DNA from: Acidimicrobiales bacterium
GTDB taxonomy: Bacteria > Actinomycetota > Acidimicrobiia > Acidimicrobiales > Ilumatobacteraceae
DNA length: 64,000 nucleotides
Direction: 5' to 3'
Assembly (NCBI GenBank): GCA_030828465.1
Contig: JAURCL010000001.1
Coordinates: 1-64,000, forward strand
Each line of letters starts with the position of its first letter. Position 1 is the stretch's first letter. Below the pieces are notes generated by a model. That model ran no database searches. It was not told the origin of the DNA and saw only the letters and a list, made by a program, of their open reading frames with translations. The position numbers and the translations under genes are program-made. Of the stretch, positions 1 to 64,000 are shown one piece after another.

Positions 1-856
1 ATGACGCGCCCCCGAGGAACTCCGAGGCGATTGCTGCTACCTCGTCGGGGTGGCTGAATGGCCCAAAGTGGGTCTGACGCTCGAGACGTCGGAACTGCGC
101 CTGAGGGAGTCGGTCGGCGACCGGACCGGCAAAAGAGGGCGGCTGGCCCTCCTCATCGGCGCCGGCGAGCACGAGGCAGGTGAGCTCGATGGCATCGAGT
201 CGCGACCAGACGTCGAGGGCGTGCGCTCCGACGAACGTGTCACCTTCGAAGTCGGGGCGGCAACTCAACTCGACTCCGTCGGCGATCGCCCGGGTGCCGA
301 ACTCGACGTAGGCGCGCAGGGTCGACGGCGTCATGAGCGACAGCGGTGGCTTCGAGCCGTAGTTGTCGATCGCCGTCTGCCGATCAGGGAACGTCGCTCG
401 CCGGCGTCGCGCGCCGATCACGAGTGGTATCGACTCGGGGTCGAGTCCGGGTGCCGGTGGGGGCGTGATCGGCTCAAAGAGCACCGCCGAGGCAATAAGG
501 GCAGGTTCGCGTTCGGACACCATCAACGCCGCCGCCGCGCCCATCGAGTGACCGAAGACCCTGACCGGGTCATCGGGACTGACATGACGGCAGACCCGCC
601 GCAGGTCATCGGCGAAGTCCCTCCAGTTCTGTAGACGCGTGTTCGGCTCCGATGAGGATCCATGCCCCCGATAATCGAGGCCGACCACGTGGAACCGCTC
701 GCGCAGCACGTCGATCAGGTCGACGTAGCAGCGCGCGTGGAAACCGGTGGCATGCGAGACGACCAGAGTGTCTCCCGAACCCCCGAAGTCGTACACGGCC
801 AAGGAGACGCCGTCGGACCCCTCGAGGACCGAGGTGCTCACAGCCTGGACGCTCAC
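1..856 (-). CDS. alpha/beta-fold hydrolase (3' end runs off the window)
   Basis: This frame stays open from a GTG at 856 to the window edge, about 285 codons. The last complete codon is a serine followed by T, so the stop is probably one codon outside. The protein reads as an alpha/beta hydrolase: HVVGLDYRGHGSS near the oxyanion region, a nucleophile elbow FGHSMGAAAAL, and a C-terminal QTHFGPFSHP segment carrying the likely catalytic His. The substrate cannot be told. The gene begins 16 bases after the stop of the SDR gene and is probably cotranscribed with it. A second in-frame GTG lies at 841. Confidence 0.85.
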   Translation of the reverse strand, partial: MSVQAVSTSVLEGSDGVSLAVYDFGGSGDTLVVSHATGFHARCYVDLIDVLRERFHVVGLDYRGHGSSSEPNTRLQNWRDFADDLRRVCRHVSPDDPVRVFGHSMGAAAALMVSEREPALIASAVLFEPITPPPAPGLDPESIPLVIGARRRRATFPDRQTAIDNYGSKPPLSLMTPSTLRAYVEFGTRAIADGVELSCRPDFEGDTFVGAHALDVWSRLDAIELTCLVLAGADEEGQPPSFAGPVADRLPQAQFRRLERQTHFGPFSHPDEVAAIASEFLGGAS

Positions 857-872
857 GGGAGGATGCGGCTGG

Positions 873-1769
873 TCAGGAGAGCGCTCGGACGAAGAGGGCG
901 GTCTCGTCGCCCATATGGGCGGGGACCGTGTAGCCCTCGCGATCGGTGATCTGACCCCAGTTGTCGCGGACCTCCTCGGGGCTGAGCGACGACGAGGTGT
1001 AGCCGTCGCACTCGCCGATGAAGACCTCGGCGACGCGACCGCCTCCGACCGAGAAGAGACGACCTGTGGCCTCGCAGCTCTCATGGGCGAGGTAAGTGAC
1101 GATCGGGGAGACGCACTCGGGCTGCAGTTTCTGGCCGAGGTCTCCGAGGAGGTCCTCGGTCATACGGGTGAGGGCGATCGGCGCGATCGCGTTGGCGCGG
1201 ATGTTGTTGCGCGCACCCTCCACGGCGAGCACCCTCGTGAATCCGACGAGACCCATCTTGGCGGCCCCGTAGTTGGCCTGACCGAAGTTGCCGAACACGC
1301 CGGCACCCGACGAGGTCGACACGATGCGCCCGTAGCCCTTGTCACGCATGATCTTGAAGGCCGGTTGGGTGAGGTTCAGCGCACCGCGTAAATGGACCTC
1401 GAGCACGGCGTCGTACATGGCTGGGTCCATGTTGTGGAAGGCCTTGTCGCGCAGAATGCCGGCGTTGTTGATGACGATGTCGACGGTGCCGAAGGCCTCG
1501 ACCGCCGTCGCGACGATGGCGGCGCCTCCCTCGGGGGTGGAGACCGAGTTGGTGTCGGCGACCGCCTCGCCACCGAGGGCCGTGATCTCATCGACAACGC
1601 GTTCGGCGGCCCCTTTGTCGGAGCCGGTTCCGTCGACGGCGCCGCCGAGGTCATTGACGACCACCAATGCGCCTCTGGAGGCGAGCAGGAGGGCGTGCTG
1701 GCGCCCGAGGCCCCCGCCAGCCCCAGAGATAATCGCAACCCTGCCGTCGAACCCGAGTTCTGCTGTCAT
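873..1769 (-). CDS. SDR-family NAD(P)-dependent oxidoreductase (3-hydroxyacyl-CoA dehydrogenase-like)
   Basis: A 298-residue short-chain dehydrogenase. The cofactor motif S15-G-A-G-G-G-L-G22 opens the Rossmann fold, NNAG is at 101-104, and the catalytic Ser/Tyr/Lys are near S154, Y167 and K171. The segment after strand 2 (VVNDLGGAVDGTG) resembles the dehydrogenase domain of peroxisomal multifunctional enzyme type 2, so a 3-hydroxyacyl-CoA substrate is the best guess. A -10-like TAACGT ends seven bases before the ATG, suggesting its own leaderless promoter inside the end of the upstream GH65 gene. The downstream hydrolase probably shares the transcript. The family is certain; the substrate is inferred. 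Confidence 0.88.
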   Translation of the reverse strand: MTAELGFDGRVAIISGAGGGLGRQHALLLASRGALVVVNDLGGAVDGTGSDKGAAERVVDEITALGGEAVADTNSVSTPEGGAAIVATAVEAFGTVDIVINNAGILRDKAFHNMDPAMYDAVLEVHLRGALNLTQPAFKIMRDKGYGRIVSTSSGAGVFGNFGQANYGAAKMGLVGFTRVLAVEGARNNIRANAIAPIALTRMTEDLLGDLGQKLQPECVSPIVTYLAHESCEATGRLFSVGGGRVAEVFIGECDGYTSSSLSPEEVRDNWGQITDREGYTVPAHMGDETALFVRALS

Positions 1770-1779
1770 AGGTCAGACG

Positions 1780-4191
1780 TTAGCGAGCGGGTGCGCCGGG
1801 GCCCCGTGCCGCTCCCCCCGACTCGAGCAAGTGATGGCGTTCGCCGAGCACCACCGAGACCGGTGGCCCCTCAAGGTGATCCACCGTGGAGCCCTCCTCA
1901 GTGATCGTGATCCGGAGCCGAGCGCCCCGGTGTCGGATCGAGAAGCAGAGCGAGGTCCAGCCCGGCAGAGGCTTCGGAGCGATATGCACCCGGTCACTTT
2001 CGGTTCGCACCCCAGCGAGGCCGTTCACCACCGCCGCCCACACGCCACCAGCGTTGGCCACATGTACTCCGTCGGCGCTGTTCCCGTGGGAGTCGACCAG
2101 GTCGAGAGTGAGCGATTCCTCGAAGTACCGGTGAGCGAGCTCGGGATGACCGACGGTGGCCGCCATGATCGACTGCACGCAGGCCGACAGGGATGAGTCG
2201 CCGGTGGTGATCGGGTCGTAGTAGTCGAAGTTGCGCCGCTTGGTGTCGAGGTCGAAGTGCTCCGCCCGCAGGAACATGGCGAGCACAACATCGGCCTGCT
2301 TGAGCACCTGGTGGCGGTAGATCACGAGCGGGTGGAAGTGAAGAAGGAGCGGATATCGATCCGGCGGGGTCCCCTCGAAGTCCCAGGGTTCGAGATCGAG
2401 GAACGCTTCGTCCTGGGGGTGGATGCCGAGGTGCTCATCGAACGGTAGGTACATCTCGTCGGCGGCGCGATCCCACGTGTCCTCCTCGCCCTCGACGAGA
2501 GATGTCGCGCGGATGAGGCGTTCGATTGCCTCTCCTCCCCGGCCTCGGAGTTCCCGCACCACCCGAGCGGCGAACCGCAGATTGAACCGGGCCATGACGT
2601 TCGTGAAGAGGTTGTCGTTGACCACGGTGGTGTACTCATCGGGGCCCGTGACGCGGTGGATGTGGAAGCGTCCTGCCGCGCCGGAGCGTTCAGCCGGGGC
2701 GTAGAACCCGAGGTCCTCCCAGAGGCGCGCGGTCTCAACGAGGATCTCCGCTCCCTCGTCGTGCAGGAACTCGGTGTCGTCGGTCGACTCGATGTAGCGC
2801 TCGAGGGCGTAGGCCACGGCGGCGTTGATGTGGTACTGGGCGGTGCCCGCCGCGTAGTAAGCGGACCCCTCCTCGCCGTTGATCGTTCGCCATGGATAAA
2901 GGGCGCCCCGCTGGCTCAACTCAGTGGCGCGGCGGCGGGCTGCATCGAGCAGACCATGCCGGAAGCGGAGCAGGCGTCGTGCAGCCTCTGGATCGGTATT
3001 GGCGAGGAAGGGCACCACGTAGACCTCGGTGTCCCAGAAGTAGTGCCCCTCGTACCCGGCAGCCGAGACCCCCTTCGCCGCGATGCCTGCCTCGTTGGTG
3101 GCCGCGCTGGCCTGCGCCAACTGGAACAGGTTCCACCTCACCGCCTGCTGTGTGGACGGTTCCCCGCCGATCCGTATGTCGCTTCGTGACCAGAAGTCAT
3201 CGAACCAGCCACGTTGCTCGGCCTCCAGCGCATTACGGCCGGCGGAAGCCGCGCGTTCGAGTGTCCGTACGCACCGGTCAGCCAGTTCCTCGCAGGGAAC
3301 ACCCGTCGAGGTGTGGTATGCGACGAACTTGTTGATGCGAATGGTCTCGCCGACATCGAGAGTGGTCGCCATGACCGTCTTGGCGTGATCGGGGCGAAGG
3401 TCGACGCTCGTCTCGGGATCGTCGCCGTCGGACTCGATGAGATGGCGGTAGGCGCTGGCGATCGTCATGCCACTCTCCGCGCAGCGATGTCCGAGCACCG
3501 CGCCATCGCCCTCGGGGACATCGAGATGGCGCGCGACGCGGCTGAGCAGCACTCGACGATCGAAGCGGCGAGCCTGTCTCGGGTCCGCTCCCGCTCCGAG
3601 AGCAGCCGACTGCACGTGATACTCATCCTCGCCGTCCTGACGATTGAGTAACTGGGATGACACGACGATCGGCGCCGTGCCGTCGAGCATCGTGACCTCG
3701 AGACTCAGCACTGCGAGATGGCGATGCACCATGCTCACCATCGTCGACGACCTCACCCTGATCCGCTTGCCGGCCGGGGTGCGCCAGACGAGATCGCGCT
3801 CCACGATGCCGGTCCGGAAGTCGACCGACCGCTCGTAGTGCTCGAGATCCGCGGAACCGAGGCGAAGTGGCTCGTCGTCGACGTAGAGCTTCATGAGCTT
3901 CGCGTCGGGAACGTTCACGATGGTCTGCCCCGTTCGCGCAAAGGCGTGAGCGGACTCGGCGTGCATGATCGGCCACGTCTCGTGGAAGCCGTTCACGAAG
4001 GTGCCATGCGAGTGGGCATCACGGCCCTCCGGAGGGTTCGCGCGGAGACCGAGGTAGCCGTTCGCGGCGACGAAGAGGGTCTCAGTGTGGCCGAGGTCAT
4101 CACCGCAGTACTCGGTCTCGACGAGTCTCCACTCGTCGATTGGAAAACGATGACGATCGATCTGGGTTGGGCGTCTCACTGCGCCGGTCAC
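1780..4191 (-). CDS. glycoside hydrolase family 65 phosphorylase (maltose/trehalose/kojibiose type)
   Basis: An 803-residue protein of normal GH65 length with the expected order: N-terminal beta-sandwich (about 1-270), central alpha/alpha barrel (about 330-690) and a C-terminal jelly-roll. The barrel carries FWDTEVYVVPF and the hallmark GPDEY, whose Glu519 is the expected general acid. KQADVVLAMF follows later. GH65 enzymes phosphorolyse alpha-glucosides such as maltose or trehalose to glucose plus beta-glucose 1-phosphate. The start overlaps the stop of the beta-phosphoglucomutase gene by four bases (ATGA), and that enzyme would use the product. Which disaccharide is used cannot be decided from sequence. 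Confidence 0.93.
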   Translation of the reverse strand: MTGAVRRPTQIDRHRFPIDEWRLVETEYCGDDLGHTETLFVAANGYLGLRANPPEGRDAHSHGTFVNGFHETWPIMHAESAHAFARTGQTIVNVPDAKLMKLYVDDEPLRLGSADLEHYERSVDFRTGIVERDLVWRTPAGKRIRVRSSTMVSMVHRHLAVLSLEVTMLDGTAPIVVSSQLLNRQDGEDEYHVQSAALGAGADPRQARRFDRRVLLSRVARHLDVPEGDGAVLGHRCAESGMTIASAYRHLIESDGDDPETSVDLRPDHAKTVMATTLDVGETIRINKFVAYHTSTGVPCEELADRCVRTLERAASAGRNALEAEQRGWFDDFWSRSDIRIGGEPSTQQAVRWNLFQLAQASAATNEAGIAAKGVSAAGYEGHYFWDTEVYVVPFLANTDPEAARRLLRFRHGLLDAARRRATELSQRGALYPWRTINGEEGSAYYAAGTAQYHINAAVAYALERYIESTDDTEFLHDEGAEILVETARLWEDLGFYAPAERSGAAGRFHIHRVTGPDEYTTVVNDNLFTNVMARFNLRFAARVVRELRGRGGEAIERLIRATSLVEGEEDTWDRAADEMYLPFDEHLGIHPQDEAFLDLEPWDFEGTPPDRYPLLLHFHPLVIYRHQVLKQADVVLAMFLRAEHFDLDTKRRNFDYYDPITTGDSSLSACVQSIMAATVGHPELAHRYFEESLTLDLVDSHGNSADGVHVANAGGVWAAVVNGLAGVRTESDRVHIAPKPLPGWTSLCFSIRHRGARLRITITEEGSTVDHLEGPPVSVVLGERHHLLESGGAARGPGAPAR

Positions 4192-4922
4192 CTCAGCGCC
4201 CCAGTCACCGAGACCTCGTCGAGTGTGTCGACCACGATGCCCGCTCCGGCGGCGAGCAGGGTGGCTCGGGCTCCCACCCGGTCGACGCCGATCACGAGGT
4301 CGAACCCTCCTGCGGCGCCGGCGGTCACCCCGGACTCCGCGTCCTCGATCACGATCGTCTTGGCCGGTTCCGAACGAGCGCGTCGGGTCGCCAGCAGAAA
4401 CGGGTCCGGATGCGGCTTCCCGGGAATCCCCTCCGACTCGATCACGATGCCGTCGACGATGACATCGAAGCGCTCGAGCAGCTCGGCAGCGGCCAGCACG
4501 GCGCGCGCGTTCCGCGAAGACGACACCACGGCGCTCGCCACCCCCGAGGCGTCGAGTCGATCGATCAGGTCGGTCGCGTCGGCGTACGGGGCCACACCGT
4601 CGCGCTCGAGTCGCTCTCGAAAGACGGCATCCTTCCGGTTGCCAAGGGCGCAGACCGTCCGGTCACCCGGAGCATCATCAGGGTGGCCCTCTGGCAGCGT
4701 CACCGCCCGTGAGGCGAGAAAGGAGCGCACGCCGTCGTAACGGCTCCGTCCGTCGATGAAGCTCAGGTAGTCGCGATCGGTGAAGCCATGACCGGAGAAG
4801 AGTTCCGCCCAAGCCGCGCGGTGCAGGTCGGCGGTCGGCGTTATCACACCATCAAGATCGAAGAGCACCAGATCGTGCCGGGCTCGATCGATGCAGGCGA
4901 GCGCCGATGATGCTTCGGTCAC
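4188..4922 (-). CDS. HAD-superfamily beta-phosphoglucomutase
   Basis: A 244-residue HAD hydrolase with motif I FDLDGVITPTAD (D22 nucleophile, D24 acid/base), motif II VVSSSRNARAV and motif IV IEDAESGVTAG. The length and the context directly upstream of a GH65 phosphorylase indicate beta-phosphoglucomutase, which converts beta-glucose 1-phosphate to glucose 6-phosphate. The GTG start at 4922 is supported by a TAGGCT hexamer ending six bases upstream, so the mRNA is probably leaderless. It is the first gene of a two-gene disaccharide-use operon. Confidence 0.88.
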   Translation of the reverse strand: MTEASSALACIDRARHDLVLFDLDGVITPTADLHRAAWAELFSGHGFTDRDYLSFIDGRSRYDGVRSFLASRAVTLPEGHPDDAPGDRTVCALGNRKDAVFRERLERDGVAPYADATDLIDRLDASGVASAVVSSSRNARAVLAAAELLERFDVIVDGIVIESEGIPGKPHPDPFLLATRRARSEPAKTIVIEDAESGVTAGAAGGFDLVIGVDRVGARATLLAAGAGIVVDTLDEVSVTGALR

Positions 4923-4928
4923 AGCGGG

Positions 4929-4934
4929 AGCCTA
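4929..4934 (-). promoter_or_regulatory. -10 element of the phosphoglucomutase-GH65 operon
   Basis: TAGGCT on the minus strand ends six bases before the GTG start, which places the predicted transcription start at or next to the start codon. No Shine-Dalgarno sequence is visible. Confidence 0.6.
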
Positions 4935-4948
4935 GAAGGCGGCTTGGC

Positions 4949-6565
4949 TTACTCGCTCGCGTGTCCGGTTCGCTCCCGAGCCAACTCACCGAGACGCCGG
5001 TAGTCGAGTTTTCCGTTGACCGCACGGCCGACCGAGTCAACACCGAGGACGGTTCGCGGCGCCTTGTAGGCGGCGAGACGCGTCCTGACGTGATCGATGA
5101 GTTGCACCGAGTCGGGAGAGGAGCCGTCTGCGGTTTCCACGAGCGCGCATACGGTCTGGCCGAATCGCTCATCAGGCAGGGCGACGACCGCGGCGTCGCG
5201 CACCGAGGCGTGTGTTTTCAGCGCCTCCTCGACCTCCTCGGGATAGACCTTTTCGCCGCCCGTGTTGATGCACTGGCTGCCGCGGCCAAGAAGTCGCACC
5301 GATCCGTCGGCCTCGACCTCCGCCCAATCGCCGGGAATCGAGTAGCGGACACCGTCGATGACCTGAAAAGTGGCGGCCGACTTCTCGTCGTCCTTGTAGT
5401 AGCCGAGGGGCATATGACCCCGAAGGGCGACCCGACCACGCTCTCCCGAGCCGGGGGCAACATCGAGACCATCCTCAGTGACAACCCGGGTGCCCGGGCC
5501 GAGGGTGAACGTCGCGGTCTCGCCGGCGCTGTCGGAGGTCGTGGTGTTGGTTGCCATTCCGATCGCCTCGCTCGAGCCCAAGGTGTCGAGCAGGATGAGG
5601 CGCGGGTTATGGCGGAGCAGGCCCTCTTTTGTGGCCTTCGACCACATGACGCCCGACGAGACAATGACCCTCAAGCTCGAGATGTCCCAGCGCGCCGGCT
5701 CGGCGTCGAGCGCCTCGAGGATCGGTTTGGCGAAGGCATCGCCGACGATCGAGATCGAGTTAATGCCTTCTCGGTCGATGGTGTCAAGCAGCTCCACCGG
5801 GTCGAAACGGCGACCGATGAGAGTGGTGATCGATCCACCGATGAGCAGGGTGCTCATCGCGTTGAAGAAGCCGGTTCCGTGCATCAACGGAGCCCCGGGT
5901 AAGCCTCGTGGGCCGGGTCCACGCAACCGATCGATTACCGCCGCTGGCTCAACTGATTCGGGTAGTCGGCGTCGGTTGTTCGCCTCAAGAGCGCCGATCA
6001 CATCGGCCTGGCGCCACATGACCCCCTTGGGCATGCCGGTGGTGCCGCCCGTGTAGAGGAGAAGAAGGTGGTCGCCGCTGCGCCCCCAGGATCCGATCGC
6101 TCGATCACCGCTCGAAGTGGCGGCCTGCTCGTAGGGAACCGCCCAATCGGGGGAAGGTCCGCTTCCGTCGTCGACGTGCAGCCACAGGCGCACGCTGGGC
6201 ACCCGGGGACGGATCTCCTCGATGCGCTCGGTGAACGTGCCGTGAAAGACGACGGCGGTCGTATCGGCGTTGTCCCACAAATAGACCAACTCGTCGGCCG
6301 TGTAGCGATAGTTGGTGTTCACGATGGCCAGGCCGGCCTTGAACGAGCCGAGGACGCTCTCGAGGTACTCCGGACCGTTGTAGAGATACTGCGCAACCTT
6401 GTCCTGCTCATTGAGCCCCGCGTCCAGCAGCGCGCGCCCGATGCCGTCGGCTCGCTGATCGAACTCAGCCCAGGTCGTGCCCCGGTCGCCGTGTCGTTGA
6501 GCGGGCGCCTCGGGTATCGCGGAGGCGATCCCCTCGAAGACATCGGCGAAATTCCATCCGGACAT
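4949..6565 (-). CDS. AMP-forming acyl-CoA synthetase (FadD-like)
   Basis: A 538-residue adenylate-forming enzyme. The phosphate-binding loop YTGGTTGMPKG is at 171-181. A GSSEAIG-type motif, GERGRVALRG, a GDWAEVEADG segment and a C-terminal GGEKVYPEEVEE domain follow, and NGKLDYRRL near the end carries the expected catalytic Lys. It should activate a carboxylic acid to its CoA thioester. The frame stays open 240 codons further upstream, but the start MSGWNF is chosen because family homology begins there and a TAGCGT hexamer ends seven bases before it. It is divergent from the acyl-CoA dehydrogenase-like gene. Substrate unknown. Confidence 0.92.
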   Translation of the reverse strand: MSGWNFADVFEGIASAIPEAPAQRHGDRGTTWAEFDQRADGIGRALLDAGLNEQDKVAQYLYNGPEYLESVLGSFKAGLAIVNTNYRYTADELVYLWDNADTTAVVFHGTFTERIEEIRPRVPSVRLWLHVDDGSGPSPDWAVPYEQAATSSGDRAIGSWGRSGDHLLLLYTGGTTGMPKGVMWRQADVIGALEANNRRRLPESVEPAAVIDRLRGPGPRGLPGAPLMHGTGFFNAMSTLLIGGSITTLIGRRFDPVELLDTIDREGINSISIVGDAFAKPILEALDAEPARWDISSLRVIVSSGVMWSKATKEGLLRHNPRLILLDTLGSSEAIGMATNTTTSDSAGETATFTLGPGTRVVTEDGLDVAPGSGERGRVALRGHMPLGYYKDDEKSAATFQVIDGVRYSIPGDWAEVEADGSVRLLGRGSQCINTGGEKVYPEEVEEALKTHASVRDAAVVALPDERFGQTVCALVETADGSSPDSVQLIDHVRTRLAAYKAPRTVLGVDSVGRAVNGKLDYRRLGELARERTGHASE

Positions 6566-6572
6566 CGCCGGC

Positions 6573-6620
6573 ACGCTACTCAGGGGCGATCCCGCGTACG
6601 GAGTCCGCGCGTCGTACGAT
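6573..6620. promoter_or_regulatory. divergent leaderless promoters, acyl-CoA synthetase / flavoprotein
   Basis: On the minus strand TAGCGT (6573-6578) precedes the synthetase ATG by seven bases. On the plus strand TACGAT (6615-6620) precedes the flavoprotein ATG by six. The two starts are only 61 bases apart, so the promoters lie almost back to back. Confidence 0.6.
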
Positions 6621-6626
6621 CTGGTC

Positions 6627-7748
6627 ATGGCGAGCACCATCAGTGACGACCTCGTGTCGCGGGCGGTGACCGTGGCGCGGGATGGGGCCGATCGAGCCGA
6701 GTCGGAACGTCGTCTGCCGGCAGAGACCGTCGATGCCCTCGCCGCCGCGGGTCTCCTGCACATGTGCCTTCCCTCGGATCTCGGTGGGCCCGGCGTCGGC
6801 CCGGTCGAGACGATCGAACTGATCGAGCGGGTGGCCCATGCCGACGGCGCGGCAGGTTGGTGCTCGATGATCTCCAGCACGACTGCATCGATGGCGGTCT
6901 TCCTCGAACCCGGGATCGCCCGGTCGGTGTTCGCCTCGGCGAGAGCGACGGGCGGAGTGTTCGCTCCGAACGGCCTCGGCCGCGTCGAAGGCGACGAGGT
7001 GGTTGTGTCGGGCCGATGGCAGTGGGGGAGCGGCACGCAGCACTGTGACTGGGTGGTCGGGGGAGCCCGATGCGACGACGGGGTGCAGCGAACCTGCATC
7101 TTCCCGGCTTCCGAGATCGAACTCCATGACACGTGGTTCACCTCCGGGATGAGAGGTTCTGGTTCGCTGGACTTCTCGGTTGACGGCGTCCGGGTGCCGC
7201 TCGAGCGGACGGTGGCCCCGGCGCGCCAGGCGCCGCGTTCCGATGATCCGATCGCGCGTTTCCCGAACTTCACGCTCCTCGCCATCGGGGTGGCGGCGGT
7301 CGGCCTCGGTGTCGCGCGCCGTGCGCTCGACGAGTTGGTTGAAATCGCCGGAGCGAAGACGCCGCAGTTCTCCTCGCGAACCCTTGCGGAGAGTGGATTC
7401 GCTCAGGGTGAGTTAGCGAGAGCTGAGGCGTCGTGGCGAGCTGCCCGGGCGCTCCTGCACACGAGTGTTAGCGAGGCGTGGGAGGAGGCCCTCGCCGGCC
7501 GGCCGATCGACGTCGATCGGCGGGTCGGTATGCGTCTCGCGGCGATGCACGCGGCCTCTGAGGCGACCTCCGTGACCGATCGCGCCTTCACCGTGGCGGG
7601 CGGGTCCGCCGTGTATGACACGAGCGTGCTCGGACGGTGCCTCCGCGACGCGCACGTCGTTCCTCAGCACATCATGGTCGCTCCACGGCTCGCTGAGACT
7701 CTCGGCAAGCATCTCATGGGCGTCGACCTCGACGCGTCGATGATCTGA
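6627..7748 (+). CDS. acyl-CoA dehydrogenase-superfamily flavoprotein (HsaA/DszC-type monooxygenase-like)
   Basis: A 373-residue protein with the acyl-CoA dehydrogenase fold. The N-terminal helices carry LPSDLGGPG, a short GWCSMI helix follows, and the C-terminal domain ends in DTSVLGRCLRDAHVVPQHIMV. That C-terminus is characteristic of the group D flavin-dependent monooxygenases such as HsaA and DszC rather than true acyl-CoA dehydrogenases, so it may hydroxylate a substrate with reduced flavin from a partner. No reductase is adjacent, though a nitroreductase-type flavoprotein follows 57 bases downstream. Dehydrogenase activity remains possible. Confidence 0.82.
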   Translation: MASTISDDLVSRAVTVARDGADRAESERRLPAETVDALAAAGLLHMCLPSDLGGPGVGPVETIELIERVAHADGAAGWCSMISSTTASMAVFLEPGIARSVFASARATGGVFAPNGLGRVEGDEVVVSGRWQWGSGTQHCDWVVGGARCDDGVQRTCIFPASEIELHDTWFTSGMRGSGSLDFSVDGVRVPLERTVAPARQAPRSDDPIARFPNFTLLAIGVAAVGLGVARRALDELVEIAGAKTPQFSSRTLAESGFAQGELARAEASWRAARALLHTSVSEAWEEALAGRPIDVDRRVGMRLAAMHAASEATSVTDRAFTVAGGSAVYDTSVLGRCLRDAHVVPQHIMVAPRLAETLGKHLMGVDLDASMI

Positions 7749-7805
7749 GCCGGTGATTCACTCGGCGTGCACGTTCGGCGGCATGGCGTCGGTCAGAATG
7801 CGCCC

Positions 7806-8477
7806 ATGAGCGAGGACCATCGCGCGGACGTCGTCCTCGAGAACATCATGACCACCCGAGCGATCCGTCGCTTCACCCATGAGCCGGTGAGTGACGCGGA
7901 AGTCCTCGAGTGCCTCCGCGCGGCCCAGCAGGCGCCATCGGGTGGGAACGTCCAACCCCAGCAGTACCTCGTCGTCACCGAACCGGAGGTGCGCGCTCGC
8001 GTCGCAGCGTGGTACGGCCGGGCCTACCACCGCTACGAGGCCTCCCTCGACGACCCAGCCGAGTTCCGATCCGATGATGACCGTCGGTCGTGGGAGCGGA
8101 CTCGGGATGCGAGCCGGCACCTCGCCGACAACATGGCTGACGTTCCGGTTCTGGTGCTCTTCCTTCAACCGAGGATCGCGTGGGGCTCAGAGGACGATGA
8201 GGGACCGCTCGACATTGGCCGACTCGACGCGAGCGTCTATCCGGCGGTGCAAAACTTCTGCCTCGCCGCCCGTGCCCACGGCCTCGGAACAGCACTGACC
8301 ACCGTCATCCGCGTCTACACCGACGAGGTGCTCGCTGATCTTGGGGTGCCCGCCGACCGCTACGAGATCGCAGCTCTCGTGCCCGTGGGACATCCGACCG
8401 GGAGGTTCGGAGTTGCCCGTCGCAAACCCGTCGAGGCCGTAACCCACTGGAATCGATTCGGCGACCGTCGTCGGTGA
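7806..8477 (+). CDS. nitroreductase-family FMN oxidoreductase
   Basis: A 223-residue nitroreductase. TTRAIRRFTHEPV is the N-terminal phosphate/FMN contact, AAQQAPSGGNVQPQQY the flavin loop, and LAARAHGLGTALTTV the helix before the C-terminal FMN segment. These enzymes transfer electrons from NAD(P)H through FMN, often to nitro or quinone compounds. The ATG at 7806 is preferred over an upstream start because CAGAAT ends six bases before it. The gene could supply reduced flavin to the preceding monooxygenase-like protein, which is inference only. It is the first of three nitroreductases in the window. Confidence 0.88.
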   Translation: MSEDHRADVVLENIMTTRAIRRFTHEPVSDAEVLECLRAAQQAPSGGNVQPQQYLVVTEPEVRARVAAWYGRAYHRYEASLDDPAEFRSDDDRRSWERTRDASRHLADNMADVPVLVLFLQPRIAWGSEDDEGPLDIGRLDASVYPAVQNFCLAARAHGLGTALTTVIRVYTDEVLADLGVPADRYEIAALVPVGHPTGRFGVARRKPVEAVTHWNRFGDRRR

Positions 8478-8518
8478 CCGGCGCAGGCGCTTCCGCGCGT
8501 CGATAGCGTCCCCGCGGC

Positions 8519-10357
8519 ATGTCAACCCCCCTCGCTCAACGCGACGATCTCCGCAACCTCGCGATCGTCGCCCACGTCGACCACGGCAAGACGACCCTCG
8601 TCGACGCCATGCTCCGCCAGTCCGGTGCGTTCCGAGCCAACGAATCGGTTGCCGAGCGCGTGATGGATTCGATGGATCTCGAGCGGGAGAAGGGGATCAC
8701 AATCCTCGCCAAGAACACCTCGCTGGTCTGGGAGGGAGTCACGCTCAACATTGTCGACACCCCCGGCCACGCCGACTTCGGTGGTGAGGTGGAGCGCGCC
8801 CTGACCATGGTCGACGGAATCGTGCTGCTCGTGGATGCCGCCGAGGGACCCCTTCCGCAGACGAGGTTCGTCCTCCGTAAGGCCCTAGCCCGCGAGATGC
8901 CGGTGATCCTCGCGGTGAACAAGATCGATCGTCCGGATGCTCGAGTCGCCGAGGTGGTTGACGAGGTCTACGAGCTCTTTATCGACCTCGATGCCTCCGA
9001 CGCCCAACTCGACTTCCCGATCGTCTACTGCGCGGGTCGAGACGGATGGGCCACCCTCGATCCCGCCCAACCGAGCACTGACCTGCGCGCCCTCTTCGAG
9101 ACGGTGCTCGCGAACGTCCCACCGCCGCGTTTCACACCCGGTGCCCCCCTCCAAGCCTGGGTGACCAACCTCGACGCGAATCCGTATCTCGGCCGCTTGG
9201 CGCTCTGCCGGGTGGTTGAGGGGACTCTCGAGAAAGGCCAGCAGGTCGCCTGGTGTCGTGCTGATGGAACGGTGTCGAGGGTGAAGGTCGCGGAGTTGCT
9301 CCTCACCGAACACCTCGAGCGCCGACCGGTCGAGTCAGCCCGGCAGGGAGACTTGGTCGCGGTTGCTGGAATCCCCGAGATCACGATCGGTGAGACCCTC
9401 GCTGATCCTGAGGATCCGAGAGCATTGCCGGTCATCACCGTCGACGAGCCGGCCCTCGCGATGACGATCGGCATCAATACCTCTCCGCTCGCTGGGCGGG
9501 AGGGCTCGAAACTCACGGCTCGTCTCTTGAAAGCCCGCCTCGATGCCGAGCTCGTGGGCAATGTCAGCCTCCGAGTGGGGCCGACCGAGCGTCCCGACGC
9601 CTGGGAGGTGCAGGCGCGCGGTGAACTCCAGCTCGCGGTGCTCGTCGAGACGATGCGGCGAGAGGGTTTCGAACTCACTGTGGGTAAGCCCGAGGTGGTC
9701 ACGCGGATCATCGAGGGTGTCAGGCACGAGCCGGTGGAGGCCGTGACCATCGACGTGCCGGAGGAGCACCTCGGCACGGTCACCCAACTGTTGGCGTCCC
9801 GGCGCGGACGCATGGAGTCGATGGCTAATCACGGACTCGGCTGGGTTCGCCTCGAGTATCTCGTGCCGGCTCGGGGCCTCATCGGGTTCCGGACGGAGTT
9901 CCTCACCGAGACCCGGGGGACTGGCGTCATCAGCCACGTCTATGACCGACATGAGCCGTGGGCGGGCGAGATCCGGGCCCGCGAGCGGGGGTCGCTCGTG
10001 GCCGACCGTACGGGTCCTGCGACTACCTACGCGATGGTCAATCTTCAGGAGCGGTCGACCATGATGGTTGGACCGGGCACGCAGGTCTACTGCGGGATGA
10101 TCGTTGGCGAGAACTCGCGGTCGGGTGACATGGACGTGAACATCTGCCGCGAGAAGAAGCTGACCAACATGCGGGCGTCATCGGCCGATGAGACCGTGAA
10201 GCTCACTCCCTATCGCGTGCTCTCTCTTGAACACGCCCTCGAGTTCATCGATACCGATGAGTGCATCGAGGTCACCCCGTCGAGCATCCGCCTTCGCAAA
10301 CTCCACCTTGATCCTCAGGACCGGATCCGTCATGCGCGCCGGCCGGTTGAGGTCTGA
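8519..10357 (+). CDS. typA: translational GTPase BipA/TypA
   Basis: A 612-residue GTPase of normal BipA length. G1 AHVDHGKTT is at 18-26, MDLEREKGITI is the G2/switch I region, DTPGHADFGGEVER is G3 and NKIDR is G4. The C-terminal half carries GRGELQLAVLVETMRREGFEL, the EF-G-like domain V region and the BipA-specific CTD with INICREKK-like and LTPYRVLSLEHALEFI segments. BipA acts on the ribosome, mainly in 50S assembly and stress adaptation. A TAGCGT hexamer ends nine bases before the ATG. Confidence 0.97.
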   Translation: MSTPLAQRDDLRNLAIVAHVDHGKTTLVDAMLRQSGAFRANESVAERVMDSMDLEREKGITILAKNTSLVWEGVTLNIVDTPGHADFGGEVERALTMVDGIVLLVDAAEGPLPQTRFVLRKALAREMPVILAVNKIDRPDARVAEVVDEVYELFIDLDASDAQLDFPIVYCAGRDGWATLDPAQPSTDLRALFETVLANVPPPRFTPGAPLQAWVTNLDANPYLGRLALCRVVEGTLEKGQQVAWCRADGTVSRVKVAELLLTEHLERRPVESARQGDLVAVAGIPEITIGETLADPEDPRALPVITVDEPALAMTIGINTSPLAGREGSKLTARLLKARLDAELVGNVSLRVGPTERPDAWEVQARGELQLAVLVETMRREGFELTVGKPEVVTRIIEGVRHEPVEAVTIDVPEEHLGTVTQLLASRRGRMESMANHGLGWVRLEYLVPARGLIGFRTEFLTETRGTGVISHVYDRHEPWAGEIRARERGSLVADRTGPATTYAMVNLQERSTMMVGPGTQVYCGMIVGENSRSGDMDVNICREKKLTNMRASSADETVKLTPYRVLSLEHALEFIDTDECIEVTPSSIRLRKLHLDPQDRIRHARRPVEV

Positions 10358-10365
10358 CGGACGCC

Positions 10366-11031
10366 CTAGCCAGCGAAGCTCGGGTCGTCGGGCCGGGCGC
10401 CCTCGAGGAACCCCGGATAGAACTCGTCGAAATCGGAGAGGATCCGGTCGAGGGGCAAGTCATCAAAGCTTCCGTGACTCCGGAGGTACTCCATGTGCCG
10501 CCGTCCTGCTGAGTCATAGGGGTGCATCAGGGCGTCCTGCGTGCCGTCGAAGGAGAGCACCCCGACCCCGAATCGCTCGCACATGTCGAGGTTGAAGGCG
10601 GAGCTGAGCTTGAACCAGCGCCCATCGAGGTGAAGCTCGGCGTATCCGTGCCACATGAAGACGTCGGTGCCCATCGCGGCGTGGAGTCGTTCGCTAGTGA
10701 GGTGATTGCGCACGTCGGCGAATCCGAGGCGCGCTGGGATTCCCGAAGCCCGGGCCGCCGCGCACAGCAGAACGCTCTTCGGCACGCACCAATTCGCCGG
10801 GGCGAGCGCCACTGTGCTCGCCCGGTAGGCCGTTGGGTCACGTGAGCATCGGTACGGGTCGTACCTGATGCCGTCGCGCACCGCGTTGAACAGGAGCACC
10901 GCCGTCTCGGTCGGCGTGCGCGGATCCGTTCCAGTGAGCGCGCGCCCCACGAACTCCGATACCGCCGGATGTCCGTGGTCGATGAACTCGGTCTCGGTGA
11001 GAAGGCTCGGCTCGTCGGCTGGGTCGCTCAT
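10366..11031 (-). CDS. transglutaminase-like cysteine enzyme
   Basis: A 221-residue protein with the transglutaminase core: C82 in NWCVPKSVLLCAAAR and H128 in MWHGYAELHLDGRW. The position of the usual third catalytic residue reads FKLSSAFNLD, with no Asp at the standard place, so the triad is unconventional. The C-terminal part (FDGTQDALMHPYD, RHMEYLRSHG) looks like a conserved extension. Bacterial members are mostly proteases or amidases of unknown substrate. No signal peptide is visible, so it is probably cytoplasmic. TAGTTT ends six bases before the ATG. Confidence 0.8.
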   Translation of the reverse strand: MSDPADEPSLLTETEFIDHGHPAVSEFVGRALTGTDPRTPTETAVLLFNAVRDGIRYDPYRCSRDPTAYRASTVALAPANWCVPKSVLLCAAARASGIPARLGFADVRNHLTSERLHAAMGTDVFMWHGYAELHLDGRWFKLSSAFNLDMCERFGVGVLSFDGTQDALMHPYDSAGRRHMEYLRSHGSFDDLPLDRILSDFDEFYPGFLEGARPDDPSFAG

Positions 11032-11037
11032 GGCCCG

Positions 11038-11107
11038 AAACTAGGCCTCGGATCCGGCGGGGCTTCGACCCGAGAGCAGGCCGCTTCGTTGCTCGGAGTG
11101 GCAGACT
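11038..11107. promoter_or_regulatory. divergent leaderless promoters, transglutaminase-like / larE
   Basis: Minus-strand TAGTTT (11038-11043) and plus-strand CAGACT (11102-11107) each end six bases before their start codons. The intervening 58 bases show no obvious palindrome. Confidence 0.55.
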
Positions 11108-11113
11108 CTCCGG

Positions 11114-11977
11114 ATGAACGCGATCGGCGGCGCGCTCGATCGGCCTCACGGGGCGGTCGACGTGTCGGTCTCGCCCGTCTCCGTCGACGATCTCAACCGG
11201 CTTCGGCGCGTGGTCGCCGAACTCGACTCCGTGGTCGTCGCCTTCAGCGGAGGAGCCGATTCGGCGCTTCTCGCGGCGGTGTGCCACCAGGTGCTCGGCG
11301 AACGGGCGCTCGCGGTGACGGCCGTGTCGCCGTCGCTCGCGGCCGCCGAACTGGCTGACTGCGAGCGCTTGACCGGTGAGTGGGGCATGGGGTGGGAGAC
11401 GGTCCGCACCGACGAGATGGAGTCGGCCGCCTACCGTCGAAACGATCCCGACCGATGCTTCCACTGCAAGTCCGCCCTCATGGATGCGGTCGCGCCTCTA
11501 GCTGAGTCACTCGGAGCGGTGGTAGCGCTCGGGGTGAACATCGATGACCTCGCCGACCACCGGCCGGGCCAGCAGGCCGCTCGCGAACGGGGGGCCGTGT
11601 TCCCCCTCGTCGAAGCTGGTCTGACCAAGGACCAGGTGCGCGACTGCTCGCGGCTGCTCGGTCTCTCCACCTGGGACAAGCCAGCGGCTGCCTGTCTCGC
11701 GAGTCGGGTTCCGCACGGCACCGAGGTGTCGGTCGAGTTGCTGTCGCGGATCGAACGCGCCGAGGCGGCGCTCACGGAACTGGGTGCATCCGACCTCCGC
11801 GTCCGCCACCACGACGACGTCGCCCGGATCGAGGTTCCCTCCGCAGCGTTTGATCGCGTGGTCGCCGACCGTGAACGCATAGTGGCCGCGCTCCGGGCCC
11901 TCGGATACCGCTACATCACCCTCGACCTCGAAGGATTCCGTTCGGGGAGCATGAATCCGCCGGGGTCCCACGGGTGA
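11114..11977 (+). CDS. larE: LarE-family ATP-dependent sulfur transferase (nickel-pincer cofactor biosynthesis)
   Basis: A 287-residue PP-loop ATPase. The pyrophosphate loop AFSGGADS ends at residue 50. The LarE-type pair C115-x2-C118 (CFHCKSAL) and a KPAAACLASRVPHG segment with C194 follow; the latter is the usual site of the sacrificial cysteine. LarE adenylates the pyridine-dicarboxylate precursor and inserts sulfur during synthesis of the nickel-pincer nucleotide used by lactate racemase. LarB and LarC are not in the window. Its stop overlaps the GTG of the next acyltransferase gene. A LarA-family gene lies at 32270-33856. Confidence 0.88.
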   Translation: MNAIGGALDRPHGAVDVSVSPVSVDDLNRLRRVVAELDSVVVAFSGGADSALLAAVCHQVLGERALAVTAVSPSLAAAELADCERLTGEWGMGWETVRTDEMESAAYRRNDPDRCFHCKSALMDAVAPLAESLGAVVALGVNIDDLADHRPGQQAARERGAVFPLVEAGLTKDQVRDCSRLLGLSTWDKPAAACLASRVPHGTEVSVELLSRIERAEAALTELGASDLRVRHHDDVARIEVPSAAFDRVVADRERIVAALRALGYRYITLDLEGFRSGSMNPPGSHG

Positions 11978-12984
11978 CCGTCGATCACCGTTCGCGTCGC
12001 GCGCGTCTGCGACGCCGTTCGATTTCGATCACCGGGCTTGTGGTCATGACGGTCGTCTCCACGACCCTCGCGCCGTTCTCCGTTCCGGCACTCGCCGTCG
12101 TCGACGCGGTGAGGGGTCGTCGCCGTCTTCCTCTCGCCAGGCTGATTCTCTTCGGCATCTGGTGGTGTTGGATCGAGGTAATCGGTCTCGTCTCGGCCCT
12201 CGGGATGTGGGTGGCGGGTCGAGCTCGAGACGGCGACCTCCACTACCGGCTCATGTCTTGGTGGGCGGGGGCGTTGATGTGGGGCATGGGGACCGCCCTC
12301 GGACGGCGCCCCCAGTTGCAGGGTCTCGAACATCTGGCGACCGGCCGCGCGATCGTGTTGTCGAGGCACGCGAGCCTCGCCGACTCGTTGTTGTCGGCCT
12401 GGTCGATCGCAACCACGGCACGACTCCGTCCGAGATACGTGTTGAAGCGGGAATTGCTGTGGGATCCCTGCCTCGATGTGGTCGGGTTGCGAATTCCCAA
12501 TCACTTCCTGGCGCGGGCGGTCGACGACAACGCGGCTGAGCTGGAGGCGCTGCGTGAGCTGGCGAGGGACCTCGGTGAGCGCGATGTGGTGGTCATCTTC
12601 GCCGAGGGCACCAGGGCGAACCCCGTGAAACGAGCGCGGGCGCTGGAACGGATCGCGGAGCGCTCACCGGAGCGAGCCGCGCGCATGTCCGAACTGCGAC
12701 ACCTGCTGCCACCGCGGCCCGCGGGGAGTGTGGCGCTCGTAGAGGCCGACCCCGAGAACGATCTTGTGAGCGCATGGCACGTGGGTTTCGAGGGCATGGA
12801 CACCTTCGGTGGAATTATCTCGTCGCTCACATCCGGCGTCCCCGCGTTCCGATTCGTCGTCACCCGCCACGATCGGGAGTCGGTGCCGACCGGACCCGGG
12901 TTCGCCGACTGGCTTGACGCTCGTTGGCTGGAGATGGACTCCGAGGTCGACCGTGCGCTACGACAGGAGAATGACAGTGCTTGA
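11974..12984 (+). CDS. PlsC-type lysophospholipid acyltransferase (membrane)
   Basis: A 336-residue protein with N-terminal hydrophobic segments (about 15-40 and 50-75). The acyltransferase box I is SRHASLADSLL (HX4D), and FAEGTRANP is box III. The long insert and C-terminal tail resemble the YihG-like branch. It should acylate a glycerophospholipid or related acceptor at the membrane. The GTG start overlaps the larE stop by four bases, so translation is coupled to larE. This is an unexpected partner for a cofactor-biosynthesis gene and parallels the acyltransferase in the LarA operon. Confidence 0.85.
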   Translation: MTVDHRSRRARLRRRSISITGLVVMTVVSTTLAPFSVPALAVVDAVRGRRRLPLARLILFGIWWCWIEVIGLVSALGMWVAGRARDGDLHYRLMSWWAGALMWGMGTALGRRPQLQGLEHLATGRAIVLSRHASLADSLLSAWSIATTARLRPRYVLKRELLWDPCLDVVGLRIPNHFLARAVDDNAAELEALRELARDLGERDVVVIFAEGTRANPVKRARALERIAERSPERAARMSELRHLLPPRPAGSVALVEADPENDLVSAWHVGFEGMDTFGGIISSLTSGVPAFRFVVTRHDRESVPTGPGFADWLDARWLEMDSEVDRALRQENDSA

Positions 12985-13804
12985 ACCTCTGCTCGCGTTT
13001 GACTCGTTGATCGCCCTCTCGACCGGGGGAGCGCTCGGAGGCGCAGCGGTCGCGATCGCTGCCCTCATGGTGGGCACTTGGCTGGTCAGCCTCGTTCTCC
13101 GGAACGCGTCGATTGTCGACATCACGTGGGGTCTCGGATTCGTGGTGGTCGCCTGGGTCAGCGCCGTGCGCGCCGATGAGGCGGCGGGCTCGGCATCGCT
13201 CATGGTGGCGATGATCACCCTGTGGGGGCTGCGGCTCGGCGTGTACCTGTTCTGGCGCAATCACGGCAAGGGGGAGGACTACCGCTACGTCGCGATGCGA
13301 CGCCATTGGGGACCGCGATTCTGGATCATCAGCCTCGCGACGGTGTTCGGGCTCCAGGGAGCTCTGATGTGGGTCGTCTCGCTGCCGGTGCAGGTGTCCC
13401 ATGTCGGCGAGGGTGGGAGCGGCGCTGCCTCCTCGGCGCTCGTCGTCGTTGGCCTCGCGATCTATCTGCTCGGCCTTGGGTTCGAGGTGATCGGCGACCT
13501 GCAACTCGCCCGCTTCAAAGCGGATCCGACCAATGCGGGAAAGGTGATGCGCACTGGACTCTGGAGGTACACCCGTCATCCGAACTACTTCGGAGACGCC
13601 TGCGTCTGGTGGGGAATCGGTGTGGTTGCGCTGTCGGTCTCGGGTACCTGGTGGTCACTCGTGGGCCCCTTGGTGATGAATGTCCTGTTGCTTCGCGTCT
13701 CGGGCGTCGCCCTGCTTGAACGCTCGCTCCGCAAGCGCAAGCCCGACTACGAGGAATATGTGCGCACAACGAGCGCTTTCGTTCCTCGGCCGCCGCGCAG
13801 CTGA
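12971..13804 (+). CDS. DUF1295 membrane protein (steroid 5-alpha-reductase-like)
   Basis: About 277 residues with six or so hydrophobic segments and the DUF1295 signature VMRTGLWRYTRHPNYFGDACVWWGIG. The fold is related to isoprenylcysteine methyltransferases and steroid reductases; the substrate is unknown. It overlaps the end of the upstream acyltransferase gene by 14 bases. An AGGAGA at 12964-12969 sits too close to the ATG at 12971 but is well spaced for the GTG two codons later (12977), so that GTG may be the true start. It is the third gene of the larE unit. Confidence 0.85.
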   Translation: MTVLEPLLAFDSLIALSTGGALGGAAVAIAALMVGTWLVSLVLRNASIVDITWGLGFVVVAWVSAVRADEAAGSASLMVAMITLWGLRLGVYLFWRNHGKGEDYRYVAMRRHWGPRFWIISLATVFGLQGALMWVVSLPVQVSHVGEGGSGAASSALVVVGLAIYLLGLGFEVIGDLQLARFKADPTNAGKVMRTGLWRYTRHPNYFGDACVWWGIGVVALSVSGTWWSLVGPLVMNVLLLRVSGVALLERSLRKRKPDYEEYVRTTSAFVPRPPRS

Positions 13805-13849
13805 ACTCCGGTCAGGCTCCGGTCTCGCGGACCTCTTAGAGTCGACGGC

Positions 13850-14896
13850 ATGAAGCTGTCGATGATGATCAACTACTCGGGTGATTTCCACGCTGACGTG
13901 AAGCAGGTGCAGGCTCTCGAGTCGGCCGGCCTCGATCTCGTGTGGGTCCCCGAGGCTTACAGCTTCGATGCGGTGAGCCTGATGGGCTATCTCGCGGCGA
14001 GCACGTCGACGATCGGGATCGGTGCCGGGATCCTCAACGTCTACTCCCGAACCGCCAGTTGCATCGCCCAGACCGCGGCCGGTCTCGACTTCGTGAGTGG
14101 AGGGCGCTTCACACTCGGTCTTGGAGCCTCAGGTCCGCAGGTGGTGGAGGGCTTCCATGGGGTGCCTTACGAGAAGCCAATGCCTCGTATTCGCGACTAC
14201 ATCGAGGTCTGTCGGATGGTGTGGCGCCGCGAACGGGTCGAGTTCGAAGGCGACGTGTTGACCGTTCCGCTTCCAGCCGGCGAGGGAACCGGACTCGGCA
14301 AGCCGCTCAAGTTGATCAATCACCCGGTGCGCGAGGACATCCCGATCTACTGGGCGTCGCTGATGGGCCTGTCGGTGAAGGCGACGGCGAAACTCGCCGA
14401 TGGGTGGCTGCCGATCTTCTTCGACCCTGAGCGGTTCGACTCGGTCTGGGGTGATGATCTGCGCGCCGGACTCGCCGAGCGCGAGCCGGGCCTCGGCCCG
14501 CTCGAGATCTCCGCCGGTGGGATGGTGGCGATCGGGGATGAGTACGCCGATTCAGGCGCCGACGGCATCCTCGACTTCGCGCGACCGAGCGTCGCGCTCT
14601 ACGTGGGTGGAATGGGTGCCCGCGACAAGAACTTCTACAACACGATCTGCCAGCGCTACGGCTACGTCGATGAGGCGAAGGAGATCCAGGACCTCTACCT
14701 CGGCGGTAACAAGGCAGAGGCCGCTGCCGCGGTGCCGCGGGAGATGCTCGTCGGCACCAACCTCGTCGGACCAGCGGGATTCGTGAAGGAGCGGATCGCG
14801 GCGTACCGCGAGGCGGGTGTCACCCATCTCCAGGTGATGCCGATCGGGCCCGACCCGGTCGCGATCATCGAGCAGCTCCGCGGGCTCATCGACTGA
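13850..14896 (+). CDS. LLM-class F420-dependent oxidoreductase
   Basis: A 348-residue luciferase-like TIM-barrel protein. It shows LDLVWVPEAYSFDAVS near the N-terminus, then GGRFTLGLGASGPQVVEG. In actinobacteria this branch uses coenzyme F420 as hydride carrier. The substrate is not predictable. A TAGAGT hexamer ends seven bases before the ATG, giving it its own probable leaderless promoter after the larE unit. It is similar to the protein at 42106-43149, which has the same GASGPQVVEG motif. F420 reduction in the cell could be served by the reductase at 58984-59673. Confidence 0.9.
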   Translation: MKLSMMINYSGDFHADVKQVQALESAGLDLVWVPEAYSFDAVSLMGYLAASTSTIGIGAGILNVYSRTASCIAQTAAGLDFVSGGRFTLGLGASGPQVVEGFHGVPYEKPMPRIRDYIEVCRMVWRRERVEFEGDVLTVPLPAGEGTGLGKPLKLINHPVREDIPIYWASLMGLSVKATAKLADGWLPIFFDPERFDSVWGDDLRAGLAEREPGLGPLEISAGGMVAIGDEYADSGADGILDFARPSVALYVGGMGARDKNFYNTICQRYGYVDEAKEIQDLYLGGNKAEAAAAVPREMLVGTNLVGPAGFVKERIAAYREAGVTHLQVMPIGPDPVAIIEQLRGLID

Positions 14897-14905
14897 GTCG
14901 GTCGA

Positions 14906-16012
14906 TCAGCGGGGCTCGCGGGGGAGTCCGAGGACGCGCTCGCCGAGAATGTTCCTCATCACGTCGCTGGTGCCGCCCATGATGGTGTAGCCGGGTGCGT
15001 AGACCACGCCGCGTGTGACGTCGTCCCAGAGCATCGTCTCGGCGCCGAAGACCGATGCGACGAACTCCGCGACTCGCCATTCGTGCTCGGTGCAGAAGCA
15101 CTTGGTGGCCGCGGAGAATCCCGGAGGGGCCTGACCGAGCACCTCCCGGGTCACGAGGATCCTTCCGATGCGATAGTCGCTCTCGAGGCGCGCGATGCGT
15201 TGACGCATCACCGGATTCTCGCGATCGGCTCGGGCGAGGGCGAGCTCATAGATCGCGCGGTTGGATACCAGCCGGTCGATACCTCCTCGCTCGTGTTCGA
15301 GTTGGCGCATGGTCTGCTTGAAGGCGTTGCCCTCGACACCGACCAAGTTGGCGGCGGGCACGCGCACGTCGGTGTAGAAGACCTCCGCGAAGTGCCGGTT
15401 GGTGGTCATGTCCTTGATGGGGCGAACCTCGATACCGGGCGTGTCCATCGGCACGATGATCTCGCTGATCCCGCGGTGCGGTGGCCCATCGGAGGATGTC
15501 CGACAGATCAGGTAGCAGTAGTCGGCGACCGCCCCGAAGCTGGTCCAGATCTTCTGCCCGTTGATGACGTAGTCGTCGCCGTCGAGGACCGCGCTCGTCT
15601 TCAGCGAAGCGAGGTCGCTGCCGGCGTTCGGCTCAGACATGCCGATGCACCAGGTCGTCTCCCCGGAGAGGATCCCGGGCAGGAACTCCTGTTGTTGGTC
15701 GGGACGTCCGTGGGTGATCAGAGCGGGACCCATCTGCCGGTCAGCGAACCACATCGCGGCGATCGGGGCGCCTGCGGCGATCAACTCCTCACCGATGATG
15801 AGGCGATCGATCGCGGGGCGACCGCCTCCGCCGAACTCCTCGGGCCAAGTCAGGCCGATCCACCCGAGCTCACCCATCGTGCGGGCGAACTCTTTCGAGT
15901 ACCCGTTGATCCACGAGTCGAGATGCCAGCCGTGCTCAGCTACGGCCGCGGCTGCGATCGCGCGTGCCTGTTCCCTCAGCCTGTCTTGCTCGGGGGTCCA
16001 GGCGAAGTCCAC
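14906..16012 (-). CDS. acyl-CoA dehydrogenase (FadE-like)
   Basis: A 368-residue dehydrogenase with the usual three domains: MDFAWTPEQDRLREQ helices, the flavin/substrate segment MSEPNAGSDLASLKT and NGQKIWTSFG, and a C-terminal helical domain ending IMGGTSDVMRNILGERVLGLPRE. The position matching the catalytic Glu of medium-chain dehydrogenase is Gly in IMGGTSD, as in many actinobacterial FadE proteins, so the base must lie elsewhere or in a partner subunit. The GTG start lies three bases after the citrate synthase stop, so the two are cotranscribed. Substrate unknown. Confidence 0.92.
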   Translation of the reverse strand: MDFAWTPEQDRLREQARAIAAAAVAEHGWHLDSWINGYSKEFARTMGELGWIGLTWPEEFGGGGRPAIDRLIIGEELIAAGAPIAAMWFADRQMGPALITHGRPDQQQEFLPGILSGETTWCIGMSEPNAGSDLASLKTSAVLDGDDYVINGQKIWTSFGAVADYCYLICRTSSDGPPHRGISEIIVPMDTPGIEVRPIKDMTTNRHFAEVFYTDVRVPAANLVGVEGNAFKQTMRQLEHERGGIDRLVSNRAIYELALARADRENPVMRQRIARLESDYRIGRILVTREVLGQAPPGFSAATKCFCTEHEWRVAEFVASVFGAETMLWDDVTRGVVYAPGYTIMGGTSDVMRNILGERVLGLPREPR

Positions 16013-16015
16013 GGC

Positions 16016-17287
16016 TCAGGAGCGAGCTGAGATCGGGGTGTAGTCGCGCTCCTCCGGCCCGACATACCACTGCCTCGGTCGAGAGATCCGCTGGTCTCCG
16101 TCGGCGAGCAGTTCCTGCCAGTGGGCGAGCCAGCCAACGGTGCGGGGGATCGCGAACAGCACCGTGAACATGTCAACCGGGAAATTCATGGCCTGGTAGA
16201 TGAGGCCGGAGTAGAAGTCGACGTTCGGATAGAGCTTGCGGTCGACGAAGTACGGGTCGGCGAGCGCGACCTCTTCCAACTTCAACGCGATGTCGAGGAG
16301 CGGGTTCTTGCCCGTGACCTCGAAAACGTCGTAGGCGGTCTTTTTGATGATGGTGGCTCGGGGATCGTAGTTCTTATAGACGCGGTGTCCGAAGCCCATG
16401 AGCCGGCCCTCGCCGGCCTTCACCGAATCGATGAACGCTGGAACCTGATCGATCGAGCCGATCTCGTTCAGCATCCGCACGACCGCCTCGTTGGCTCCGC
16501 CGTGAAGGGGACCGTAGAGCGCACTTGCCGCCGCCGCCGCCGAGGAGTACGGGTCGGCGTGGCTGGACCCGACGACGCGCATGGCCGTCGTTCCACAGTT
16601 CTGCTCATGGTCGGCGTGGAGGATGAAGAGGATGTCCATCGCTCGCTCGAGTACCGGATCCACGTGGTAGTCGTCTCCGACCTTCCACATCATCGAGAGG
16701 AAGTTGGCCGGGAACGAGAGATCGTTGTCGGGGTAGTTGAAGGGAAGTCCGACCGAGAAGCGGTAGCACATGGCCGCGATCGTCGGGGTCTTGGCGATGA
16801 GGCGGAGCACCTGCTTGCGGCACGACTCCTCGTCGTGAATCTCCTTGGCCCCGTCGTAGAACGTGCCGAGGGCGGCCACCGCCGAAACGAACATGCCCAT
16901 CGGGTGCGCGTCGTAATGGAAGCCGTCGACGAAGCGCTTGCGCATGTTCTCGTGGATGAACGTGTGATGGGTGACGTCGTGGGTCCACGTGGAGAGCTGC
17001 TCGCTGGTCGGCAGATCACCGTGTAGGAGGAGGTAAGCGACCTCAAGGAACGAGGAGTGTTCCGCGAGTTGCTCGATCGGGTAGCCGCGGTAGCGGAGGA
17101 TTCCGGCGCCGCCGTCGAGATAGGTGATGGATGATCGGCACGAGGCCGTCTGCATGTAGGCCGGGTCGTAGACGAACAACGAAGGGTCGAGTTCGCGGAT
17201 GGCGCTGGCGGGGAACACACCTCCCTCGATCGGCACGGTCACGGTCTTGCCGCTGCGGTCGTCGGTGATGGTGATGGTCTCTGGCAC
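16016..17287 (-). CDS. gltA: citrate synthase
   Basis: A 423-residue type II-like citrate synthase. It has SSITYLDGGAGILRYRGYPIEQLAE near the start (YRGYPI is the diagnostic core), the catalytic His of LHGGANEAVVRML, and GFGHRVYKNYDPRA with the second His and the Asp region. It condenses acetyl-CoA and oxaloacetate at the entry of the TCA cycle. The GTG at 17287 is chosen because AAGGAAG lies about seven bases upstream and the promoter -10 lies at 17338-17343. This is one of the few leadered genes in the window. The downstream acyl-CoA dehydrogenase shares the transcript. Confidence 0.96.
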   Translation of the reverse strand: MPETITITDDRSGKTVTVPIEGGVFPASAIRELDPSLFVYDPAYMQTASCRSSITYLDGGAGILRYRGYPIEQLAEHSSFLEVAYLLLHGDLPTSEQLSTWTHDVTHHTFIHENMRKRFVDGFHYDAHPMGMFVSAVAALGTFYDGAKEIHDEESCRKQVLRLIAKTPTIAAMCYRFSVGLPFNYPDNDLSFPANFLSMMWKVGDDYHVDPVLERAMDILFILHADHEQNCGTTAMRVVGSSHADPYSSAAAAASALYGPLHGGANEAVVRMLNEIGSIDQVPAFIDSVKAGEGRLMGFGHRVYKNYDPRATIIKKTAYDVFEVTGKNPLLDIALKLEEVALADPYFVDRKLYPNVDFYSGLIYQAMNFPVDMFTVLFAIPRTVGWLAHWQELLADGDQRISRPRQWYVGPEERDYTPISARS

Positions 17288-17337
17288 GGGGGCTTCCTTG
17301 GTGTCGAGGGGGCGCAGGGCTTTCTCCCCGCATCGCA

Positions 17338-17343
17338 AACCTA
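17338..17343 (-). promoter_or_regulatory. -10 element of citrate synthase with a 5' leader
   Basis: TAGGTT on the minus strand predicts transcription from about 17331, giving a leader near 44 bases that contains AAGGAAG at 17295-17301 before the GTG start. The contrast with neighbouring leaderless genes is clear. Confidence 0.5.
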
Positions 17344-17401
17344 GTGCCGGGCCTGTTGGCGCTCCAACGGGGACCGAGGACGTTCCGAGGGTCTCCGTGC
17401 G

Positions 17402-18784
17402 TTAGAGGGGCGTGTTGCCGTGGCGCCGCCGGACGAGCTGCTCGCGCTTGTCGGCGAGCATGTCAAGGGCGGCCGCGACCTCTCGTCGGGTGTCCGCCGG
17501 GTCGATGACCGCATCGACGTAACCGCGCTCGGCCGCGGTCCACGGATTGAGCAGGCGTTCGGAGTAGTCGGCCTCGAACGCGGCCCGTTCCTCCGCGGAC
17601 GCCCGCCGTTGCAGAATCGCCGCCGCCTGCCCGGCGCCCATGACCGCGAGCTCGGCCCATGGCCAAGCGAGACAGATGTCGTTGCCCATCCGCTTGGAGT
17701 CCATGACGATGTAGGCGCCTCCGTAACTCTTGCGGAGGATGATGCAGATTCGGGGCACGGTTGCCCGGCCGTAGGCGAACACGAGTTGCGCTCCGTGGCG
17801 GATCATCCCCTTCCACTCGAGGTCCTTGCCCGGGTAGAAACCCGGCGTGTCGACGAAGGTGATAATCGGCAGGTTGAAGGCGTCACAGGTGGCGACGAAT
17901 CTCGCTGCCTTCTGGGAGGCCGGGATGTCGAGGGTGCCCGCGAGGGCGAGCGGTTGATTGGCGACCACTCCGACCGGCCGGCCGGCGACCGTGGCGAACG
18001 CGGTCACGATGTTTGACGCCCAGCGGCCGCGGACCTCGAGCAGGGAGTCTCCGTCGACCACGGCATCGATGACCTCGCGGACGTCGTAACTCCCCGTAGA
18101 CGATTCAGGGATGAGCTCGCCTGCCTCCGCGCAGAGCCGATGGGGTGGGTCGGTCACGGACCAACGTTCCGGCTCCCGGTCGCAGTGGTCGGGCAGATAT
18201 CCGAGAATGTCGCTCACCGCCTCCGCCGCTGCCTCTCGGTCCGCAACGACCGAGCAGGGAAGTCCGGCGTGCCGATCGAGAGTCCCCGCGCTTCCGAGTT
18301 CATCCTTGGACACGTCAACACCGGTGAATTGGCGAACCATGAGCGGACCATTGACGAAGGCGTAGGAGCGCTCGGTCATCACGGTGAAGTCGACGAGACC
18401 AAGGATCAGCGCGGGTCCAGAGACCGCGGGGCCGTCCACGATCGCGAAGGTGGGCACCACGCCCGAACACCGGGTCAGCACTCGCGCCACGCGCCCCCAG
18501 CCATGGAGTGGGGCAATGCCCTCCGCGATATCCGCGCCGGCGCTGTTCACCACCATGACGAACGGGAGTCGTTCGGCGAGGGCCGCCTCCGCTCCAGCGA
18601 GCATCACATCGGTCATCGGAGACCTGAGCGGCGGGGCGGTTTCGCTGCCTTCGAATTCGACCCAGACGACTCGCCGACCATGGAGGTGTCTGATTACCGC
18701 TCGAACCGGTCCGGGGACACCGGCGGCGAGGTCGACATCAGGAACGTCGGTTCCGAACGCCGGAACCTCTCGCGTCTCGGGCAC
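17402..18784 (-). CDS. acyl-CoA carboxylase carboxyltransferase (beta-type) subunit
   Basis: A 460-residue carboxyltransferase with two crotonase-like halves. The C-terminal half carries FNLPIITFVDTPGFYPG, RKSYGGAYIVMDSKRMG and NPWTAAERGYVDAVI, all standard for acyl-CoA carboxylase beta chains. The first half (GPAVSGPALILGLVDF) is divergent and shorter than in classic PccB (about 520 residues). No zinc ribbon is seen. It would transfer carboxyl from biotin to an acyl-CoA, but no biotin carboxylase or carrier gene is adjacent. TAGTCT ends six bases before the GTG start, so it is probably leaderless and monocistronic. Confidence 0.88.
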   Translation of the reverse strand: MPETREVPAFGTDVPDVDLAAGVPGPVRAVIRHLHGRRVVWVEFEGSETAPPLRSPMTDVMLAGAEAALAERLPFVMVVNSAGADIAEGIAPLHGWGRVARVLTRCSGVVPTFAIVDGPAVSGPALILGLVDFTVMTERSYAFVNGPLMVRQFTGVDVSKDELGSAGTLDRHAGLPCSVVADREAAAEAVSDILGYLPDHCDREPERWSVTDPPHRLCAEAGELIPESSTGSYDVREVIDAVVDGDSLLEVRGRWASNIVTAFATVAGRPVGVVANQPLALAGTLDIPASQKAARFVATCDAFNLPIITFVDTPGFYPGKDLEWKGMIRHGAQLVFAYGRATVPRICIILRKSYGGAYIVMDSKRMGNDICLAWPWAELAVMGAGQAAAILQRRASAEERAAFEADYSERLLNPWTAAERGYVDAVIDPADTRREVAAALDMLADKREQLVRRRHGNTPL

Positions 18785-18790
18785 CGTCTG

Positions 18791-18796
18791 AGACTA
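18791..18796 (-). promoter_or_regulatory. -10 element of the carboxyltransferase gene
   Basis: TAGTCT on the minus strand ends six bases before the GTG start codon, indicating a leaderless transcript. Confidence 0.5.
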
Positions 18797-18801
18797 GAGC
18801 G

Positions 18802-19740
18802 TCAGCCGGTCGCGAAGGGGTGCCCGTCCGGGCCGACCTCCAGATGAATCCCCGGCTGGTCGGCCGCGTGGGCGGCGACGACGACACGCAGGGCCGAATG
18901 AACCGCGCTGGTGGCGGCGCTCGGGTTTGGGCGCCGTCGGTGGGCCCACGCGACCACACGGCGGGGGAGGTCCTCGACGCTGATTCGATCGATCCCTTCG
19001 CCGAGGTCACGAGCGGCCGTCGCGGGGACGATGGCCGGACCGTGGCCCGCGAGCGCGAGCGTTGTGAGGAGCCGGACACCGTCGATCTCCGCCGCCGCTC
19101 GCAACATGGTTCCGCTGGTGGCGGCGGCCCGATCGATGATCCGCCGCAGGGCGGCTCCCTTGGGCGGCAACAGCAGAGGGGTCTCGCGCAGGTCGCTCAG
19201 GGTGACGCCGCTGGCGCGGTGCATGCGGTGACCACGAGGCACGAGGAGAAGGAGCTCCTCTGAGAACAATGTCTCCGCGGAGAGGTCAGGTTCGTCGATC
19301 GGGAGATGGATGACTGCGGCGTTGAGCAGGCTGGTGAGCACATTGGGGACGAGGGCCGAGGTGCTTCCCTCACTCAGGACCGTGTGCACCAGGGGATGCC
19401 GACGGCTCATCTCCTCCATGAGACCCGGCGCGAGCCACTCGGCCGCGGTTCCGATCATGCCCACCCGGGCCTCGCCGGAGACCTCGGAGTCGAGAGAGGC
19501 GATATCCGAGGCGATGTCATCGAGCTCGTTGAGGATTCGGCGCGCTCGTTCGAGCACGCGCTCGCCCTCGTCGGTGAGGCGGCCTGCTGACCGGTCGATG
19601 AGGGTGACCCCGAGCTCGCGCTCCAGTTTTCCGATGTGACCAGACACGTTGGACTGGACGGTGAAGAGGGCTCGGGCAGCGGCCGAAAAGCTGCCGTGAT
19701 CGGCGATCGCCACGAGCGCGGAGAGTTGCCGGAGATCCAT
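18802..19740 (-). CDS. LysR-family transcriptional regulator
   Basis: A 312-residue LysR protein. The N-terminal helix-turn-helix reads LVAIADHGSFSAAARALFTVQSNVSGHIGKLE, and the C-terminal part is a periplasmic-binding-like effector domain. LysR proteins usually control a divergent gene; here the divergent unit is the 6C-type RNA gene, and a palindrome lies at 19783-19802 in the shared region. The gene directly downstream is the carboxyltransferase, which has its own promoter. TATCGT ends eight bases before the ATG. The effector is unknown. Confidence 0.9.
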   Translation of the reverse strand: MDLRQLSALVAIADHGSFSAAARALFTVQSNVSGHIGKLERELGVTLIDRSAGRLTDEGERVLERARRILNELDDIASDIASLDSEVSGEARVGMIGTAAEWLAPGLMEEMSRRHPLVHTVLSEGSTSALVPNVLTSLLNAAVIHLPIDEPDLSAETLFSEELLLLVPRGHRMHRASGVTLSDLRETPLLLPPKGAALRRIIDRAAATSGTMLRAAAEIDGVRLLTTLALAGHGPAIVPATAARDLGEGIDRISVEDLPRRVVAWAHRRRPNPSAATSAVHSALRVVVAAHAADQPGIHLEVGPDGHPFATG

Positions 19741-19748
19741 CTCAGAAA

Positions 19749-19805
19749 ACGATACCGGCTATCTCCAACTTCAACTTGCGTGATGCACGAACACACGTGC
19801 ATACT
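19749..19805. promoter_or_regulatory. divergent control region, LysR gene / 6C-type RNA
   Basis: Minus-strand TATCGT (19749-19754) serves the LysR gene. On the plus strand TTGCGT (19776-19781) and CATACT (19800-19805), 18 bases apart, look like -35 and -10 elements. Between and over them is a perfect inverted repeat ATGCACG-N6-CGTGCAT (19783-19802), a likely operator that would occlude the RNA promoter. Confidence 0.55.
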
Positions 19806-19811
19806 TTCACA

Positions 19812-19917
19812 AGCAGAACGACGCGAGTACACCCCCCATGTACCGCTCGGGGAAGCGGCGGTTCGCCGCTGACTTCCAGGTTGAGACGCCCCGACCCCCA
19901 TCGGGGCGTTTCCCGTT
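19812..19917 (+). ncRNA. 6C-type small RNA
   Basis: A non-coding stretch with a promoter at its left and an intrinsic terminator at its right. It holds a hairpin with stem GTACA/TGTAC (19827-19831, 19839-19843) whose loop is CCCCCCA. A middle hairpin AGCGGC/GCCGCT lies around 19854-19870. The terminator hairpin has loop CCCCCA. Two stem-loops with C-runs in their loops define the actinobacterial 6C RNA family (called B11 in mycobacteria), whose C-rich loops are reported to pair with G-rich mRNA sites. The second loop has five C's rather than six. The ends are estimated. Confidence 0.75.
19886..19917 (+). terminator. intrinsic terminator of the 6C-type RNA
   Basis: A perfect nine-base stem ACGCCCCGA/TCGGGGCGT (19886-19894 and 19901-19909) with a six-base loop is followed by TTTCCCGTTTCT. 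In 6C RNAs the second C-loop hairpin doubles as the terminator. Confidence 0.75.
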
Positions 19918-19953
19918 TCTGAGTTTTTCGGCAGGCGGACACCGACCTGCGGG

Positions 19954-20619
19954 TTAGTCGGGAGGCCCCGGCAAGGGAGCCCCGTCGAAGCGATCGACGG
20001 TCGCGAATGATGAGACCGGTCGGCGACTCAACTTCGATACCCGGCGCTCCGGTTCGCCAATGAAGATCAGGGCGGCCAACGCGTGATGCTCCGGAAGGCC
20101 GATGACCTCGGCCACCGAACCCTCGACTCGGGTGACAAATGTGGTGAGCACACCGCCTAGGCCACGTCGCGACGCTGAGAGGAGGATGCTCCAGCAGAAC
20201 GGGTAGATCGACGCTCCCGCGGCCAGTGGGAGGCGCTTCGATGACGAGTCCATGGCGGCGATCGCTCGGAGGTCCGCGGCGACCGCGAGCACTGCGGGCA
20301 CTCGGTCGATTGCGTCGATCAGCGGATTCGGACGGCCGGCCTCGACAGCCTCGGGAGGTTCGCCGTCGACCACGCTGAACGGCACGCGTCCGTCCTCAGT
20401 GATGGCCACGTAGTCGTCCCAGACCGGCCGGGTCGCCTCCACCACCGTGGATCGGATGGTCCGGTCCCGTAATGACACCACGCGCCAGGGCTGTCGGTTG
20501 CCCCCTGATGGGGCGAACCGGGCGTCGTCGAGGATCGCGTGGATCTCATCTTCGGTGACCTCGCGCTCGGTGAAGGTTCGCGAGGCGCCGGTCGTGCGGA
20601 GCAGGTCGTCAGGCTCCAC
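19954..20619 (-). CDS. nitroreductase-family protein
   Basis: A 221-residue protein with SRTFTEREVTEDEI at the N-terminus, the flavin loop DARFAPSGGNRQPWRVVSL and a C-terminal SRRGLGGVLTTFVTR segment. It is divergent from the other two nitroreductases in the window. The GTG start lies 11 bases inside the 3' end of the aconitase gene, so it is translated from the aconitase transcript. The link to aconitase is not explained by any pathway I know. It would reduce an unknown substrate with NAD(P)H and FMN. Confidence 0.85.
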   Translation of the reverse strand: MEPDDLLRTTGASRTFTEREVTEDEIHAILDDARFAPSGGNRQPWRVVSLRDRTIRSTVVEATRPVWDDYVAITEDGRVPFSVVDGEPPEAVEAGRPNPLIDAIDRVPAVLAVAADLRAIAAMDSSSKRLPLAAGASIYPFCWSILLSASRRGLGGVLTTFVTRVEGSVAEVIGLPEHHALAALIFIGEPERRVSKLSRRPVSSFATVDRFDGAPLPGPPD

Positions 20620-22879
20620 CCGAGGAGACCCGTTCCCGCACGATGTTCAGGGCGGAGCCGGCGACGAACCACTCGACTTGCTCCGGGCTGAAGGTGTGCG
20701 ATGCCTGGAACTCCTCGGATGACCCGTCGGGACGCTCGATACGGCAGGTGACCTCCTGACCGGGGACCGGGGGGAGATCGAGGACACTGATCCGATCGCG
20801 CTCGCCGATGCGATCGTAGGTGTCGGGATCGACGAAGGTCAGCGGAACCATTCCCTGCTTCTTCAGGTTGGTCTCGTGGATGCGCGCGAACGATCGCGCG
20901 AGCACCACCACCCCATTTCGGAAGCGTGGCTCCATGGCGGCGTGCTCCCTCGATGATCCCTCGCCGTAGTTGCGGTCGCCGATGGCGACCCAACGGATGC
21001 CGGCTTCGTGGTAGCGGCGGGCGATCTCGGGGTAGGCCCGACGGCCATCGTCGGTGACGTCGAGTCCGATGCCGACTTCGCCGTCGAAATCATTGACCGC
21101 GCCAGCGAAGAGGTTGCCCGAGATGTTCTCCAGGTGTCCTCGATACTTGAGCCAGGGACCAGCAGCAGAGATGTGGTCCGTCGTGCATTTGCCGCGCGCC
21201 TTCATCAGCACCGGCAGCGCCTCGTAGTCCTGTCCGTCCCACGCGGGGAAAGGGTCGAGCAACTGCAGGCGATCGCTCGTTGGCGCGACCTCGACGGTGA
21301 CCGAGCTCCGGTCGGCTGGCGGAGGGGTGAACGTGTCCTCGCCTGGGTCGTAACCGGCGGCGGGAAGCACCTCTCCAACCGGTGCGTCGAGTCGCACCTC
21401 GGTGCCATCGGGCGCGGTGATCGTGTCGATGACCGGATCGAAGTCGAGTCGCCCGGACAGGGCGATCGCCATCACCGTGTCGGGCGAGGTGACGAACGAG
21501 AGCGTGTTCGGGGAACCGTCGTTGCGCTTCGGGAAGTTCCGGTTGAAGGAGTTCACGATCGTGTTGGGCGTGCCCGTGGTGGATTCGGGACGACTCCACT
21601 GGCCGATACACGGCCCGCAGGCGTTGGCGAGGACCGTCGCCCCGACAGCCTCGAGGTCAGCGAGGATGCCGTCGCGCTCGATCGTCGCTCGGGTCTGCTC
21701 GGAGCCCGGGGTGACGAGGAGCTCGGTTCGCGCTGTGAGCCCGTGAGCCGCCGCCTGTCGAGCGATCGCTGCGGCGCGGGTGAGGTCCTCGTAGGAGGAG
21801 TTCGTGCAGGAGCCGATGAGCGCCGCCGACACCTCGAGCGGCCAGTCGTTCTCAGCCGCGGCCGCGCCGACACCCTCGCCACCGACGCGATGGGCGCGAT
21901 CGGGGGAGTGCGGACCGTTGATCAGTGGCCGGAGCGAATCGAGGTCGATCTCGATGAACTCGTCGTAGTGGGCGCCCTCGTCGGCGCGGAGGTGCTCAGC
22001 AACGGCATCGGCGGCATCCGCGATCCCTCCGCGGCCGGTCGCGCGGAGATAGGCGGCCATCTGGGTGTCGTAGCCGAAGAGGGAGGTGGTGGCACCGATC
22101 TCCGCCCCCATGTTGCAGATGGTCGCCTTGCCGGTCGCCGAAATCGAGTCGGCTCCCGGGCCGTGGTACTCGACGATCGCACCGGTGCCCCCCTCGACGG
22201 TGAGACGGCGCGCCACCTCGAGGATCACGTCCTTCGGCGACGACCAGCCGCTCAGGTTGCCAATCAGTTTGACGCCAATCACCTTCGGCCAGCGAACGTT
22301 CCAGGGGAAACCGGTCATCACGTCGACGGCGTCAGCACCGCCGACGCCGATCGCCACCATGCCGAGGCCTCCGGCGTTCGGCGTGTGGCTGTCGGTGCCG
22401 ATCATCATGCCGCCCGGGAACGCGTAGTTCTCGAGCACGACCTGGTGGATGATCCCCGAACCCGGACCCCAGAATCCGAGTCCGTATTTCGCCGAGACGC
22501 TGCGCAGGAAGTCGTACACCTCGCGGTTGATGTCGATCGCGACGCCGAGGTCGATGGATGCCCCGACCTTGGCTTGAATGAGGTGATCGCAGTGGACCGT
22601 CGAGGGCACCGCCGCCTCGGGAAGCCCCGCCGTCATGAACTGCAGAAGAGCCATCTGCGCGGTGGCGTCCTGCATGGCGACTCGGTCGGGATGAAAATCG
22701 GCGTAGGAGGCTCCGCGCTCCAACTCTTGGCCCTCGGGATCGGCCAAATGGTTGACGAGGATTTTCTCGGCGAGGGTCAAGGGGCGACCCAGCCGCCGTG
22801 AGGCGATCGACACCCGCTCGGGAAGTGTCGCGTATACGCGCTCGACGAGTTCGACGGGGGTGGAGGAGCTGACGGCCAT
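20609..22879 (-). CDS. acn: aconitate hydratase, mitochondrial type
   Basis: A 756-residue aconitase. It has HCDHLIQAKVG, MIGTDSHTPNAGG, the cluster cysteines in IGSCTNSSYEDL and ANACGPCIGQW, and a C-terminal swivel domain with GDRNYGEGSSREHAAMEPR. Its length and motifs fit the mitochondrial branch rather than the roughly 900-residue AcnA common in actinobacteria. It interconverts citrate and isocitrate. ATG 22879 is preferred to an in-frame GTG at 22888 because TATAGT (22887-22892) would start transcription at the ATG. Confidence 0.95.
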   Translation of the reverse strand: MAVSSSTPVELVERVYATLPERVSIASRRLGRPLTLAEKILVNHLADPEGQELERGASYADFHPDRVAMQDATAQMALLQFMTAGLPEAAVPSTVHCDHLIQAKVGASIDLGVAIDINREVYDFLRSVSAKYGLGFWGPGSGIIHQVVLENYAFPGGMMIGTDSHTPNAGGLGMVAIGVGGADAVDVMTGFPWNVRWPKVIGVKLIGNLSGWSSPKDVILEVARRLTVEGGTGAIVEYHGPGADSISATGKATICNMGAEIGATTSLFGYDTQMAAYLRATGRGGIADAADAVAEHLRADEGAHYDEFIEIDLDSLRPLINGPHSPDRAHRVGGEGVGAAAAENDWPLEVSAALIGSCTNSSYEDLTRAAAIARQAAAHGLTARTELLVTPGSEQTRATIERDGILADLEAVGATVLANACGPCIGQWSRPESTTGTPNTIVNSFNRNFPKRNDGSPNTLSFVTSPDTVMAIALSGRLDFDPVIDTITAPDGTEVRLDAPVGEVLPAAGYDPGEDTFTPPPADRSSVTVEVAPTSDRLQLLDPFPAWDGQDYEALPVLMKARGKCTTDHISAAGPWLKYRGHLENISGNLFAGAVNDFDGEVGIGLDVTDDGRRAYPEIARRYHEAGIRWVAIGDRNYGEGSSREHAAMEPRFRNGVVVLARSFARIHETNLKKQGMVPLTFVDPDTYDRIGERDRISVLDLPPVPGQEVTCRIERPDGSSEEFQASHTFSPEQVEWFVAGSALNIVRERVSSGGA

Positions 22880-22886
22880 GGGGTCC

Positions 22887-22892
22887 ACTATA
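22887..22892 (-). promoter_or_regulatory. -10 element of aconitase
   Basis: TATAGT on the minus strand, the best -10 match seen in the window, ends seven bases before ATG 22879 and overlaps the alternative GTG start. This argues for a leaderless mRNA from the ATG. Confidence 0.6.
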
Positions 22893-22932
22893 CGAAGCGG
22901 CTCGTCGGCGCGAGCAGGCCGTCTCGACGCGC

Positions 22933-23613
22933 TTAGACCCCCGAGTTGCCCCAGGTGTTCCAGTGCGTGAGGTCGCTCGCTGGGAGCCGCGAAGCGGGGC
23001 GGAAGTCAGTTCCGAGCGTGTGCGCGATCGGGAAGAGCCCACCCTGGCTGTATCGGTCGAAGGGGATACCGAGGAGGTCGGCCGCCATCTCCTCCCCACC
23101 GTTGATGAGGTGGAGCGTGGTCCATGCCGATCCCATGCCCCGCTCGCGGAGAGCGAGCATGAAACTCCACACGGCAGGAAGCAGCGAGCCCCAGAAGGCC
23201 GCCGAGGACCCCGAGGTCTCAGGTTTGCCCTCGATGCACGGGATCATCATCAGCGGGGAGCGCGCGAAGTTGTCGGCCAGATATTGCGCCGAGTCGACCA
23301 CCCGGTCGGCTGCCTGCGCACGTGGATCACCATCGGCGTAGTTGGGTCTCGGGAGATTGCGGTAGAGCGCGAAGTTCTCGGCATAGATGCGGGCGAGCTC
23401 AGTCTTCTTCGCCTCGTCATCGACGAACACCCACTGCCAGCCCTGACGGTTCGAGCCAGTCGGAGCCTGCAGGGCGATGTCGAGCGCGTCCATCACGGTC
23501 TCGCGGGAGACCGGCCGATCAAAGTCGAGGCGCTTGCGCACACTCCGCGTCGTGGTCAACACCTGGTCGGCGTCAAGGCCGAGTCTTCCGTCGTCGGTCG
23601 TCTGATCGGTCAC
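22933..23613 (-). CDS. nitroreductase-family protein
   Basis: A 226-residue nitroreductase with TTRSVRKRLDFDRPVS, the flavin loop ALQAPTGSNRQGWQWVFV, SLLPAVWSFMLALRERGMGSAWTT-type helix and a C-terminal HWNTWG. The TGSNRQ loop and the C-terminus place it in a different subgroup from the other two here. Electron transfer from NAD(P)H through FMN is expected, but the substrate is unknown. The GTG start follows CACACT by six bases. It is divergent from the enoyl-CoA hydratase gene. Confidence 0.87.
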   Translation of the reverse strand: MTDQTTDDGRLGLDADQVLTTTRSVRKRLDFDRPVSRETVMDALDIALQAPTGSNRQGWQWVFVDDEAKKTELARIYAENFALYRNLPRPNYADGDPRAQAADRVVDSAQYLADNFARSPLMMIPCIEGKPETSGSSAAFWGSLLPAVWSFMLALRERGMGSAWTTLHLINGGEEMAADLLGIPFDRYSQGGLFPIAHTLGTDFRPASRLPASDLTHWNTWGNSGV

Positions 23614-23619
23614 CTGACG

Positions 23620-23681
23620 AGTGTGCCAGACGGACCGGTCGTCCTCGCGGTCGGTGCGAGCTCGAGTCGGTCTGTCAGACT
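23620..23681. promoter_or_regulatory. divergent leaderless promoters, nitroreductase / enoyl-CoA hydratase
   Basis: Minus-strand CACACT (23620-23625) and plus-strand CAGACT (23676-23681) each end exactly six bases before their start codons. Confidence 0.5.
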
Positions 23682-23687
23682 CGACGC

Positions 23688-24521
23688 ATGAGCAATGAGA
23701 TCGAGACCAGCGATCCGGAACGTGTTTCCCTCCGGATCGACTCGGGTGTCGCGGTGGTGCGGTTCGAGCGATCCGACAAGCGCAACGCGCTCGACGGGCG
23801 TCAGTTCCTCGCCATCGCGGCCGTTGGAGAGCAACTGAAGGCCCGACCCGACGCGCGAGTCGTCGTTCTCACGGGGTCGGGAGCGTCGTTCTGCGCCGGA
23901 CTCGACTTCTCCGGTTTCGCGGCGATGGTCGACGGGGGAATGGAAGAGGCCGGGTCCGACGGATCCCCCGGGCGTCTCACCGACTCGGGGCTCACCCATC
24001 TTGGGCAGCAGATCTGCTGGGTCTGGCAAGAGTTGGAGGTTCCAGTGGTCGCGGCCCTGCACGGTCACGCTCTCGGAGGGGGCCTCCAGATTGCCCTCGG
24101 TGCCGACATTCGGATCGCCCACCCCGCCACACAGCTCTCGGTGCGCGAGATCCACTGGGGGATCATCCCCGACATGACGGGGACGCTCATGCTCGACCGC
24201 CTTGTCCGGCCCGACATCGCCCGGGAACTGACGTTCACCGGCCGCGTCCTCGACGCCGAGGAAGGACACCGCCTTGGCCTGGTCACGAGCCTCAGCGAGA
24301 CGCCGCTCGAGGAGGCCATGGTTCTCGCGGGCGAGATCGCTTCCCGGAATCCGGAGGCGGTGCGCGCGGCCAAGCGGCTGCTCACCAGACGCGCTCACGA
24401 TGGATTCGCCGAACAATTCGCCGCGGAGCGCCGAGAGATCGCCGCGCTCATTGGCCGACCGAATCAGGTGGAGGCGATCACCGCCAACCTCGAATCGCGA
24501 CCTCCGGTCTTCAGCGACTGA
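23688..24521 (+). CDS. enoyl-CoA hydratase/isomerase family protein (crotonase)
   Basis: A 277-residue crotonase. The CoA-binding oxyanion loops are visible as [13 protein letters not shown] and [22 protein letters not shown], followed by [21 protein letters not shown]. The Glu expected at the first hydratase position is not evident, so it could be an isomerase, hydratase or hydrolase. The frame is open 122 codons further upstream, but the ATG at 23688 is chosen because CAGACT ends six bases before it and homology begins there. Confidence 0.9.
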
Positions 24522-24565
24522 GTCTCCCTTGCCGGCTCGGCGGTGTCCATCGGGCGCCGCGCGGC

Positions 24566-24571
24566 TAAAGT
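24566..24571 (+). promoter_or_regulatory. probable -10 of gltBD
   Basis: TAAAGT would start transcription near 24578, giving a leader of about 47 bases. GGAG at 24615-24618 sits six bases before the ATG, so gltB appears leadered. Confidence 0.45.
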
Positions 24572-24624
24572 TTCCTGCCTGGGCCAACGTCGTCCCAGCG
24601 CCAACCCCCTACCTGGAGCGCTTC

Positions 24625-29173
<4,549 letters not shown>

Positions 29174-29181
<8 letters not shown>

Positions 29182-30625
29182 GTCGACGGGATTCCTGAAG
29201 TGGGAGCGCAAGTTGCCGGAGATGCGACCGGTGCCGGTGCGCCTGCGCGACTGGCGGGAGGTCTACGACGACTTCCCGGCCGACGAACTCCGCCTCCAAG
29301 CGGGCCGTTGCATGGACTGCGGCATCCCGTTCTGCAACAACGGGTGCCCCCTTGGCAATCTCATCCCCGATTGGAACGACCTCGTCTACCGCGAGCACTG
29401 GCGCGCCGCTCTCGATCGACTCCACGCCACGAACAACTTCCCTGAGTTCACGGGGCGTCTCTGTCCGGCTCCGTGTGAATCGGCCTGCGTGCTCGGAATC
29501 AACCAACCTGCGGTTGCGATCAAACAGGTCGAGGTGGAGATCATCGATCACGCCTTCGATCAGGGATGGGTCACGCCGCAGATCCCGTCGGTGCGCACGG
29601 GGAAGCGCGTCGCGGTGATCGGCTCGGGACCGGCGGGCCTCGCAGCGGCGCAGCAACTGACCCGCGCTGGGCACGAGGTGGTGGTCCTCGAGCGGGCCGA
29701 TCGGATCGGTGGACTCCTGAGGTACGGGATCCCCGAATTCAAGATGGAGAAGCGCCACATCGACCGGCGGCTCGAGCAGATGGCCGCCGAGGGCACCGAG
29801 TTCCGAACCGGGGCCGCCGTCGGCGAGAACATCGATGTCGACGTCCTGATGGCGAGCAACGACGCCGTGGTTCTCGCCTGCGGCGCGACGGCTTGGCGCG
29901 ACCTCGACGTTCCTGGACGCGATCTCGCCAATATCCATCAGGCGATGGAGTACCTGCCGCTCGCTAACCGGGTGCAACTCGGAGATATGGACGCCTCGCC
30001 GATCGACGTCAAGGGTCGAGATGTCGTGATCATCGGTGGCGGCGACACCGGCGCCGATTGCCTCGGCACGGCGCACCGTCAGGGCGCGGCGTCGGTGACC
30101 CAGCTCGAGATCATGCCCAGGCCGCCGGAGGAACGAGCCGCGTCGAACCCCTGGCCGCAGTACGCCATGGTCTACAAGGTGACCTCCGCTCACGCCGAGG
30201 GCGGGGAGCGGGTCTATTCGGTCAACACTGAGCGTTTCGTCGACGATGGCGAAGGGAACGTGCGAGCGCTCTTGGTTCACGAGGTGGAACTCATCGACGG
30301 TCGATTCCAGACGGTGGAGGGCACCGAACGGGAGATTCCCGCCGACTTCGTGTTCTTGGCTCTCGGCTTCGTTGGGCCCGAACGGGGCTCCTGGTTGGAT
30401 CAACTCGGTGTCCAACTCGACGAGCGCGGCAACGTCGCCCGGAACGAGCAGTACATGAGCTCAGTCCCCGGAGTCTTCGTAGCGGGCGACATGGGACGGG
30501 GGCAAAGCCTCATCGTCTGGGCAATCGCCGAGGGTCGCGCCGCAGCGGCCGGTGTCGACGAGTTCCTCATGGGGGAGAGTCGACTCCCGCGGCCGATCGG
30601 TCCGACCGCTCGTCCACTGGTGTGA
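29174..30625 (+). CDS. gltD: glutamate synthase small subunit
   Basis: A 483-residue NADPH-dependent GOGAT beta chain. It has the N-terminal double 4Fe-4S cysteine cluster ([20 protein letters not shown] and [10 protein letters not shown]), the FAD motif [15 protein letters not shown] and the NADPH motif [15 protein letters not shown], ending [18 protein letters not shown]. It feeds electrons from NADPH to the large subunit. The GTG start overlaps the gltB stop by eight bases, so translation is coupled. Confidence 0.97.
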
Positions 30626-30671
30626 GCCTCGGTGCCCCCGGGTCGGGAGCTGAACGGAATACGATGCGGGC

Positions 30672-31250
30672 ATGATGCGGCGGATGGCCCTCGCGACCCC
30701 GGTCGTGCTCGGATTCGCTGTTCTCGGTGTCGGCTGCGCGACCGATGACGCCTCGGTGTCGCCGACGGTGGCGCCGATTCAACCCACCTCGTATGTGGTT
30801 AAGGAACTCGTGACCACCACGACGACCACGTTGCCCCCGACGACGACCACCGTGCTCGGCCAGCTAATGGAGCCGATCGAGTACATCATCGTGTCGGGCG
30901 ACAATCCATCTCGGGTTGCCGAGCGCTTCAGCATTTCGATCCAGCAGCTCGCCGAGGCGAATGCCACGAATCCCGTGTACACGAACTTCCTGCTCGGCGG
31001 CACGCTGATCATCCCGCCCGGCGCGGTCCTGCCCGAGGCAGTGGCGACCGCGGTGGCGACCGGAGGTGCAACAACCGGCGCGAACTGCACCTTCGAGCAA
31101 CATGAGGTGGTCGCGGGAGACAACCCGACGGTGGTGGCGAGGAAGTACGAGACGTCCATCGAGGCGCTCGCCCGCGCGAACGCCACGAACCCGGTCTACT
31201 CGAGCTTCCTCATCGGGGGATCGCTGATCATCCCCGTCGGTGACTGCTGA
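30672..31250 (+). CDS. secreted protein with two LysM domains
   Basis: A 192-residue protein with a signal-like hydrophobic N-terminus ending LGVGC (a weak lipobox), a Thr/Pro-rich linker (about 45-65) and two LysM repeats. The repeats are near 73-113 (IVSGDNPSRVAERFSIS to GGTLIIP) and 140-187 (VVAGDNPTVVARKYETS to GGSLIIP). LysM binds peptidoglycan, so it is probably a cell-wall-associated lipoprotein or secreted protein; no catalytic domain is present. TACGAT ends six bases before the ATG. It ends seven bases before the convergent acyltransferase stop. Confidence 0.85.
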   Translation: MMRRMALATPVVLGFAVLGVGCATDDASVSPTVAPIQPTSYVVKELVTTTTTTLPPTTTTVLGQLMEPIEYIIVSGDNPSRVAERFSISIQQLAEANATNPVYTNFLLGGTLIIPPGAVLPEAVATAVATGGATTGANCTFEQHEVVAGDNPTVVARKYETSIEALARANATNPVYSSFLIGGSLIIPVGDC

Positions 31251-31256
31251 TCTGGC

Positions 31257-32267
31257 TCAGTTGCCGCGGCGCCCGAGGTCCGGCCAAGCACGCCCCCGCT
31301 CGCTTCGGCCGGCGACTCCTCGGCTGCGGAACTCGGTGAGCGCCCACGCCCGTCGCCATGGCGAAGCGCTCGGCCCGTGGAGATGGGCCGAGGCACCAGA
31401 GGCAGCGGTTCGGGCGGCGGTCCAGTAGTCGCTGTTCGCCTCCAAGGCGAGGCGATTGACGGCCTGCTCGATGCGATCGCTGAATCGGCGCGTGTTCTCG
31501 CCCTCCTCGGGCCGCATCGGGCGGCCGAAGATTACGCGAGTGCGACCAGGGCGCAAGCGTGAGGCGCCCTTGCCGAAGATCGCCCCGGTCCCGTCGATAT
31601 AGACGGGAACCACGTCGGCTCCGGTCCGGGCTGCGAGATAGGCCGCCCCGCCCTTGAAGCCCTGTCCCCAGCCGTCGGGAGACCGCCCGCCCTCCGGATA
31701 GATGAGCAGGCTCGATCCGTTGTCGACCAACTCTCGGAATCGGTCGCTGGAACGACGATTCGTTACCTCGCGATCAATGGGGATGGCGTTGAGGGCTAGG
31801 GCGGACACCGTCGCTTTCCAGCGCCGGTTGAAGAAATAGTCCGCGGCGGCGGCGACGGCGAGATCATCCCGCCACGGGCGGGGGATCACCGAGGTCATCA
31901 GGAGGGTGTCGAGATGGCTGTGGTGGTTGGGAGCGAAGATCAGCGGCGGGGCGGGGTCGAGTGCGGCGAGGTCGCGGAGCCGGTCGAGGCCGTCGATGGT
32001 CGGCCGTGTGGCTAGAACGGTTCCGAGTCGAAGCGGCCCTCGAGCGATCAGGCGCCGGGCCTCGCGGGCGAGTGGTCGTCGCGCCCAGTCTGTGTCGTAC
32101 TCGGCGCCGAGTTCATCAGGGGCCTCGGGCACGATCACGCCGTTCGGGACCGGCGGAGGCAGATAGGGGAAGCCGCGACGCCCGAGGGGACGTAGGCCGA
32201 GGCGGGTCAACCGTTCGAATGGGCCGATGAGCCGTTGCAGGCGGCTGGAGAGTTCGGCTCGCTTCAC
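31257..32267 (-). CDS. PlsC-type lysophospholipid acyltransferase
   Basis: A 336-residue acyltransferase with box I NHHSHLDTLLM (HX4D), box III LLIYPEGGRSPDGWG and an FGRPMRPEEGE segment. It lacks obvious strong membrane spans but should act at the membrane on acyl-CoA or acyl-ACP. It is the last gene of the four-gene operon starting at 37397 and begins two bases after the LarA-like stop, so it is surely cotranscribed with it. The acceptor lipid is unknown. Confidence 0.87.
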   Translation of the reverse strand: MKRAELSSRLQRLIGPFERLTRLGLRPLGRRGFPYLPPPVPNGVIVPEAPDELGAEYDTDWARRPLAREARRLIARGPLRLGTVLATRPTIDGLDRLRDLAALDPAPPLIFAPNHHSHLDTLLMTSVIPRPWRDDLAVAAAADYFFNRRWKATVSALALNAIPIDREVTNRRSSDRFRELVDNGSSLLIYPEGGRSPDGWGQGFKGGAAYLAARTGADVVPVYIDGTGAIFGKGASRLRPGRTRVIFGRPMRPEEGENTRRFSDRIEQAVNRLALEANSDYWTAARTAASGASAHLHGPSASPWRRAWALTEFRSRGVAGRSERGRAWPDLGRRGN

Positions 32268-32269
32268 GA

Positions 32270-33856
32270 CTAGTGGACGTCCGCGACGAGTACTGAGGGG
32301 ACGTGAAGGTGGGTGATCGTGGGGGAGCGACCGACGACCTCACTCGCGAGTTCGAACGCATCATCCATGGTGGAGGCTGGGGTGAAGCCGAGGCGACGAA
32401 CGGTCGCGGGGTCACCGCCGACGATGATCACGCGACCGGCCCACTGCTGACCGTGAGCGCCCCAGTACCAGGCGTAGAACGGGTGGACCCCGTGATACGC
32501 GTTGCCGGTTCGGTAGAGGTGTCGGTACCACTCGTCCTCGGCGTACTTCCGCTCCCATCGCTGGGACATCTCCGCGGGGTCCGTCGTGTCGGCGAGGACC
32601 TCGTCGAAGAAGTCGATGTAGCTCGGGTGATGGACCGGGTGGAACTCCTTCGTGGTGGGGTGGGTCATGATGACCACCCCTCCCTCGCGCACCAGCGGGC
32701 GACCCCGGTACATGTTGAACAGGTAGCCGAGGCCCATGCACATCACGAGCACCGGGTTCATGATCGACTCGGGGTTGTAGGGGCTGATGAAGGGGATACC
32801 CATCGTCAGGATGTCGGTCTGCCCCTCCACCGGAACGATGTGCTGGGCGTGGACATGTTCGAGGGTGCGCTCGTGGACCGTCTCGGTGAACCCGGCTTGG
32901 ACGCTCGTCATGGCGTAGGGGGCCTCGATCGAGTGGAAGATCCGCCGAGCGAGTCGTCGAGGTGTGCGGTCGAGGGCTTTCGAGGTGGCCAAGAAGGTGG
33001 CGCGGTCGCGACCGGTCCACTCCCACTCACGCTTGGAGAGGAAGTCGAACGGAGACGGAAAGGCGTCGTTGTTGATCGTGGACTCGATTTGGAAGACCTT
33101 GGGGCCGCTGTCACGGAGCACCGCGCCCATCCTCCAGATGGAGTGGTGCAGTGCAGAGTGGTGGCGATCCATCAGGCTCCGTGTGTTCTGCAGCGACTCC
33201 GGATTGTGGTGGTGGGAGAGGCATCGGTAGGAGGCCACGCCGGTCACGAGCGACTTCCAACCGCCATCCATCGCCACTTGATTGACGTTGGCGTAAACGA
33301 CGAGGTCCGACTCGGCGACCCGACGGTTGATCTCGAGGACCTCGCCGTGGTCGGTCTCGCCGAGCACGACCAGGTTGGCGTGGTCTTCCGCGTCGTGCTG
33401 GTACAGCGCTCCCGACGGATGGAAGGCGTCGAAGATCCGGTCCCCGAGAACGTGACGCAACTCATAGTCGTGCATGCGTCGATGGAGGCCGAGGGCCGCG
33501 ATGATGTGCACGTCGTCAACCCCTGCCTCTGCGGCCATGTCGAGGACCGCCTCGATGATGCGCTGCCTCGAGTCGGGGCGCCGCATCTTCGGAAGGGACA
33601 GGCTCGCGTCGTCGAAGCAGATCGTGAGGCGCATGCCGGCGTGAAGCAGCGAGGGGAGGGGTTCCATGTCGAGAGGCTGGAGAAGTGCCTGGCGGATGGC
33701 AGCATCGGGGTCCGCCAAGCCGGGGAGCGGCTCGGCTGGATAGATCACGCGGGAGCGATCGGCTGGGAGACGTTCGAGGCTGAACCGCTCCCCGTGCCAG
33801 AACAGCATGGGCGGCGTCGAACGATCGACGTCGAGGACGAATCCGGGTCGTGGCAT
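32270..33856 (-). CDS. LarA-family protein (nickel-pincer racemase/epimerase-like, DUF2088)
   Basis: A 528-residue protein with the LarA fold. CFDDASLSLPKMRRPD (80-95) matches LarA's DDxTRP, and IIAALGLHRRM holds H125. The cofactor-tethering Lys is K201 in GGWKSLVTG, and nickel-ligand H217 lies in SHHHNPE. The spacing H125-76-K201-16-H217 equals H108-K184-H200 of Lactobacillus LarA without gaps. The second LarA acid/base, H174, would fall at V191 and is absent. The C-terminal half (THPTTKEFHPVHHPSYIDFF) is longer than in LarA. The start overlaps the preceding dehydrogenase stop by one base. A racemase, epimerase or other pincer-nickel chemistry on an unknown substrate is inferred. Confidence 0.82.
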   Translation of the reverse strand: MPRPGFVLDVDRSTPPMLFWHGERFSLERLPADRSRVIYPAEPLPGLADPDAAIRQALLQPLDMEPLPSLLHAGMRLTICFDDASLSLPKMRRPDSRQRIIEAVLDMAAEAGVDDVHIIAALGLHRRMHDYELRHVLGDRIFDAFHPSGALYQHDAEDHANLVVLGETDHGEVLEINRRVAESDLVVYANVNQVAMDGGWKSLVTGVASYRCLSHHHNPESLQNTRSLMDRHHSALHHSIWRMGAVLRDSGPKVFQIESTINNDAFPSPFDFLSKREWEWTGRDRATFLATSKALDRTPRRLARRIFHSIEAPYAMTSVQAGFTETVHERTLEHVHAQHIVPVEGQTDILTMGIPFISPYNPESIMNPVLVMCMGLGYLFNMYRGRPLVREGGVVIMTHPTTKEFHPVHHPSYIDFFDEVLADTTDPAEMSQRWERKYAEDEWYRHLYRTGNAYHGVHPFYAWYWGAHGQQWAGRVIIVGGDPATVRRLGFTPASTMDDAFELASEVVGRSPTITHLHVPSVLVADVH

Positions 33857-35055
33857 CAGTTGCCCCTCCTGAGGTCGAAGGCGATTTTGACGGCGCCGCG
33901 TCGGCCGGCCTCGGCCGCATGGGCCAGAGCGTCGACATGGCGTTCGAGTGGGTAGGTGGCCGAGACCAGTCGCTCGGCGCCGGTTGTCTGCGCGAGGGCG
34001 ATGGCGAGGTCGAAGGTTCGGGCACTGGAGCCATCGTCGAGGGTCTCGGTGCCGTAGGTGTAGCACCCCCGTAGTTCCGTCTCCCGGTGCCAGAGGGCGG
34101 TCAGGTCGAGCGAGACGTCGGCGGGCATACCGAGGAGCACGACCCGGCCACGTGGTCGAGTCATCGACACGCTGGCCGAGATCGATTCGGAGGAGCCGAC
34201 TGCGTCGACGAGGCAGTGCGCGCCAGAGGAGAGGTGTCGTCCGATGACGTGCGCTCCTGTGCGGCGACGGATGGCGGCTGCCAGATCACCCGAGCGGACG
34301 ACCTCGACCGCGCCGAGCGCCCGGGCGATCGCGAACTGGTGCGGATAGCGGGCGCCAACGATCACCTCGGCCTCCGGCACGTGCGCTCTCAGCGCGGCCA
34401 CCGTCGCAAGGCCCATCGTGCCCGCGCCGAGCACTCCGATTACGAGGGGGCCGCGATCGAGGAGGTTGCCGCGGCGAAGGGCATCGCGCACGCTGAACGC
34501 CGCGTGGATGCCGCCAGCGAGTGGCTCGACCAACACCGCTGCCTCATCGGACAGGGCGTCGGGAATCTCATGAATTTGGGAGTCGTGGGCCCAGAACCAC
34601 GGGGCCCATCCTCCTCCGGTTGAGTTGCAGAAGCCGGTTTGAATGCCGGGTTCCAGCGGTCCGGTGACGAGGTGGCGATAGTCATCGCCGTCCCCTGGGG
34701 CGGAGTCAGGAGACGGCGGGACGGCGTCACGGGCGGCGTGGCCGAGCACCGGCTCGATCACGACACGCCGACCGTCGCCGCGAGTGCCCACGATCTCGTG
34801 GCCGGGAACGAACGGGAAGGACACCCAGTCCTCGAAGTAGGCGGAGGCGCGACCTTCGGCGAGCGCGAGGTCGGAACCGCAGATCCCCGACAGCGTCGTG
34901 TCGATCCGCTCCCACCCCGGGCCGGGCTGTTCCGGATCGTCGATCTCGCCGAAGGTGAGCGGCCCGACACGGGTCGCCGAACGCTGGCTGATCGACGAGA
35001 CGAGCCGCGCGGCACCGAAACGGGGAACACTGCGACGGACGCTGAGCGCTCTCAT
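33856..35055 (-). CDS. zinc-binding alcohol dehydrogenase family protein
   Basis: A 399-residue medium-chain dehydrogenase. Catalytic zinc ligands are likely C59 (SGICGSD), H86/E87 (VPGHEIVG) and E177 (LVEPLAGG), and the NAD(P) motif is GVLGAGTMGLATVAAL. The usual four-cysteine structural-zinc loop is replaced by a cysteine-free stretch at about 101-130 (EPVLGHAARDAVPPSPDS), so only the catalytic metal is expected. The start overlaps the stop of the reductase/HAD fusion by four bases (ATGA). It could oxidise or reduce the alcohol/aldehyde that the operon handles. Confidence 0.88.
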   Translation of the reverse strand: MRALSVRRSVPRFGAARLVSSISQRSATRVGPLTFGEIDDPEQPGPGWERIDTTLSGICGSDLALAEGRASAYFEDWVSFPFVPGHEIVGTRGDGRRVVIEPVLGHAARDAVPPSPDSAPGDGDDYRHLVTGPLEPGIQTGFCNSTGGGWAPWFWAHDSQIHEIPDALSDEAAVLVEPLAGGIHAAFSVRDALRRGNLLDRGPLVIGVLGAGTMGLATVAALRAHVPEAEVIVGARYPHQFAIARALGAVEVVRSGDLAAAIRRRTGAHVIGRHLSSGAHCLVDAVGSSESISASVSMTRPRGRVVLLGMPADVSLDLTALWHRETELRGCYTYGTETLDDGSSARTFDLAIALAQTTGAERLVSATYPLERHVDALAHAAEAGRRGAVKIAFDLRRGN

Positions 35056-37397
35056 CGTCCACCTCGTCGGAGGCGCTCATCGCCGAATGGCGCGATCGGG
35101 AGCAGCGGTCGAGGTCCACCGGGTGCCTTGGCCCAGTGCTCGACGAGCCATCCCCGCTTTCGAGCGATGGCGGCCAGCCGCGTCTCAGGGTTTACGGCAA
35201 CTGGGAAGCCCACGGCCTCGAAGAGCGGGAGGTCGGATGAGGAGTCGGCGTAGGCGACGCACTCCTCCATGCGGAAACCCTCAGCTTCGCAGTAGTCCGC
35301 GAGGAGTTGGGCCCGGGCTTCCCCGGTTGGGGGCACGGTGGTCATCTCGCCGCTGAGGGTCCCGTCGTGGCGAACGCTCATTTCCGCAGCCACGATCTCG
35401 TCGAAGAGGGGTCTCAGGCCAGCGACGTTGAAGTTGAGCGCGCCGGTGATGAGGATCGTGCGGTGTCCGGCGGCGCGGTGCTCGCGGACACGTCGGATTC
35501 CTTCCGGGAAGCTCTTGGTCAGCACGAGATGGGTCATCATCGCGGCCACGTCCTCCTCGATCTGCTCGATCGGGGCGTTCTCGTAGCGCCGATAGAAGTG
35601 ACGCAGGAAGTCGGTGCGGTCTCGGCGATCGAGACGAAGGAGTGAGGGGGCTTCGGCGAGTGTTCGCGCCACGTAGCGGAGTCGCTCGCCGCGGTCAAGG
35701 CGGCGGGTGGCCAGCCAGGAGTAGTTCGCGACGACATTGGAGGCGATGAGGGTGTTCTCGAGGTCGAAGGCGGCGACCTGGCGTGCCGGATCGAGAACCT
35801 GACGGCGGAGTCGGGCGGTGCGGTCCGTCGTCTTGGCGCGGCCCGGTGTGGTTTTCACCCGAGCGTGCTCGATGATTGAGGGAAGGTGGATCTCGTTGAT
35901 GTAGGTGGGCCAGTCCACGAGTCGCGGATCGAAGGCGAAGTCGCGCTGGTCGTTCTCGGGCAGGCGGTCCCAGAGGGACAGCAGGTTGTCGACTTGGTAG
36001 ATCGCTTCGCACTCGGTGTAGAGGCCGTAGAGCTCGACGTACTCGAGGGCCCGCTCGACCTCCATGCGTCGAGTCTCGAGGTTGGCGGCGAGTTCGGCCT
36101 GGCGTCCGCGCAAGGGCAGCGATTGGAGAGCTGACTCAGCGCGTGTGATCACCGCTTTGGCTCGGGTCAATTGGGTTTGCACGCGGCCCCGTCCGGGGAA
36201 GCTCCATTCGGGAACGATGATCGGTTGGCCCTCGTTGTCGTAGAGCGGATGGGCGGTGAACCAGCTGCTGACGTTGTCGACGAGGGCTCGGTAACGGAGT
36301 GGGTTGATCCCACCGGAGGCCACCTGGGTGATGGGCGGCGCGTCATCCGGTCCGGCGGCAGCGACGGCGACGATGGCGGCCACAACCATGTCCACGGGGA
36401 TGACGTCGATCGTGCCCTCGGGGACCCCCGGGAATTCCTTCAGCAGACCTCGGGCGTAGGAGAGGATCACCGGCTCGGCCATGCGGAAGCCTCGAATCCA
36501 CCCTGGACGGGGCTCCGCCCACGCCGACTCGATGATCGAGGGTCGCACGATCGAGACGGGGACCTGACCACGGCTCTCGGTGAGGGCCTGCTCGCCGAGC
36601 GCTTTGGTGAAGGCGTAGGCGTCGGGCCAACCGACGCTCGCCGCGCGAGCTCGACCGGCCGCGACGAGTTGGTCGCGCACCCAGCGGTTCCGGAGTTGCT
36701 CGGTCTTGGCGGCGAGAGCGGGCGCTCCCGCGGCTCCGAGTTCGGCGCGGGCACGTTTGCGGAACTCAGCGAGTCGTTCGGGACGCCGACTCTCGGCCTC
36801 GGTGTCGCCCTTCAGTCGGCGGGCCGAGGTGACCTCGTTGCGCCAGTCAAGGCCGATGTCGAATGGTCCGTCGCTGACCAGTTGCTCGGGTGCGGTGCCG
36901 CGGCGGTTGCCGGCGACGTAGCAGGTGGACACGGCGACGAGATGTGGCGTGATGTCAAGTTCGGCGCAGAGCGAGGCGATGCGGGTCGGCCCAAGCAGGT
37001 TGATCTCGACCGCCTGGTCGAGAGGTGAGTCGAAGGAGACGGTGGCAGCGGAGTGGATGACGACATCGACCGTGGCGAACACCGCCCGCGCCGCCTCGTC
37101 GAGCCCGAGTCCGTCGGAGGAGACGTCGCCGGCGATCGTGGTGACGCGACGGGCGCACATCTCCGAGAAGCCTTCCTTGCCGAGATCTGACCGGAGACGG
37201 TCGAAGGCGTCGTTGGAGAGCAGCTCTCGCTCGGTCCTGCGGGCGGCGGCGGTGCGCCGTCCATCGCGGACCAGCAGAACGAGCTCGCAGTCGGGCACAC
37301 CCCTGAGGAGCCGCTCAACGAGGGCGGTGCCTACAAAGCCCGTGGCACCGGTGATGACGATCTTCTTTCCGGCGAGACCTTCGGCGATCACGACCAT
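35052..37397 (-). CDS. fusion of fatty acyl-CoA reductase-like SDR and HAD-IB phosphatase-like domains
   Basis: A 781-residue two-domain protein. The N-terminal Rossmann domain has GATGFVG (17-23) and the active-site Y261-x3-K265 in GWPDAYAFTKALGE, a motif very like fatty acyl-CoA reductases (Male-sterility/NAD-binding-4 family). A helical linker (about 400-530) follows. The C-terminal HAD-IB domain has motif I FDLENTL (545-551), where the second Asp is replaced by E547; motif II ILITGALNF; and motif IV YADSSSDLP. It heads the operon with the dehydrogenase, LarA-like and acyltransferase genes. Reduction of an acyl-CoA or acyl-ACP is inferred; HAD activity is doubtful given the substitution. 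Confidence 0.88.
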   Translation of the reverse strand: MVVIAEGLAGKKIVITGATGFVGTALVERLLRGVPDCELVLLVRDGRRTAAARRTERELLSNDAFDRLRSDLGKEGFSEMCARRVTTIAGDVSSDGLGLDEAARAVFATVDVVIHSAATVSFDSPLDQAVEINLLGPTRIASLCAELDITPHLVAVSTCYVAGNRRGTAPEQLVSDGPFDIGLDWRNEVTSARRLKGDTEAESRRPERLAEFRKRARAELGAAGAPALAAKTEQLRNRWVRDQLVAAGRARAASVGWPDAYAFTKALGEQALTESRGQVPVSIVRPSIIESAWAEPRPGWIRGFRMAEPVILSYARGLLKEFPGVPEGTIDVIPVDMVVAAIVAVAAAGPDDAPPITQVASGGINPLRYRALVDNVSSWFTAHPLYDNEGQPIIVPEWSFPGRGRVQTQLTRAKAVITRAESALQSLPLRGRQAELAANLETRRMEVERALEYVELYGLYTECEAIYQVDNLLSLWDRLPENDQRDFAFDPRLVDWPTYINEIHLPSIIEHARVKTTPGRAKTTDRTARLRRQVLDPARQVAAFDLENTLIASNVVANYSWLATRRLDRGERLRYVARTLAEAPSLLRLDRRDRTDFLRHFYRRYENAPIEQIEEDVAAMMTHLVLTKSFPEGIRRVREHRAAGHRTILITGALNFNVAGLRPLFDEIVAAEMSVRHDGTLSGEMTTVPPTGEARAQLLADYCEAEGFRMEECVAYADSSSDLPLFEAVGFPVAVNPETRLAAIARKRGWLVEHWAKAPGGPRPLLPIAPFGDERLRRGGR

Positions 37398-37412
37398 ATG
37401 TCTATCAGGTTC

Positions 37413-37428
37413 TCTACCAAGTGGTAGA
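37413..37428. promoter_or_regulatory. TetR operator palindrome
   Basis: TCTACCA-AG-TGGTAGA is a perfect inverted repeat in the 59-base gap between the operon start (37397) and the TetR start (37457). A degenerate half-site GTCTATCA lies 6-13 bases to its left. It probably lets the TetR protein repress both directions. Confidence 0.7.
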
Positions 37429-37456
37429 CGGACGCTGTGGCTGCGAGGATGTCGGG

Positions 37457-38050
37457 GTGCCGGAGCGACCCACGAGAGATCGAATCCTTGATGAGGCGGT
37501 CGATCTCTTCGGTTTCCGCGGGGTCGAGGCGGTCTCGCTCGACGAGATCGCGCGCGCCGTTGGCGTGCGCAAGCAGTCGGTTCTCTACTGGTTTCCCTCC
37601 AAGGAGGCTTTGGTGGCTGCGGTGCTCGACACGGTCGCCGATGAGCTCGTGGTTGTCATCACGGCCGCAATTCGCGCCTCAGACGACGACCCGTTGGTCC
37701 GTATCGATGCCGTGATCCGTGCCGTGTTCGGGCCCGCGGTTAGGCGGCCGGCGCTGCTCGGGTTGGTTCGCGAGCTCGGACGGCTTGATCGCGAACTCGT
37801 CGAGCGGCTCCGCTCGCGGATCGCCCCCCTGGTCGAGGCCTGTGTGGCCTATCTCGAGTTGGAGATGGAGCGTGGGCGTCTACGGCGAGCGGACCCGCGA
37901 CTCGTCGCGGCTCTGGCCTACGCGACGGTCACCGGAATCGCGACCGAGCCCGAGGCGCTCGAGACGGTCGGATGGTCGCGTGACCTCGCCGGGCTGCGTC
38001 GACTTCGCGACGAGTTGCGCGGCTTCCTCCGCGCCGCGCTTGCTCCGTGA
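37457..38050 (+). CDS. TetR-family transcriptional regulator
   Basis: A 197-residue TetR repressor. The helix-turn-helix is near residues 12-50 (RILDEAVDLFGFRG, VSLDEIARAVGVRKQSVLYWF). The C-terminal ligand domain is helical and Leu/Arg-rich. The GTG at 37457 is chosen because GAGGA lies eight bases upstream and homology begins at RPTRDRIL. It is divergent from the reductase/HAD-dehydrogenase-LarA-acyltransferase operon and very likely represses it through the palindrome at 37413-37428. A fatty-acyl-type ligand is plausible but unproven. Confidence 0.9.
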   Translation: MPERPTRDRILDEAVDLFGFRGVEAVSLDEIARAVGVRKQSVLYWFPSKEALVAAVLDTVADELVVVITAAIRASDDDPLVRIDAVIRAVFGPAVRRPALLGLVRELGRLDRELVERLRSRIAPLVEACVAYLELEMERGRLRRADPRLVAALAYATVTGIATEPEALETVGWSRDLAGLRRLRDELRGFLRAALAP

Positions 38051-38053
38051 GCG

Positions 38054-39109
38054 TCAGTGATCAACGCGGCGGCGCCGCGTGGCGTGGCGCTCGAACGCGA
38101 GGGTGATTAGGCGTTCGATGATCTCCGGGTAAGGCACGCCGGAGGCCTCCATCATCTGCGGAAACATCGAGATCGGGGTGAAACCCGGCATCGTGTTCAC
38201 CTCGTTGAGCAGCAACCCGCGGCCATCCTCGGCGAGGAAGAAGTCACAGCGCGCGAGTCCCTCGCAGCGCAGCGCTCGGTACGCGCGGAGGGCGAGGTCC
38301 CTGATCTCGTTGGCCACCGCAGGATCGAGTTCGGCGGGAACGAGCGTCCGTGATCGTCCGTCGAGGTACTTGTCGGCGTAGGAGTAGAACCGGTCGCCGG
38401 GGATGATCTCCCCGGGAACCGAGACGATCGGATCGGCGTCGCCGAGCACGGCGACCTCGAGTTCGCGACCGCTGATCGCCTCCTCGATCACGATGACCCG
38501 GTCGTAGGTGAGAGCGAAGCGGACCGCGGGGATGAGTCCGGTCGAATCATCGACCCGATTGACCCCGACGCTCGATCCCATGTTCGCGGGCTTCACGAAA
38601 CACGGAAAGCCGAGGTCGGTGCCGACCCGGCTGATGAGCTCGTCTTCACCAGACGGTCCCCTCTCGAGATCGCGCTCGGTGACCACGAGATGCAGAGCCT
38701 GAGCGATACCAGCCGCACCGACCACGATCTTGGCCATCGCCTTGTCCATCGCGAGGGCTGAGCCGAGGACGCCCGAGCCGACGTAGGGAAGGTCGACGAC
38801 CTCGAGGAGTCCTTGGATGGTGCCGTCCTCGCCAAGAGGTCCGTGGAGGAGCGGGAGCACCACCACGTCGCTCCCGACCCGAGAGGTGAGCGCTTCACTC
38901 GCGCCGATCACCGGGCCGGATGCGGACAGTTCCGTGGCTTCGGGGTCGGCCTGATGCCAGACCCCCTCTCGATCGATGCCGAGCAGGGTGAGGGCGTAGC
39001 GCGACCGGTCGACGGCGTTGATCACGTGTCTCGCGGTGACACAGCTGATGTCGTGCTCAGCCGATCGTCCACCGAAGAGGACCACGAGTTCGGTGACCGC
39101 CCTGCCCAC
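38054..39109 (-). CDS. ddl: D-alanine--D-alanine ligase
   Basis: A 351-residue ATP-grasp enzyme. It has LVVLFGGRSAEHDISCVTA at the N-terminus, then HGPLGEDGTIQGLLEVVDLPYVGSGVLGSALAMDK, PCFVKPANMGSSVGV and a C-terminal LLNEVNTMPGFTPISMFPQM. It makes the D-Ala-D-Ala dipeptide for peptidoglycan. The frame extends to 39178, but that would run past the divergent murF start. The GTG at 39109 is preferred because TACCGT ends seven bases before it. Divergent with murF, the next enzyme in the pathway. Confidence 0.95.
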   Translation of the reverse strand: MGRAVTELVVLFGGRSAEHDISCVTARHVINAVDRSRYALTLLGIDREGVWHQADPEATELSASGPVIGASEALTSRVGSDVVVLPLLHGPLGEDGTIQGLLEVVDLPYVGSGVLGSALAMDKAMAKIVVGAAGIAQALHLVVTERDLERGPSGEDELISRVGTDLGFPCFVKPANMGSSVGVNRVDDSTGLIPAVRFALTYDRVIVIEEAISGRELEVAVLGDADPIVSVPGEIIPGDRFYSYADKYLDGRSRTLVPAELDPAVANEIRDLALRAYRALRCEGLARCDFFLAEDGRGLLLNEVNTMPGFTPISMFPQMMEASGVPYPEIIERLITLAFERHATRRRRVDH

Positions 39110-39116
39110 CGGGCTG

Positions 39117-39126
39117 ACGGTACCGT
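39117..39126. promoter_or_regulatory. shared palindromic -10 of ddl and murF
   Basis: ACGGTACCGT is a perfect palindrome that reads TACCGT on both strands. It ends seven bases before the ddl GTG and eight before the murF ATG. The two divergent genes thus appear to share overlapping, symmetric -10 hexamers. Confidence 0.6.
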
Positions 39127-39134
39127 TCGAGACG

Positions 39135-40457
39135 ATGAGGATCGAGGCACCCTGGGTGGCCAAAGCGGTCGGAGGCACCCATCACGGCGACCTCTCGTCG
39201 ATCGCGATCGATGGGGTGGACTTCGACTCGCGCACCATCGCGCCCAGTCAGATGTTCGTCGCGCTAGTGGCTGAGCGTGACGGTCACCGTCACCTCGCCG
39301 ACGCCGAATCCCGTGGCGCCGTGCTGCATCTCTGCTCGGACCGCTCCGCGGTCGAGGCGGCCGGGCTCCCGGCCGTGATCGTGGAAGACACGCTGGCTGC
39401 TCTCGGCGCGCTCGCCGCGGCGGTCCGTCTCGAACTGCTCGCCGAGTCCCGGGTGGTCGGCATCACCGGGAGTGTCGGAAAGACCTCGACGAAGGATCTG
39501 ACGTCGGCAGCCTTGGCCGCTGGACTCGTGACTCACGCGAACCGTGCCAGCTTTAACAACGAGCAGGGCCTTCCGGTGACGGTGCTCGCCGCCCCAGAGC
39601 GGTGCGAGGCACTCGTGGTCGAGATGGGCATGCGCGGCCACGGGCAGATCACCGATCTGTGCCGTATCGCTCGACCCGACATCGGTGTCGTCACAGCGGT
39701 GGGCGAATCCCACACCGAGCTTGTCGGAGGTCTCGATGGTGTCGCTCGGGCAAAGGGCGAGTTGATCGAAGCGCTCCCGTCGACGGGCACGGCGATTCTG
39801 AACGCCGCCGACCCGCGCGTGTTCGCGATGTCATCGCGTTGCGCGGGATCGGTGCTCAGCTTCGGTGCCGGCGGTGACGTCAGCCCCGAGGGGATCGTGC
39901 TCGACGATCGGGCTCGAGCTCGGTTCGTCGCGCGAACACCCTGGGGCTCCACGGAGATGCGCCTTGCGCTCTCGGGAGAGCACATGGTGTCGAACGCCTG
40001 CGCGGCGCTCGCTGTTGCGGGAGCGCTCGGGGTTGACATCGAGGCGGCCGCGAACGCGATGGCGTCGGTGGACGCCGCACCGGGGCGGATGACGGTGGTG
40101 CAGGGTCGCAACGGCTTGACCGTCGTCGACGACACCTACAACGCGAATCCGACTTCCGTGGAGGCGGCTCTGCGCGCCCTCGTCGCCGTTCCGGCATCAG
40201 ACCACGTCGCGTTGCTCGGGCTGATGGCTGAACTCGAGGATCCGGGTCCGTCACACGAGGCGATCACCGAACTCTGTAGCCGACTGGGGGTACGACTCCT
40301 GCCGGTGGAGTGCGACCTCTACGGGGTCGAACCCGTCGCCCTCGACGATGTTGGCGCGCTCCGCTTCGATGCCTCGACGGCGGTTTTGGTCAAGGGCAGC
40401 CGTGTCGCGGGTCTCGAACGAGTGGTCGGAATCCTCACCGCTGACCAGCCTGCCTGA
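39135..40457 (+). CDS. murF: UDP-N-acetylmuramoyl-tripeptide--D-alanyl-D-alanine ligase
   Basis: A 440-residue Mur ligase. It has the N-terminal UDP-binding domain (GVDFDSRTIAPSQMFVAL), the ATP loop TGSVGKTSTK at 111-120, the central FNNEQGLPVTVL motif typical of MurF, and a C-terminal VVDDTYNANPTSVEAAL domain with LVKGSRVAGLERVV. It adds D-Ala-D-Ala, the ddl product, to the UDP-MurNAc-tripeptide. Start chosen at 39135 from the leaderless signal and conserved N-terminus. The rest of the dcw cluster is not here. Confidence 0.96.
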   Translation: MRIEAPWVAKAVGGTHHGDLSSIAIDGVDFDSRTIAPSQMFVALVAERDGHRHLADAESRGAVLHLCSDRSAVEAAGLPAVIVEDTLAALGALAAAVRLELLAESRVVGITGSVGKTSTKDLTSAALAAGLVTHANRASFNNEQGLPVTVLAAPERCEALVVEMGMRGHGQITDLCRIARPDIGVVTAVGESHTELVGGLDGVARAKGELIEALPSTGTAILNAADPRVFAMSSRCAGSVLSFGAGGDVSPEGIVLDDRARARFVARTPWGSTEMRLALSGEHMVSNACAALAVAGALGVDIEAAANAMASVDAAPGRMTVVQGRNGLTVVDDTYNANPTSVEAALRALVAVPASDHVALLGLMAELEDPGPSHEAITELCSRLGVRLLPVECDLYGVEPVALDDVGALRFDASTAVLVKGSRVAGLERVVGILTADQPA

Positions 40458-40509
40458 TCATCCTGCCCGATTACCCTCGCTGATCACCTGCGAGTTCCGG
40501 AGATCTTTC

Positions 40510-41796
40510 TCAGAGCAGCCGCGTCGGACCGTCGCGTGGTGCGGGCTCGACATCCTCGGCGGCGATGAAATCGGCGGGGGAGAGGCGGTCGAGATCGGTC
40601 CAGCGGCTGAGTCCCACCGCTGCCACAGCGCCGACTCCGAGGACCCACCGAGCGCCGATCGCGTCCATGATCGGGCCGGCGATGAGATTGCCGAAGGGGA
40701 TGGTGCCGCCGAAGGCCATGAACCACAGCGGCATGACTGACGCGCGTTCTCGGTCGAAAAGATTCTCCTGTAGGACGGTGACGAGGGCGGTGGCCGTCAT
40801 GAAGTAGACGAAGCCGAGTGCCGCCGAGACCGGGAAGGCAGCGGCCGGACTCCGCAGGACGGCGAAGATCGCGAGAAAGATGGCGAAGAGCCCGTAACCC
40901 CGGACGATCACATCTCGCCGACTCGTTCCTGAGAGCACGGTGCCCACCGCGATCGACCCGAAAAAGGCTCCGAGTCCCCACACGATGTAGAGGAATTTGT
41001 AGGTCGGCCCCTCGGGGTCGAGACCGAGGTTGAGTCGCGCGACTGACGGGAAGAGTCCGATGTAGGGCAGGCACACAAGCGAGAAAACGCTCATCGACAC
41101 CAGAACGCGCGAGAGCGACCGGCGACCCCTCGCGAGTCTGAGCCCGGTGGTCAGGGCGCTGAGACCCCTCGTCGGGCCCGCGCCACCCGGATTGGGAAGG
41201 CGGACGAGCACGATGGGGATGGCGAGGAACAGGTAGGTCACCGCGTTGACTGCGAACAGTCCTGGGATTCCGACGCCGAGCGCCGCGAGCGCCGCGGCCA
41301 AGGTCGGGCCAAGTATCCGACTCCCGTTGATCATCGCCGAATTGAGGCTGACCGCTCCGGGAATGTCTCGACGATCGACGAGGAGCGGGATGCTCGCGGA
41401 GAACGCCGGTGCCTGAATGGTGTTCGCGATGCCGATGATCCCTTGGATCACGAAGATGGTCCACAGCGGCGCGCCACTCCATGTCGAGAGCGCGAGAACG
41501 ACCGACATCGCCATCATCACCGCCTGCATCGAGGTGACGAGGGTCGTCCGGTCGTACCGATCGGCGAGAACGCCGGCCGGAATCGAGAGCAGAAGCAGTG
41601 GTCCGAGTTGAACGAAGACGAGCAGGCCGACCAGGGAAGCCGAACCGGTAACCGAGTCGATGTACGCCGGCAGGGTGAAGTTCTGCATCCACGTGCCGAC
41701 GTTGGACAGCGTCGCCCCGATGAACAGGATGCGGAACCGCCGGTGCCGGAGCGCAGCTCGCGCGGTGCCGTGTCGGACGGTGTCGGTCGCGCTCAC
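40510..41796 (-). CDS. MFS transporter (EntS/macrolide-efflux-like)
   Basis: A 428-residue major facilitator protein with about 12 membrane spans. It has LSNVGTWMQNFTLPAYIDSVTGSA at the first loop and LADRYDRTTLVTSMQAVMM as motif A between spans 2 and 3. This resembles the EntS/MefA-type drug or siderophore exporters (MFS_3). The GTG at 41796 is where homology starts. It overlaps the stop of a nine-residue leaderless open frame (see 41793-41836). The transported compound is unknown. Confidence 0.88.
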   Translation of the reverse strand: MSATDTVRHGTARAALRHRRFRILFIGATLSNVGTWMQNFTLPAYIDSVTGSASLVGLLVFVQLGPLLLLSIPAGVLADRYDRTTLVTSMQAVMMAMSVVLALSTWSGAPLWTIFVIQGIIGIANTIQAPAFSASIPLLVDRRDIPGAVSLNSAMINGSRILGPTLAAALAALGVGIPGLFAVNAVTYLFLAIPIVLVRLPNPGGAGPTRGLSALTTGLRLARGRRSLSRVLVSMSVFSLVCLPYIGLFPSVARLNLGLDPEGPTYKFLYIVWGLGAFFGSIAVGTVLSGTSRRDVIVRGYGLFAIFLAIFAVLRSPAAAFPVSAALGFVYFMTATALVTVLQENLFDRERASVMPLWFMAFGGTIPFGNLIAGPIMDAIGARWVLGVGAVAAVGLSRWTDLDRLSPADFIAAEDVEPAPRDGPTRLL

Positions 41797-41836
41797 GGCA
41801 TATCGGGGGCGACGGCGAACACGAGCGGCCAACCTA
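41793..41836 (-). promoter_or_regulatory. promoter and possible nine-residue leader peptide before the MFS gene
   Basis: The only -10-like hexamer near this gene, TAGGTT (41831-41836), ends eight bases before GTG 41822. That GTG opens a tiny frame encoding VFAVAPDMP, whose TGA (41793-41795) overlaps the transporter GTG as GTGA. The leaderless mini-frame could couple translation to the transporter. Confidence 0.4.
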
Positions 41837-41935
41837 ACGGCGGCGCGCGACGACCGTGATGTTCGGCCATCTGAACGCTGGCCCTCTGCGGTCGGAATCC
41901 TCGGGACGGACGTTCGCGTCTGCCACGATGGCCGC

Positions 41936-42097
41936 ATGGAGTCCTCCCACGATCAGAGCACGACCGAGCGGACGTCCGCCTGCCGTTCGCCGCTCGGAAC
42001 GTTCGCCGACTGCCCCCACTGCGGCGGCGATATGGCTCCGGAGCACGCGCACTTCCGCTGCCGGTCCTGCGGTTGGCGCGACTCGTGCTGCGACTGA
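41936..42097 (+). CDS. zinc-ribbon miniprotein
   Basis: A 53-residue protein with CPHC (C26, C29) and CRSC (C42, C45) pairs plus C51 and C52, read as a treble-clef/zinc-ribbon: DCPHCGGDMAPEHAHF then CRSCGWRDSCCD. I recall similar small PEHAHxRCxxCGxRDSCC proteins in actinobacteria, but not a known function. CACGAT ends six bases before the ATG, which supports a real, leaderless gene. It is divergent from the MFS gene and ends nine bases before the convergent F420 oxidoreductase stop. Confidence 0.75.
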   Translation: MESSHDQSTTERTSACRSPLGTFADCPHCGGDMAPEHAHFRCRSCGWRDSCCD

Positions 42098-42105
42098 CGC
42101 AGCGG

Positions 42106-43149
42106 TCAGGTGGCGAACAGCGCGGCCATCGAGGAGAGCGATGAGGCTGGACCGCTCAGCAAAACGGTGGTGAGGCACGACTCCCGCCAGCGTGGGATCT
42201 CGGATCGGATCTTGTCGACCGGTCCGACGAGCGCCACGTCCTCGACCATTTCGAGCGGAATCGCGCGCGCGGCATCCTCCTTGCGACCCGCGAGATAGAG
42301 CGCCTGAACCTCCTCGGCGACCGACTCGTACCCCATCCTCGCGAAGACCTCGAAATGGAAGTTTGCGCCCCGCGCCCCCATGCCCCCTGCGTAGAGCGCG
42401 AGGTACGGCCGGACGAGGTCGGCGCAGGCCTCGACGTCGTCACCCGGAATGACGGTCACTGTCGCCGCGACCTCGAAGCCCTCGGAGCGATCTCGATCTT
42501 CGGATGCGGCGAAGCCGTCCTCGAGGCACTGTCGGTAGAAGGCGTCCTCGCGCGGCGAGAAGAAGAGCGGGAGCCACCCGTCGCAGATCTCTGCGGACAG
42601 CGCGACATTCCTTGGGCCCTCCGCCGCGAGGAAGATCGGAATGCGATTGCGGAGCGGATGAACCGTCGACTTCAACGCTTTGCCGAGTCCGGTGCCGTCG
42701 GCGCCGGTGTAGGGCAGATCGTGATGACGGCCGTGGAACTCGACGGGGCCCTCGCGGGCGATGATGTCGCGGAGGATGGTGACGTACTCGCGGGTGCGCT
42801 CGAGCGGTCGCGGATAGGGGCGTCCGTACCAGCCTTCGACGACCTGGGGGCCTGAGGCACCGATCCCGAGGATGAACCGCCCGCCGGAGAGATGGTCGAG
42901 CGTGATGGCGGCCATGGCCGTGGCCGCTGGCGTGCGCGCCGACATCTGCATGATGGCGGTGCCGAGTCGGATCTGCTCGGTGCGCGATCCCCACCAGGCG
43001 AGCGGGGTGAGCGCATCAGATCCGTAGGCCTCGGCGGTCCACACCGAATCGAATCCAAGACGATCCGCTTCGAGCACTCCGTCGAGCGCCCCGCTCGGGG
43101 GCCCTGACGACCAGTAACCGGTGTTGTATCCGAGTTGGAGTCCGTCCAT
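42106..43149 (-). CDS. LLM-class F420-dependent oxidoreductase
   Basis: A 347-residue luciferase-like barrel with LGFDSVWTAEAYGSDALTPLAW, HLSGGRFILGIGASGPQVVEGWYG and a C-terminal LVGPVDKIRSEIPRW. It is the second of two F420-type LLM proteins in the window and shares the GASGPQVVEG motif with the first. TACGCT ends six bases before the ATG, indicating a leaderless transcript. The substrate is unknown. Confidence 0.9.
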   Translation of the reverse strand: MDGLQLGYNTGYWSSGPPSGALDGVLEADRLGFDSVWTAEAYGSDALTPLAWWGSRTEQIRLGTAIMQMSARTPAATAMAAITLDHLSGGRFILGIGASGPQVVEGWYGRPYPRPLERTREYVTILRDIIAREGPVEFHGRHHDLPYTGADGTGLGKALKSTVHPLRNRIPIFLAAEGPRNVALSAEICDGWLPLFFSPREDAFYRQCLEDGFAASEDRDRSEGFEVAATVTVIPGDDVEACADLVRPYLALYAGGMGARGANFHFEVFARMGYESVAEEVQALYLAGRKEDAARAIPLEMVEDVALVGPVDKIRSEIPRWRESCLTTVLLSGPASSLSSMAALFAT

Positions 43150-43182
43150 CCGCTGAGCGTAGGGGTCGGCTCCGATCGGATC

Positions 43183-44271
43183 TCAGTTGAGTGTGGAGGC
43201 GACGATCTCGTTCACGACGTGACCGGAGCTCACGTTCAATCCCGCCAGGAGGTCGTCCGGAAGATCGGATGTCGGTTTCTCAGCGTCGATAAGCCGTGCG
43301 ATGTACGGGAGTGTCGCGTTGGTGAGCGCAAGTGTCGAGGTGTGAGGAACGGCACCCGGCATGTTGCCGACCGCGTAATGGATCACGTCGTGCGCGAGGA
43401 ACGTCGGCGCCGAATGCGTGGTCTCGCGGGTGGTCGCGATGCAACCGCCCTGATCGACGGCAACATCGACGATGACCGAGCCGGCTCTCATCGACGCAAC
43501 CATCTCCTCATCAACGACGACCGGTGCTCGGTCCCCAGCGACGAGTACCGCCCCAACGACGAGATCGGCATCACCTACGGCGCGCGCGATGGACCCGCGG
43601 TTCGCGGCCGCGGTGGTCACCCGGCCTTGGTACACCTGGTCAACCCAACGGAGACGGTCGAGGTCGCGGTCGACCACCACCACCTCGGCCTCCAGCCCGG
43701 CGGCCATGCGCGCCGCGTTCCAGCCGACATTCCCGGCGCCGATAACAACGACGCGGCCCGGACGCACGCCGGGCGACCCACCGAGGAGCACACCGCGCCC
43801 GCCGTGGTGAGCGGCCAGGAATTGGGCACCCATCTGGGTAGCGAGCCGGCCGGCGATCTCACTCATCGGCGCGAGCAGTGGGAGGCCTCCCCGCTGGTCG
43901 GTGACGGTCTCGTAGGCGAAGGCAGTGCAACCGGATGCGGTAAGGGCCTCGGCGACTTCGGGGTAGGCGGCGAGGTGGAGATAGGTGAAGAGGGTGAGGT
44001 CGGGACGGAGATGGGTGAACTCCGCCGCTTGGGGCTCTTTGACCTTCACCACGAGGTCGCATGACCAAGCTTGTGCCGCGTCTGCGACGATGTCAGCGCC
44101 AACGGCCTCGTAGCTCGCATCCTCGAATCCGGCGGCGGTGCCCGCCCCGCTCTGGACCGCTACGCGTACACCGCGTCCGACGAGCTCGACCACGCCATCG
44201 GGGGTGAGGGCGACCCGGTGCTCATCGGTTTTGGTTTCGGTCGGAACACCGATGCTGGTGAAGGATGACAT
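43183..44271 (-). CDS. ald: alanine dehydrogenase
   Basis: A 362-residue NAD-dependent alanine dehydrogenase of the AlaDh/PNT family. It shows IGVPTETKTDEHRVALTPDGV at the N-terminus (substrate Arg/Lys), LFTYLHLAAYPEVAEAL with the catalytic His, the NAD motif VVIGAGNVGWNAARMA and a C-terminal YAVGNMPGAVPHTSTLALTNATLPY. It reversibly deaminates alanine to pyruvate and ammonia. CAAACT ends six bases before ATG 44271. It is divergent from an Lrp/AsnC regulator, the usual partner of ald in actinobacteria. Confidence 0.95.
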   Translation of the reverse strand: MSSFTSIGVPTETKTDEHRVALTPDGVVELVGRGVRVAVQSGAGTAAGFEDASYEAVGADIVADAAQAWSCDLVVKVKEPQAAEFTHLRPDLTLFTYLHLAAYPEVAEALTASGCTAFAYETVTDQRGGLPLLAPMSEIAGRLATQMGAQFLAAHHGGRGVLLGGSPGVRPGRVVVIGAGNVGWNAARMAAGLEAEVVVVDRDLDRLRWVDQVYQGRVTTAAANRGSIARAVGDADLVVGAVLVAGDRAPVVVDEEMVASMRAGSVIVDVAVDQGGCIATTRETTHSAPTFLAHDVIHYAVGNMPGAVPHTSTLALTNATLPYIARLIDAEKPTSDLPDDLLAGLNVSSGHVVNEIVASTLN

Positions 44272-44277
44272 GGGACG

Positions 44278-44379
44278 AGTTTGCGCTCGTTCGTTCCGTG
44301 GATGTCGGCATATTCCGGGCCAGAATTCGCTTATGACACCTGAAATAACGGATGTGGACCTTCTTGACCAACGAATTCT
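44278..44379. promoter_or_regulatory. ald/Lrp divergent promoters and paired AGAATTCG sites
   Basis: Minus-strand CAAACT (44278-44283) serves ald and plus-strand CAGAAT (44321-44326) the regulator. AGAATTCG (44322-44329) overlaps the latter, and its inverted copy CGAATTCT (44372-44379) lies within the regulator gene, 50 bases centre to centre, about five helical turns. The stretch is locally AT-rich. These are candidate Lrp sites. Confidence 0.5.
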
Positions 44380-44782
44380 GTCTGAATTGGCAACTGACGG
44401 GAGGATGTCGTGGAAGGCGCTCGGGGAGCGAGTGCATCTCGCGCCGACCTCGGTGGCCGATCGTGTCCGTCGACTTGAGCGCGATGGGGTGATCACCGGG
44501 TACCGAGCGGTGATCGATCCCGGGGCGGTGGGCCGGTCGCTCCGGGCTGTCGTCGACCTCTCCCTCGCTCCCGGTGCCTCGGCCGAGGAGTTCGAGGCGC
44601 GCCTTGCGGAGCGGAGCGAGGTGGTCTTCGCTGCCTACGTCACCGGGACGGCCGACTACACGGTGGTGGCTGAATGCGCCGGTGCCGATGGACTCGACGA
44701 CCTCGTCCGTTGGCTTCGCGCCGATCTTGGTGTCGCCAGGACGGAGAGCAGCCTCATCCTTCGGGTGGTCGTCGGTGACTGA
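44333..44782 (+). CDS. Lrp/AsnC-family transcriptional regulator
   Basis: A 149-residue protein with an N-terminal winged helix ([31 protein letters not shown] region, about 10-55) and a C-terminal RAM ligand-binding domain ([21 protein letters not shown]). It is divergent from alanine dehydrogenase and very likely controls it in response to an amino acid. The aldehyde dehydrogenase gene starts 40 bases after its stop and may be in the same regulon. The ATG is preceded by CAGAAT at six bases. Confidence 0.92.
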
Positions 44783-44822
44783 GCGTCAGGTTCACCACTG
44801 GGCGTCTGCTACACAACGAGCC

Positions 44823-46262
44823 ATGAGCAGCTCAAGCGGTGACACCTTCAGGAACTTCATCGGCGGGGAGTGGTGCGATAGCGCGGATGGCCGCACCTCG
44901 CCAGTCGTCGATCCGGCGACGGGGGAGGAGTACGCGCGCGCGGTCGTGTCCGGACCCGCTGACGTCGATCGCGCCATGAGCGCGGCGGGAGAGGCGTTCG
45001 AGGCATGGCGAGACACCACCCCGTCAGAGCGGGCGCTGGCCCTGCTCAGAATCGCTGATGCCGTCGAGGCGCACGGCGACGAACTCATGTCGATCGAATC
45101 GAGGAACTGCGGCAAGCCGTACGCGGTTCACCGCGGCGAGGAGATCGGCCCGATGGTGGACCAGATCCGATTCTTCGCTGGTGCGGCACGACACCTCGAA
45201 GGCCGGGCGGCTGCGGAGTACATGGCCGGAATGACCTCGATGATTCGACGCGAGCCGGTTGGCGTGTGCGCTCAGGTGGCGCCTTGGAACTACCCGATGA
45301 TGATGGCGGTGTGGAAATTCGCCCCAGCCATCGCAGCCGGTAACACCGTCGTGTTGAAGCCGAGTGACACGACGCCGGCCTCGACCACCCGTCTCGCGGA
45401 GATCGCCGCGGAGCATCTGCCCGCTGGCGTCCTCAACGTCATCTGCGGTGACCGCGACACCGGTCGCGCCATGGTCGAGCACGAGACGCCAGCGATGGTC
45501 TCCGTGACCGGATCGGTCCGAGCGGGCCAGGAGGTCGCTGCGGCAGCCTCCTCCAGCCTGAAGCGCGTGCATCTCGAACTCGGGGGGAAAGCGCCGGTCG
45601 TGGTGTTCGACGATGCCGATCTTGAGAGCGCGGCCGAGGGCATCGCGACAGCGGGCTACTTCAACGCTGGTCAGGACTGCACCGCGGCGACGCGGGTGCT
45701 CGCCGCTCCTGGGGTCTACAGCGACCTCGTCGATGCTCTCGCGGAGCAGGCGCGAACCGTGGGGGTCGGCACCCCCGAGCGAGAGGACATTCTTCTTGGC
45801 CCGGTGAACAACGCGAACCAACTGGCCCACGTGAGCGGATTCATCGACCGCTTGCCGAAGCACGCGAGGGTCGTCGCCGGCGGCAATCGCATCGGCGACT
45901 CCGGATTCTTCTTCGAGCCGACCGTGGTCGCCGACCTTCTTCAAGGTGACGAGATGAGCCAGCGTGAGGTCTTCGGTCCGGTGATCAGCGTGCAGGCCTT
46001 CTCCGATGAGGACGAGGCGGTCGCCTGGGCCAACGGAGTTGAGTACGGGCTTGCGTCAAGTGTCTGGACCCGGGACGTCGGCCGCGCCATGCGGATGGCG
46101 CGTCGTCTGGATTTCGGGTGCGTATGGATCAACACCCACATCCCACTGGTCGCCGAGATGCCCCACGGTGGTTACAAGAAGTCGGGATACGGCAAGGACC
46201 TCTCGTCGTACGCCCTCGACGACTACACGCGCATCAAGCACGTGATGGTCGACCTCTCGTGA
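44823..46262 (+). CDS. aldehyde dehydrogenase (gamma-aminobutyraldehyde dehydrogenase-like)
   Basis: A 479-residue aldehyde dehydrogenase. It has [14 protein letters not shown] at the start, the substrate-site [14 protein letters not shown], the catalytic Glu in [12 protein letters not shown] and the catalytic Cys in [34 protein letters not shown] near the end fits the gamma-aminobutyraldehyde/betaine-aldehyde branch. It oxidises an amino-aldehyde, probably from putrescine, to the acid. The ATG at 44823 is chosen where homology begins. It is followed by the hydroxyacid dehydrogenase with a four-base overlap. Confidence 0.9.
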
Positions 46263-47179
46263 CCTCCGCCGCCCGGCGGGTGGCGATCGGCCCCTCGGGC
46301 GCGCCGCCATGGGTCGATGCCGCCGTTCGCGAGGGGGGAGCGGAGATCGTGCCCCTCGAGGACGCCGACGCGCTGGTGTGGTGGGATCACACGGCGGTGA
46401 GTGAGCTGCGCGGGAACCTCTCGTCTCGCCCTTTGCTCGAGTGGGTGCAACTCCCGTTCGCCGGTGTCGAGGACTTCCTCGAGGTGATCGACGACCGCCG
46501 GGTGTGGACCTGCGGGAAGGGGGCGTACTCCGAACCTGTGGCCGAACTCGCGCTCGCCCTCGCCCTCGGCGGGTTGCGAGCGACTCATCGCTACGCGAGG
46601 GAGCGTCGCTGGGGGGAACCGGCCGGCCGAGGGCTCCACGGCGAGCGGGTCACCATCGTCGGGGGAGGTGGGATAGCGAGATCGTTGCTCGCCTTGCTCG
46701 AGCCCTTCGGCTGTCGCACGACCATCGTGCGTCGTTCCGACCGACCCGTGCCGGGCGCGGACCTTGTCGTGTCCCCTGATCACCTGATCGACGCCCTCGC
46801 CGATGCCCTGGTCGTGGTGCTCGCGGCGCCGCTCACCGAGGAGACGAGGGGACTCATTGGTGTCGACGAACTCGCCATGATGACCAGGGACACCTGGTTG
46901 ATCAACGTGGCCCGTGGAGCGCTCGTCGACACCGATGCGCTCGTCACAGCGCTCCAAGACGGCGCGATCGGTGGAGCCGCCCTCGACGTGACGGATCCTG
47001 AGCCGCTCGCTGTCGATCATCCGTTGTGGTCACTCGACAACTGCGTGATCACCCCGCACGTCGGCAACACCCCTGAGATGCGCGAACCGCTCCTCGGGCC
47101 TCGCATCCGTGAGAACGTCCGGGCCTACTGTCGGGGTGAGGCGCTCGACGGCATCGTCGATCCGCGCGCCGGCTATTGA
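46259..47179 (+). CDS. D-2-hydroxyacid dehydrogenase (NAD-binding)
   Basis: A 306-residue D-isomer-specific hydroxyacid dehydrogenase. The short N-terminal domain is followed by the NAD motif [31 protein letters not shown] with the substrate Arg, and the catalytic Glu/His pairs LDVTDPEPL and [11 protein letters not shown]. The GTG start overlaps the preceding aldehyde dehydrogenase stop (GTGA), so they are cotranscribed. The hydroxyacid or ketoacid is not known. Confidence 0.88.
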
Positions 47180-47181
47180 CC

Positions 47182-47760
47182 ATGAACGACGATCACTACC
47201 GAGTGCTCGGTGTCGGGTCGTCGGCGTCTCGGGACGAGATCCGCGCCGCCTACCGGCGAGAGGCAAGGCGCTTGCATCCCGACAGCGCCGGCTCCGCATC
47301 CTCCTCGGAGATGGCGCGCCTCAACGAGGCCTATCGGGTGCTCTCCGATCCCGGCCGTCGGGTGATGTACGACCGGTCCCGTGCTCCCTCGACGACATCG
47401 ACTCATCAGCGGCCGCCCGGATCGCCCCACGACCCACCGATGCCGCAGATCCCGGTCGGGCCGGCGCGATTCCCCTGGCGTTTCGTCACCGTCATCGCGT
47501 TGATCGGTGCGGGAGTTGTGCTCGTTGGAGCGCTCACGTCGCCGCCGGGAGAGGAGGGCGAAGTTGACGGTGTGCTTCGACCCGGCTCCTGTGCCGAGGT
47601 CGATGTCGACTCCTTCGCGCGGGAGGTTCGCTGCACCCTCGCGCCCGGAGAGCTCGTGGTCGATGCCCTCGTTCCGACCGACCAGGATTGCCCGCTATCG
47701 ACTCAGAGTCACCTCGACCGCCTCGGTCTCGGGCGAGCCTGCCTCGTTCCTCGTCCCTGA
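47182..47760 (+). CDS. J-domain membrane protein
   Basis: A 192-residue protein. Residues about 4-65 form a DnaJ J-domain (HYRVLGVGSSASRDEIRAAY, the HPD motif in RRLHPDSAG, then DPGRRVMYDRSR). A Pro-rich linker follows, a single hydrophobic span (about 100-115, FVTVIALIGAGVVLV), then an exported-side domain with four Cys. It would recruit Hsp70 at the membrane with the J-domain inside. The ATG three bases after the preceding stop puts it in the same unit as the hydroxyacid dehydrogenase. The tRNA gene follows. Confidence 0.85.
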   Translation: MNDDHYRVLGVGSSASRDEIRAAYRREARRLHPDSAGSASSSEMARLNEAYRVLSDPGRRVMYDRSRAPSTTSTHQRPPGSPHDPPMPQIPVGPARFPWRFVTVIALIGAGVVLVGALTSPPGEEGEVDGVLRPGSCAEVDVDSFAREVRCTLAPGELVVDALVPTDQDCPLSTQSHLDRLGLGRACLVPRP

Positions 47761-47804
47761 GCCGGTGCCGACTCGGGCGGCGCACTGATATCGTCATCGC
47801 GCCG

Positions 47805-47877
47805 GGGCGATTAGCTCAGTTGGAAGAGCGCCACGTTCACACCGTGGAGGTCATGGGATCGAGGCCCGTATCGCCCA
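47805..47877 (+). tRNA. tRNA-Val (anticodon CAC)
   Basis: A full cloverleaf: acceptor GGGCGAT/ATCGCCC, D-stem GCTC/GAGC, anticodon stem CCACG/CGTGG with loop TTCACAC (anticodon CAC at 47838-47840), T-stem ATGGG/CCCGT and discriminator A. No CCA is encoded. The T-loop is ATCGAGG, with A at position 54 instead of the usual T. It reads GUG valine codons. Confidence 0.93.
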
Positions 47878-47920
47878 CTCGAAGCGCCTCTCCGAGGGCG
47901 GCGGACTACGGTTCGCCTCC

Positions 47921-48490
47921 ATGCGGAGGCTCTGCGATCGCCCGGGCTGCTCGGCCCCCGCGGCGCTCGTGTATCGGATGGTCCCCGAGCGACTGGTGTT
48001 CTGGATGGCCCCGATCGATGACGAGGTTGAAACTGACGGCGGGGTCATCTGTCAACGTCACGCCGATCGGCTCGTTCTGCCACGCGGATGGACCCTCGAC
48101 GATCGCCGCGATCCAACGCTCCGCTTGTTCCGGCCGAGCCCTGAGGCAGATCGCGCCGACGCCGGCCCACGCCGCAGCCGTCGGACCCGCCCTGAGCCGG
48201 TAGCAGAGCAACTCGCGATCGGTGTCGATGCCGAGGACTCGTCCGCGGTCGTCGCACCTCGGAACCGCATCGTCGAGCACTCGGTTGCGTCGTTCAGCGA
48301 GTCGGAGGAACCCCTCGACGACGAAGCGTCGGTGGACCAGCACCCGGAGGAACAACATCCGCAGGAGCATTCGGCGGCCGACACCAGCCGACCGTCCTGG
48401 GCTCCGGCGCGTGGTGCCCCCGAGCCGCCTGAGGGGGAAGTTCGCTCGTCCCTTCTCGCCCGCGCCTTCGGGATGAAGCGGCGCGGATAG
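47921..48490 (+). CDS. DUF3499 family protein
   Basis: A 189-residue protein. The N-terminal 65 residues match DUF3499: two Cys in LCDRPGCSAPAALVYRM, then GGVICQRHADRLVLPRGWTLDD with Cys/His, suggesting a small metal-binding domain. The C-terminal two thirds is charged, low-complexity sequence rich in Glu, Pro and His. DUF3499 is found in actinobacteria without known function. TACGGT ends eight bases before the ATG. A long open frame on the other strand is a shadow. Confidence 0.82.
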   Translation: MRRLCDRPGCSAPAALVYRMVPERLVFWMAPIDDEVETDGGVICQRHADRLVLPRGWTLDDRRDPTLRLFRPSPEADRADAGPRRSRRTRPEPVAEQLAIGVDAEDSSAVVAPRNRIVEHSVASFSESEEPLDDEASVDQHPEEQHPQEHSAADTSRPSWAPARGAPEPPEGEVRSSLLARAFGMKRRG

Positions 48491-48509
48491 ATCGACTGGA
48501 GACCGGGCG

Positions 48510-48974
48510 ATGATGGACTTAGAGGAAGCGATCGACCTCGCGGCGACACGCGCGATGGTGGTCGATGTCCTCTCCGACCTCGCCTCGTACGCCGAGTGGC
48601 TCGACATCGTTTCTCTGGCCGAGCCGGCTGGGGTTGACACCGATGACCGGCCGGTCTGGATGGTGGAGTTGCGCGCGCGGATCGGCCCCTTCGCTCGCAC
48701 GAAACGCCTCCGCATGGTGCGAACCGTGCTCGACGTCGGGCCGGAGCGAACCCAGGTGCTCTTCACCCGCCGCGAGGAGGGCGCGCGGGACTACTCCGAC
48801 TGGACGCTGTCCGTCGTTGTGGAGGACGCCGGTGCGGCCGACTGCCGGGTGGTGCTTCGTCTCCACTACGGGGGGAGCCTCTGGACCCCCGGGCCACTCG
48901 AACGGGTGCTCGCCGATCAGGTCCGGGTGGGTCGCGAGCGGCTCAGCCGGGTCGTCGCGACGAATACGCGCTGA
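48510..48974 (+). CDS. SRPBCC (START-like) family protein
   Basis: A 154-residue protein with the helix-grip features of the SRPBCC superfamily: an early DLASYAEWLDIVSLAE helix, beta strands with VWMVELRARIGPFARTKRL, and a final amphipathic helix near residues 130-150. Members bind hydrophobic ligands or act as polyketide cyclases or toxin-like proteins. Twenty bases after DUF3499; GGAG lies about eight bases before the ATG. Its last 32 bases overlap the convergent ABC ATPase gene. Confidence 0.75.
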   Translation: MMDLEEAIDLAATRAMVVDVLSDLASYAEWLDIVSLAEPAGVDTDDRPVWMVELRARIGPFARTKRLRMVRTVLDVGPERTQVLFTRREEGARDYSDWTLSVVVEDAGAADCRVVLRLHYGGSLWTPGPLERVLADQVRVGRERLSRVVATNTR

Positions 48975-49740
48975 GGCGACCATCGGCTCGACGATCGAGT
49001 CGGATATCGACACCGAAAGCATCCGAGAGAACCACCTCGTTGAGGTGTCGTTCGATGGGCCCGCTTGAGAGCGTCGTTCCCCGCGCCATAACGAGGACAT
49101 GGGTGGCCCCAGAGGGAATCTCGTCGACGTGATGGGTGACCGTGACCGTCGGGATGGGTGAGGCCGTCATGACCTCCATCGAGCCGATCAACTCCTCGCG
49201 ACCGCCGAGATCGAGTCCTGCGGCGGGTTCGTCGAGGAGCACGACGGCGGGTTCGCCCATGAGTCCGCGCGCGAGGAGTACCCGCTGACGCTCACCACTC
49301 GAGAGGGTTCCGAAGCTCCGATGCGCCAGTGCCCCGACGCCGAGTCGACGGAGCAGGTCGCCGGCTCGGCTCCGGTCCTCGTCGGTGTAGCTGTGCCACC
49401 AGGGCTCCAGCGCCCCATGGAGCGCGGTCATGACGACATCGGTGGCTGTGAGTTCCGGTCGGAGTGAGTCCGCGAGACCGGAGGCCACCCACCCGATAGA
49501 AGACCGCGCGTGGCGGATGTCTACGCGACCGAGTTCGGCGTCGAGCACGCGAACCGACCCCGAGGTCGGGTGCTCGCGGAACGCGGCAATGCGCAGGAGC
49601 GTCGATTTGCCGCATCCGTTCGGGCCGAGCACCACCCAATGTTCAGCCTCATGGATTTTGAGATCGATGCCGGTGATGATGGCGTGCCCGTCTCGCACCA
49701 CGGTGATGTCGCGCAACTCGACGACAGGTTTGGCGGCCAC
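48943..49740 (-). CDS. ABC transporter ATP-binding protein
   Basis: A 265-residue ABC ATPase with Walker A GPNGCGKSTLL, signature LSSGERQRVLLARGL, Walker B AVVLLDEPAAGLD and an H-loop TVTHHVDE. No permease gene is adjacent, so it is an orphan ATPase, perhaps of the ModF-like single-protein class. TAGCGT ends six bases before the GTG start. It is divergent from the phosphotransferase and convergent with the SRPBCC gene, with which it overlaps by 32 bases. Confidence 0.9.
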   Translation of the reverse strand: MAAKPVVELRDITVVRDGHAIITGIDLKIHEAEHWVVLGPNGCGKSTLLRIAAFREHPTSGSVRVLDAELGRVDIRHARSSIGWVASGLADSLRPELTATDVVMTALHGALEPWWHSYTDEDRSRAGDLLRRLGVGALAHRSFGTLSSGERQRVLLARGLMGEPAVVLLDEPAAGLDLGGREELIGSMEVMTASPIPTVTVTHHVDEIPSGATHVLVMARGTTLSSGPIERHLNEVVLSDAFGVDIRLDRRADGRLSAYSSRRPG

Positions 49741-49791
49741 GCCGCGACGCTAGCGAGACGTCAGCGCGCCGAGCGTGGGAGTGTGGGGTCG

Positions 49792-51138
49792 GTGGACGAG
49801 GCCGAGAGAATCGAGAGGGAGTTCGAGGCCCTCACCGGGCTGGCTCCGACGGGGGCTGCTCCGCTGACCGGTGGGGCCTCACGAGTGACTTGGGAGGTGA
49901 ACGCCGACGGCCGAAGGTTCGTGGTCCAAGCGGCTCGCGGTGACACCGCGCGAGACATGCTCGGCGAGTTCGAACTGCTCACGGCTCTCGCCGGCGAGGG
50001 GCTTCTGGTCCCGAAGCCGGTCGCCGCGGGGTTCCCCGACGGGCGTGCCGTCCTCGTCTCGGGTCACATCGCCGGTGAGACCATCGGGGTTCGCGTCCTG
50101 CGCTCGCTTGATCTGTCCGGTCGCGTGCGGCTCGCCAGCGGATTCGCGAGCGCTGCCGCCAACATCCATCGGCGGGGCACGTCGTCAGTCGCGGGACTTG
50201 AGACCCTCTCGGAGCCCATCGACCAGATCGAGGCGTATCGCGAGGTTCGCCTCGCCCTCGCGTCTGACCGTCCGGTTCTGGCCGTTGCCGAGCGTTGGCT
50301 CCGAGAGCATCCACCTGAGCCAGCTCCGACGGTGCTCTGCCACGGTGACCTCCGACTCGGCAATCTGATCGTGGAGGGCGGTGAGCTTCGGGCAGTGATC
50401 GATTGGGAACTCGCGCATCTCGGTCACCCGGCCGAGGATCTCGGCTGGTGCTGCGTGCGGGCGTGGAGGTTCGGCGGTGATGCCGCGGCGCTCGGTTGTG
50501 TCGATCGGGGGACCTTGCTCGCTGACTACGAGCGTTTCGGAGGATCACACGTGAGCGAGGAGACACTGCGCCATCACGAGGTGCTCGGCACCTGGAAGTG
50601 GGGATTGATGTGCCTCCTTCAGGCTGAGGCGCATCTCTCCGGGGTGGTGGATGACCTCGAGCTGCTCGCCATCGGTCGTCGGGTCGTCGAGAACGAGTAC
50701 GACCTGCTCCGCCTGCTCGGATGGCGCCCTGATCCGAGTCGATTCGGGGAACGGGCCGCCGATGATGGTGATCCGGCAAACACCCCGAGTTCGAATCCGT
50801 CCAGAGCGGAGACCGGCATCGTTCCCACGCTCAGCGCGTTGCGCGACGCGCTCGACGGAGAGGATGAGGGGGCGGGCGGCGACTATCGCCGGCGACTTCG
50901 CGACTCAGTTCGCGAGATGATCGCCCGCGAGGTGCGGCTGACCCCGAAGCTGTCGAGCCGCCGCGTCGAGCGCCTCACCGAAATCGGCGTGGTGGACCAT
51001 GGGCACCTAGTTGACGAGATCTTGAGCGGCGATCGCGTCCTCGACGCGCGGCTTCTCGAAACGCTCGGGGACGAGGTGCTCGATCAGCTTCTCGTCGTCA
51101 ACCCCGGCTATGTCGGGCGCGCTGATGATGTCGTCTGA
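49792..51138 (+). CDS. aminoglycoside-phosphotransferase-fold protein with C-terminal extension
   Basis: A 448-residue protein. The N-terminal 330 residues are a kinase-like phosphotransferase: GGASRVTWEVNADGRRFVVQ, catalytic HGDLRLGNLIVEGG, then VIDWELAHLGHPAEDLGW for the metal site. The last 100 residues (LTPKLSSRRVERL to LVVNPGYVGRA) form a separate helical module, perhaps DUF6285-like. Such proteins sit beside acyl-CoA dehydrogenases in mycobacteria and may phosphorylate hydroxyacyl-CoA. GTG 49792 is chosen because GGGAG sits upstream; GTG 49783 is an alternative. The 3' end overlaps rlmN by 31 bases. Confidence 0.85.
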   Translation: MDEAERIEREFEALTGLAPTGAAPLTGGASRVTWEVNADGRRFVVQAARGDTARDMLGEFELLTALAGEGLLVPKPVAAGFPDGRAVLVSGHIAGETIGVRVLRSLDLSGRVRLASGFASAAANIHRRGTSSVAGLETLSEPIDQIEAYREVRLALASDRPVLAVAERWLREHPPEPAPTVLCHGDLRLGNLIVEGGELRAVIDWELAHLGHPAEDLGWCCVRAWRFGGDAAALGCVDRGTLLADYERFGGSHVSEETLRHHEVLGTWKWGLMCLLQAEAHLSGVVDDLELLAIGRRVVENEYDLLRLLGWRPDPSRFGERAADDGDPANTPSSNPSRAETGIVPTLSALRDALDGEDEGAGGDYRRRLRDSVREMIAREVRLTPKLSSRRVERLTEIGVVDHGHLVDEILSGDRVLDARLLETLGDEVLDQLLVVNPGYVGRADDVV

Positions 51139-52187
51139 CGGTTTCTTTCCGGCCGACGTCCGATCGACACCCCTTGGGCGGCGAGTTGGCCACAGGCGGC
51201 GTCGATCTCGGTCCCGCGGTTCCGTCGGATCGTGGCGTTGACCCCGAGGTTCTCCAGACGACGCTGAAATCCTCGAACGGTCTGGTGGCCGGAACCGACC
51301 GTTGCGTATCCCGGCGTCGGGTTGAGCGGGATCAGATTCACGTGCGCGCTCGGTTCAAGGCGATGGCACAGGTCGGCCAGAAGTTCGGCGTCCTCCGCGC
51401 GGTCGTTCACCCCCGAGATCATCCCCCACTCGAACGACACACGTCTGCGACGTACCCGGAGGTAGTCCTGGCAGGCGCCGATCACCGCGTCGAGCGGGTA
51501 TCGCCGATTGATCGGCACGATCGGATCACGCGATGCGTCATCAGCGGAGTGAAGGGAGACCGCGAGGTTTACCGGCAGTTCGAACTCCGCGAGCGCCCGG
51601 ATGCCGGGCACGACTCCGACAGTCGACACGGTGATCGACCGAGCCGAGATTCCGAGGTCGTCGTGGATCCGCCGGCAGGCCTCGAACACTGGCTCGGTGT
51701 TGGCAAGCGGTTCCCCCATGCCCATGAAGACGATGTTCGAGACGCGACGGTCGACTCCGGCGGCATCACGCCGCGCGAGCGCGACCTGCTCGACGATCTC
51801 GCCCACGCTGAGGTGACGAGAGAACCCAGCCTGTCCGGTCGCGCAGAAGCTGCAGGCCATGGCGCACCCGGCCTGGGACGACACGCAGACCGTCGCCCGA
51901 TCCGGATACAGCATGAGCACAGTCTCGATTCGGTTGCCGTCAGCGAGTCCCCAGAGATATTTGATGGTTTGCCCATCGTCGGAGACCGAACGGAGTACCT
52001 CGGTCAGAGCGCGTGGGAGCAACCCCGACAGGCGCTCGCGCAACGCGCGTGGAAGGGTGGACCAGTCGTCGGGTTCGGAGCAGTCTCGGTACATGCCCTC
52101 CCAGACCTGATCGGTTCGGTACTTCGGGGCGTTATCGAGCAACTCGGCGACCTGCTGCCTCGTCAGGTCGTAGCGGCTGAGGCTCAC
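51108..52187 (-). CDS. rlmN: 23S rRNA (adenine-2503-C2)-methyltransferase / tRNA A37
   Basis: A 359-residue radical-SAM RlmN. The cluster motif is CAMACSFCATGQAGFSR, followed by NIVFMGMGEPLAN, ITVSTVGVVPGI and the C-terminal GTEIDAACGQLAAQ holding the second catalytic cysteine. It methylates A2503 of 23S rRNA and A37 of tRNAs. The ATG start overlaps the mshD stop by four bases, so it is in one operon with mshD. Confidence 0.96.
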   Translation of the reverse strand: MSLSRYDLTRQQVAELLDNAPKYRTDQVWEGMYRDCSEPDDWSTLPRALRERLSGLLPRALTEVLRSVSDDGQTIKYLWGLADGNRIETVLMLYPDRATVCVSSQAGCAMACSFCATGQAGFSRHLSVGEIVEQVALARRDAAGVDRRVSNIVFMGMGEPLANTEPVFEACRRIHDDLGISARSITVSTVGVVPGIRALAEFELPVNLAVSLHSADDASRDPIVPINRRYPLDAVIGACQDYLRVRRRRVSFEWGMISGVNDRAEDAELLADLCHRLEPSAHVNLIPLNPTPGYATVGSGHQTVRGFQRRLENLGVNATIRRNRGTEIDAACGQLAAQGVSIGRRPERNRQTTSSARPT

Positions 52188-53104
52188 AGCGAGAGCCCCA
52201 TCGCGCGATCCCGGTGGTGCTCGATGAAACCGAGTCGGCGATACATCGCTCGCGCGGCCGAATTCGCCTCGTCGACGAAGAGCATCACCTCGGGAAAGCC
52301 GGAGTCGAGAAGGTGCGCGAGACCGGCGGCGGTCACCGCCGCGCCGAGCCCTCTACCCGCGCGCGTGGGATCCACGGCAATGACGTAGATCTCTCCGAGC
52401 GCCTCGTCGTGGCCGGTCGCGCGGTGGACTTTCGTCCAACAGAACGCCGCGAGCCCGTCGTCGTCATGGTGAAGCAGGAAACCCTCGGCATCGAACCAGT
52501 CCGAATTCAGCCTGCGACGAAGCGTCTCGAGATCCCAGGAACCCTGCTCCCCGTGATCGGCGAACGCCGCGTTGTTCACGCGAAGCCAGTCCGCCTCATC
52601 CGCGTCGACCTTGAAAGCGCGCGTCGGCACGCGGAGAGACGCGAGTTGTTCGCGGTTGTGGTCACCGAGGCTCACGCGGAGCTGGAGCAGGCTCCGACGC
52701 TCGACGAAGCCGAGCGATTCCGCGAGTGACTCGTACCAGTGATCGTGGCTCCGCAGCCACCAGGTGAGCTCCGACGCACCGCGTCCTGTGACGCGATCCA
52801 CCACCGCTCGTAGCAGTCGCTCCGCAAGGTCCCGGTTGGGCGGGGAGTGGTGCGTGCCCGGGATGACCAGTTCCACGACGCGCGTGTCGTTGGCCACTGA
52901 GGCCTGAGCGAACCCCAGTATCCCGTCGTGATCATCGAGACCGACCAGAAGAATCGGTGGCGGATCGGTCGAATCATCCTCGAGCTCCAAGCGGAGGTGA
53001 TCGCTCAGGATGCCGTGGCCGTGCATCTCGGCCACGCCGTCGCAGAACGCCAGCAGGCGATGCCGCTCGCGAAGCTCGCGGTGTTCGACCTCGACGATCC
53101 GCAT
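52184..53104 (-). CDS. mshD: mycothiol synthase
   Basis: A 306-residue double-GNAT acetyltransferase. The C-terminal half carries the mycothiol synthase signature NAAFADHGEQGSWD, LAAFCWTKVH, GEIYVIAVDPTRAGRGLGAAV and a closing LGFIEHH. It acetylates Cys-GlcN-Ins, the last step of mycothiol synthesis. The frame runs 85 codons further upstream, but ATG 53104 is supported by TACGGT ending six bases before it. With mshC at 59666 it implies mycothiol as the cell's thiol. Confidence 0.93.
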   Translation of the reverse strand: MRIVEVEHRELRERHRLLAFCDGVAEMHGHGILSDHLRLELEDDSTDPPPILLVGLDDHDGILGFAQASVANDTRVVELVIPGTHHSPPNRDLAERLLRAVVDRVTGRGASELTWWLRSHDHWYESLAESLGFVERRSLLQLRVSLGDHNREQLASLRVPTRAFKVDADEADWLRVNNAAFADHGEQGSWDLETLRRRLNSDWFDAEGFLLHHDDDGLAAFCWTKVHRATGHDEALGEIYVIAVDPTRAGRGLGAAVTAAGLAHLLDSGFPEVMLFVDEANSAARAMYRRLGFIEHHRDRAMGLSL

Positions 53105-53129
53105 GAGCGCACCGTATCGGTGTCGACGA

Positions 53130-53351
53130 TCAGCGAGCCGTGCGCGCAGCGCGCTCCAGAGCCCGCTCGGCTGCGCGGAGCAGACGCTCGGACTCGTAGA
53201 CCGCGGACACGACGTCTTCGCGCTCGGTGCCGAGGAAGGGTTCCGCGAGTCGGCCCACGCGATCCTTCGCCCGCCCAACCGTTTCGATGAGCGTCTGGAG
53301 TTCAGCTGCTGCGGAGCTGAGCTCGGCATCGGTGGTCCGGCGCTCACCCAT
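53130..53351 (-). CDS. small coiled-coil protein
   Basis: A 73-residue, mostly helical protein with heptad-like Leu/Ala spacing (ELSSAAAELQTLIETVGRAK, SERLLRAAERALERAAR). No family recognised. TAAGTT ends six bases before the ATG, the same signature as neighbouring genes, and the frame is separate from mshD by 25 bases. The signature and the lack of any other gene here make it likely to be real. Confidence 0.65.
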   Translation of the reverse strand: MGERRTTDAELSSAAAELQTLIETVGRAKDRVGRLAEPFLGTEREDVVSAVYESERLLRAAERALERAARTAR

Positions 53352-53357
53352 CGAGGC

Positions 53358-53400
53358 AACTTACCCGAGCGTTCGGCGCTGTCATCGACGTCGGTAGCCT
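53358..53400. promoter_or_regulatory. divergent leaderless promoters, small coiled-coil protein / hisC
   Basis: Minus-strand TAAGTT (53358-53363) and plus-strand TAGCCT (53395-53400) each end six bases before their start codons. Confidence 0.55.
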
Positions 53401-53406
53401 CGCGCC

Positions 53407-54465
53407 GTGGCCAGGATCCGAGATGACCTGCGCGCCCTCTCCGGCTATCACTCGCCTCAGGTGGACGTGACGGTGCGGCTCAACACGAACGAGGCCCCGT
53501 TCGCTCCGCCCGCAGAGTTCGTGTCGACCCTCGCGCAGCGGCTCGCGGGGGTCGAGTGGAACCGTTATCCCGATCGGGCCGCCGTATCACTCCGAACCGG
53601 CCTCGCCGCGCTGCATGGTGTGCCGGTCGAGCAGGTCATGGTCGCCAACGGTTCGAACGAGGTGCTCCAGAGCATCCTTCTCGCCTTCGGCGGGGCTGGG
53701 CGGCGCGCCGTGGTGTTCGAGCCCGGCTATCAGATGCACGCTCAGATCGCCAGGAACACCGCTACTCCGGTCGAGATCATCGAGCGCGACAGCGAGATGC
53801 TGATCGATATTCGCAGCGCGCTGGCAAGCCTCAGCGCCGGTCCTCCGGCGGTGGTGTTCGTGACCTCGCCGAACAATCCGACCGGACGCTGTGAGCCCCG
53901 CGACACGGTGCGGGCCCTTGTGGAGCACGCGGGCCAGCATCTCATCGTCGTCGACGAGGCCTACGTTCAATTCGCCGGCGCCGATCTCCTCGACCTCGTC
54001 TCGGACGGGGCACCGGTGATCGTGACGCGCACGTTCTCCAAGACGTGGGGTATGGCGGGACTGCGCCTCGGTTACGCGATCGGCGCCACCGAATTGATGA
54101 GCGCATTGGAGCTCGTCACCCTCCCGTACCACGTCGATGCGGCGAAATTGATCGCTGGAGAGCTCGCGCTGGACTTCGTTGCTGAGATGGACGCGCGGGT
54201 CGCCGAGACGGTGGCTGAGCGCGAGCGGCTTCGGGGACGTCTTTGCGACCTTGGCGTCGACGTCGGCCCGAGTGAAGCGAACTTCCTGCTCATCGGTACG
54301 GGTTCACGGCCGGCAGTCATGGTTTGGGAGGGGCTCGTCGAGCACGGCGTGCTGGTGCGGGATTGCTCGGGGTGGCCGGGTCTCGCCGGTCGGCTCCGAG
54401 TGACCGTAGGGTCTCCCTCCGAGAACGACGCGTTCGTGACCGCCTTGGAGGAGGTGCTGAGATGA
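53407..54465 (+). CDS. hisC: histidinol-phosphate aminotransferase
   Basis: A 352-residue PLP aminotransferase of fold type I. It has RLNTNEAPFAPP at the N-terminus, VTSPNNPTGR, VVDEAYVQFAG, and the PLP Lys, K212, in TRTFSKTWGMAGLRLGYAIG. It makes histidinol phosphate. The GTG start at 53407 follows TAGCCT by six bases. It heads a his cluster (hisC-B-H-A-F) with overlapping or closely spaced genes. hisG, hisD and hisI are absent. Confidence 0.94.
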   Translation: MARIRDDLRALSGYHSPQVDVTVRLNTNEAPFAPPAEFVSTLAQRLAGVEWNRYPDRAAVSLRTGLAALHGVPVEQVMVANGSNEVLQSILLAFGGAGRRAVVFEPGYQMHAQIARNTATPVEIIERDSEMLIDIRSALASLSAGPPAVVFVTSPNNPTGRCEPRDTVRALVEHAGQHLIVVDEAYVQFAGADLLDLVSDGAPVIVTRTFSKTWGMAGLRLGYAIGATELMSALELVTLPYHVDAAKLIAGELALDFVAEMDARVAETVAERERLRGRLCDLGVDVGPSEANFLLIGTGSRPAVMVWEGLVEHGVLVRDCSGWPGLAGRLRVTVGSPSENDAFVTALEEVLR

Positions 54466-55055
54466 CGAGACGAGCGACACGGATACGCGAGACCGGGGAG
54501 ACCTCGATCGAGGTCTCCCTCGATCTTGACGGCTCGGGGATCACGGAGATCTCAACCGGAATTCCGTTCTTCGATCACATGCTCGACCAGGTGGGGCGCC
54601 ACGGCGGCCTCGACCTGACCGTGCGCGCCGTCGGCGATCTCGCTATCGACACTCATCACACCATCGAGGACGTCTCGATCACGGTCGGGGAGGCCCTGCG
54701 GGAGGCGCTTGGAGACAAGGCCGGGGTCACCCGATTCTCAAGTGGCCGGTACCCGCTCGACGAGGCCCTGGTCGATATCGCCCTCGACCTCTCCGGGCGA
54801 CCCTTCGTGTTTTGGGAGGTCGCGATCCCCGAGTGTTTGCCCCTCGGGGATCCGCCGTTCGATCCTCAACTGGCCGAGCACGCCGTGTCGTCCCTCGCGA
54901 CCGCTGCCGCGATGACACTTCACGTCGAACTGGTTCGGGGTCGCAACGTGCACCACATCATTGAGGCGGTCTTCAAGGGACTCGGCCGGTCGATCCGAGC
55001 CGCGGTGAGCCGCACCGGGGAGGCGGGAATTCCGTCCACCAAGGGCGCGCTCTGA
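54462..55055 (+). CDS. hisB: imidazoleglycerol-phosphate dehydratase
   Basis: A 197-residue monofunctional HisB dehydratase. It has the metal-binding HxxH motifs FFDHMLDQVGRHGGLD, DTHHTIEDVSITVG, and a closing HHIIEAVFKGLGRSIRAAV. It converts imidazoleglycerol phosphate to imidazoleacetol phosphate. The ATG overlaps the hisC stop by four bases (ATGA). No histidinol phosphatase domain is fused. Confidence 0.96.
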   Translation: MTRRATRIRETGETSIEVSLDLDGSGITEISTGIPFFDHMLDQVGRHGGLDLTVRAVGDLAIDTHHTIEDVSITVGEALREALGDKAGVTRFSSGRYPLDEALVDIALDLSGRPFVFWEVAIPECLPLGDPPFDPQLAEHAVSSLATAAAMTLHVELVRGRNVHHIIEAVFKGLGRSIRAAVSRTGEAGIPSTKGAL

Positions 55056-55059
55056 CGAC

Positions 55060-55680
55060 GTGTCGCCACGCTCCGACTCGACCGCTCCGATCGCCGTCGT
55101 CGACTACGGCATCGGCAACCTGCATTCCGCGCACAAGGCGTTCCTCCGCGTCGATGTGCCCGCGCGCCTAACGACTGATCCGTTCGAGGTCGAGGCAGCC
55201 GCGGCCGTTGTTCTGCCCGGGGTCGGCAACTTCGGTGCGTGTATGCGCGCCCTTCGGCATTCGGGCCTCCTGAACGCGGTGTTGTCGAGCATCGACGCCG
55301 GACGGCCATTTCTTGGGATCTGTGTCGGGATGCAGATGCTGTTTGAGGGATCCGCGGAGTCTCCTGACGAGCCGGGTCTCGGAGTGTTGGCGGGGCGCGT
55401 CGAGCCGTTGCCCGACAGTGTGAAACGCCCCCAGATGCAGTGGAACCGGCTCTCGGTTGCCGCTGGTGAGACGGTGCTCACCGATGGTGACTGGATGTAC
55501 TTCGTCCATTCCCTCGCCGCGCAGCCATCCGACCGGGCGATGATCGCGGCCGAGGTGGACTACGGCGGTCCGGTGGTCGCCGCGGTGAGGAGCCGCAACA
55601 TCCTCGCGACGCAGTTCCATCCGGAGAAGTCAGGAACCGCCGGGCTCGCGTTGCTTCGGCGATGGGCGGAGACTCGATGA
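55060..55680 (+). CDS. hisH: imidazole glycerol phosphate synthase, glutaminase subunit
   Basis: A 206-residue class I glutaminase. C88 in FLGICVGMQMLFEG is the nucleophile, and the QFHPEKSG near residue 190 supplies the His and Glu. N-terminal VVDYGIGNLHS is typical of HisH. It supplies ammonia to HisF. Start is a GTG five bases after the hisB stop. Confidence 0.96.
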   Translation: MSPRSDSTAPIAVVDYGIGNLHSAHKAFLRVDVPARLTTDPFEVEAAAAVVLPGVGNFGACMRALRHSGLLNAVLSSIDAGRPFLGICVGMQMLFEGSAESPDEPGLGVLAGRVEPLPDSVKRPQMQWNRLSVAAGETVLTDGDWMYFVHSLAAQPSDRAMIAAEVDYGGPVVAAVRSRNILATQFHPEKSGTAGLALLRRWAETR

Positions 55681-56408
55681 CAGCGAACGCGCTCCTCCCC
55701 GCCATCGATCTCCGCGGTGGCGCCGTTGTCCGCCTTCTCCACGGCGATTACTCCGCTGAGACCCGCTACGGCGATGACCCGGTCGCCGTAGCCGAGGACT
55801 TCGCCGACCAAGGGGCGGAGTGGGTGCATATCGTCGACCTCGACGCCGCCCGGGGCGACGGTCCGGTCAACCGCGCGGCCATCGGACGGGTGGCGGATCG
55901 GCTCGCCAGCCGAGGGGTCAGGGTGCAGACCGGCGGTGGCGTTCGAGCGGTGACCGATGCTCGTCAACTCGCTGACCTCGGCGTAGCGCGGGTAGTGATG
56001 GGTTCAGCCGCCGTGCGGAGCCCCGAGCTCGTCGATGAAGTGGCGGCGACCGTCTCCGTGGCGGTCGGGCTCGACCACCGGGACGGCCAGGTGGCGGTCG
56101 ACGGTTGGACCCGTGAGTCGGATCTTGATCTCCACACCGCGCTCGCCGCCTTCCCCTCCGCGGAGGCCTTTGTGGTGACTGACATCTCTCGGGACGGCGC
56201 GCTGGTAGGACCCGACCTCGTCGGACTGAGCGTCGCAGCGCGTGCCACCGACCGACCGGTGATCGCAAGCGGGGGAGTGGCGACGCTCGACGATCTGTCC
56301 GCTCTCGCGGCGATCCCTCGGCTCGGCGGTGTGATCGTCGGAAGAGCCCTCTACGAGGGCAGGTTCACGGTCGCCGAGGCGATCGCCGTCCTGGAGCGCG
56401 GGGCATGA
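55677..56408 (+). CDS. hisA: phosphoribosylformimino-AICAR phosphate isomerase (HisA/PriA)
   Basis: A 243-residue beta/alpha barrel with [30 protein letters not shown] (Asp acid/base) and a phosphate-binding [13 protein letters not shown]. In actinobacteria lacking trpF the enzyme can be the dual PriA; the window cannot tell which. The ATG at 55677 overlaps the hisH stop (ATGA); an upstream ATG at 55662 is less likely. Confidence 0.94.
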
Positions 56409-57172
56409 AGGTCGCGCGAATCATCCCGTGCCTCGACGTCGACGCCGGTCGGGTAGTCAAGGGGGTCAACTTCGTCGATCTTCGAGACGCGGGTGACCCA
56501 GTCGAGTTGGCCGCGCGTTACGACCGCGAGGGAGCTGATGAGCTCGTGTTTCTCGACATCACGGCGTCGAGTGACCGGCGCGCCACCGTGGTCGACATGG
56601 TGTACCGCGTCGCCGAGCAGGTCTTCATCCCGTTCACGGTCGGCGGCGGGATCCGCTCCCTCGACGACGCGCGCGCGATGCTTCGAGCCGGTGCCGACAA
56701 GGTCGGGGTGAACACCGCGGCGGTGGAGCGTCCGGAATTGATCGCCGAAATCGCTGGGGAATTCGGCGATCAGTGCGTCGTGGTTGCCGTGGACGCCCGG
56801 GCGTCTGGAGACGAATCCTGGGAGGTGTACCTGCACGGTGGTCGGACACCGACCGGCATCGACGTGGTCGAGTGGGCGGTGCGCGCCACCGAACTCGGTG
56901 CGGGGGAGATCCTCCTGACGTCCATGGACCGCGATGGCACAGGTCTTGGATTCGAGCACCGACTCAACGCCGCCGTGAGCGCGGCCGTGGACGTGCCGGT
57001 GATCGCGTCGGGAGGTGTCGGCACGCTCGAGCATCTCGCGGAGGGAATCGCCAACGGCGACGTCGATGCGGTTCTCGCGGCGAGCATCTTCCATTTCGGC
57101 ACCCACACCATCGCGGAGGCCCGAGCCGCGCTCTCGGACGCGGGCATCACGGTGCGGGGGATGCCCCGCTAG
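56405..57172 (+). CDS. hisF: imidazole glycerol phosphate synthase, cyclase subunit
   Basis: A 255-residue barrel. [20 protein letters not shown] has the first catalytic Asp, LVFLDITAS and [12 protein letters not shown] the phosphate sites, [13 protein letters not shown] the second Asp, and [13 protein letters not shown] the other phosphate site. It closes the imidazole ring with HisH ammonia, giving IGP and AICAR. Four-base overlap with hisA. Confidence 0.97.
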
Positions 57173-57181
57173 GTTCGCGCC

Positions 57182-58156
57182 ATGACCTCCTCCAAGATGG
57201 AATACCGCCGACTCGGTGGATCAGGCCTCAAGGTAAGCGCCCTCGGCTTCGGCTCCTGGGTCACCTTCGACACCCAGATGGATCTCACTCCTGCGCTGGA
57301 GTGCATGCAGGCGGCACGAGATGCCGGGTGCAACTTCTTCGACAACGCCGAGGCGTACGCCGGCGGTAAGAGCGAGGAGATCATGGGGAGGGCGCTCCGC
57401 GAACTCGGTTGGCCTCGATGGTCCTATGTCGTGACCACCAAGCTCTATTGGGGAATCCACGATCACCCGAACATGAAGTTCACCCTGAACCGCAAGTACC
57501 TCATGCACGGGATCGACGGATCGCTTGAGCGATTCGGACTCGACTTCGTGGACGTCGTCTACTGCCATCGCAGCGATCCCGACACGCCGATGCTCGAGAC
57601 GGTGCGGGCCATGAGTGACATCGTGTCCTCGGGCCGCGCCCTCTATTGGGGAACGAGTGAGTGGTCCGCTGATGAGATCCGTCATGCCATCGACCTCGCG
57701 GAACTCCATCACCTCCACGCGCCGATCACCGAGCAGTCGCAGTACAACCTGATCGAGCGACGTCGCGTCGAGAAGGAGTACGCGAGGCTGCACGCCGAGA
57801 CCGGCTACGGCAACACCATCTGGTCACCGCTCGCCTCGGGTCTCCTCACCGGTAAGTACCGCGACGGTGTACCCGATGGATCGCGCGCCGCGCTAGAGGG
57901 ATACGAGTGGTTGCGCGATCGCCTCACCGACGCCGATGCCCTCGCCCGTGTGGAGGCTCTCCGACCGATAGCGGACCGTCTCGGATGCTCGATGTCCCAA
58001 CTCGCGATCGCGTGGTGCACTCGTCACCCGATGGTGTCGAGCGTGATCACCGGCGCGAGTCGGGTCGAGCAGGTCCGCGAGAACTTCGGTGCCCTCGAGG
58101 TCATGGAGGCGCTCGACGACTCAATCGCCGAGGAGATGGTGGCCGCTCTCGGCTGA
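57182..58156 (+). CDS. aldo/keto reductase (K+ channel beta-subunit type)
   Basis: A 324-residue AKR barrel. The tetrad appears as [15 protein letters not shown] (D and Y), VVTTKLYW (K) and [11 protein letters not shown] (H). [28 protein letters not shown] and [14 protein letters not shown] complete the NADPH site. Similarity to the voltage-gated potassium-channel beta-subunit group suggests a general aldehyde/ketone reductase. TAGGTT ends six bases before the ATG, so it has its own promoter after the his cluster. Confidence 0.9.
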
Positions 58157-58158
58157 GC

Positions 58159-58926
58159 TCAGGCTCCGACGGCGTGATAGCCGCCGTCGACGTGCACCAC
58201 CTCGCCGGTGGTCTTCGGGAACCAGTCACTCAGCAGGGCGACGCAGGCACGAGCCACCGGCTCGGAATCGTGAACGTCCCAACCGAGCGGGCTCCGACCG
58301 TCCCAGGTGTCCTCGAAGAGGGCGAACCCGGGAATCGACTTCGCCGCCATCGTCCGGATCGGCCCTGCCGCGACCAGATTGCAACGGATCTGACTCGGAC
58401 CGAGTTCCTTCGCCAGATACCGCGAGAGGCTCTGAAGCGCCGACTTGGCGACCCCCATCCAGTTGTAGGCCGGCCAGGCCTGACTGTTGTCGAAATCGAG
58501 GCCGACGATTGAACCCCCATTGGGCATCAGCGGAACGAACGCGTCGGCCAAGGTCTTGAGCGAGTAGGTGGAGATGTGCATCGCGGTCGCGACGTCCTCC
58601 CAGGGCGCCCCGAAAAAATCATCTCCCAGGCACGACGCCGGAGCGAAGCCGATCGCGTGGAGCACCCCGTCGACGCGCCCGAGCGTGTCGCGCACCTGAT
58701 CTCGCACCGACTCGACATGCTCGGGGACCGTCACGTCGAACTCGAAGACGGGTGGGATGGGATCGAGTTTGCGGGCCGTTCGCTGGGTGAGCGTGACCGC
58801 CCGACCCGCCCCGGTGAGAACCACCTCGGCGCCCTCGGCGATCGCCAGTTTCGCGACGCCGAAGGCGAGTGAGGCATCGGTCAGAACGCCGGTGATGACG
58901 AGTTTCTTACCCTCGAGGATTCCCAT
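58159..58926 (-). CDS. fabI: enoyl-[acyl-carrier-protein] reductase (FabI/InhA type)
   Basis: A 255-residue SDR. ITGVLTDASLAFGVAK is the NADH loop, GVLHAIGFAPASCLG follows, and the catalytic Y154-x6-K161 is in PAYNWMGVAKSAL, matching InhA Y158/K165. It reduces the enoyl-ACP in fatty acid synthesis. TACGGT ends seven bases before the ATG. Divergent from the F420 reductase gene. Confidence 0.93.
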   Translation of the reverse strand: MGILEGKKLVITGVLTDASLAFGVAKLAIAEGAEVVLTGAGRAVTLTQRTARKLDPIPPVFEFDVTVPEHVESVRDQVRDTLGRVDGVLHAIGFAPASCLGDDFFGAPWEDVATAMHISTYSLKTLADAFVPLMPNGGSIVGLDFDNSQAWPAYNWMGVAKSALQSLSRYLAKELGPSQIRCNLVAAGPIRTMAAKSIPGFALFEDTWDGRSPLGWDVHDSEPVARACVALLSDWFPKTTGEVVHVDGGYHAVGA

Positions 58927-58933
58927 TGCGCTG

Positions 58934-58977
58934 ACCGTAGCCCTCGTGATGGTCGGCGGCGGGCGATGTGCGATGAT
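58934..58977. promoter_or_regulatory. divergent leaderless promoters, fabI / F420:NADP oxidoreductase
   Basis: Minus-strand TACGGT (58934-58939) and plus-strand GATGAT (58972-58977) sit seven and six bases before their start codons. The plus hexamer is a weaker match. Confidence 0.45.
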
Positions 58978-58983
58978 CCTGCG

Positions 58984-59673
58984 ATGGCGAGCGATGAGGT
59001 CGAAGGACCCGGTCTGATCGGGGTGATCGGTGGGAGTGGCCCGGCGGGGAGCGCCCTTGCGGCCCGTCTCGCGAGTGTCGGATTTCCGGTGATGATCGGC
59101 TCACGGTCGAAGTACCGGGCGATGGAGGCCCGCGATCACTACGTCGACCTCCACCCCGAACTCGCCGAGTCGCTCACCTTCGGTGACAACGCGGCTGCCG
59201 CCAAGGCGGATCTGATCGTCATCGCCACGCCCTGGGACTCCGCGGCAACCATGGCTCAAGAGTTCCAAGACGACCTCAAGGGGAAGGTCGTCGTCTCGAT
59301 GGCCAACGCGCTCGTTCGTGTCGGACACGAGTTCCAGCCACTCGTTCCGCCTCGGGGAAGCGTGGCCGCCCACGTGCAAGCAGCAGTCCCCGGCTGCCGG
59401 ATCGTCGCCGCCTTTCACCACCTCCCGGCAAAGGAGTTGGGACATCTCGGATCGCCGATCGACTCCGATGTGCTGATCTGCGGAGACGATCGCTCGGCCG
59501 TTCGCGAGGTGAGTGCCATCGTGGCGCGCATCCCCGGTTGTCGACCTCTCGACGCAGGGGAGTTGTCGAACGCCACGGCCATCGAGGCCTTCACCGCGGT
59601 GTTGCTGCAGTTGAACGTCCGCTACAAGACCCGCGTGGCGCCGAAGCTCACCGGTATCCGCGACGATGCCTGA
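58984..59673 (+). CDS. npdG: NADPH-dependent F420 reductase
   Basis: A 229-residue Rossmann protein: IGVIGGSGPAGSALAARLA, MIGSRSKYRAME (NADP loop with SR), LIVIATPWDS and VVSMANALVRV. It transfers hydride between NADPH and coenzyme F420, supplying the F420H2 used by the two LLM oxidoreductases. Start ATG 58984 follows the divergent fabI promoter. Its stop overlaps the mshC start by eight bases. Confidence 0.92.
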   Translation: MASDEVEGPGLIGVIGGSGPAGSALAARLASVGFPVMIGSRSKYRAMEARDHYVDLHPELAESLTFGDNAAAAKADLIVIATPWDSAATMAQEFQDDLKGKVVVSMANALVRVGHEFQPLVPPRGSVAAHVQAAVPGCRIVAAFHHLPAKELGHLGSPIDSDVLICGDDRSAVREVSAIVARIPGCRPLDAGELSNATAIEAFTAVLLQLNVRYKTRVAPKLTGIRDDA

Positions 59674-60817
59674 CGCCGAAGATCCGGGCCCGGCGCTGCG
59701 CATCTACGACACGCGAGCAGGTCGCCTGGTTGAGCCGACCCTTGACGAGCAGGTCCGTATGTATGTCTGCGGCATCACCCCCTACGACGCGACCCATCTC
59801 GGGCACGCGAGTACCTTCCTCGCCTACGACGTCCTCGTACGCACCCTCATCGATCGCGGTCATCGGGTCCGGATGGTGCGAAACGTCACGGACGTCGACG
59901 ATCCGCTCTTCGCGAAGGCCCGTGAGCTGGGCGTTCACTACCTGGATCTCGCGGCGGCGGAGGAGCGACGCTTCGATGCCGATATGGCGGCGCTCAACGC
60001 GATCGCGCCGGACTCGGCCCCTCGAGCATCATCGGCGATCAGCGACATCCGCCGTCTCATCGGCGCCGTACTCGATGCCGGACGGGCGTACGCCTCGGGA
60101 GGTGCCGTCTACTTCGCCGCCGCCGAATCTCCGAGTCTCGGATCCCTGAGTGGTCTCGATCGTGAGGCGATGCTCGACTTGGCGGCCCGCCGCGGAGGCA
60201 ACATCGAGGATCCGGCCAAGCGCGACCCGCTCGATTTCGTGCTCTGGCAGCCCTCCGCGGCCGATGAGCCGGCGTGGGATTCCCCTTGGGGGCCGGGCCG
60301 ACCCGGTTGGCATGTGGAGTGCAGCGCCCTGGTGTTGAGGGAGCTCGGCGAGACGATCGACATTCACGGCGGCGGAGCCGACCTGATCTACCCGCACCAC
60401 GAGTGCGAGACCCTGCAGTCCGAGGCAGCCACCGGCCGCGAATTCGCGCGTTATTGGATGCACGCGGCGCTCATCTCCATGAACGGCGAGAAGATGTCGA
60501 AGAGCCTGGGGAATCTCGTCTTCATCGATCGACTGCGAGCGGATTGGGAGGCCGTCGTGATCCGCGCTGGTATCACCGGCCATCACTACCGGTCGGAATG
60601 GGAATGGGACGACGGGTTGATGTCGCGCGCAGCGGCGCGAGTGGCGAGCTGGCGGGAAACCGCCGGGGGAGCGGTCGGAGACTGCCTCGTCGCGGTCCGG
60701 GATCGCCTCGCCGACGATCTCGACACCCCGGGGGCGCTCGCGGCTGTCGACGAGGCAGCAGCAAGGGGCGAGGATGTCTCCGAGGCGTGCCGGTTGCTCG
60801 GCCTCCGACTCGACTGA
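59666..60817 (+). CDS. mshC: L-cysteine:1D-myo-inosityl-GlcN ligase (MshC)
   Basis: A 383-residue cysteinyl-tRNA synthetase-like ligase. RMYVCGITPYDATHLGHAST (C35 zinc, HLGH) is MshC-type; CysS would read CGPTVYD at this point. WHVECSALVL and HHECE supply the other zinc ligands, and the class I KMSKSLGN is present. It lacks the tRNA-binding C-terminal domain of CysS. It joins cysteine to GlcN-Ins in mycothiol synthesis. Start overlaps npdG. Confidence 0.93.
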   Translation: MPDAEDPGPALRIYDTRAGRLVEPTLDEQVRMYVCGITPYDATHLGHASTFLAYDVLVRTLIDRGHRVRMVRNVTDVDDPLFAKARELGVHYLDLAAAEERRFDADMAALNAIAPDSAPRASSAISDIRRLIGAVLDAGRAYASGGAVYFAAAESPSLGSLSGLDREAMLDLAARRGGNIEDPAKRDPLDFVLWQPSAADEPAWDSPWGPGRPGWHVECSALVLRELGETIDIHGGGADLIYPHHECETLQSEAATGREFARYWMHAALISMNGEKMSKSLGNLVFIDRLRADWEAVVIRAGITGHHYRSEWEWDDGLMSRAAARVASWRETAGGAVGDCLVAVRDRLADDLDTPGALAAVDEAAARGEDVSEACRLLGLRLD

Positions 60818-60860
60818 GGAGCGGCCGACCCTGCGCGGGTCTCCGTAGACTCCGAGGGCC

Positions 60861-62843
60861 ATGTCCTCGATCACCGTTCGACTGCCCGATGGAAGCGCTC
60901 GCGAGCTCCCGCCCGGCTCAACCTCCTTGGATCTCGCCAGCTCGATCGGTCGTCGTCTCGCCGAGGACGCCATCGCCGCTGTCGTCGATGGTCAGGAGAC
61001 CGACCTCACCGCGCAACTGAACGACGGTTCGGAGGTGTCGATCATCACGGCCGACTCCGACCGCGGACGTCATGTCCTGCGACACTCGACCGCCCACGTG
61101 CTCGCGCAAGCCGTGACCCGTCTTTTCCCCGGCGCCACCTTCTCCGTCGGCCCGGCCATCGAGGACGGCTTTTATTACGACTTCGATCTTCCTGACGGAC
61201 GCACGTTCACTGAGGACGACCTCGCCCGTATCGAGGAGGAGATGCAGGTGATCGTCGCGGCAGATCAACCGTTCACGCGGTCGGAGATGTCCGCGGAGGA
61301 GGCCCTCGAACTGTTCTCGGACCAGCCGTACAAGTGCGAGATCATCCGGCGGGTGATGGCGGCCGGAGGCGACCAGATCGATGCCGGCGAGGTCTCCTCG
61401 GCCGACCAGATCAGCGCGTACCGCAACACGGACGAGTTCGTCGACATGTGCGTCGGCCCGCACGTGCCGTCCACCGGCCGTCTCGGCCACTTCCGTCTGC
61501 AGCGCATCTCAGGCGCGTATTGGCGTGGAACCGAGGCCGGGCCGATGCTCCAGCGGGTCTACGGAACGGCTTGGCACTCCAAGAAGGCGCTGGCCGAGCA
61601 CCTTCACCGCCTTGAGGAGGCGGCGAAACGGGATCACCGGCGCCTCGCGGTCGACCTCGATCTCCTCAGCTTTCCGAGCGAACTCGGCGGCGGGCTCGCG
61701 GTCTGGCATCCGAAGGGCGCGATCGTTCGTCGACTCATGGAGGACTACAGCCGTCAGCGCCACGCCGACGGCGGCTACCAGTTCGTCTACACGCCTCACG
61801 TCACGAATGGGCGACTGTTCGAGACCTCCGGACATCTCGACTACTACGCCGACGGCATGTATCCGCCGATGGAGATGGACAACGGGACCTACTACCTGAA
61901 GCCCATGAACTGTCCGATGCACTGCCTCGTGTACGGCTCGAGACAGCGCAGCTATCGCGAACTGCCGCTCCGGCTCTTCGAACTCGGGAACGTCTATCGC
62001 TACGAGCGAGCCGGCACGCTCCACGGTCTGCTCCGCATCAGAGGGTTCACCCAGGACGACAGCCACATCTTCTGCACCGAGGACCAACTCGCTGACGAGG
62101 TCGCCTCCCTCCTCGACTTCGTGCTGTCGGTGCTTCGCGCCTTCGGCTTCGACGAGTTCCGTTTCAACCTGTCCACCAAGGACCCCGACAAGTACGTGGG
62201 TTCAGACGAGGTGTGGGAGCGCGCCACCGAGGCGCTGCGAGACGCGCTCGACCGGCATGGACTCGACTACGGGGTGAAGGAGGGCGACGCGGCCTTCTAC
62301 GGGCCGAAGATCGACATCGACGTCCGCGATGCGATCGGGCGCTCCTGGCAGCTGTCGACGATCCAGGCGGACTTCAACAATCCGGAGCGCTTCGACCTCG
62401 AATACGTCGGTGCCGATAACGCCCGACATCGTCCGATCATGCTGCATCGGGCCCTCTTCGGGTCGGTAGAGCGCTTCTTCGGTGTGCTGCTCGAGCACTA
62501 CGCCGGTGCGTTCCCCACCTGGCTGGCGCCTCTCCAAGTGCGGGTACTGCCCGTGTCGAGCGATCACGAGGGCTATGCCGAGTCGGTGAGGGCCGCGATC
62601 GAGGCTCGGGGTTTGCGCGTTGACGCGATCGGCGCGGACGATGCGCTCGGAAAGCGGATCCGCTCCTCGAAGTTGGAGAAGATCCCCTACGTTCTGGTCG
62701 TCGGTGACGACGACGTTGCGAACGGGACCGTCGGCGTGAATCCGCGTGGCGGTGAGGTGGAGCGTGACGTCGCACTCGATGAGTTCTTGCGGCGCGTCAG
62801 CTCCGAGGTCGCTGAATCCTCCCGCGCTGCCATGACGGCTTGA
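60861..62843 (+). CDS. thrS: threonyl-tRNA synthetase
   Basis: A 660-residue class II synthetase. TGS domain about 1-60 (ITVRLPDGSARELPPG), second-additional editing domain with HVLRHSTAHVLAQAV (HxxxH), catalytic core with the zinc Cys in YLKPMNCPMHCLVYG, motif 2 RYERAGTLHGLLRIRGFTQD, motif 3 near MLHRALFGSVERFFGVL, then the anticodon domain. TAGACT ends nine bases before the ATG. Confidence 0.97.
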   Translation: MSSITVRLPDGSARELPPGSTSLDLASSIGRRLAEDAIAAVVDGQETDLTAQLNDGSEVSIITADSDRGRHVLRHSTAHVLAQAVTRLFPGATFSVGPAIEDGFYYDFDLPDGRTFTEDDLARIEEEMQVIVAADQPFTRSEMSAEEALELFSDQPYKCEIIRRVMAAGGDQIDAGEVSSADQISAYRNTDEFVDMCVGPHVPSTGRLGHFRLQRISGAYWRGTEAGPMLQRVYGTAWHSKKALAEHLHRLEEAAKRDHRRLAVDLDLLSFPSELGGGLAVWHPKGAIVRRLMEDYSRQRHADGGYQFVYTPHVTNGRLFETSGHLDYYADGMYPPMEMDNGTYYLKPMNCPMHCLVYGSRQRSYRELPLRLFELGNVYRYERAGTLHGLLRIRGFTQDDSHIFCTEDQLADEVASLLDFVLSVLRAFGFDEFRFNLSTKDPDKYVGSDEVWERATEALRDALDRHGLDYGVKEGDAAFYGPKIDIDVRDAIGRSWQLSTIQADFNNPERFDLEYVGADNARHRPIMLHRALFGSVERFFGVLLEHYAGAFPTWLAPLQVRVLPVSSDHEGYAESVRAAIEARGLRVDAIGADDALGKRIRSSKLEKIPYVLVVGDDDVANGTVGVNPRGGEVERDVALDEFLRRVSSEVAESSRAAMTA

Positions 62844-62844
62844 C

Positions 62845-63384
62845 ATGGCGTTCGAACAGCTCTGGAACGGGTGGCGGTCCGACTACGTGCAGGGGGTCCC
62901 GAGGGCTTCCGAGCCGCTCCGCGACGGGCAGTCGGTGTTCACCGCCATCCTGGAATCGGACGAGGCCGACGAGGAGACCCACATCGTCCACCGCGGAACG
63001 AGGTGCTTCGCCATCCTGAACGCTTTTCCGTATGCGTCGGGACACCTGCTCGTTCTGCCGTACCGTCAGGTCGGCGACCTGTGCGACCTGGAGGCCGGGG
63101 AAACTCAAGAACTCTGGGCGATCGTCACCGATGCGACGATCGCCGTCCGCTCGGCGTTCAGCCCAGAGGGTGTGAACATCGGGATCAATATGGGGCGCGC
63201 CGCGGGTGGCTCCATCGCTGAGCACCTCCACGTCCACGTCGTGCCGCGCTGGGTGGGCGACTCGAACTTTATGACCTCGATCGCCAACACGAGGACGCTT
63301 CCGGTCGCACTCGACGAGACGGCGCAGCGTCTGCGGAGAGCGTGGCCCACTGCCGAGACAGGCCCTAAGGTCTCGGAATCATGA
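62845..63384 (+). CDS. HIT-family nucleotide hydrolase/phosphorylase
   Basis: A 179-residue HIT protein with active-site EHLHVHVVPRW (HxHxH) and ATP-adenylyltransferase-like NAFPYASGHLLVLPYRQVGDL. In mycobacteria the thrS neighbour Rv2613c is a diadenosine-polyphosphate phosphorylase, and the same order is seen here. The ATG lies just after the thrS stop, so it is cotranscribed. Confidence 0.9.
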   Translation: MAFEQLWNGWRSDYVQGVPRASEPLRDGQSVFTAILESDEADEETHIVHRGTRCFAILNAFPYASGHLLVLPYRQVGDLCDLEAGETQELWAIVTDATIAVRSAFSPEGVNIGINMGRAAGGSIAEHLHVHVVPRWVGDSNFMTSIANTRTLPVALDETAQRLRRAWPTAETGPKVSES

Positions 63385-63932
63385 GCGGGAACCCCTCACC
63401 GCCCGCGGGCTCGACTCCCGGCGGCGATGACCACGTCGACGAGTTGCCCGACGACCTCGACCCATCCCTCGCCGCCGGCGCCTACCGGTTCCCCGATAAC
63501 TCCCGGCGACGCGTGCCGGCCGTTACCTCCGTACTGATCGGAATTGTCGCGGTGGTGGTCGCGAGGACAGCTGACTCCCCGTTGGTCAACGACGGTCTCG
63601 CGATCGGCGGTGCAGGTCTCATTCTGTTCGGTCTCTACGGTCTGCTCGCCGGTCCTCGAATGCGCCTCGACGAGACTCAGGCCCTGGTGCGTGCGCAGCA
63701 GGCGCTCGGGTTCCCGGTGGGTCACGCCTCTGCCCAGCAGGTCTGGCGTGGGCTTCTCAGTCGGCCGACGTGGCGCGTCCTGGCTTACTCGTCGGAAGAG
63801 CCGCCACGGCGCCGAGGCTTGGTGCTCGTTGACGCGGTCGATGGGCGTGTTGTCGAGCACCTCGCTGAGGACAACGTCGAAGATTTCGAGGAGCGCGACG
63901 CGGATGCGGCGCCGGCAGGGGAGTGGAACTGA
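63381..63932 (+). CDS. small membrane protein of unknown function
   Basis: A 183-residue protein with an acidic N-terminal tail, two hydrophobic segments (about 47-61, VTSVLIGIVAVVVA, and 70-90, LAIGGAGLILFGLYGLLAG) and an acidic C-terminus. I do not recognise a family. It overlaps the HIT stop by four bases (ATGA) and the next start by one, so it belongs to the thrS operon. Confidence 0.75.
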   Translation: MSGNPSPPAGSTPGGDDHVDELPDDLDPSLAAGAYRFPDNSRRRVPAVTSVLIGIVAVVVARTADSPLVNDGLAIGGAGLILFGLYGLLAGPRMRLDETQALVRAQQALGFPVGHASAQQVWRGLLSRPTWRVLAYSSEEPPRRRGLVLVDAVDGRVVEHLAEDNVEDFEERDADAAPAGEWN

Positions 63933-64000
63933 TGCTCGACGGAGCCTTCCGTGGCCCGGTGGACCGTGCCGTGCGACCGATCGGGCGCGCTCTGCGACGC
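63932..64000 (+). CDS. start of a probable CDP-alcohol phosphotransferase (truncated by window edge)
   Basis: Only 23 codons are present: MLDGAFRGPVDRAVRPIGRA and onward. The sequence and its position after thrS, HIT and a membrane protein match the mycobacterial order leading to the phosphatidylinositol-phosphate synthase gene (pgsA1 region). The ATG shares one base with the preceding stop. Identification rests mostly on gene order. Confidence 0.5.
   Translation, partial: MLDGAFRGPVDRAVRPIGRALRR

Follow-up and report, generated by a model that had tools for sequence, protein, structure and literature searches.

The window analysed here, i.e., the whole stretch of 64,000 nucleotides at positions 1-64,000 of contig JAURCL010000001.1 (GCA_030828465.1), comes from a marine Acidimicrobiales bacterium of the Ilumatobacteraceae and carries a cassette of four genes, a divergent TetR-family regulator and, at another locus, a gene for nickel-pincer cofactor synthesis (Table 1). 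The four genes are tightly packed, with an overlap of 4 bases between FAR-HAD and the zinc dehydrogenase (ADH), an overlap of 1 base between ADH and the LarA homolog, for which ATG 33856 was taken as the start instead of the longer open reading frame from GTG 34066, and a gap of 2 bases before the PlsC-type gene. An earlier note on this DNA had described this packing and had named an acyl reductase/HAD protein, a zinc dehydrogenase, a LarA-family protein, PlsC and TetR; coordinates and spacing proved correct when rechecked, and the domain calls were confirmed by Pfam and NCBIfam profiles.

Table 1. Features of the cassette and of the larE locus in the window.
Feature	Position	Strand or placement	Remarks
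FAR-HAD (male-sterility family fatty acyl-CoA/ACP reductase with HAD-IB hydrolase domain)	35052..37397	-	781 aa; PF07993, PF12710
Zn-type MDR dehydrogenase (ADH)	33856..35055	-	399 aa; PF00107/PF08240 (ADH_N/ADH_zinc_N)
LarA homolog, LarAH14/15/16 family, single catalytic His	32270..33856	-	528 aa; Lar_N, NF052592
PlsC-type acyltransferase	31257..32267	-	336 aa; PF01553, 64 bits
Divergent TetR-family regulator	37457..38050	+	PF00440 (TetR_N); likely start GTG 37457
Palindromic operator TCTACCAAGTGGTAGA	37413..37428	between FAR-HAD and TetR	conservation in relatives
LarE, sulfur transferase, nickel-pincer cofactor synthesis	11114..11977	+	TIGR00268; separate locus from cassette

Conservation of the gene set and its operator

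The gene order is conserved far beyond chance. Among the named Acidimicrobiia, the LarA homolog is preceded by the HAD part of FAR-HAD at all 66 loci with room for it and followed by PlsC at 73/73, and the corresponding counts for more distant LarA homologs were 0/12 and 0/11. FAR and HAD form one open reading frame in 114 of 116 cases. The cassette is shared by two or more bacterial classes, Acidimicrobiia and Rubrobacteria among them, and is also found in the cultured Ilumatobacter nonamiensis (L116). None of the other LarA homologs of the phylum that were checked for shared context (23-40% identity) had the cassette, and when plasmids were searched, the only relatives of the window protein to come up were ordinary larA genes of the lactate-racemase type. 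FAR-HAD, the LarA homolog and larB, larC and larE share one pattern of presence and absence from genome to genome. The earlier note had made its reading of one dedicated pathway depend on the four genes being neighbours elsewhere; their homologs are indeed neighbours in other genomes, and the four-gene set is a real, dedicated unit.

It is very improbable that unrelated lipid genes have simply been kept together through vertical inheritance without sharing one pathway. The correlation of LarA homolog and FAR-HAD distances (r 0.88) would also be expected under vertical descent alone, but the cassette persists outside the family while the flanking genes gltD, ddl and murF change, and presence and absence remain coupled where the cassette loci are split, for example in the Rubrobacteraceae genome G124. 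ADH is moreover kept in trans in genome G314, where the cassette lacks it and a 57% ortholog is encoded elsewhere. Some Acidimicrobiales likewise have ADH apart from the cassette, and in G124 the match to ADH is weak.

The perfect palindrome TCTACCAnnTGGTAGA separates the four genes from the divergent TetR gene, which adjoins FAR-HAD in most relatives, and most relatives have the same palindrome between FAR and TetR. In the window, TCTACCAAGTGGTAGA is the sole match at no more than one mismatch, with 0 expected from 100 shuffles. Whole-genome scans found the palindrome in 17/17 cassette-bearing family members tested, once with 1 mismatch, and in none of three genomes lacking a LarA homolog; a second, imperfect site was found in only one of the 17 (G032). 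The palindrome of G030 lies on another contig because its cassette contig is cut inside FAR. The operator proposed earlier is thus unique in the window and conserved across relatives, and conserved gene order and a single local operator back the view that the genes act as one unit. Judged from sequence, TetR would repress the four-gene unit from this operator.

The LarA homolog and its cofactor

The LarA homolog scored 862 bits against NF052592 (cut-off 740), and its full-length relatives scored 834-916 bits. NF052592 represents groups 14-16 of the LarA superfamily, of which groups 14 and 15 have been described as lacking His174 of LarA. LarAH14 from Frankia showed no activity in any of the seven reactions assayed, the LarAH14/15/16 family is without known activity, and the main texts consulted on the LarA superfamily groups do not mention a lipid-cassette context. 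In the alignment to LarA, the cofactor lysine K201 (LarA K184) and the nickel histidine H217 (LarA H200) are kept in 139 of 141 homologs, and H125, equivalent to LarA H108, is kept as the single catalytic histidine. The histidine at the LarA H174 position is absent, the loop being shortened with Leu/Gln there. The LarA arginine R75/R73, which binds cofactor phosphate and substrate carboxylate (the same arginine makes both contacts in LarA-Ip), is replaced by Leu86, a position occupied by Leu in 131 of the 141 homologs and by Ile, Cys or Val in nine more. Since the second catalytic histidine is missing, the LarA homolog probably does not work as an ordinary racemase.

The predicted structure (pLDDT 87) is nearest in fold to the single-histidine LarA 9q3k (Z 38.5, rmsd 2.5, 454 residues aligned), and 9q3j gave Z 35.5. 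LarA-Sp and LarA-Bw (group 17; 9q3k and 9q3j) share with the LarA homolog the fold, one catalytic histidine, the cofactor lysine and the nickel histidine. However, they have Asn at the His174 site, Lys at R75 and sugar genes as neighbours, whereas the LarA homolog has the shorter loop, Leu86 and lipid genes as neighbours. Chains other than LarA reached Z values of at most 6.2 and were read as common arrangements.

LarE in the window scored 305.8 bits against TIGR00268 (cut-off 150). In the rest of the draft genome, larB lies at the end of a contig (C74) and larC was not seen; in relatives, larC adjoins larB. Neither larB nor larC exceeded its cut-off in any of 11 genomes lacking a LarA homolog, and larE did so in only one (G037) of six such genomes tested. 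The enzyme had been called nickel-pincer type earlier, with lack of the cofactor named as an argument against a dedicated pathway; the cofactor residues are kept, the cofactor machinery is present and larBCE co-occur with the gene. Two features had escaped the earlier note, namely the loss of the second catalytic histidine and the presence of larE within the window.

The LarA homolog might isomerise a 2-hydroxy fatty acid, or convert a 2-hydroxyaldehyde to a 1-hydroxy-2-ketone, while FAR and ADH would give a 1,2-diol backbone and PlsC would acylate its 2-OH, so that long-chain 1,2-diol or 2-hydroxyacyl lipids would result. Membranes of 1,2-diols do exist (Thermomicrobium), and a FAR together with a C2-type dehydrogenase and an acyltransferase would fit, but the protein here lacks both the Arg that binds carboxylate and the second His found in the racemases. 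The partner in the Rubrobacteraceae cassette is moreover the glycerol-3-phosphate acyltransferase PlsY, which argues for a glycerol backbone there, and we consider the diol route unlikely.

Partner enzymes and the Rubrobacteraceae version

The catalytic motifs of the partner enzymes are well preserved. The NAD_binding_4/Male sterility domain of FAR scored 205.9 bits; its YxxxK motif (Y261, K265) and the HAD nucleophile D545 are invariant in 111 homologs, in which the acid two residues after the nucleophile is Glu (101) or Asp (10). The HX4D (H115, D120) and PEGxR motifs of PlsC are invariant in 113 homologs, as are C59, H86 and E87 of ADH in 95. PlsC and FAR would also suit the making of waxes or of ordinary phospholipids. 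With these active-site motifs intact, FAR could make a fatty alcohol that the PlsC-like enzyme esterifies, the nickel enzyme supplying a small hydroxy-acid partner, in an operon for wax esters or other neutral lipids. We regard this as quite unlikely, as the operon has no wax synthase family domain and both the strict coupling to a nickel-pincer enzyme and LarBCE and the PlsY of Rubrobacter would be left unexplained.

ADH is weakly similar to idonate, inosose and threonine dehydrogenases (NCBIfam matches below cut-off). The alcohol oxidation assigned to it earlier was a guess, because the enzyme could equally reduce, and was not supported. Its resemblance to polyol dehydrogenases would suit synthesis of a lipid head-group or acylated sugar acid, in which a polyol or sugar acid would be isomerised by the LarA homolog, oxidised by the idonate/inosose-like ADH, dephosphorylated by HAD and acylated by PlsC. 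Related single-histidine LarAs, which lie near sugar genes and bind a 316-Da ligand, point the same way. On the other hand, the conserved unit showed no recognisable sugar kinase, transporter or glycosyltransferase and FAR would have no part to play, which makes such a product improbable.

In Rubrobacteraceae, the cassette reads PlsY-FAR-HAD-ADH-LarAH, with PlsY before FAR-HAD and without PlsC; genome G134 was placed in this family by a 100% match to Rubrobacter indicoceani plasmid DNA. The cassette PlsY is the sole PlsY found in 6/8 Rubrobacteraceae genomes, and FAR-HAD is thereby linked to the step with which glycerophospholipid synthesis begins. A duplicated, pathway-specific PlsY had been expected in Rubrobacter and was not found, the gene being usually single copy; the link is therefore more central and less specific, and PlsY could be a housekeeping neighbour of FAR-HAD. 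Mixed ether/ester lipids are reported to dominate in five Rubrobacterales species (Sinninghe Damste et al. 2023, doi 10.1016/j.syapm.2023.126404).

A candidate glycerolipid pathway

We tentatively favour, at a little less than even confidence, the reading that the operon encodes a glycerolipid-backbone pathway, probably leading to 1-O-alkyl (ether) glycerol phosphate, with the LarA homolog moving a hydride within a glycerol-backbone intermediate. The product would be a precursor of mixed ether/ester phospholipids. A putative 1-O-alkyl-glycerol-phosphate operon, which may or may not correspond to the Rubrobacteraceae cassette, was reportedly present in all five species of the 2023 Rubrobacterales study. 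Judged from its family and catalytic residues, the FAR domain would convert a long-chain acyl thioester to a fatty aldehyde or alcohol. In the LarA homolog, Lys201 would hold the nickel-pincer cofactor and His217 would bind its nickel, and His125 could act as the base while a hydride is taken from the glycerol C2 carbinol. The adjacent alkyl carbon might then receive the hydride, so that the ether closes and C2 is left as a ketone (alkyl-DHAP); alternatively, the hydride might return to C2 following an acyl-to-alkyl exchange. Such a shift fits the LarA homolog because it has one histidine and no carboxylate-binding Arg. The zinc dehydrogenase may reduce the C2 ketone to alkyl-glycerol-3-phosphate, PlsC would acylate sn-2 and the HAD domain would handle a phosphate ester. 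Of the head-group or ether/wax modification proposed in the earlier note, the ether stands as one candidate product and the head-group was left without support.

The ether product class is also made by AGPS (animal and myxobacterial) and by the anaerobic Ger route, neither of which turned up in the cassette genomes that were searched. PF09989 (DUF2229) of the Ger route was absent from 13 cassette genomes, with Thermotoga maritima as a positive control. AGPS was sought through PDB sequence searches, which a divergent AGPS could escape, and all PF02913 proteins examined from the window genome, from R. indicoceani and from G438 matched glycolate/lactate oxidases far better than AGPS. The window genome (a draft, 93% complete) has a single, glycolate-oxidase-like PF02913 protein (398 bits, vs 75 for AGPS), and the three of R. 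indicoceani are oxidase/dehydrogenase-like. The elb operon of the aerobe Myxococcus xanthus, a characterised aerobic bacterial ether operon, encodes a FAR, an AGPAT-type acyltransferase and a HAD protein, and the window cassette likewise encodes all three. However, ElbD is a FAR-ACS-ACP-acyltransferase fusion, whereas the four cassette genes contain no AMP-binding or ACP domain and have a nickel-pincer enzyme and a Zn-ADH instead of the two middle domains of ElbD. We found no literature describing elbC of Myxococcus as a LarA homolog.

To our knowledge, an internal hydride shift on a glycerolipid is not a known reaction class of the nickel-pincer cofactor, and we know of no nickel-pincer enzyme with ether-forming activity. 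The latter counts against the ether reading, as do the other roles that PlsC and FAR would suit, the ADH genes that lie outside the cassette or match weakly, the possible housekeeping nature of PlsY, the chance of a divergent AGPS and the fact that our literature search found no lipid data for Acidimicrobiia. The literature on Thermoleophilum and other Actinobacteria likewise yielded no usable lipid information. The more specific proposal, that a single-histidine nickel-pincer enzyme catalyses ether-bond formation or bond exchange by an internal hydride shift in an oxygen-tolerant glycerol ether lipid pathway across Acidimicrobiia, Rubrobacteria and further Actinomycetota, is doubtful at present. 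If the nickel enzyme does make or exchange an ether bond, the chemistry of its cofactor extends beyond 2-hydroxy acid isomerisation, and the cassette would be a genome marker for bacterial ether lipids, which serve geochemistry. This regulated gene set joins two questions, the substrate of single-histidine nickel-pincer enzymes and the synthesis of ether lipids in aerobic actinobacteria. An orphan nickel enzyme would thereby gain a testable role, for which Ilumatobacter nonamiensis and Rubrobacter are cultured hosts.

Gene order of the cassette across the phylum

The packing claimed by the earlier note for the four minus-strand genes (31257-37397) and the divergent TetR gene was borne out: two junctions overlap, by 4 bases and by 1 base, and the third leaves a gap of 2 bases. 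The note's domain assignments for these genes held as well. Each protein encoded in the cassette is a member of an already described family. The window genome is a 1.83-Mb draft, 93% complete, and marine Ilumatobacteraceae (Acidimicrobiia, Actinomycetota) are the nearest to it among named organisms. The comparison of 80 named loci and 40 loci spanning the family out to the phylum showed that the genes form a unit: where a locus had room, the HAD part of FAR-HAD lay on the same strand upstream of the LarA homolog in 66/66 named and 38/38 family-to-phylum loci, and PlsC lay downstream of that homolog in 73/73 of the former and 35/39 of the latter, these relatives being related by descent and the counts therefore not independent. 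The four PlsC-less loci were L106-L108 of Rubrobacteraceae and L089. FAR and HAD were fused in a single ORF in 114 of 116 cases, and neither HAD nor PlsC neighboured any of 12 more distant LarA homologs. The genes gltD, ddl and murF flank the cassette mainly inside the family, and its persistence across classes while the flanks change is a stronger argument than the locus counts. Apart from f45, the families elsewhere in the phylum that carry the cassette fall outside the window's class and are probably Thermoleophilia. One MAG contig titled Bifidobacterium breve (L140) also carries the cassette, with a LarA homolog 70% identical to that of the window, and is probably a mislabelled record.

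Features located in the window and in related loci
Feature	Source	Position	Context
Operator TCTACCAAGTGGTAGA	window	37413-37428	FAR/TetR intergenic; sequence scan
LarA homolog start codon (ATG)	window	33856	
ADH	window	33856-35055	
FAR-HAD DxDxT motif, reading DLENT	window	35751-35765	
LarE	window	11114-11977	
Second PlsC-type acyltransferase	window	11974-12984	directly after larE, 4-base overlap
DUF1295 protein	window	12809-13804	after second PlsC-type acyltransferase
Protoglobin	L106 (Rubrobacteraceae)	12304-12894	adjoins ADH, split cassette
Protoglobin	L107 (Rubrobacteraceae)	12667-13323	adjoins ADH, split cassette
Ordinary larA, then MaoC, MmgE/PrpD, acyl-CoA dehydrogenase genes	L213 (Rubrobacter indicoceani plasmid)	2956-6753	

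Operator and cofactor genes

The operator had a single match in the 64 kb allowing up to one mismatch, where none was expected by chance. Most Acidimicrobiia have its core TCTACCAnnTGGTAGA at the corresponding place, between FAR and TetR, as does at least one locus beyond that class (L202). In the scan of 25 whole genomes, it was present in 17/17 cassette-bearing family members and in two genomes from elsewhere in the order, and G032 alone held a second, imperfect site; no match was obtained in the 3/3 LarA-less genomes tested, nor in this form in G048, G138 and G046, which belong to the order and carry the cassette. From this distribution, TetR looks like a local regulator with a single target within the family.

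The cassette is also tied to the genes of the pincer cofactor. None of the 11 genomes tested that lack the LarA homolog had LarC, and every genome with the homolog did save the window draft, in which LarB lies at a contig end; LarC adjoins LarB in relatives, and its absence from this incomplete draft was attributed to the contig break. LarB over the cut-off followed the pattern of LarC, save for a fragment in G035, and LarE over the cut-off was wanting in three LarA-bearing genomes and turned up in G037, which has no LarA homolog. Profile searching recovered full-length FAR-HAD exclusively from genomes with a LarAH14/15/16 protein, with the exception of G099, whose FAR-HAD lies close to a contig end. 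Four small relatives of 1.5-2.1 Mb (G018, G020, G024 and G057) lack the LarA homolog, larC and FAR-HAD, and likewise the operator and ADH where tested, which makes them a natural cassette-minus set for comparison. The larE/PlsC-type/DUF1295 run is a possible further tie of the pincer cofactor to lipids.

Active sites of the encoded enzymes

The LarA homolog belongs to NCBIfam LarAH14/15/16, and its His125, Lys201 and His217 align to H108, K184 and H200 of LarA. The solved single-histidine LarAs carry Lys at the site of LarA Arg75 and Asn at that of the second histidine, whereas the window's protein has Leu86 and a shortened loop without the histidine. They are nearest to its AlphaFold model (pLDDT 87; Z 38.5, rmsd 2.5, 454 residues). 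Judged by these residue tests, the protein should be no ordinary 2-hydroxyacid racemase.

FAR and PlsC have their active-site motifs intact. The catalytic C59, H86 and E87 of ADH were invariant in 95 homologs; the structural-zinc cysteines were kept in 50/95 and replaced in 45/95, including the window's ADH. ADH is absent from the cassette in a subset of Acidimicrobiales; the one such genome tested (G314) encodes a 57% ortholog elsewhere, and three LarA-less genomes gave weak matches or none. The HAD +2 acid/base position (Asp in DxDxT) is Glu in 101/111 homologs and Asp in 10/111, and Glu there would be unusual for a phosphatase.

Rubrobacter and the proposed function

Family f45 is Rubrobacteraceae, because G134 contains sequence 100% identical to Rubrobacter indicoceani plasmid DNA, at the same coordinates. 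The ordinary larA on L213, an R. indicoceani plasmid, is a different LarA context within the genus. In five Rubrobacterales species, mixed ether/ester lipids were dominant, according to the title of a 2023 study (doi 10.1016/j.syapm.2023.126404). The order in Rubrobacteraceae is PlsY, FAR-HAD, ADH, variable genes and LarA homolog, without PlsC, which ties the cassette to G3P acylation; the linked PlsY was the sole one found in 6/8 genomes examined, and G124 retains PlsY-FAR-HAD and the LarA homolog on separate contigs. No PlsY was found in cassette-bearing G108, G110 and G138, so the first G3P acylation there must be by another enzyme. The abstract of the 2023 lipid study reportedly mentions a putative operon too.

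The aerobic Myxococcus ether-lipid operon elb includes FAR, an AGPAT-type acyltransferase and a HAD protein; the cassette resembles it in parts of the gene set but did not pass the elb architecture test. Of the known ether synthases, AGPS was not found among PF02913 proteins of the window genome, R. indicoceani and G438, nor Ger by PF09989 search of 13 cassette genomes. On the likeliest reading the cassette product would be 1-O-alkyl glycerol phosphate, with the LarA homolog, a nickel enzyme, performing the hydride chemistry on the glycerol unit that is done by AGPS or Ger in other organisms. Its exact reaction is put forward as a hypothesis, and a categorically new reaction would be the candidate upper case for this gene set.
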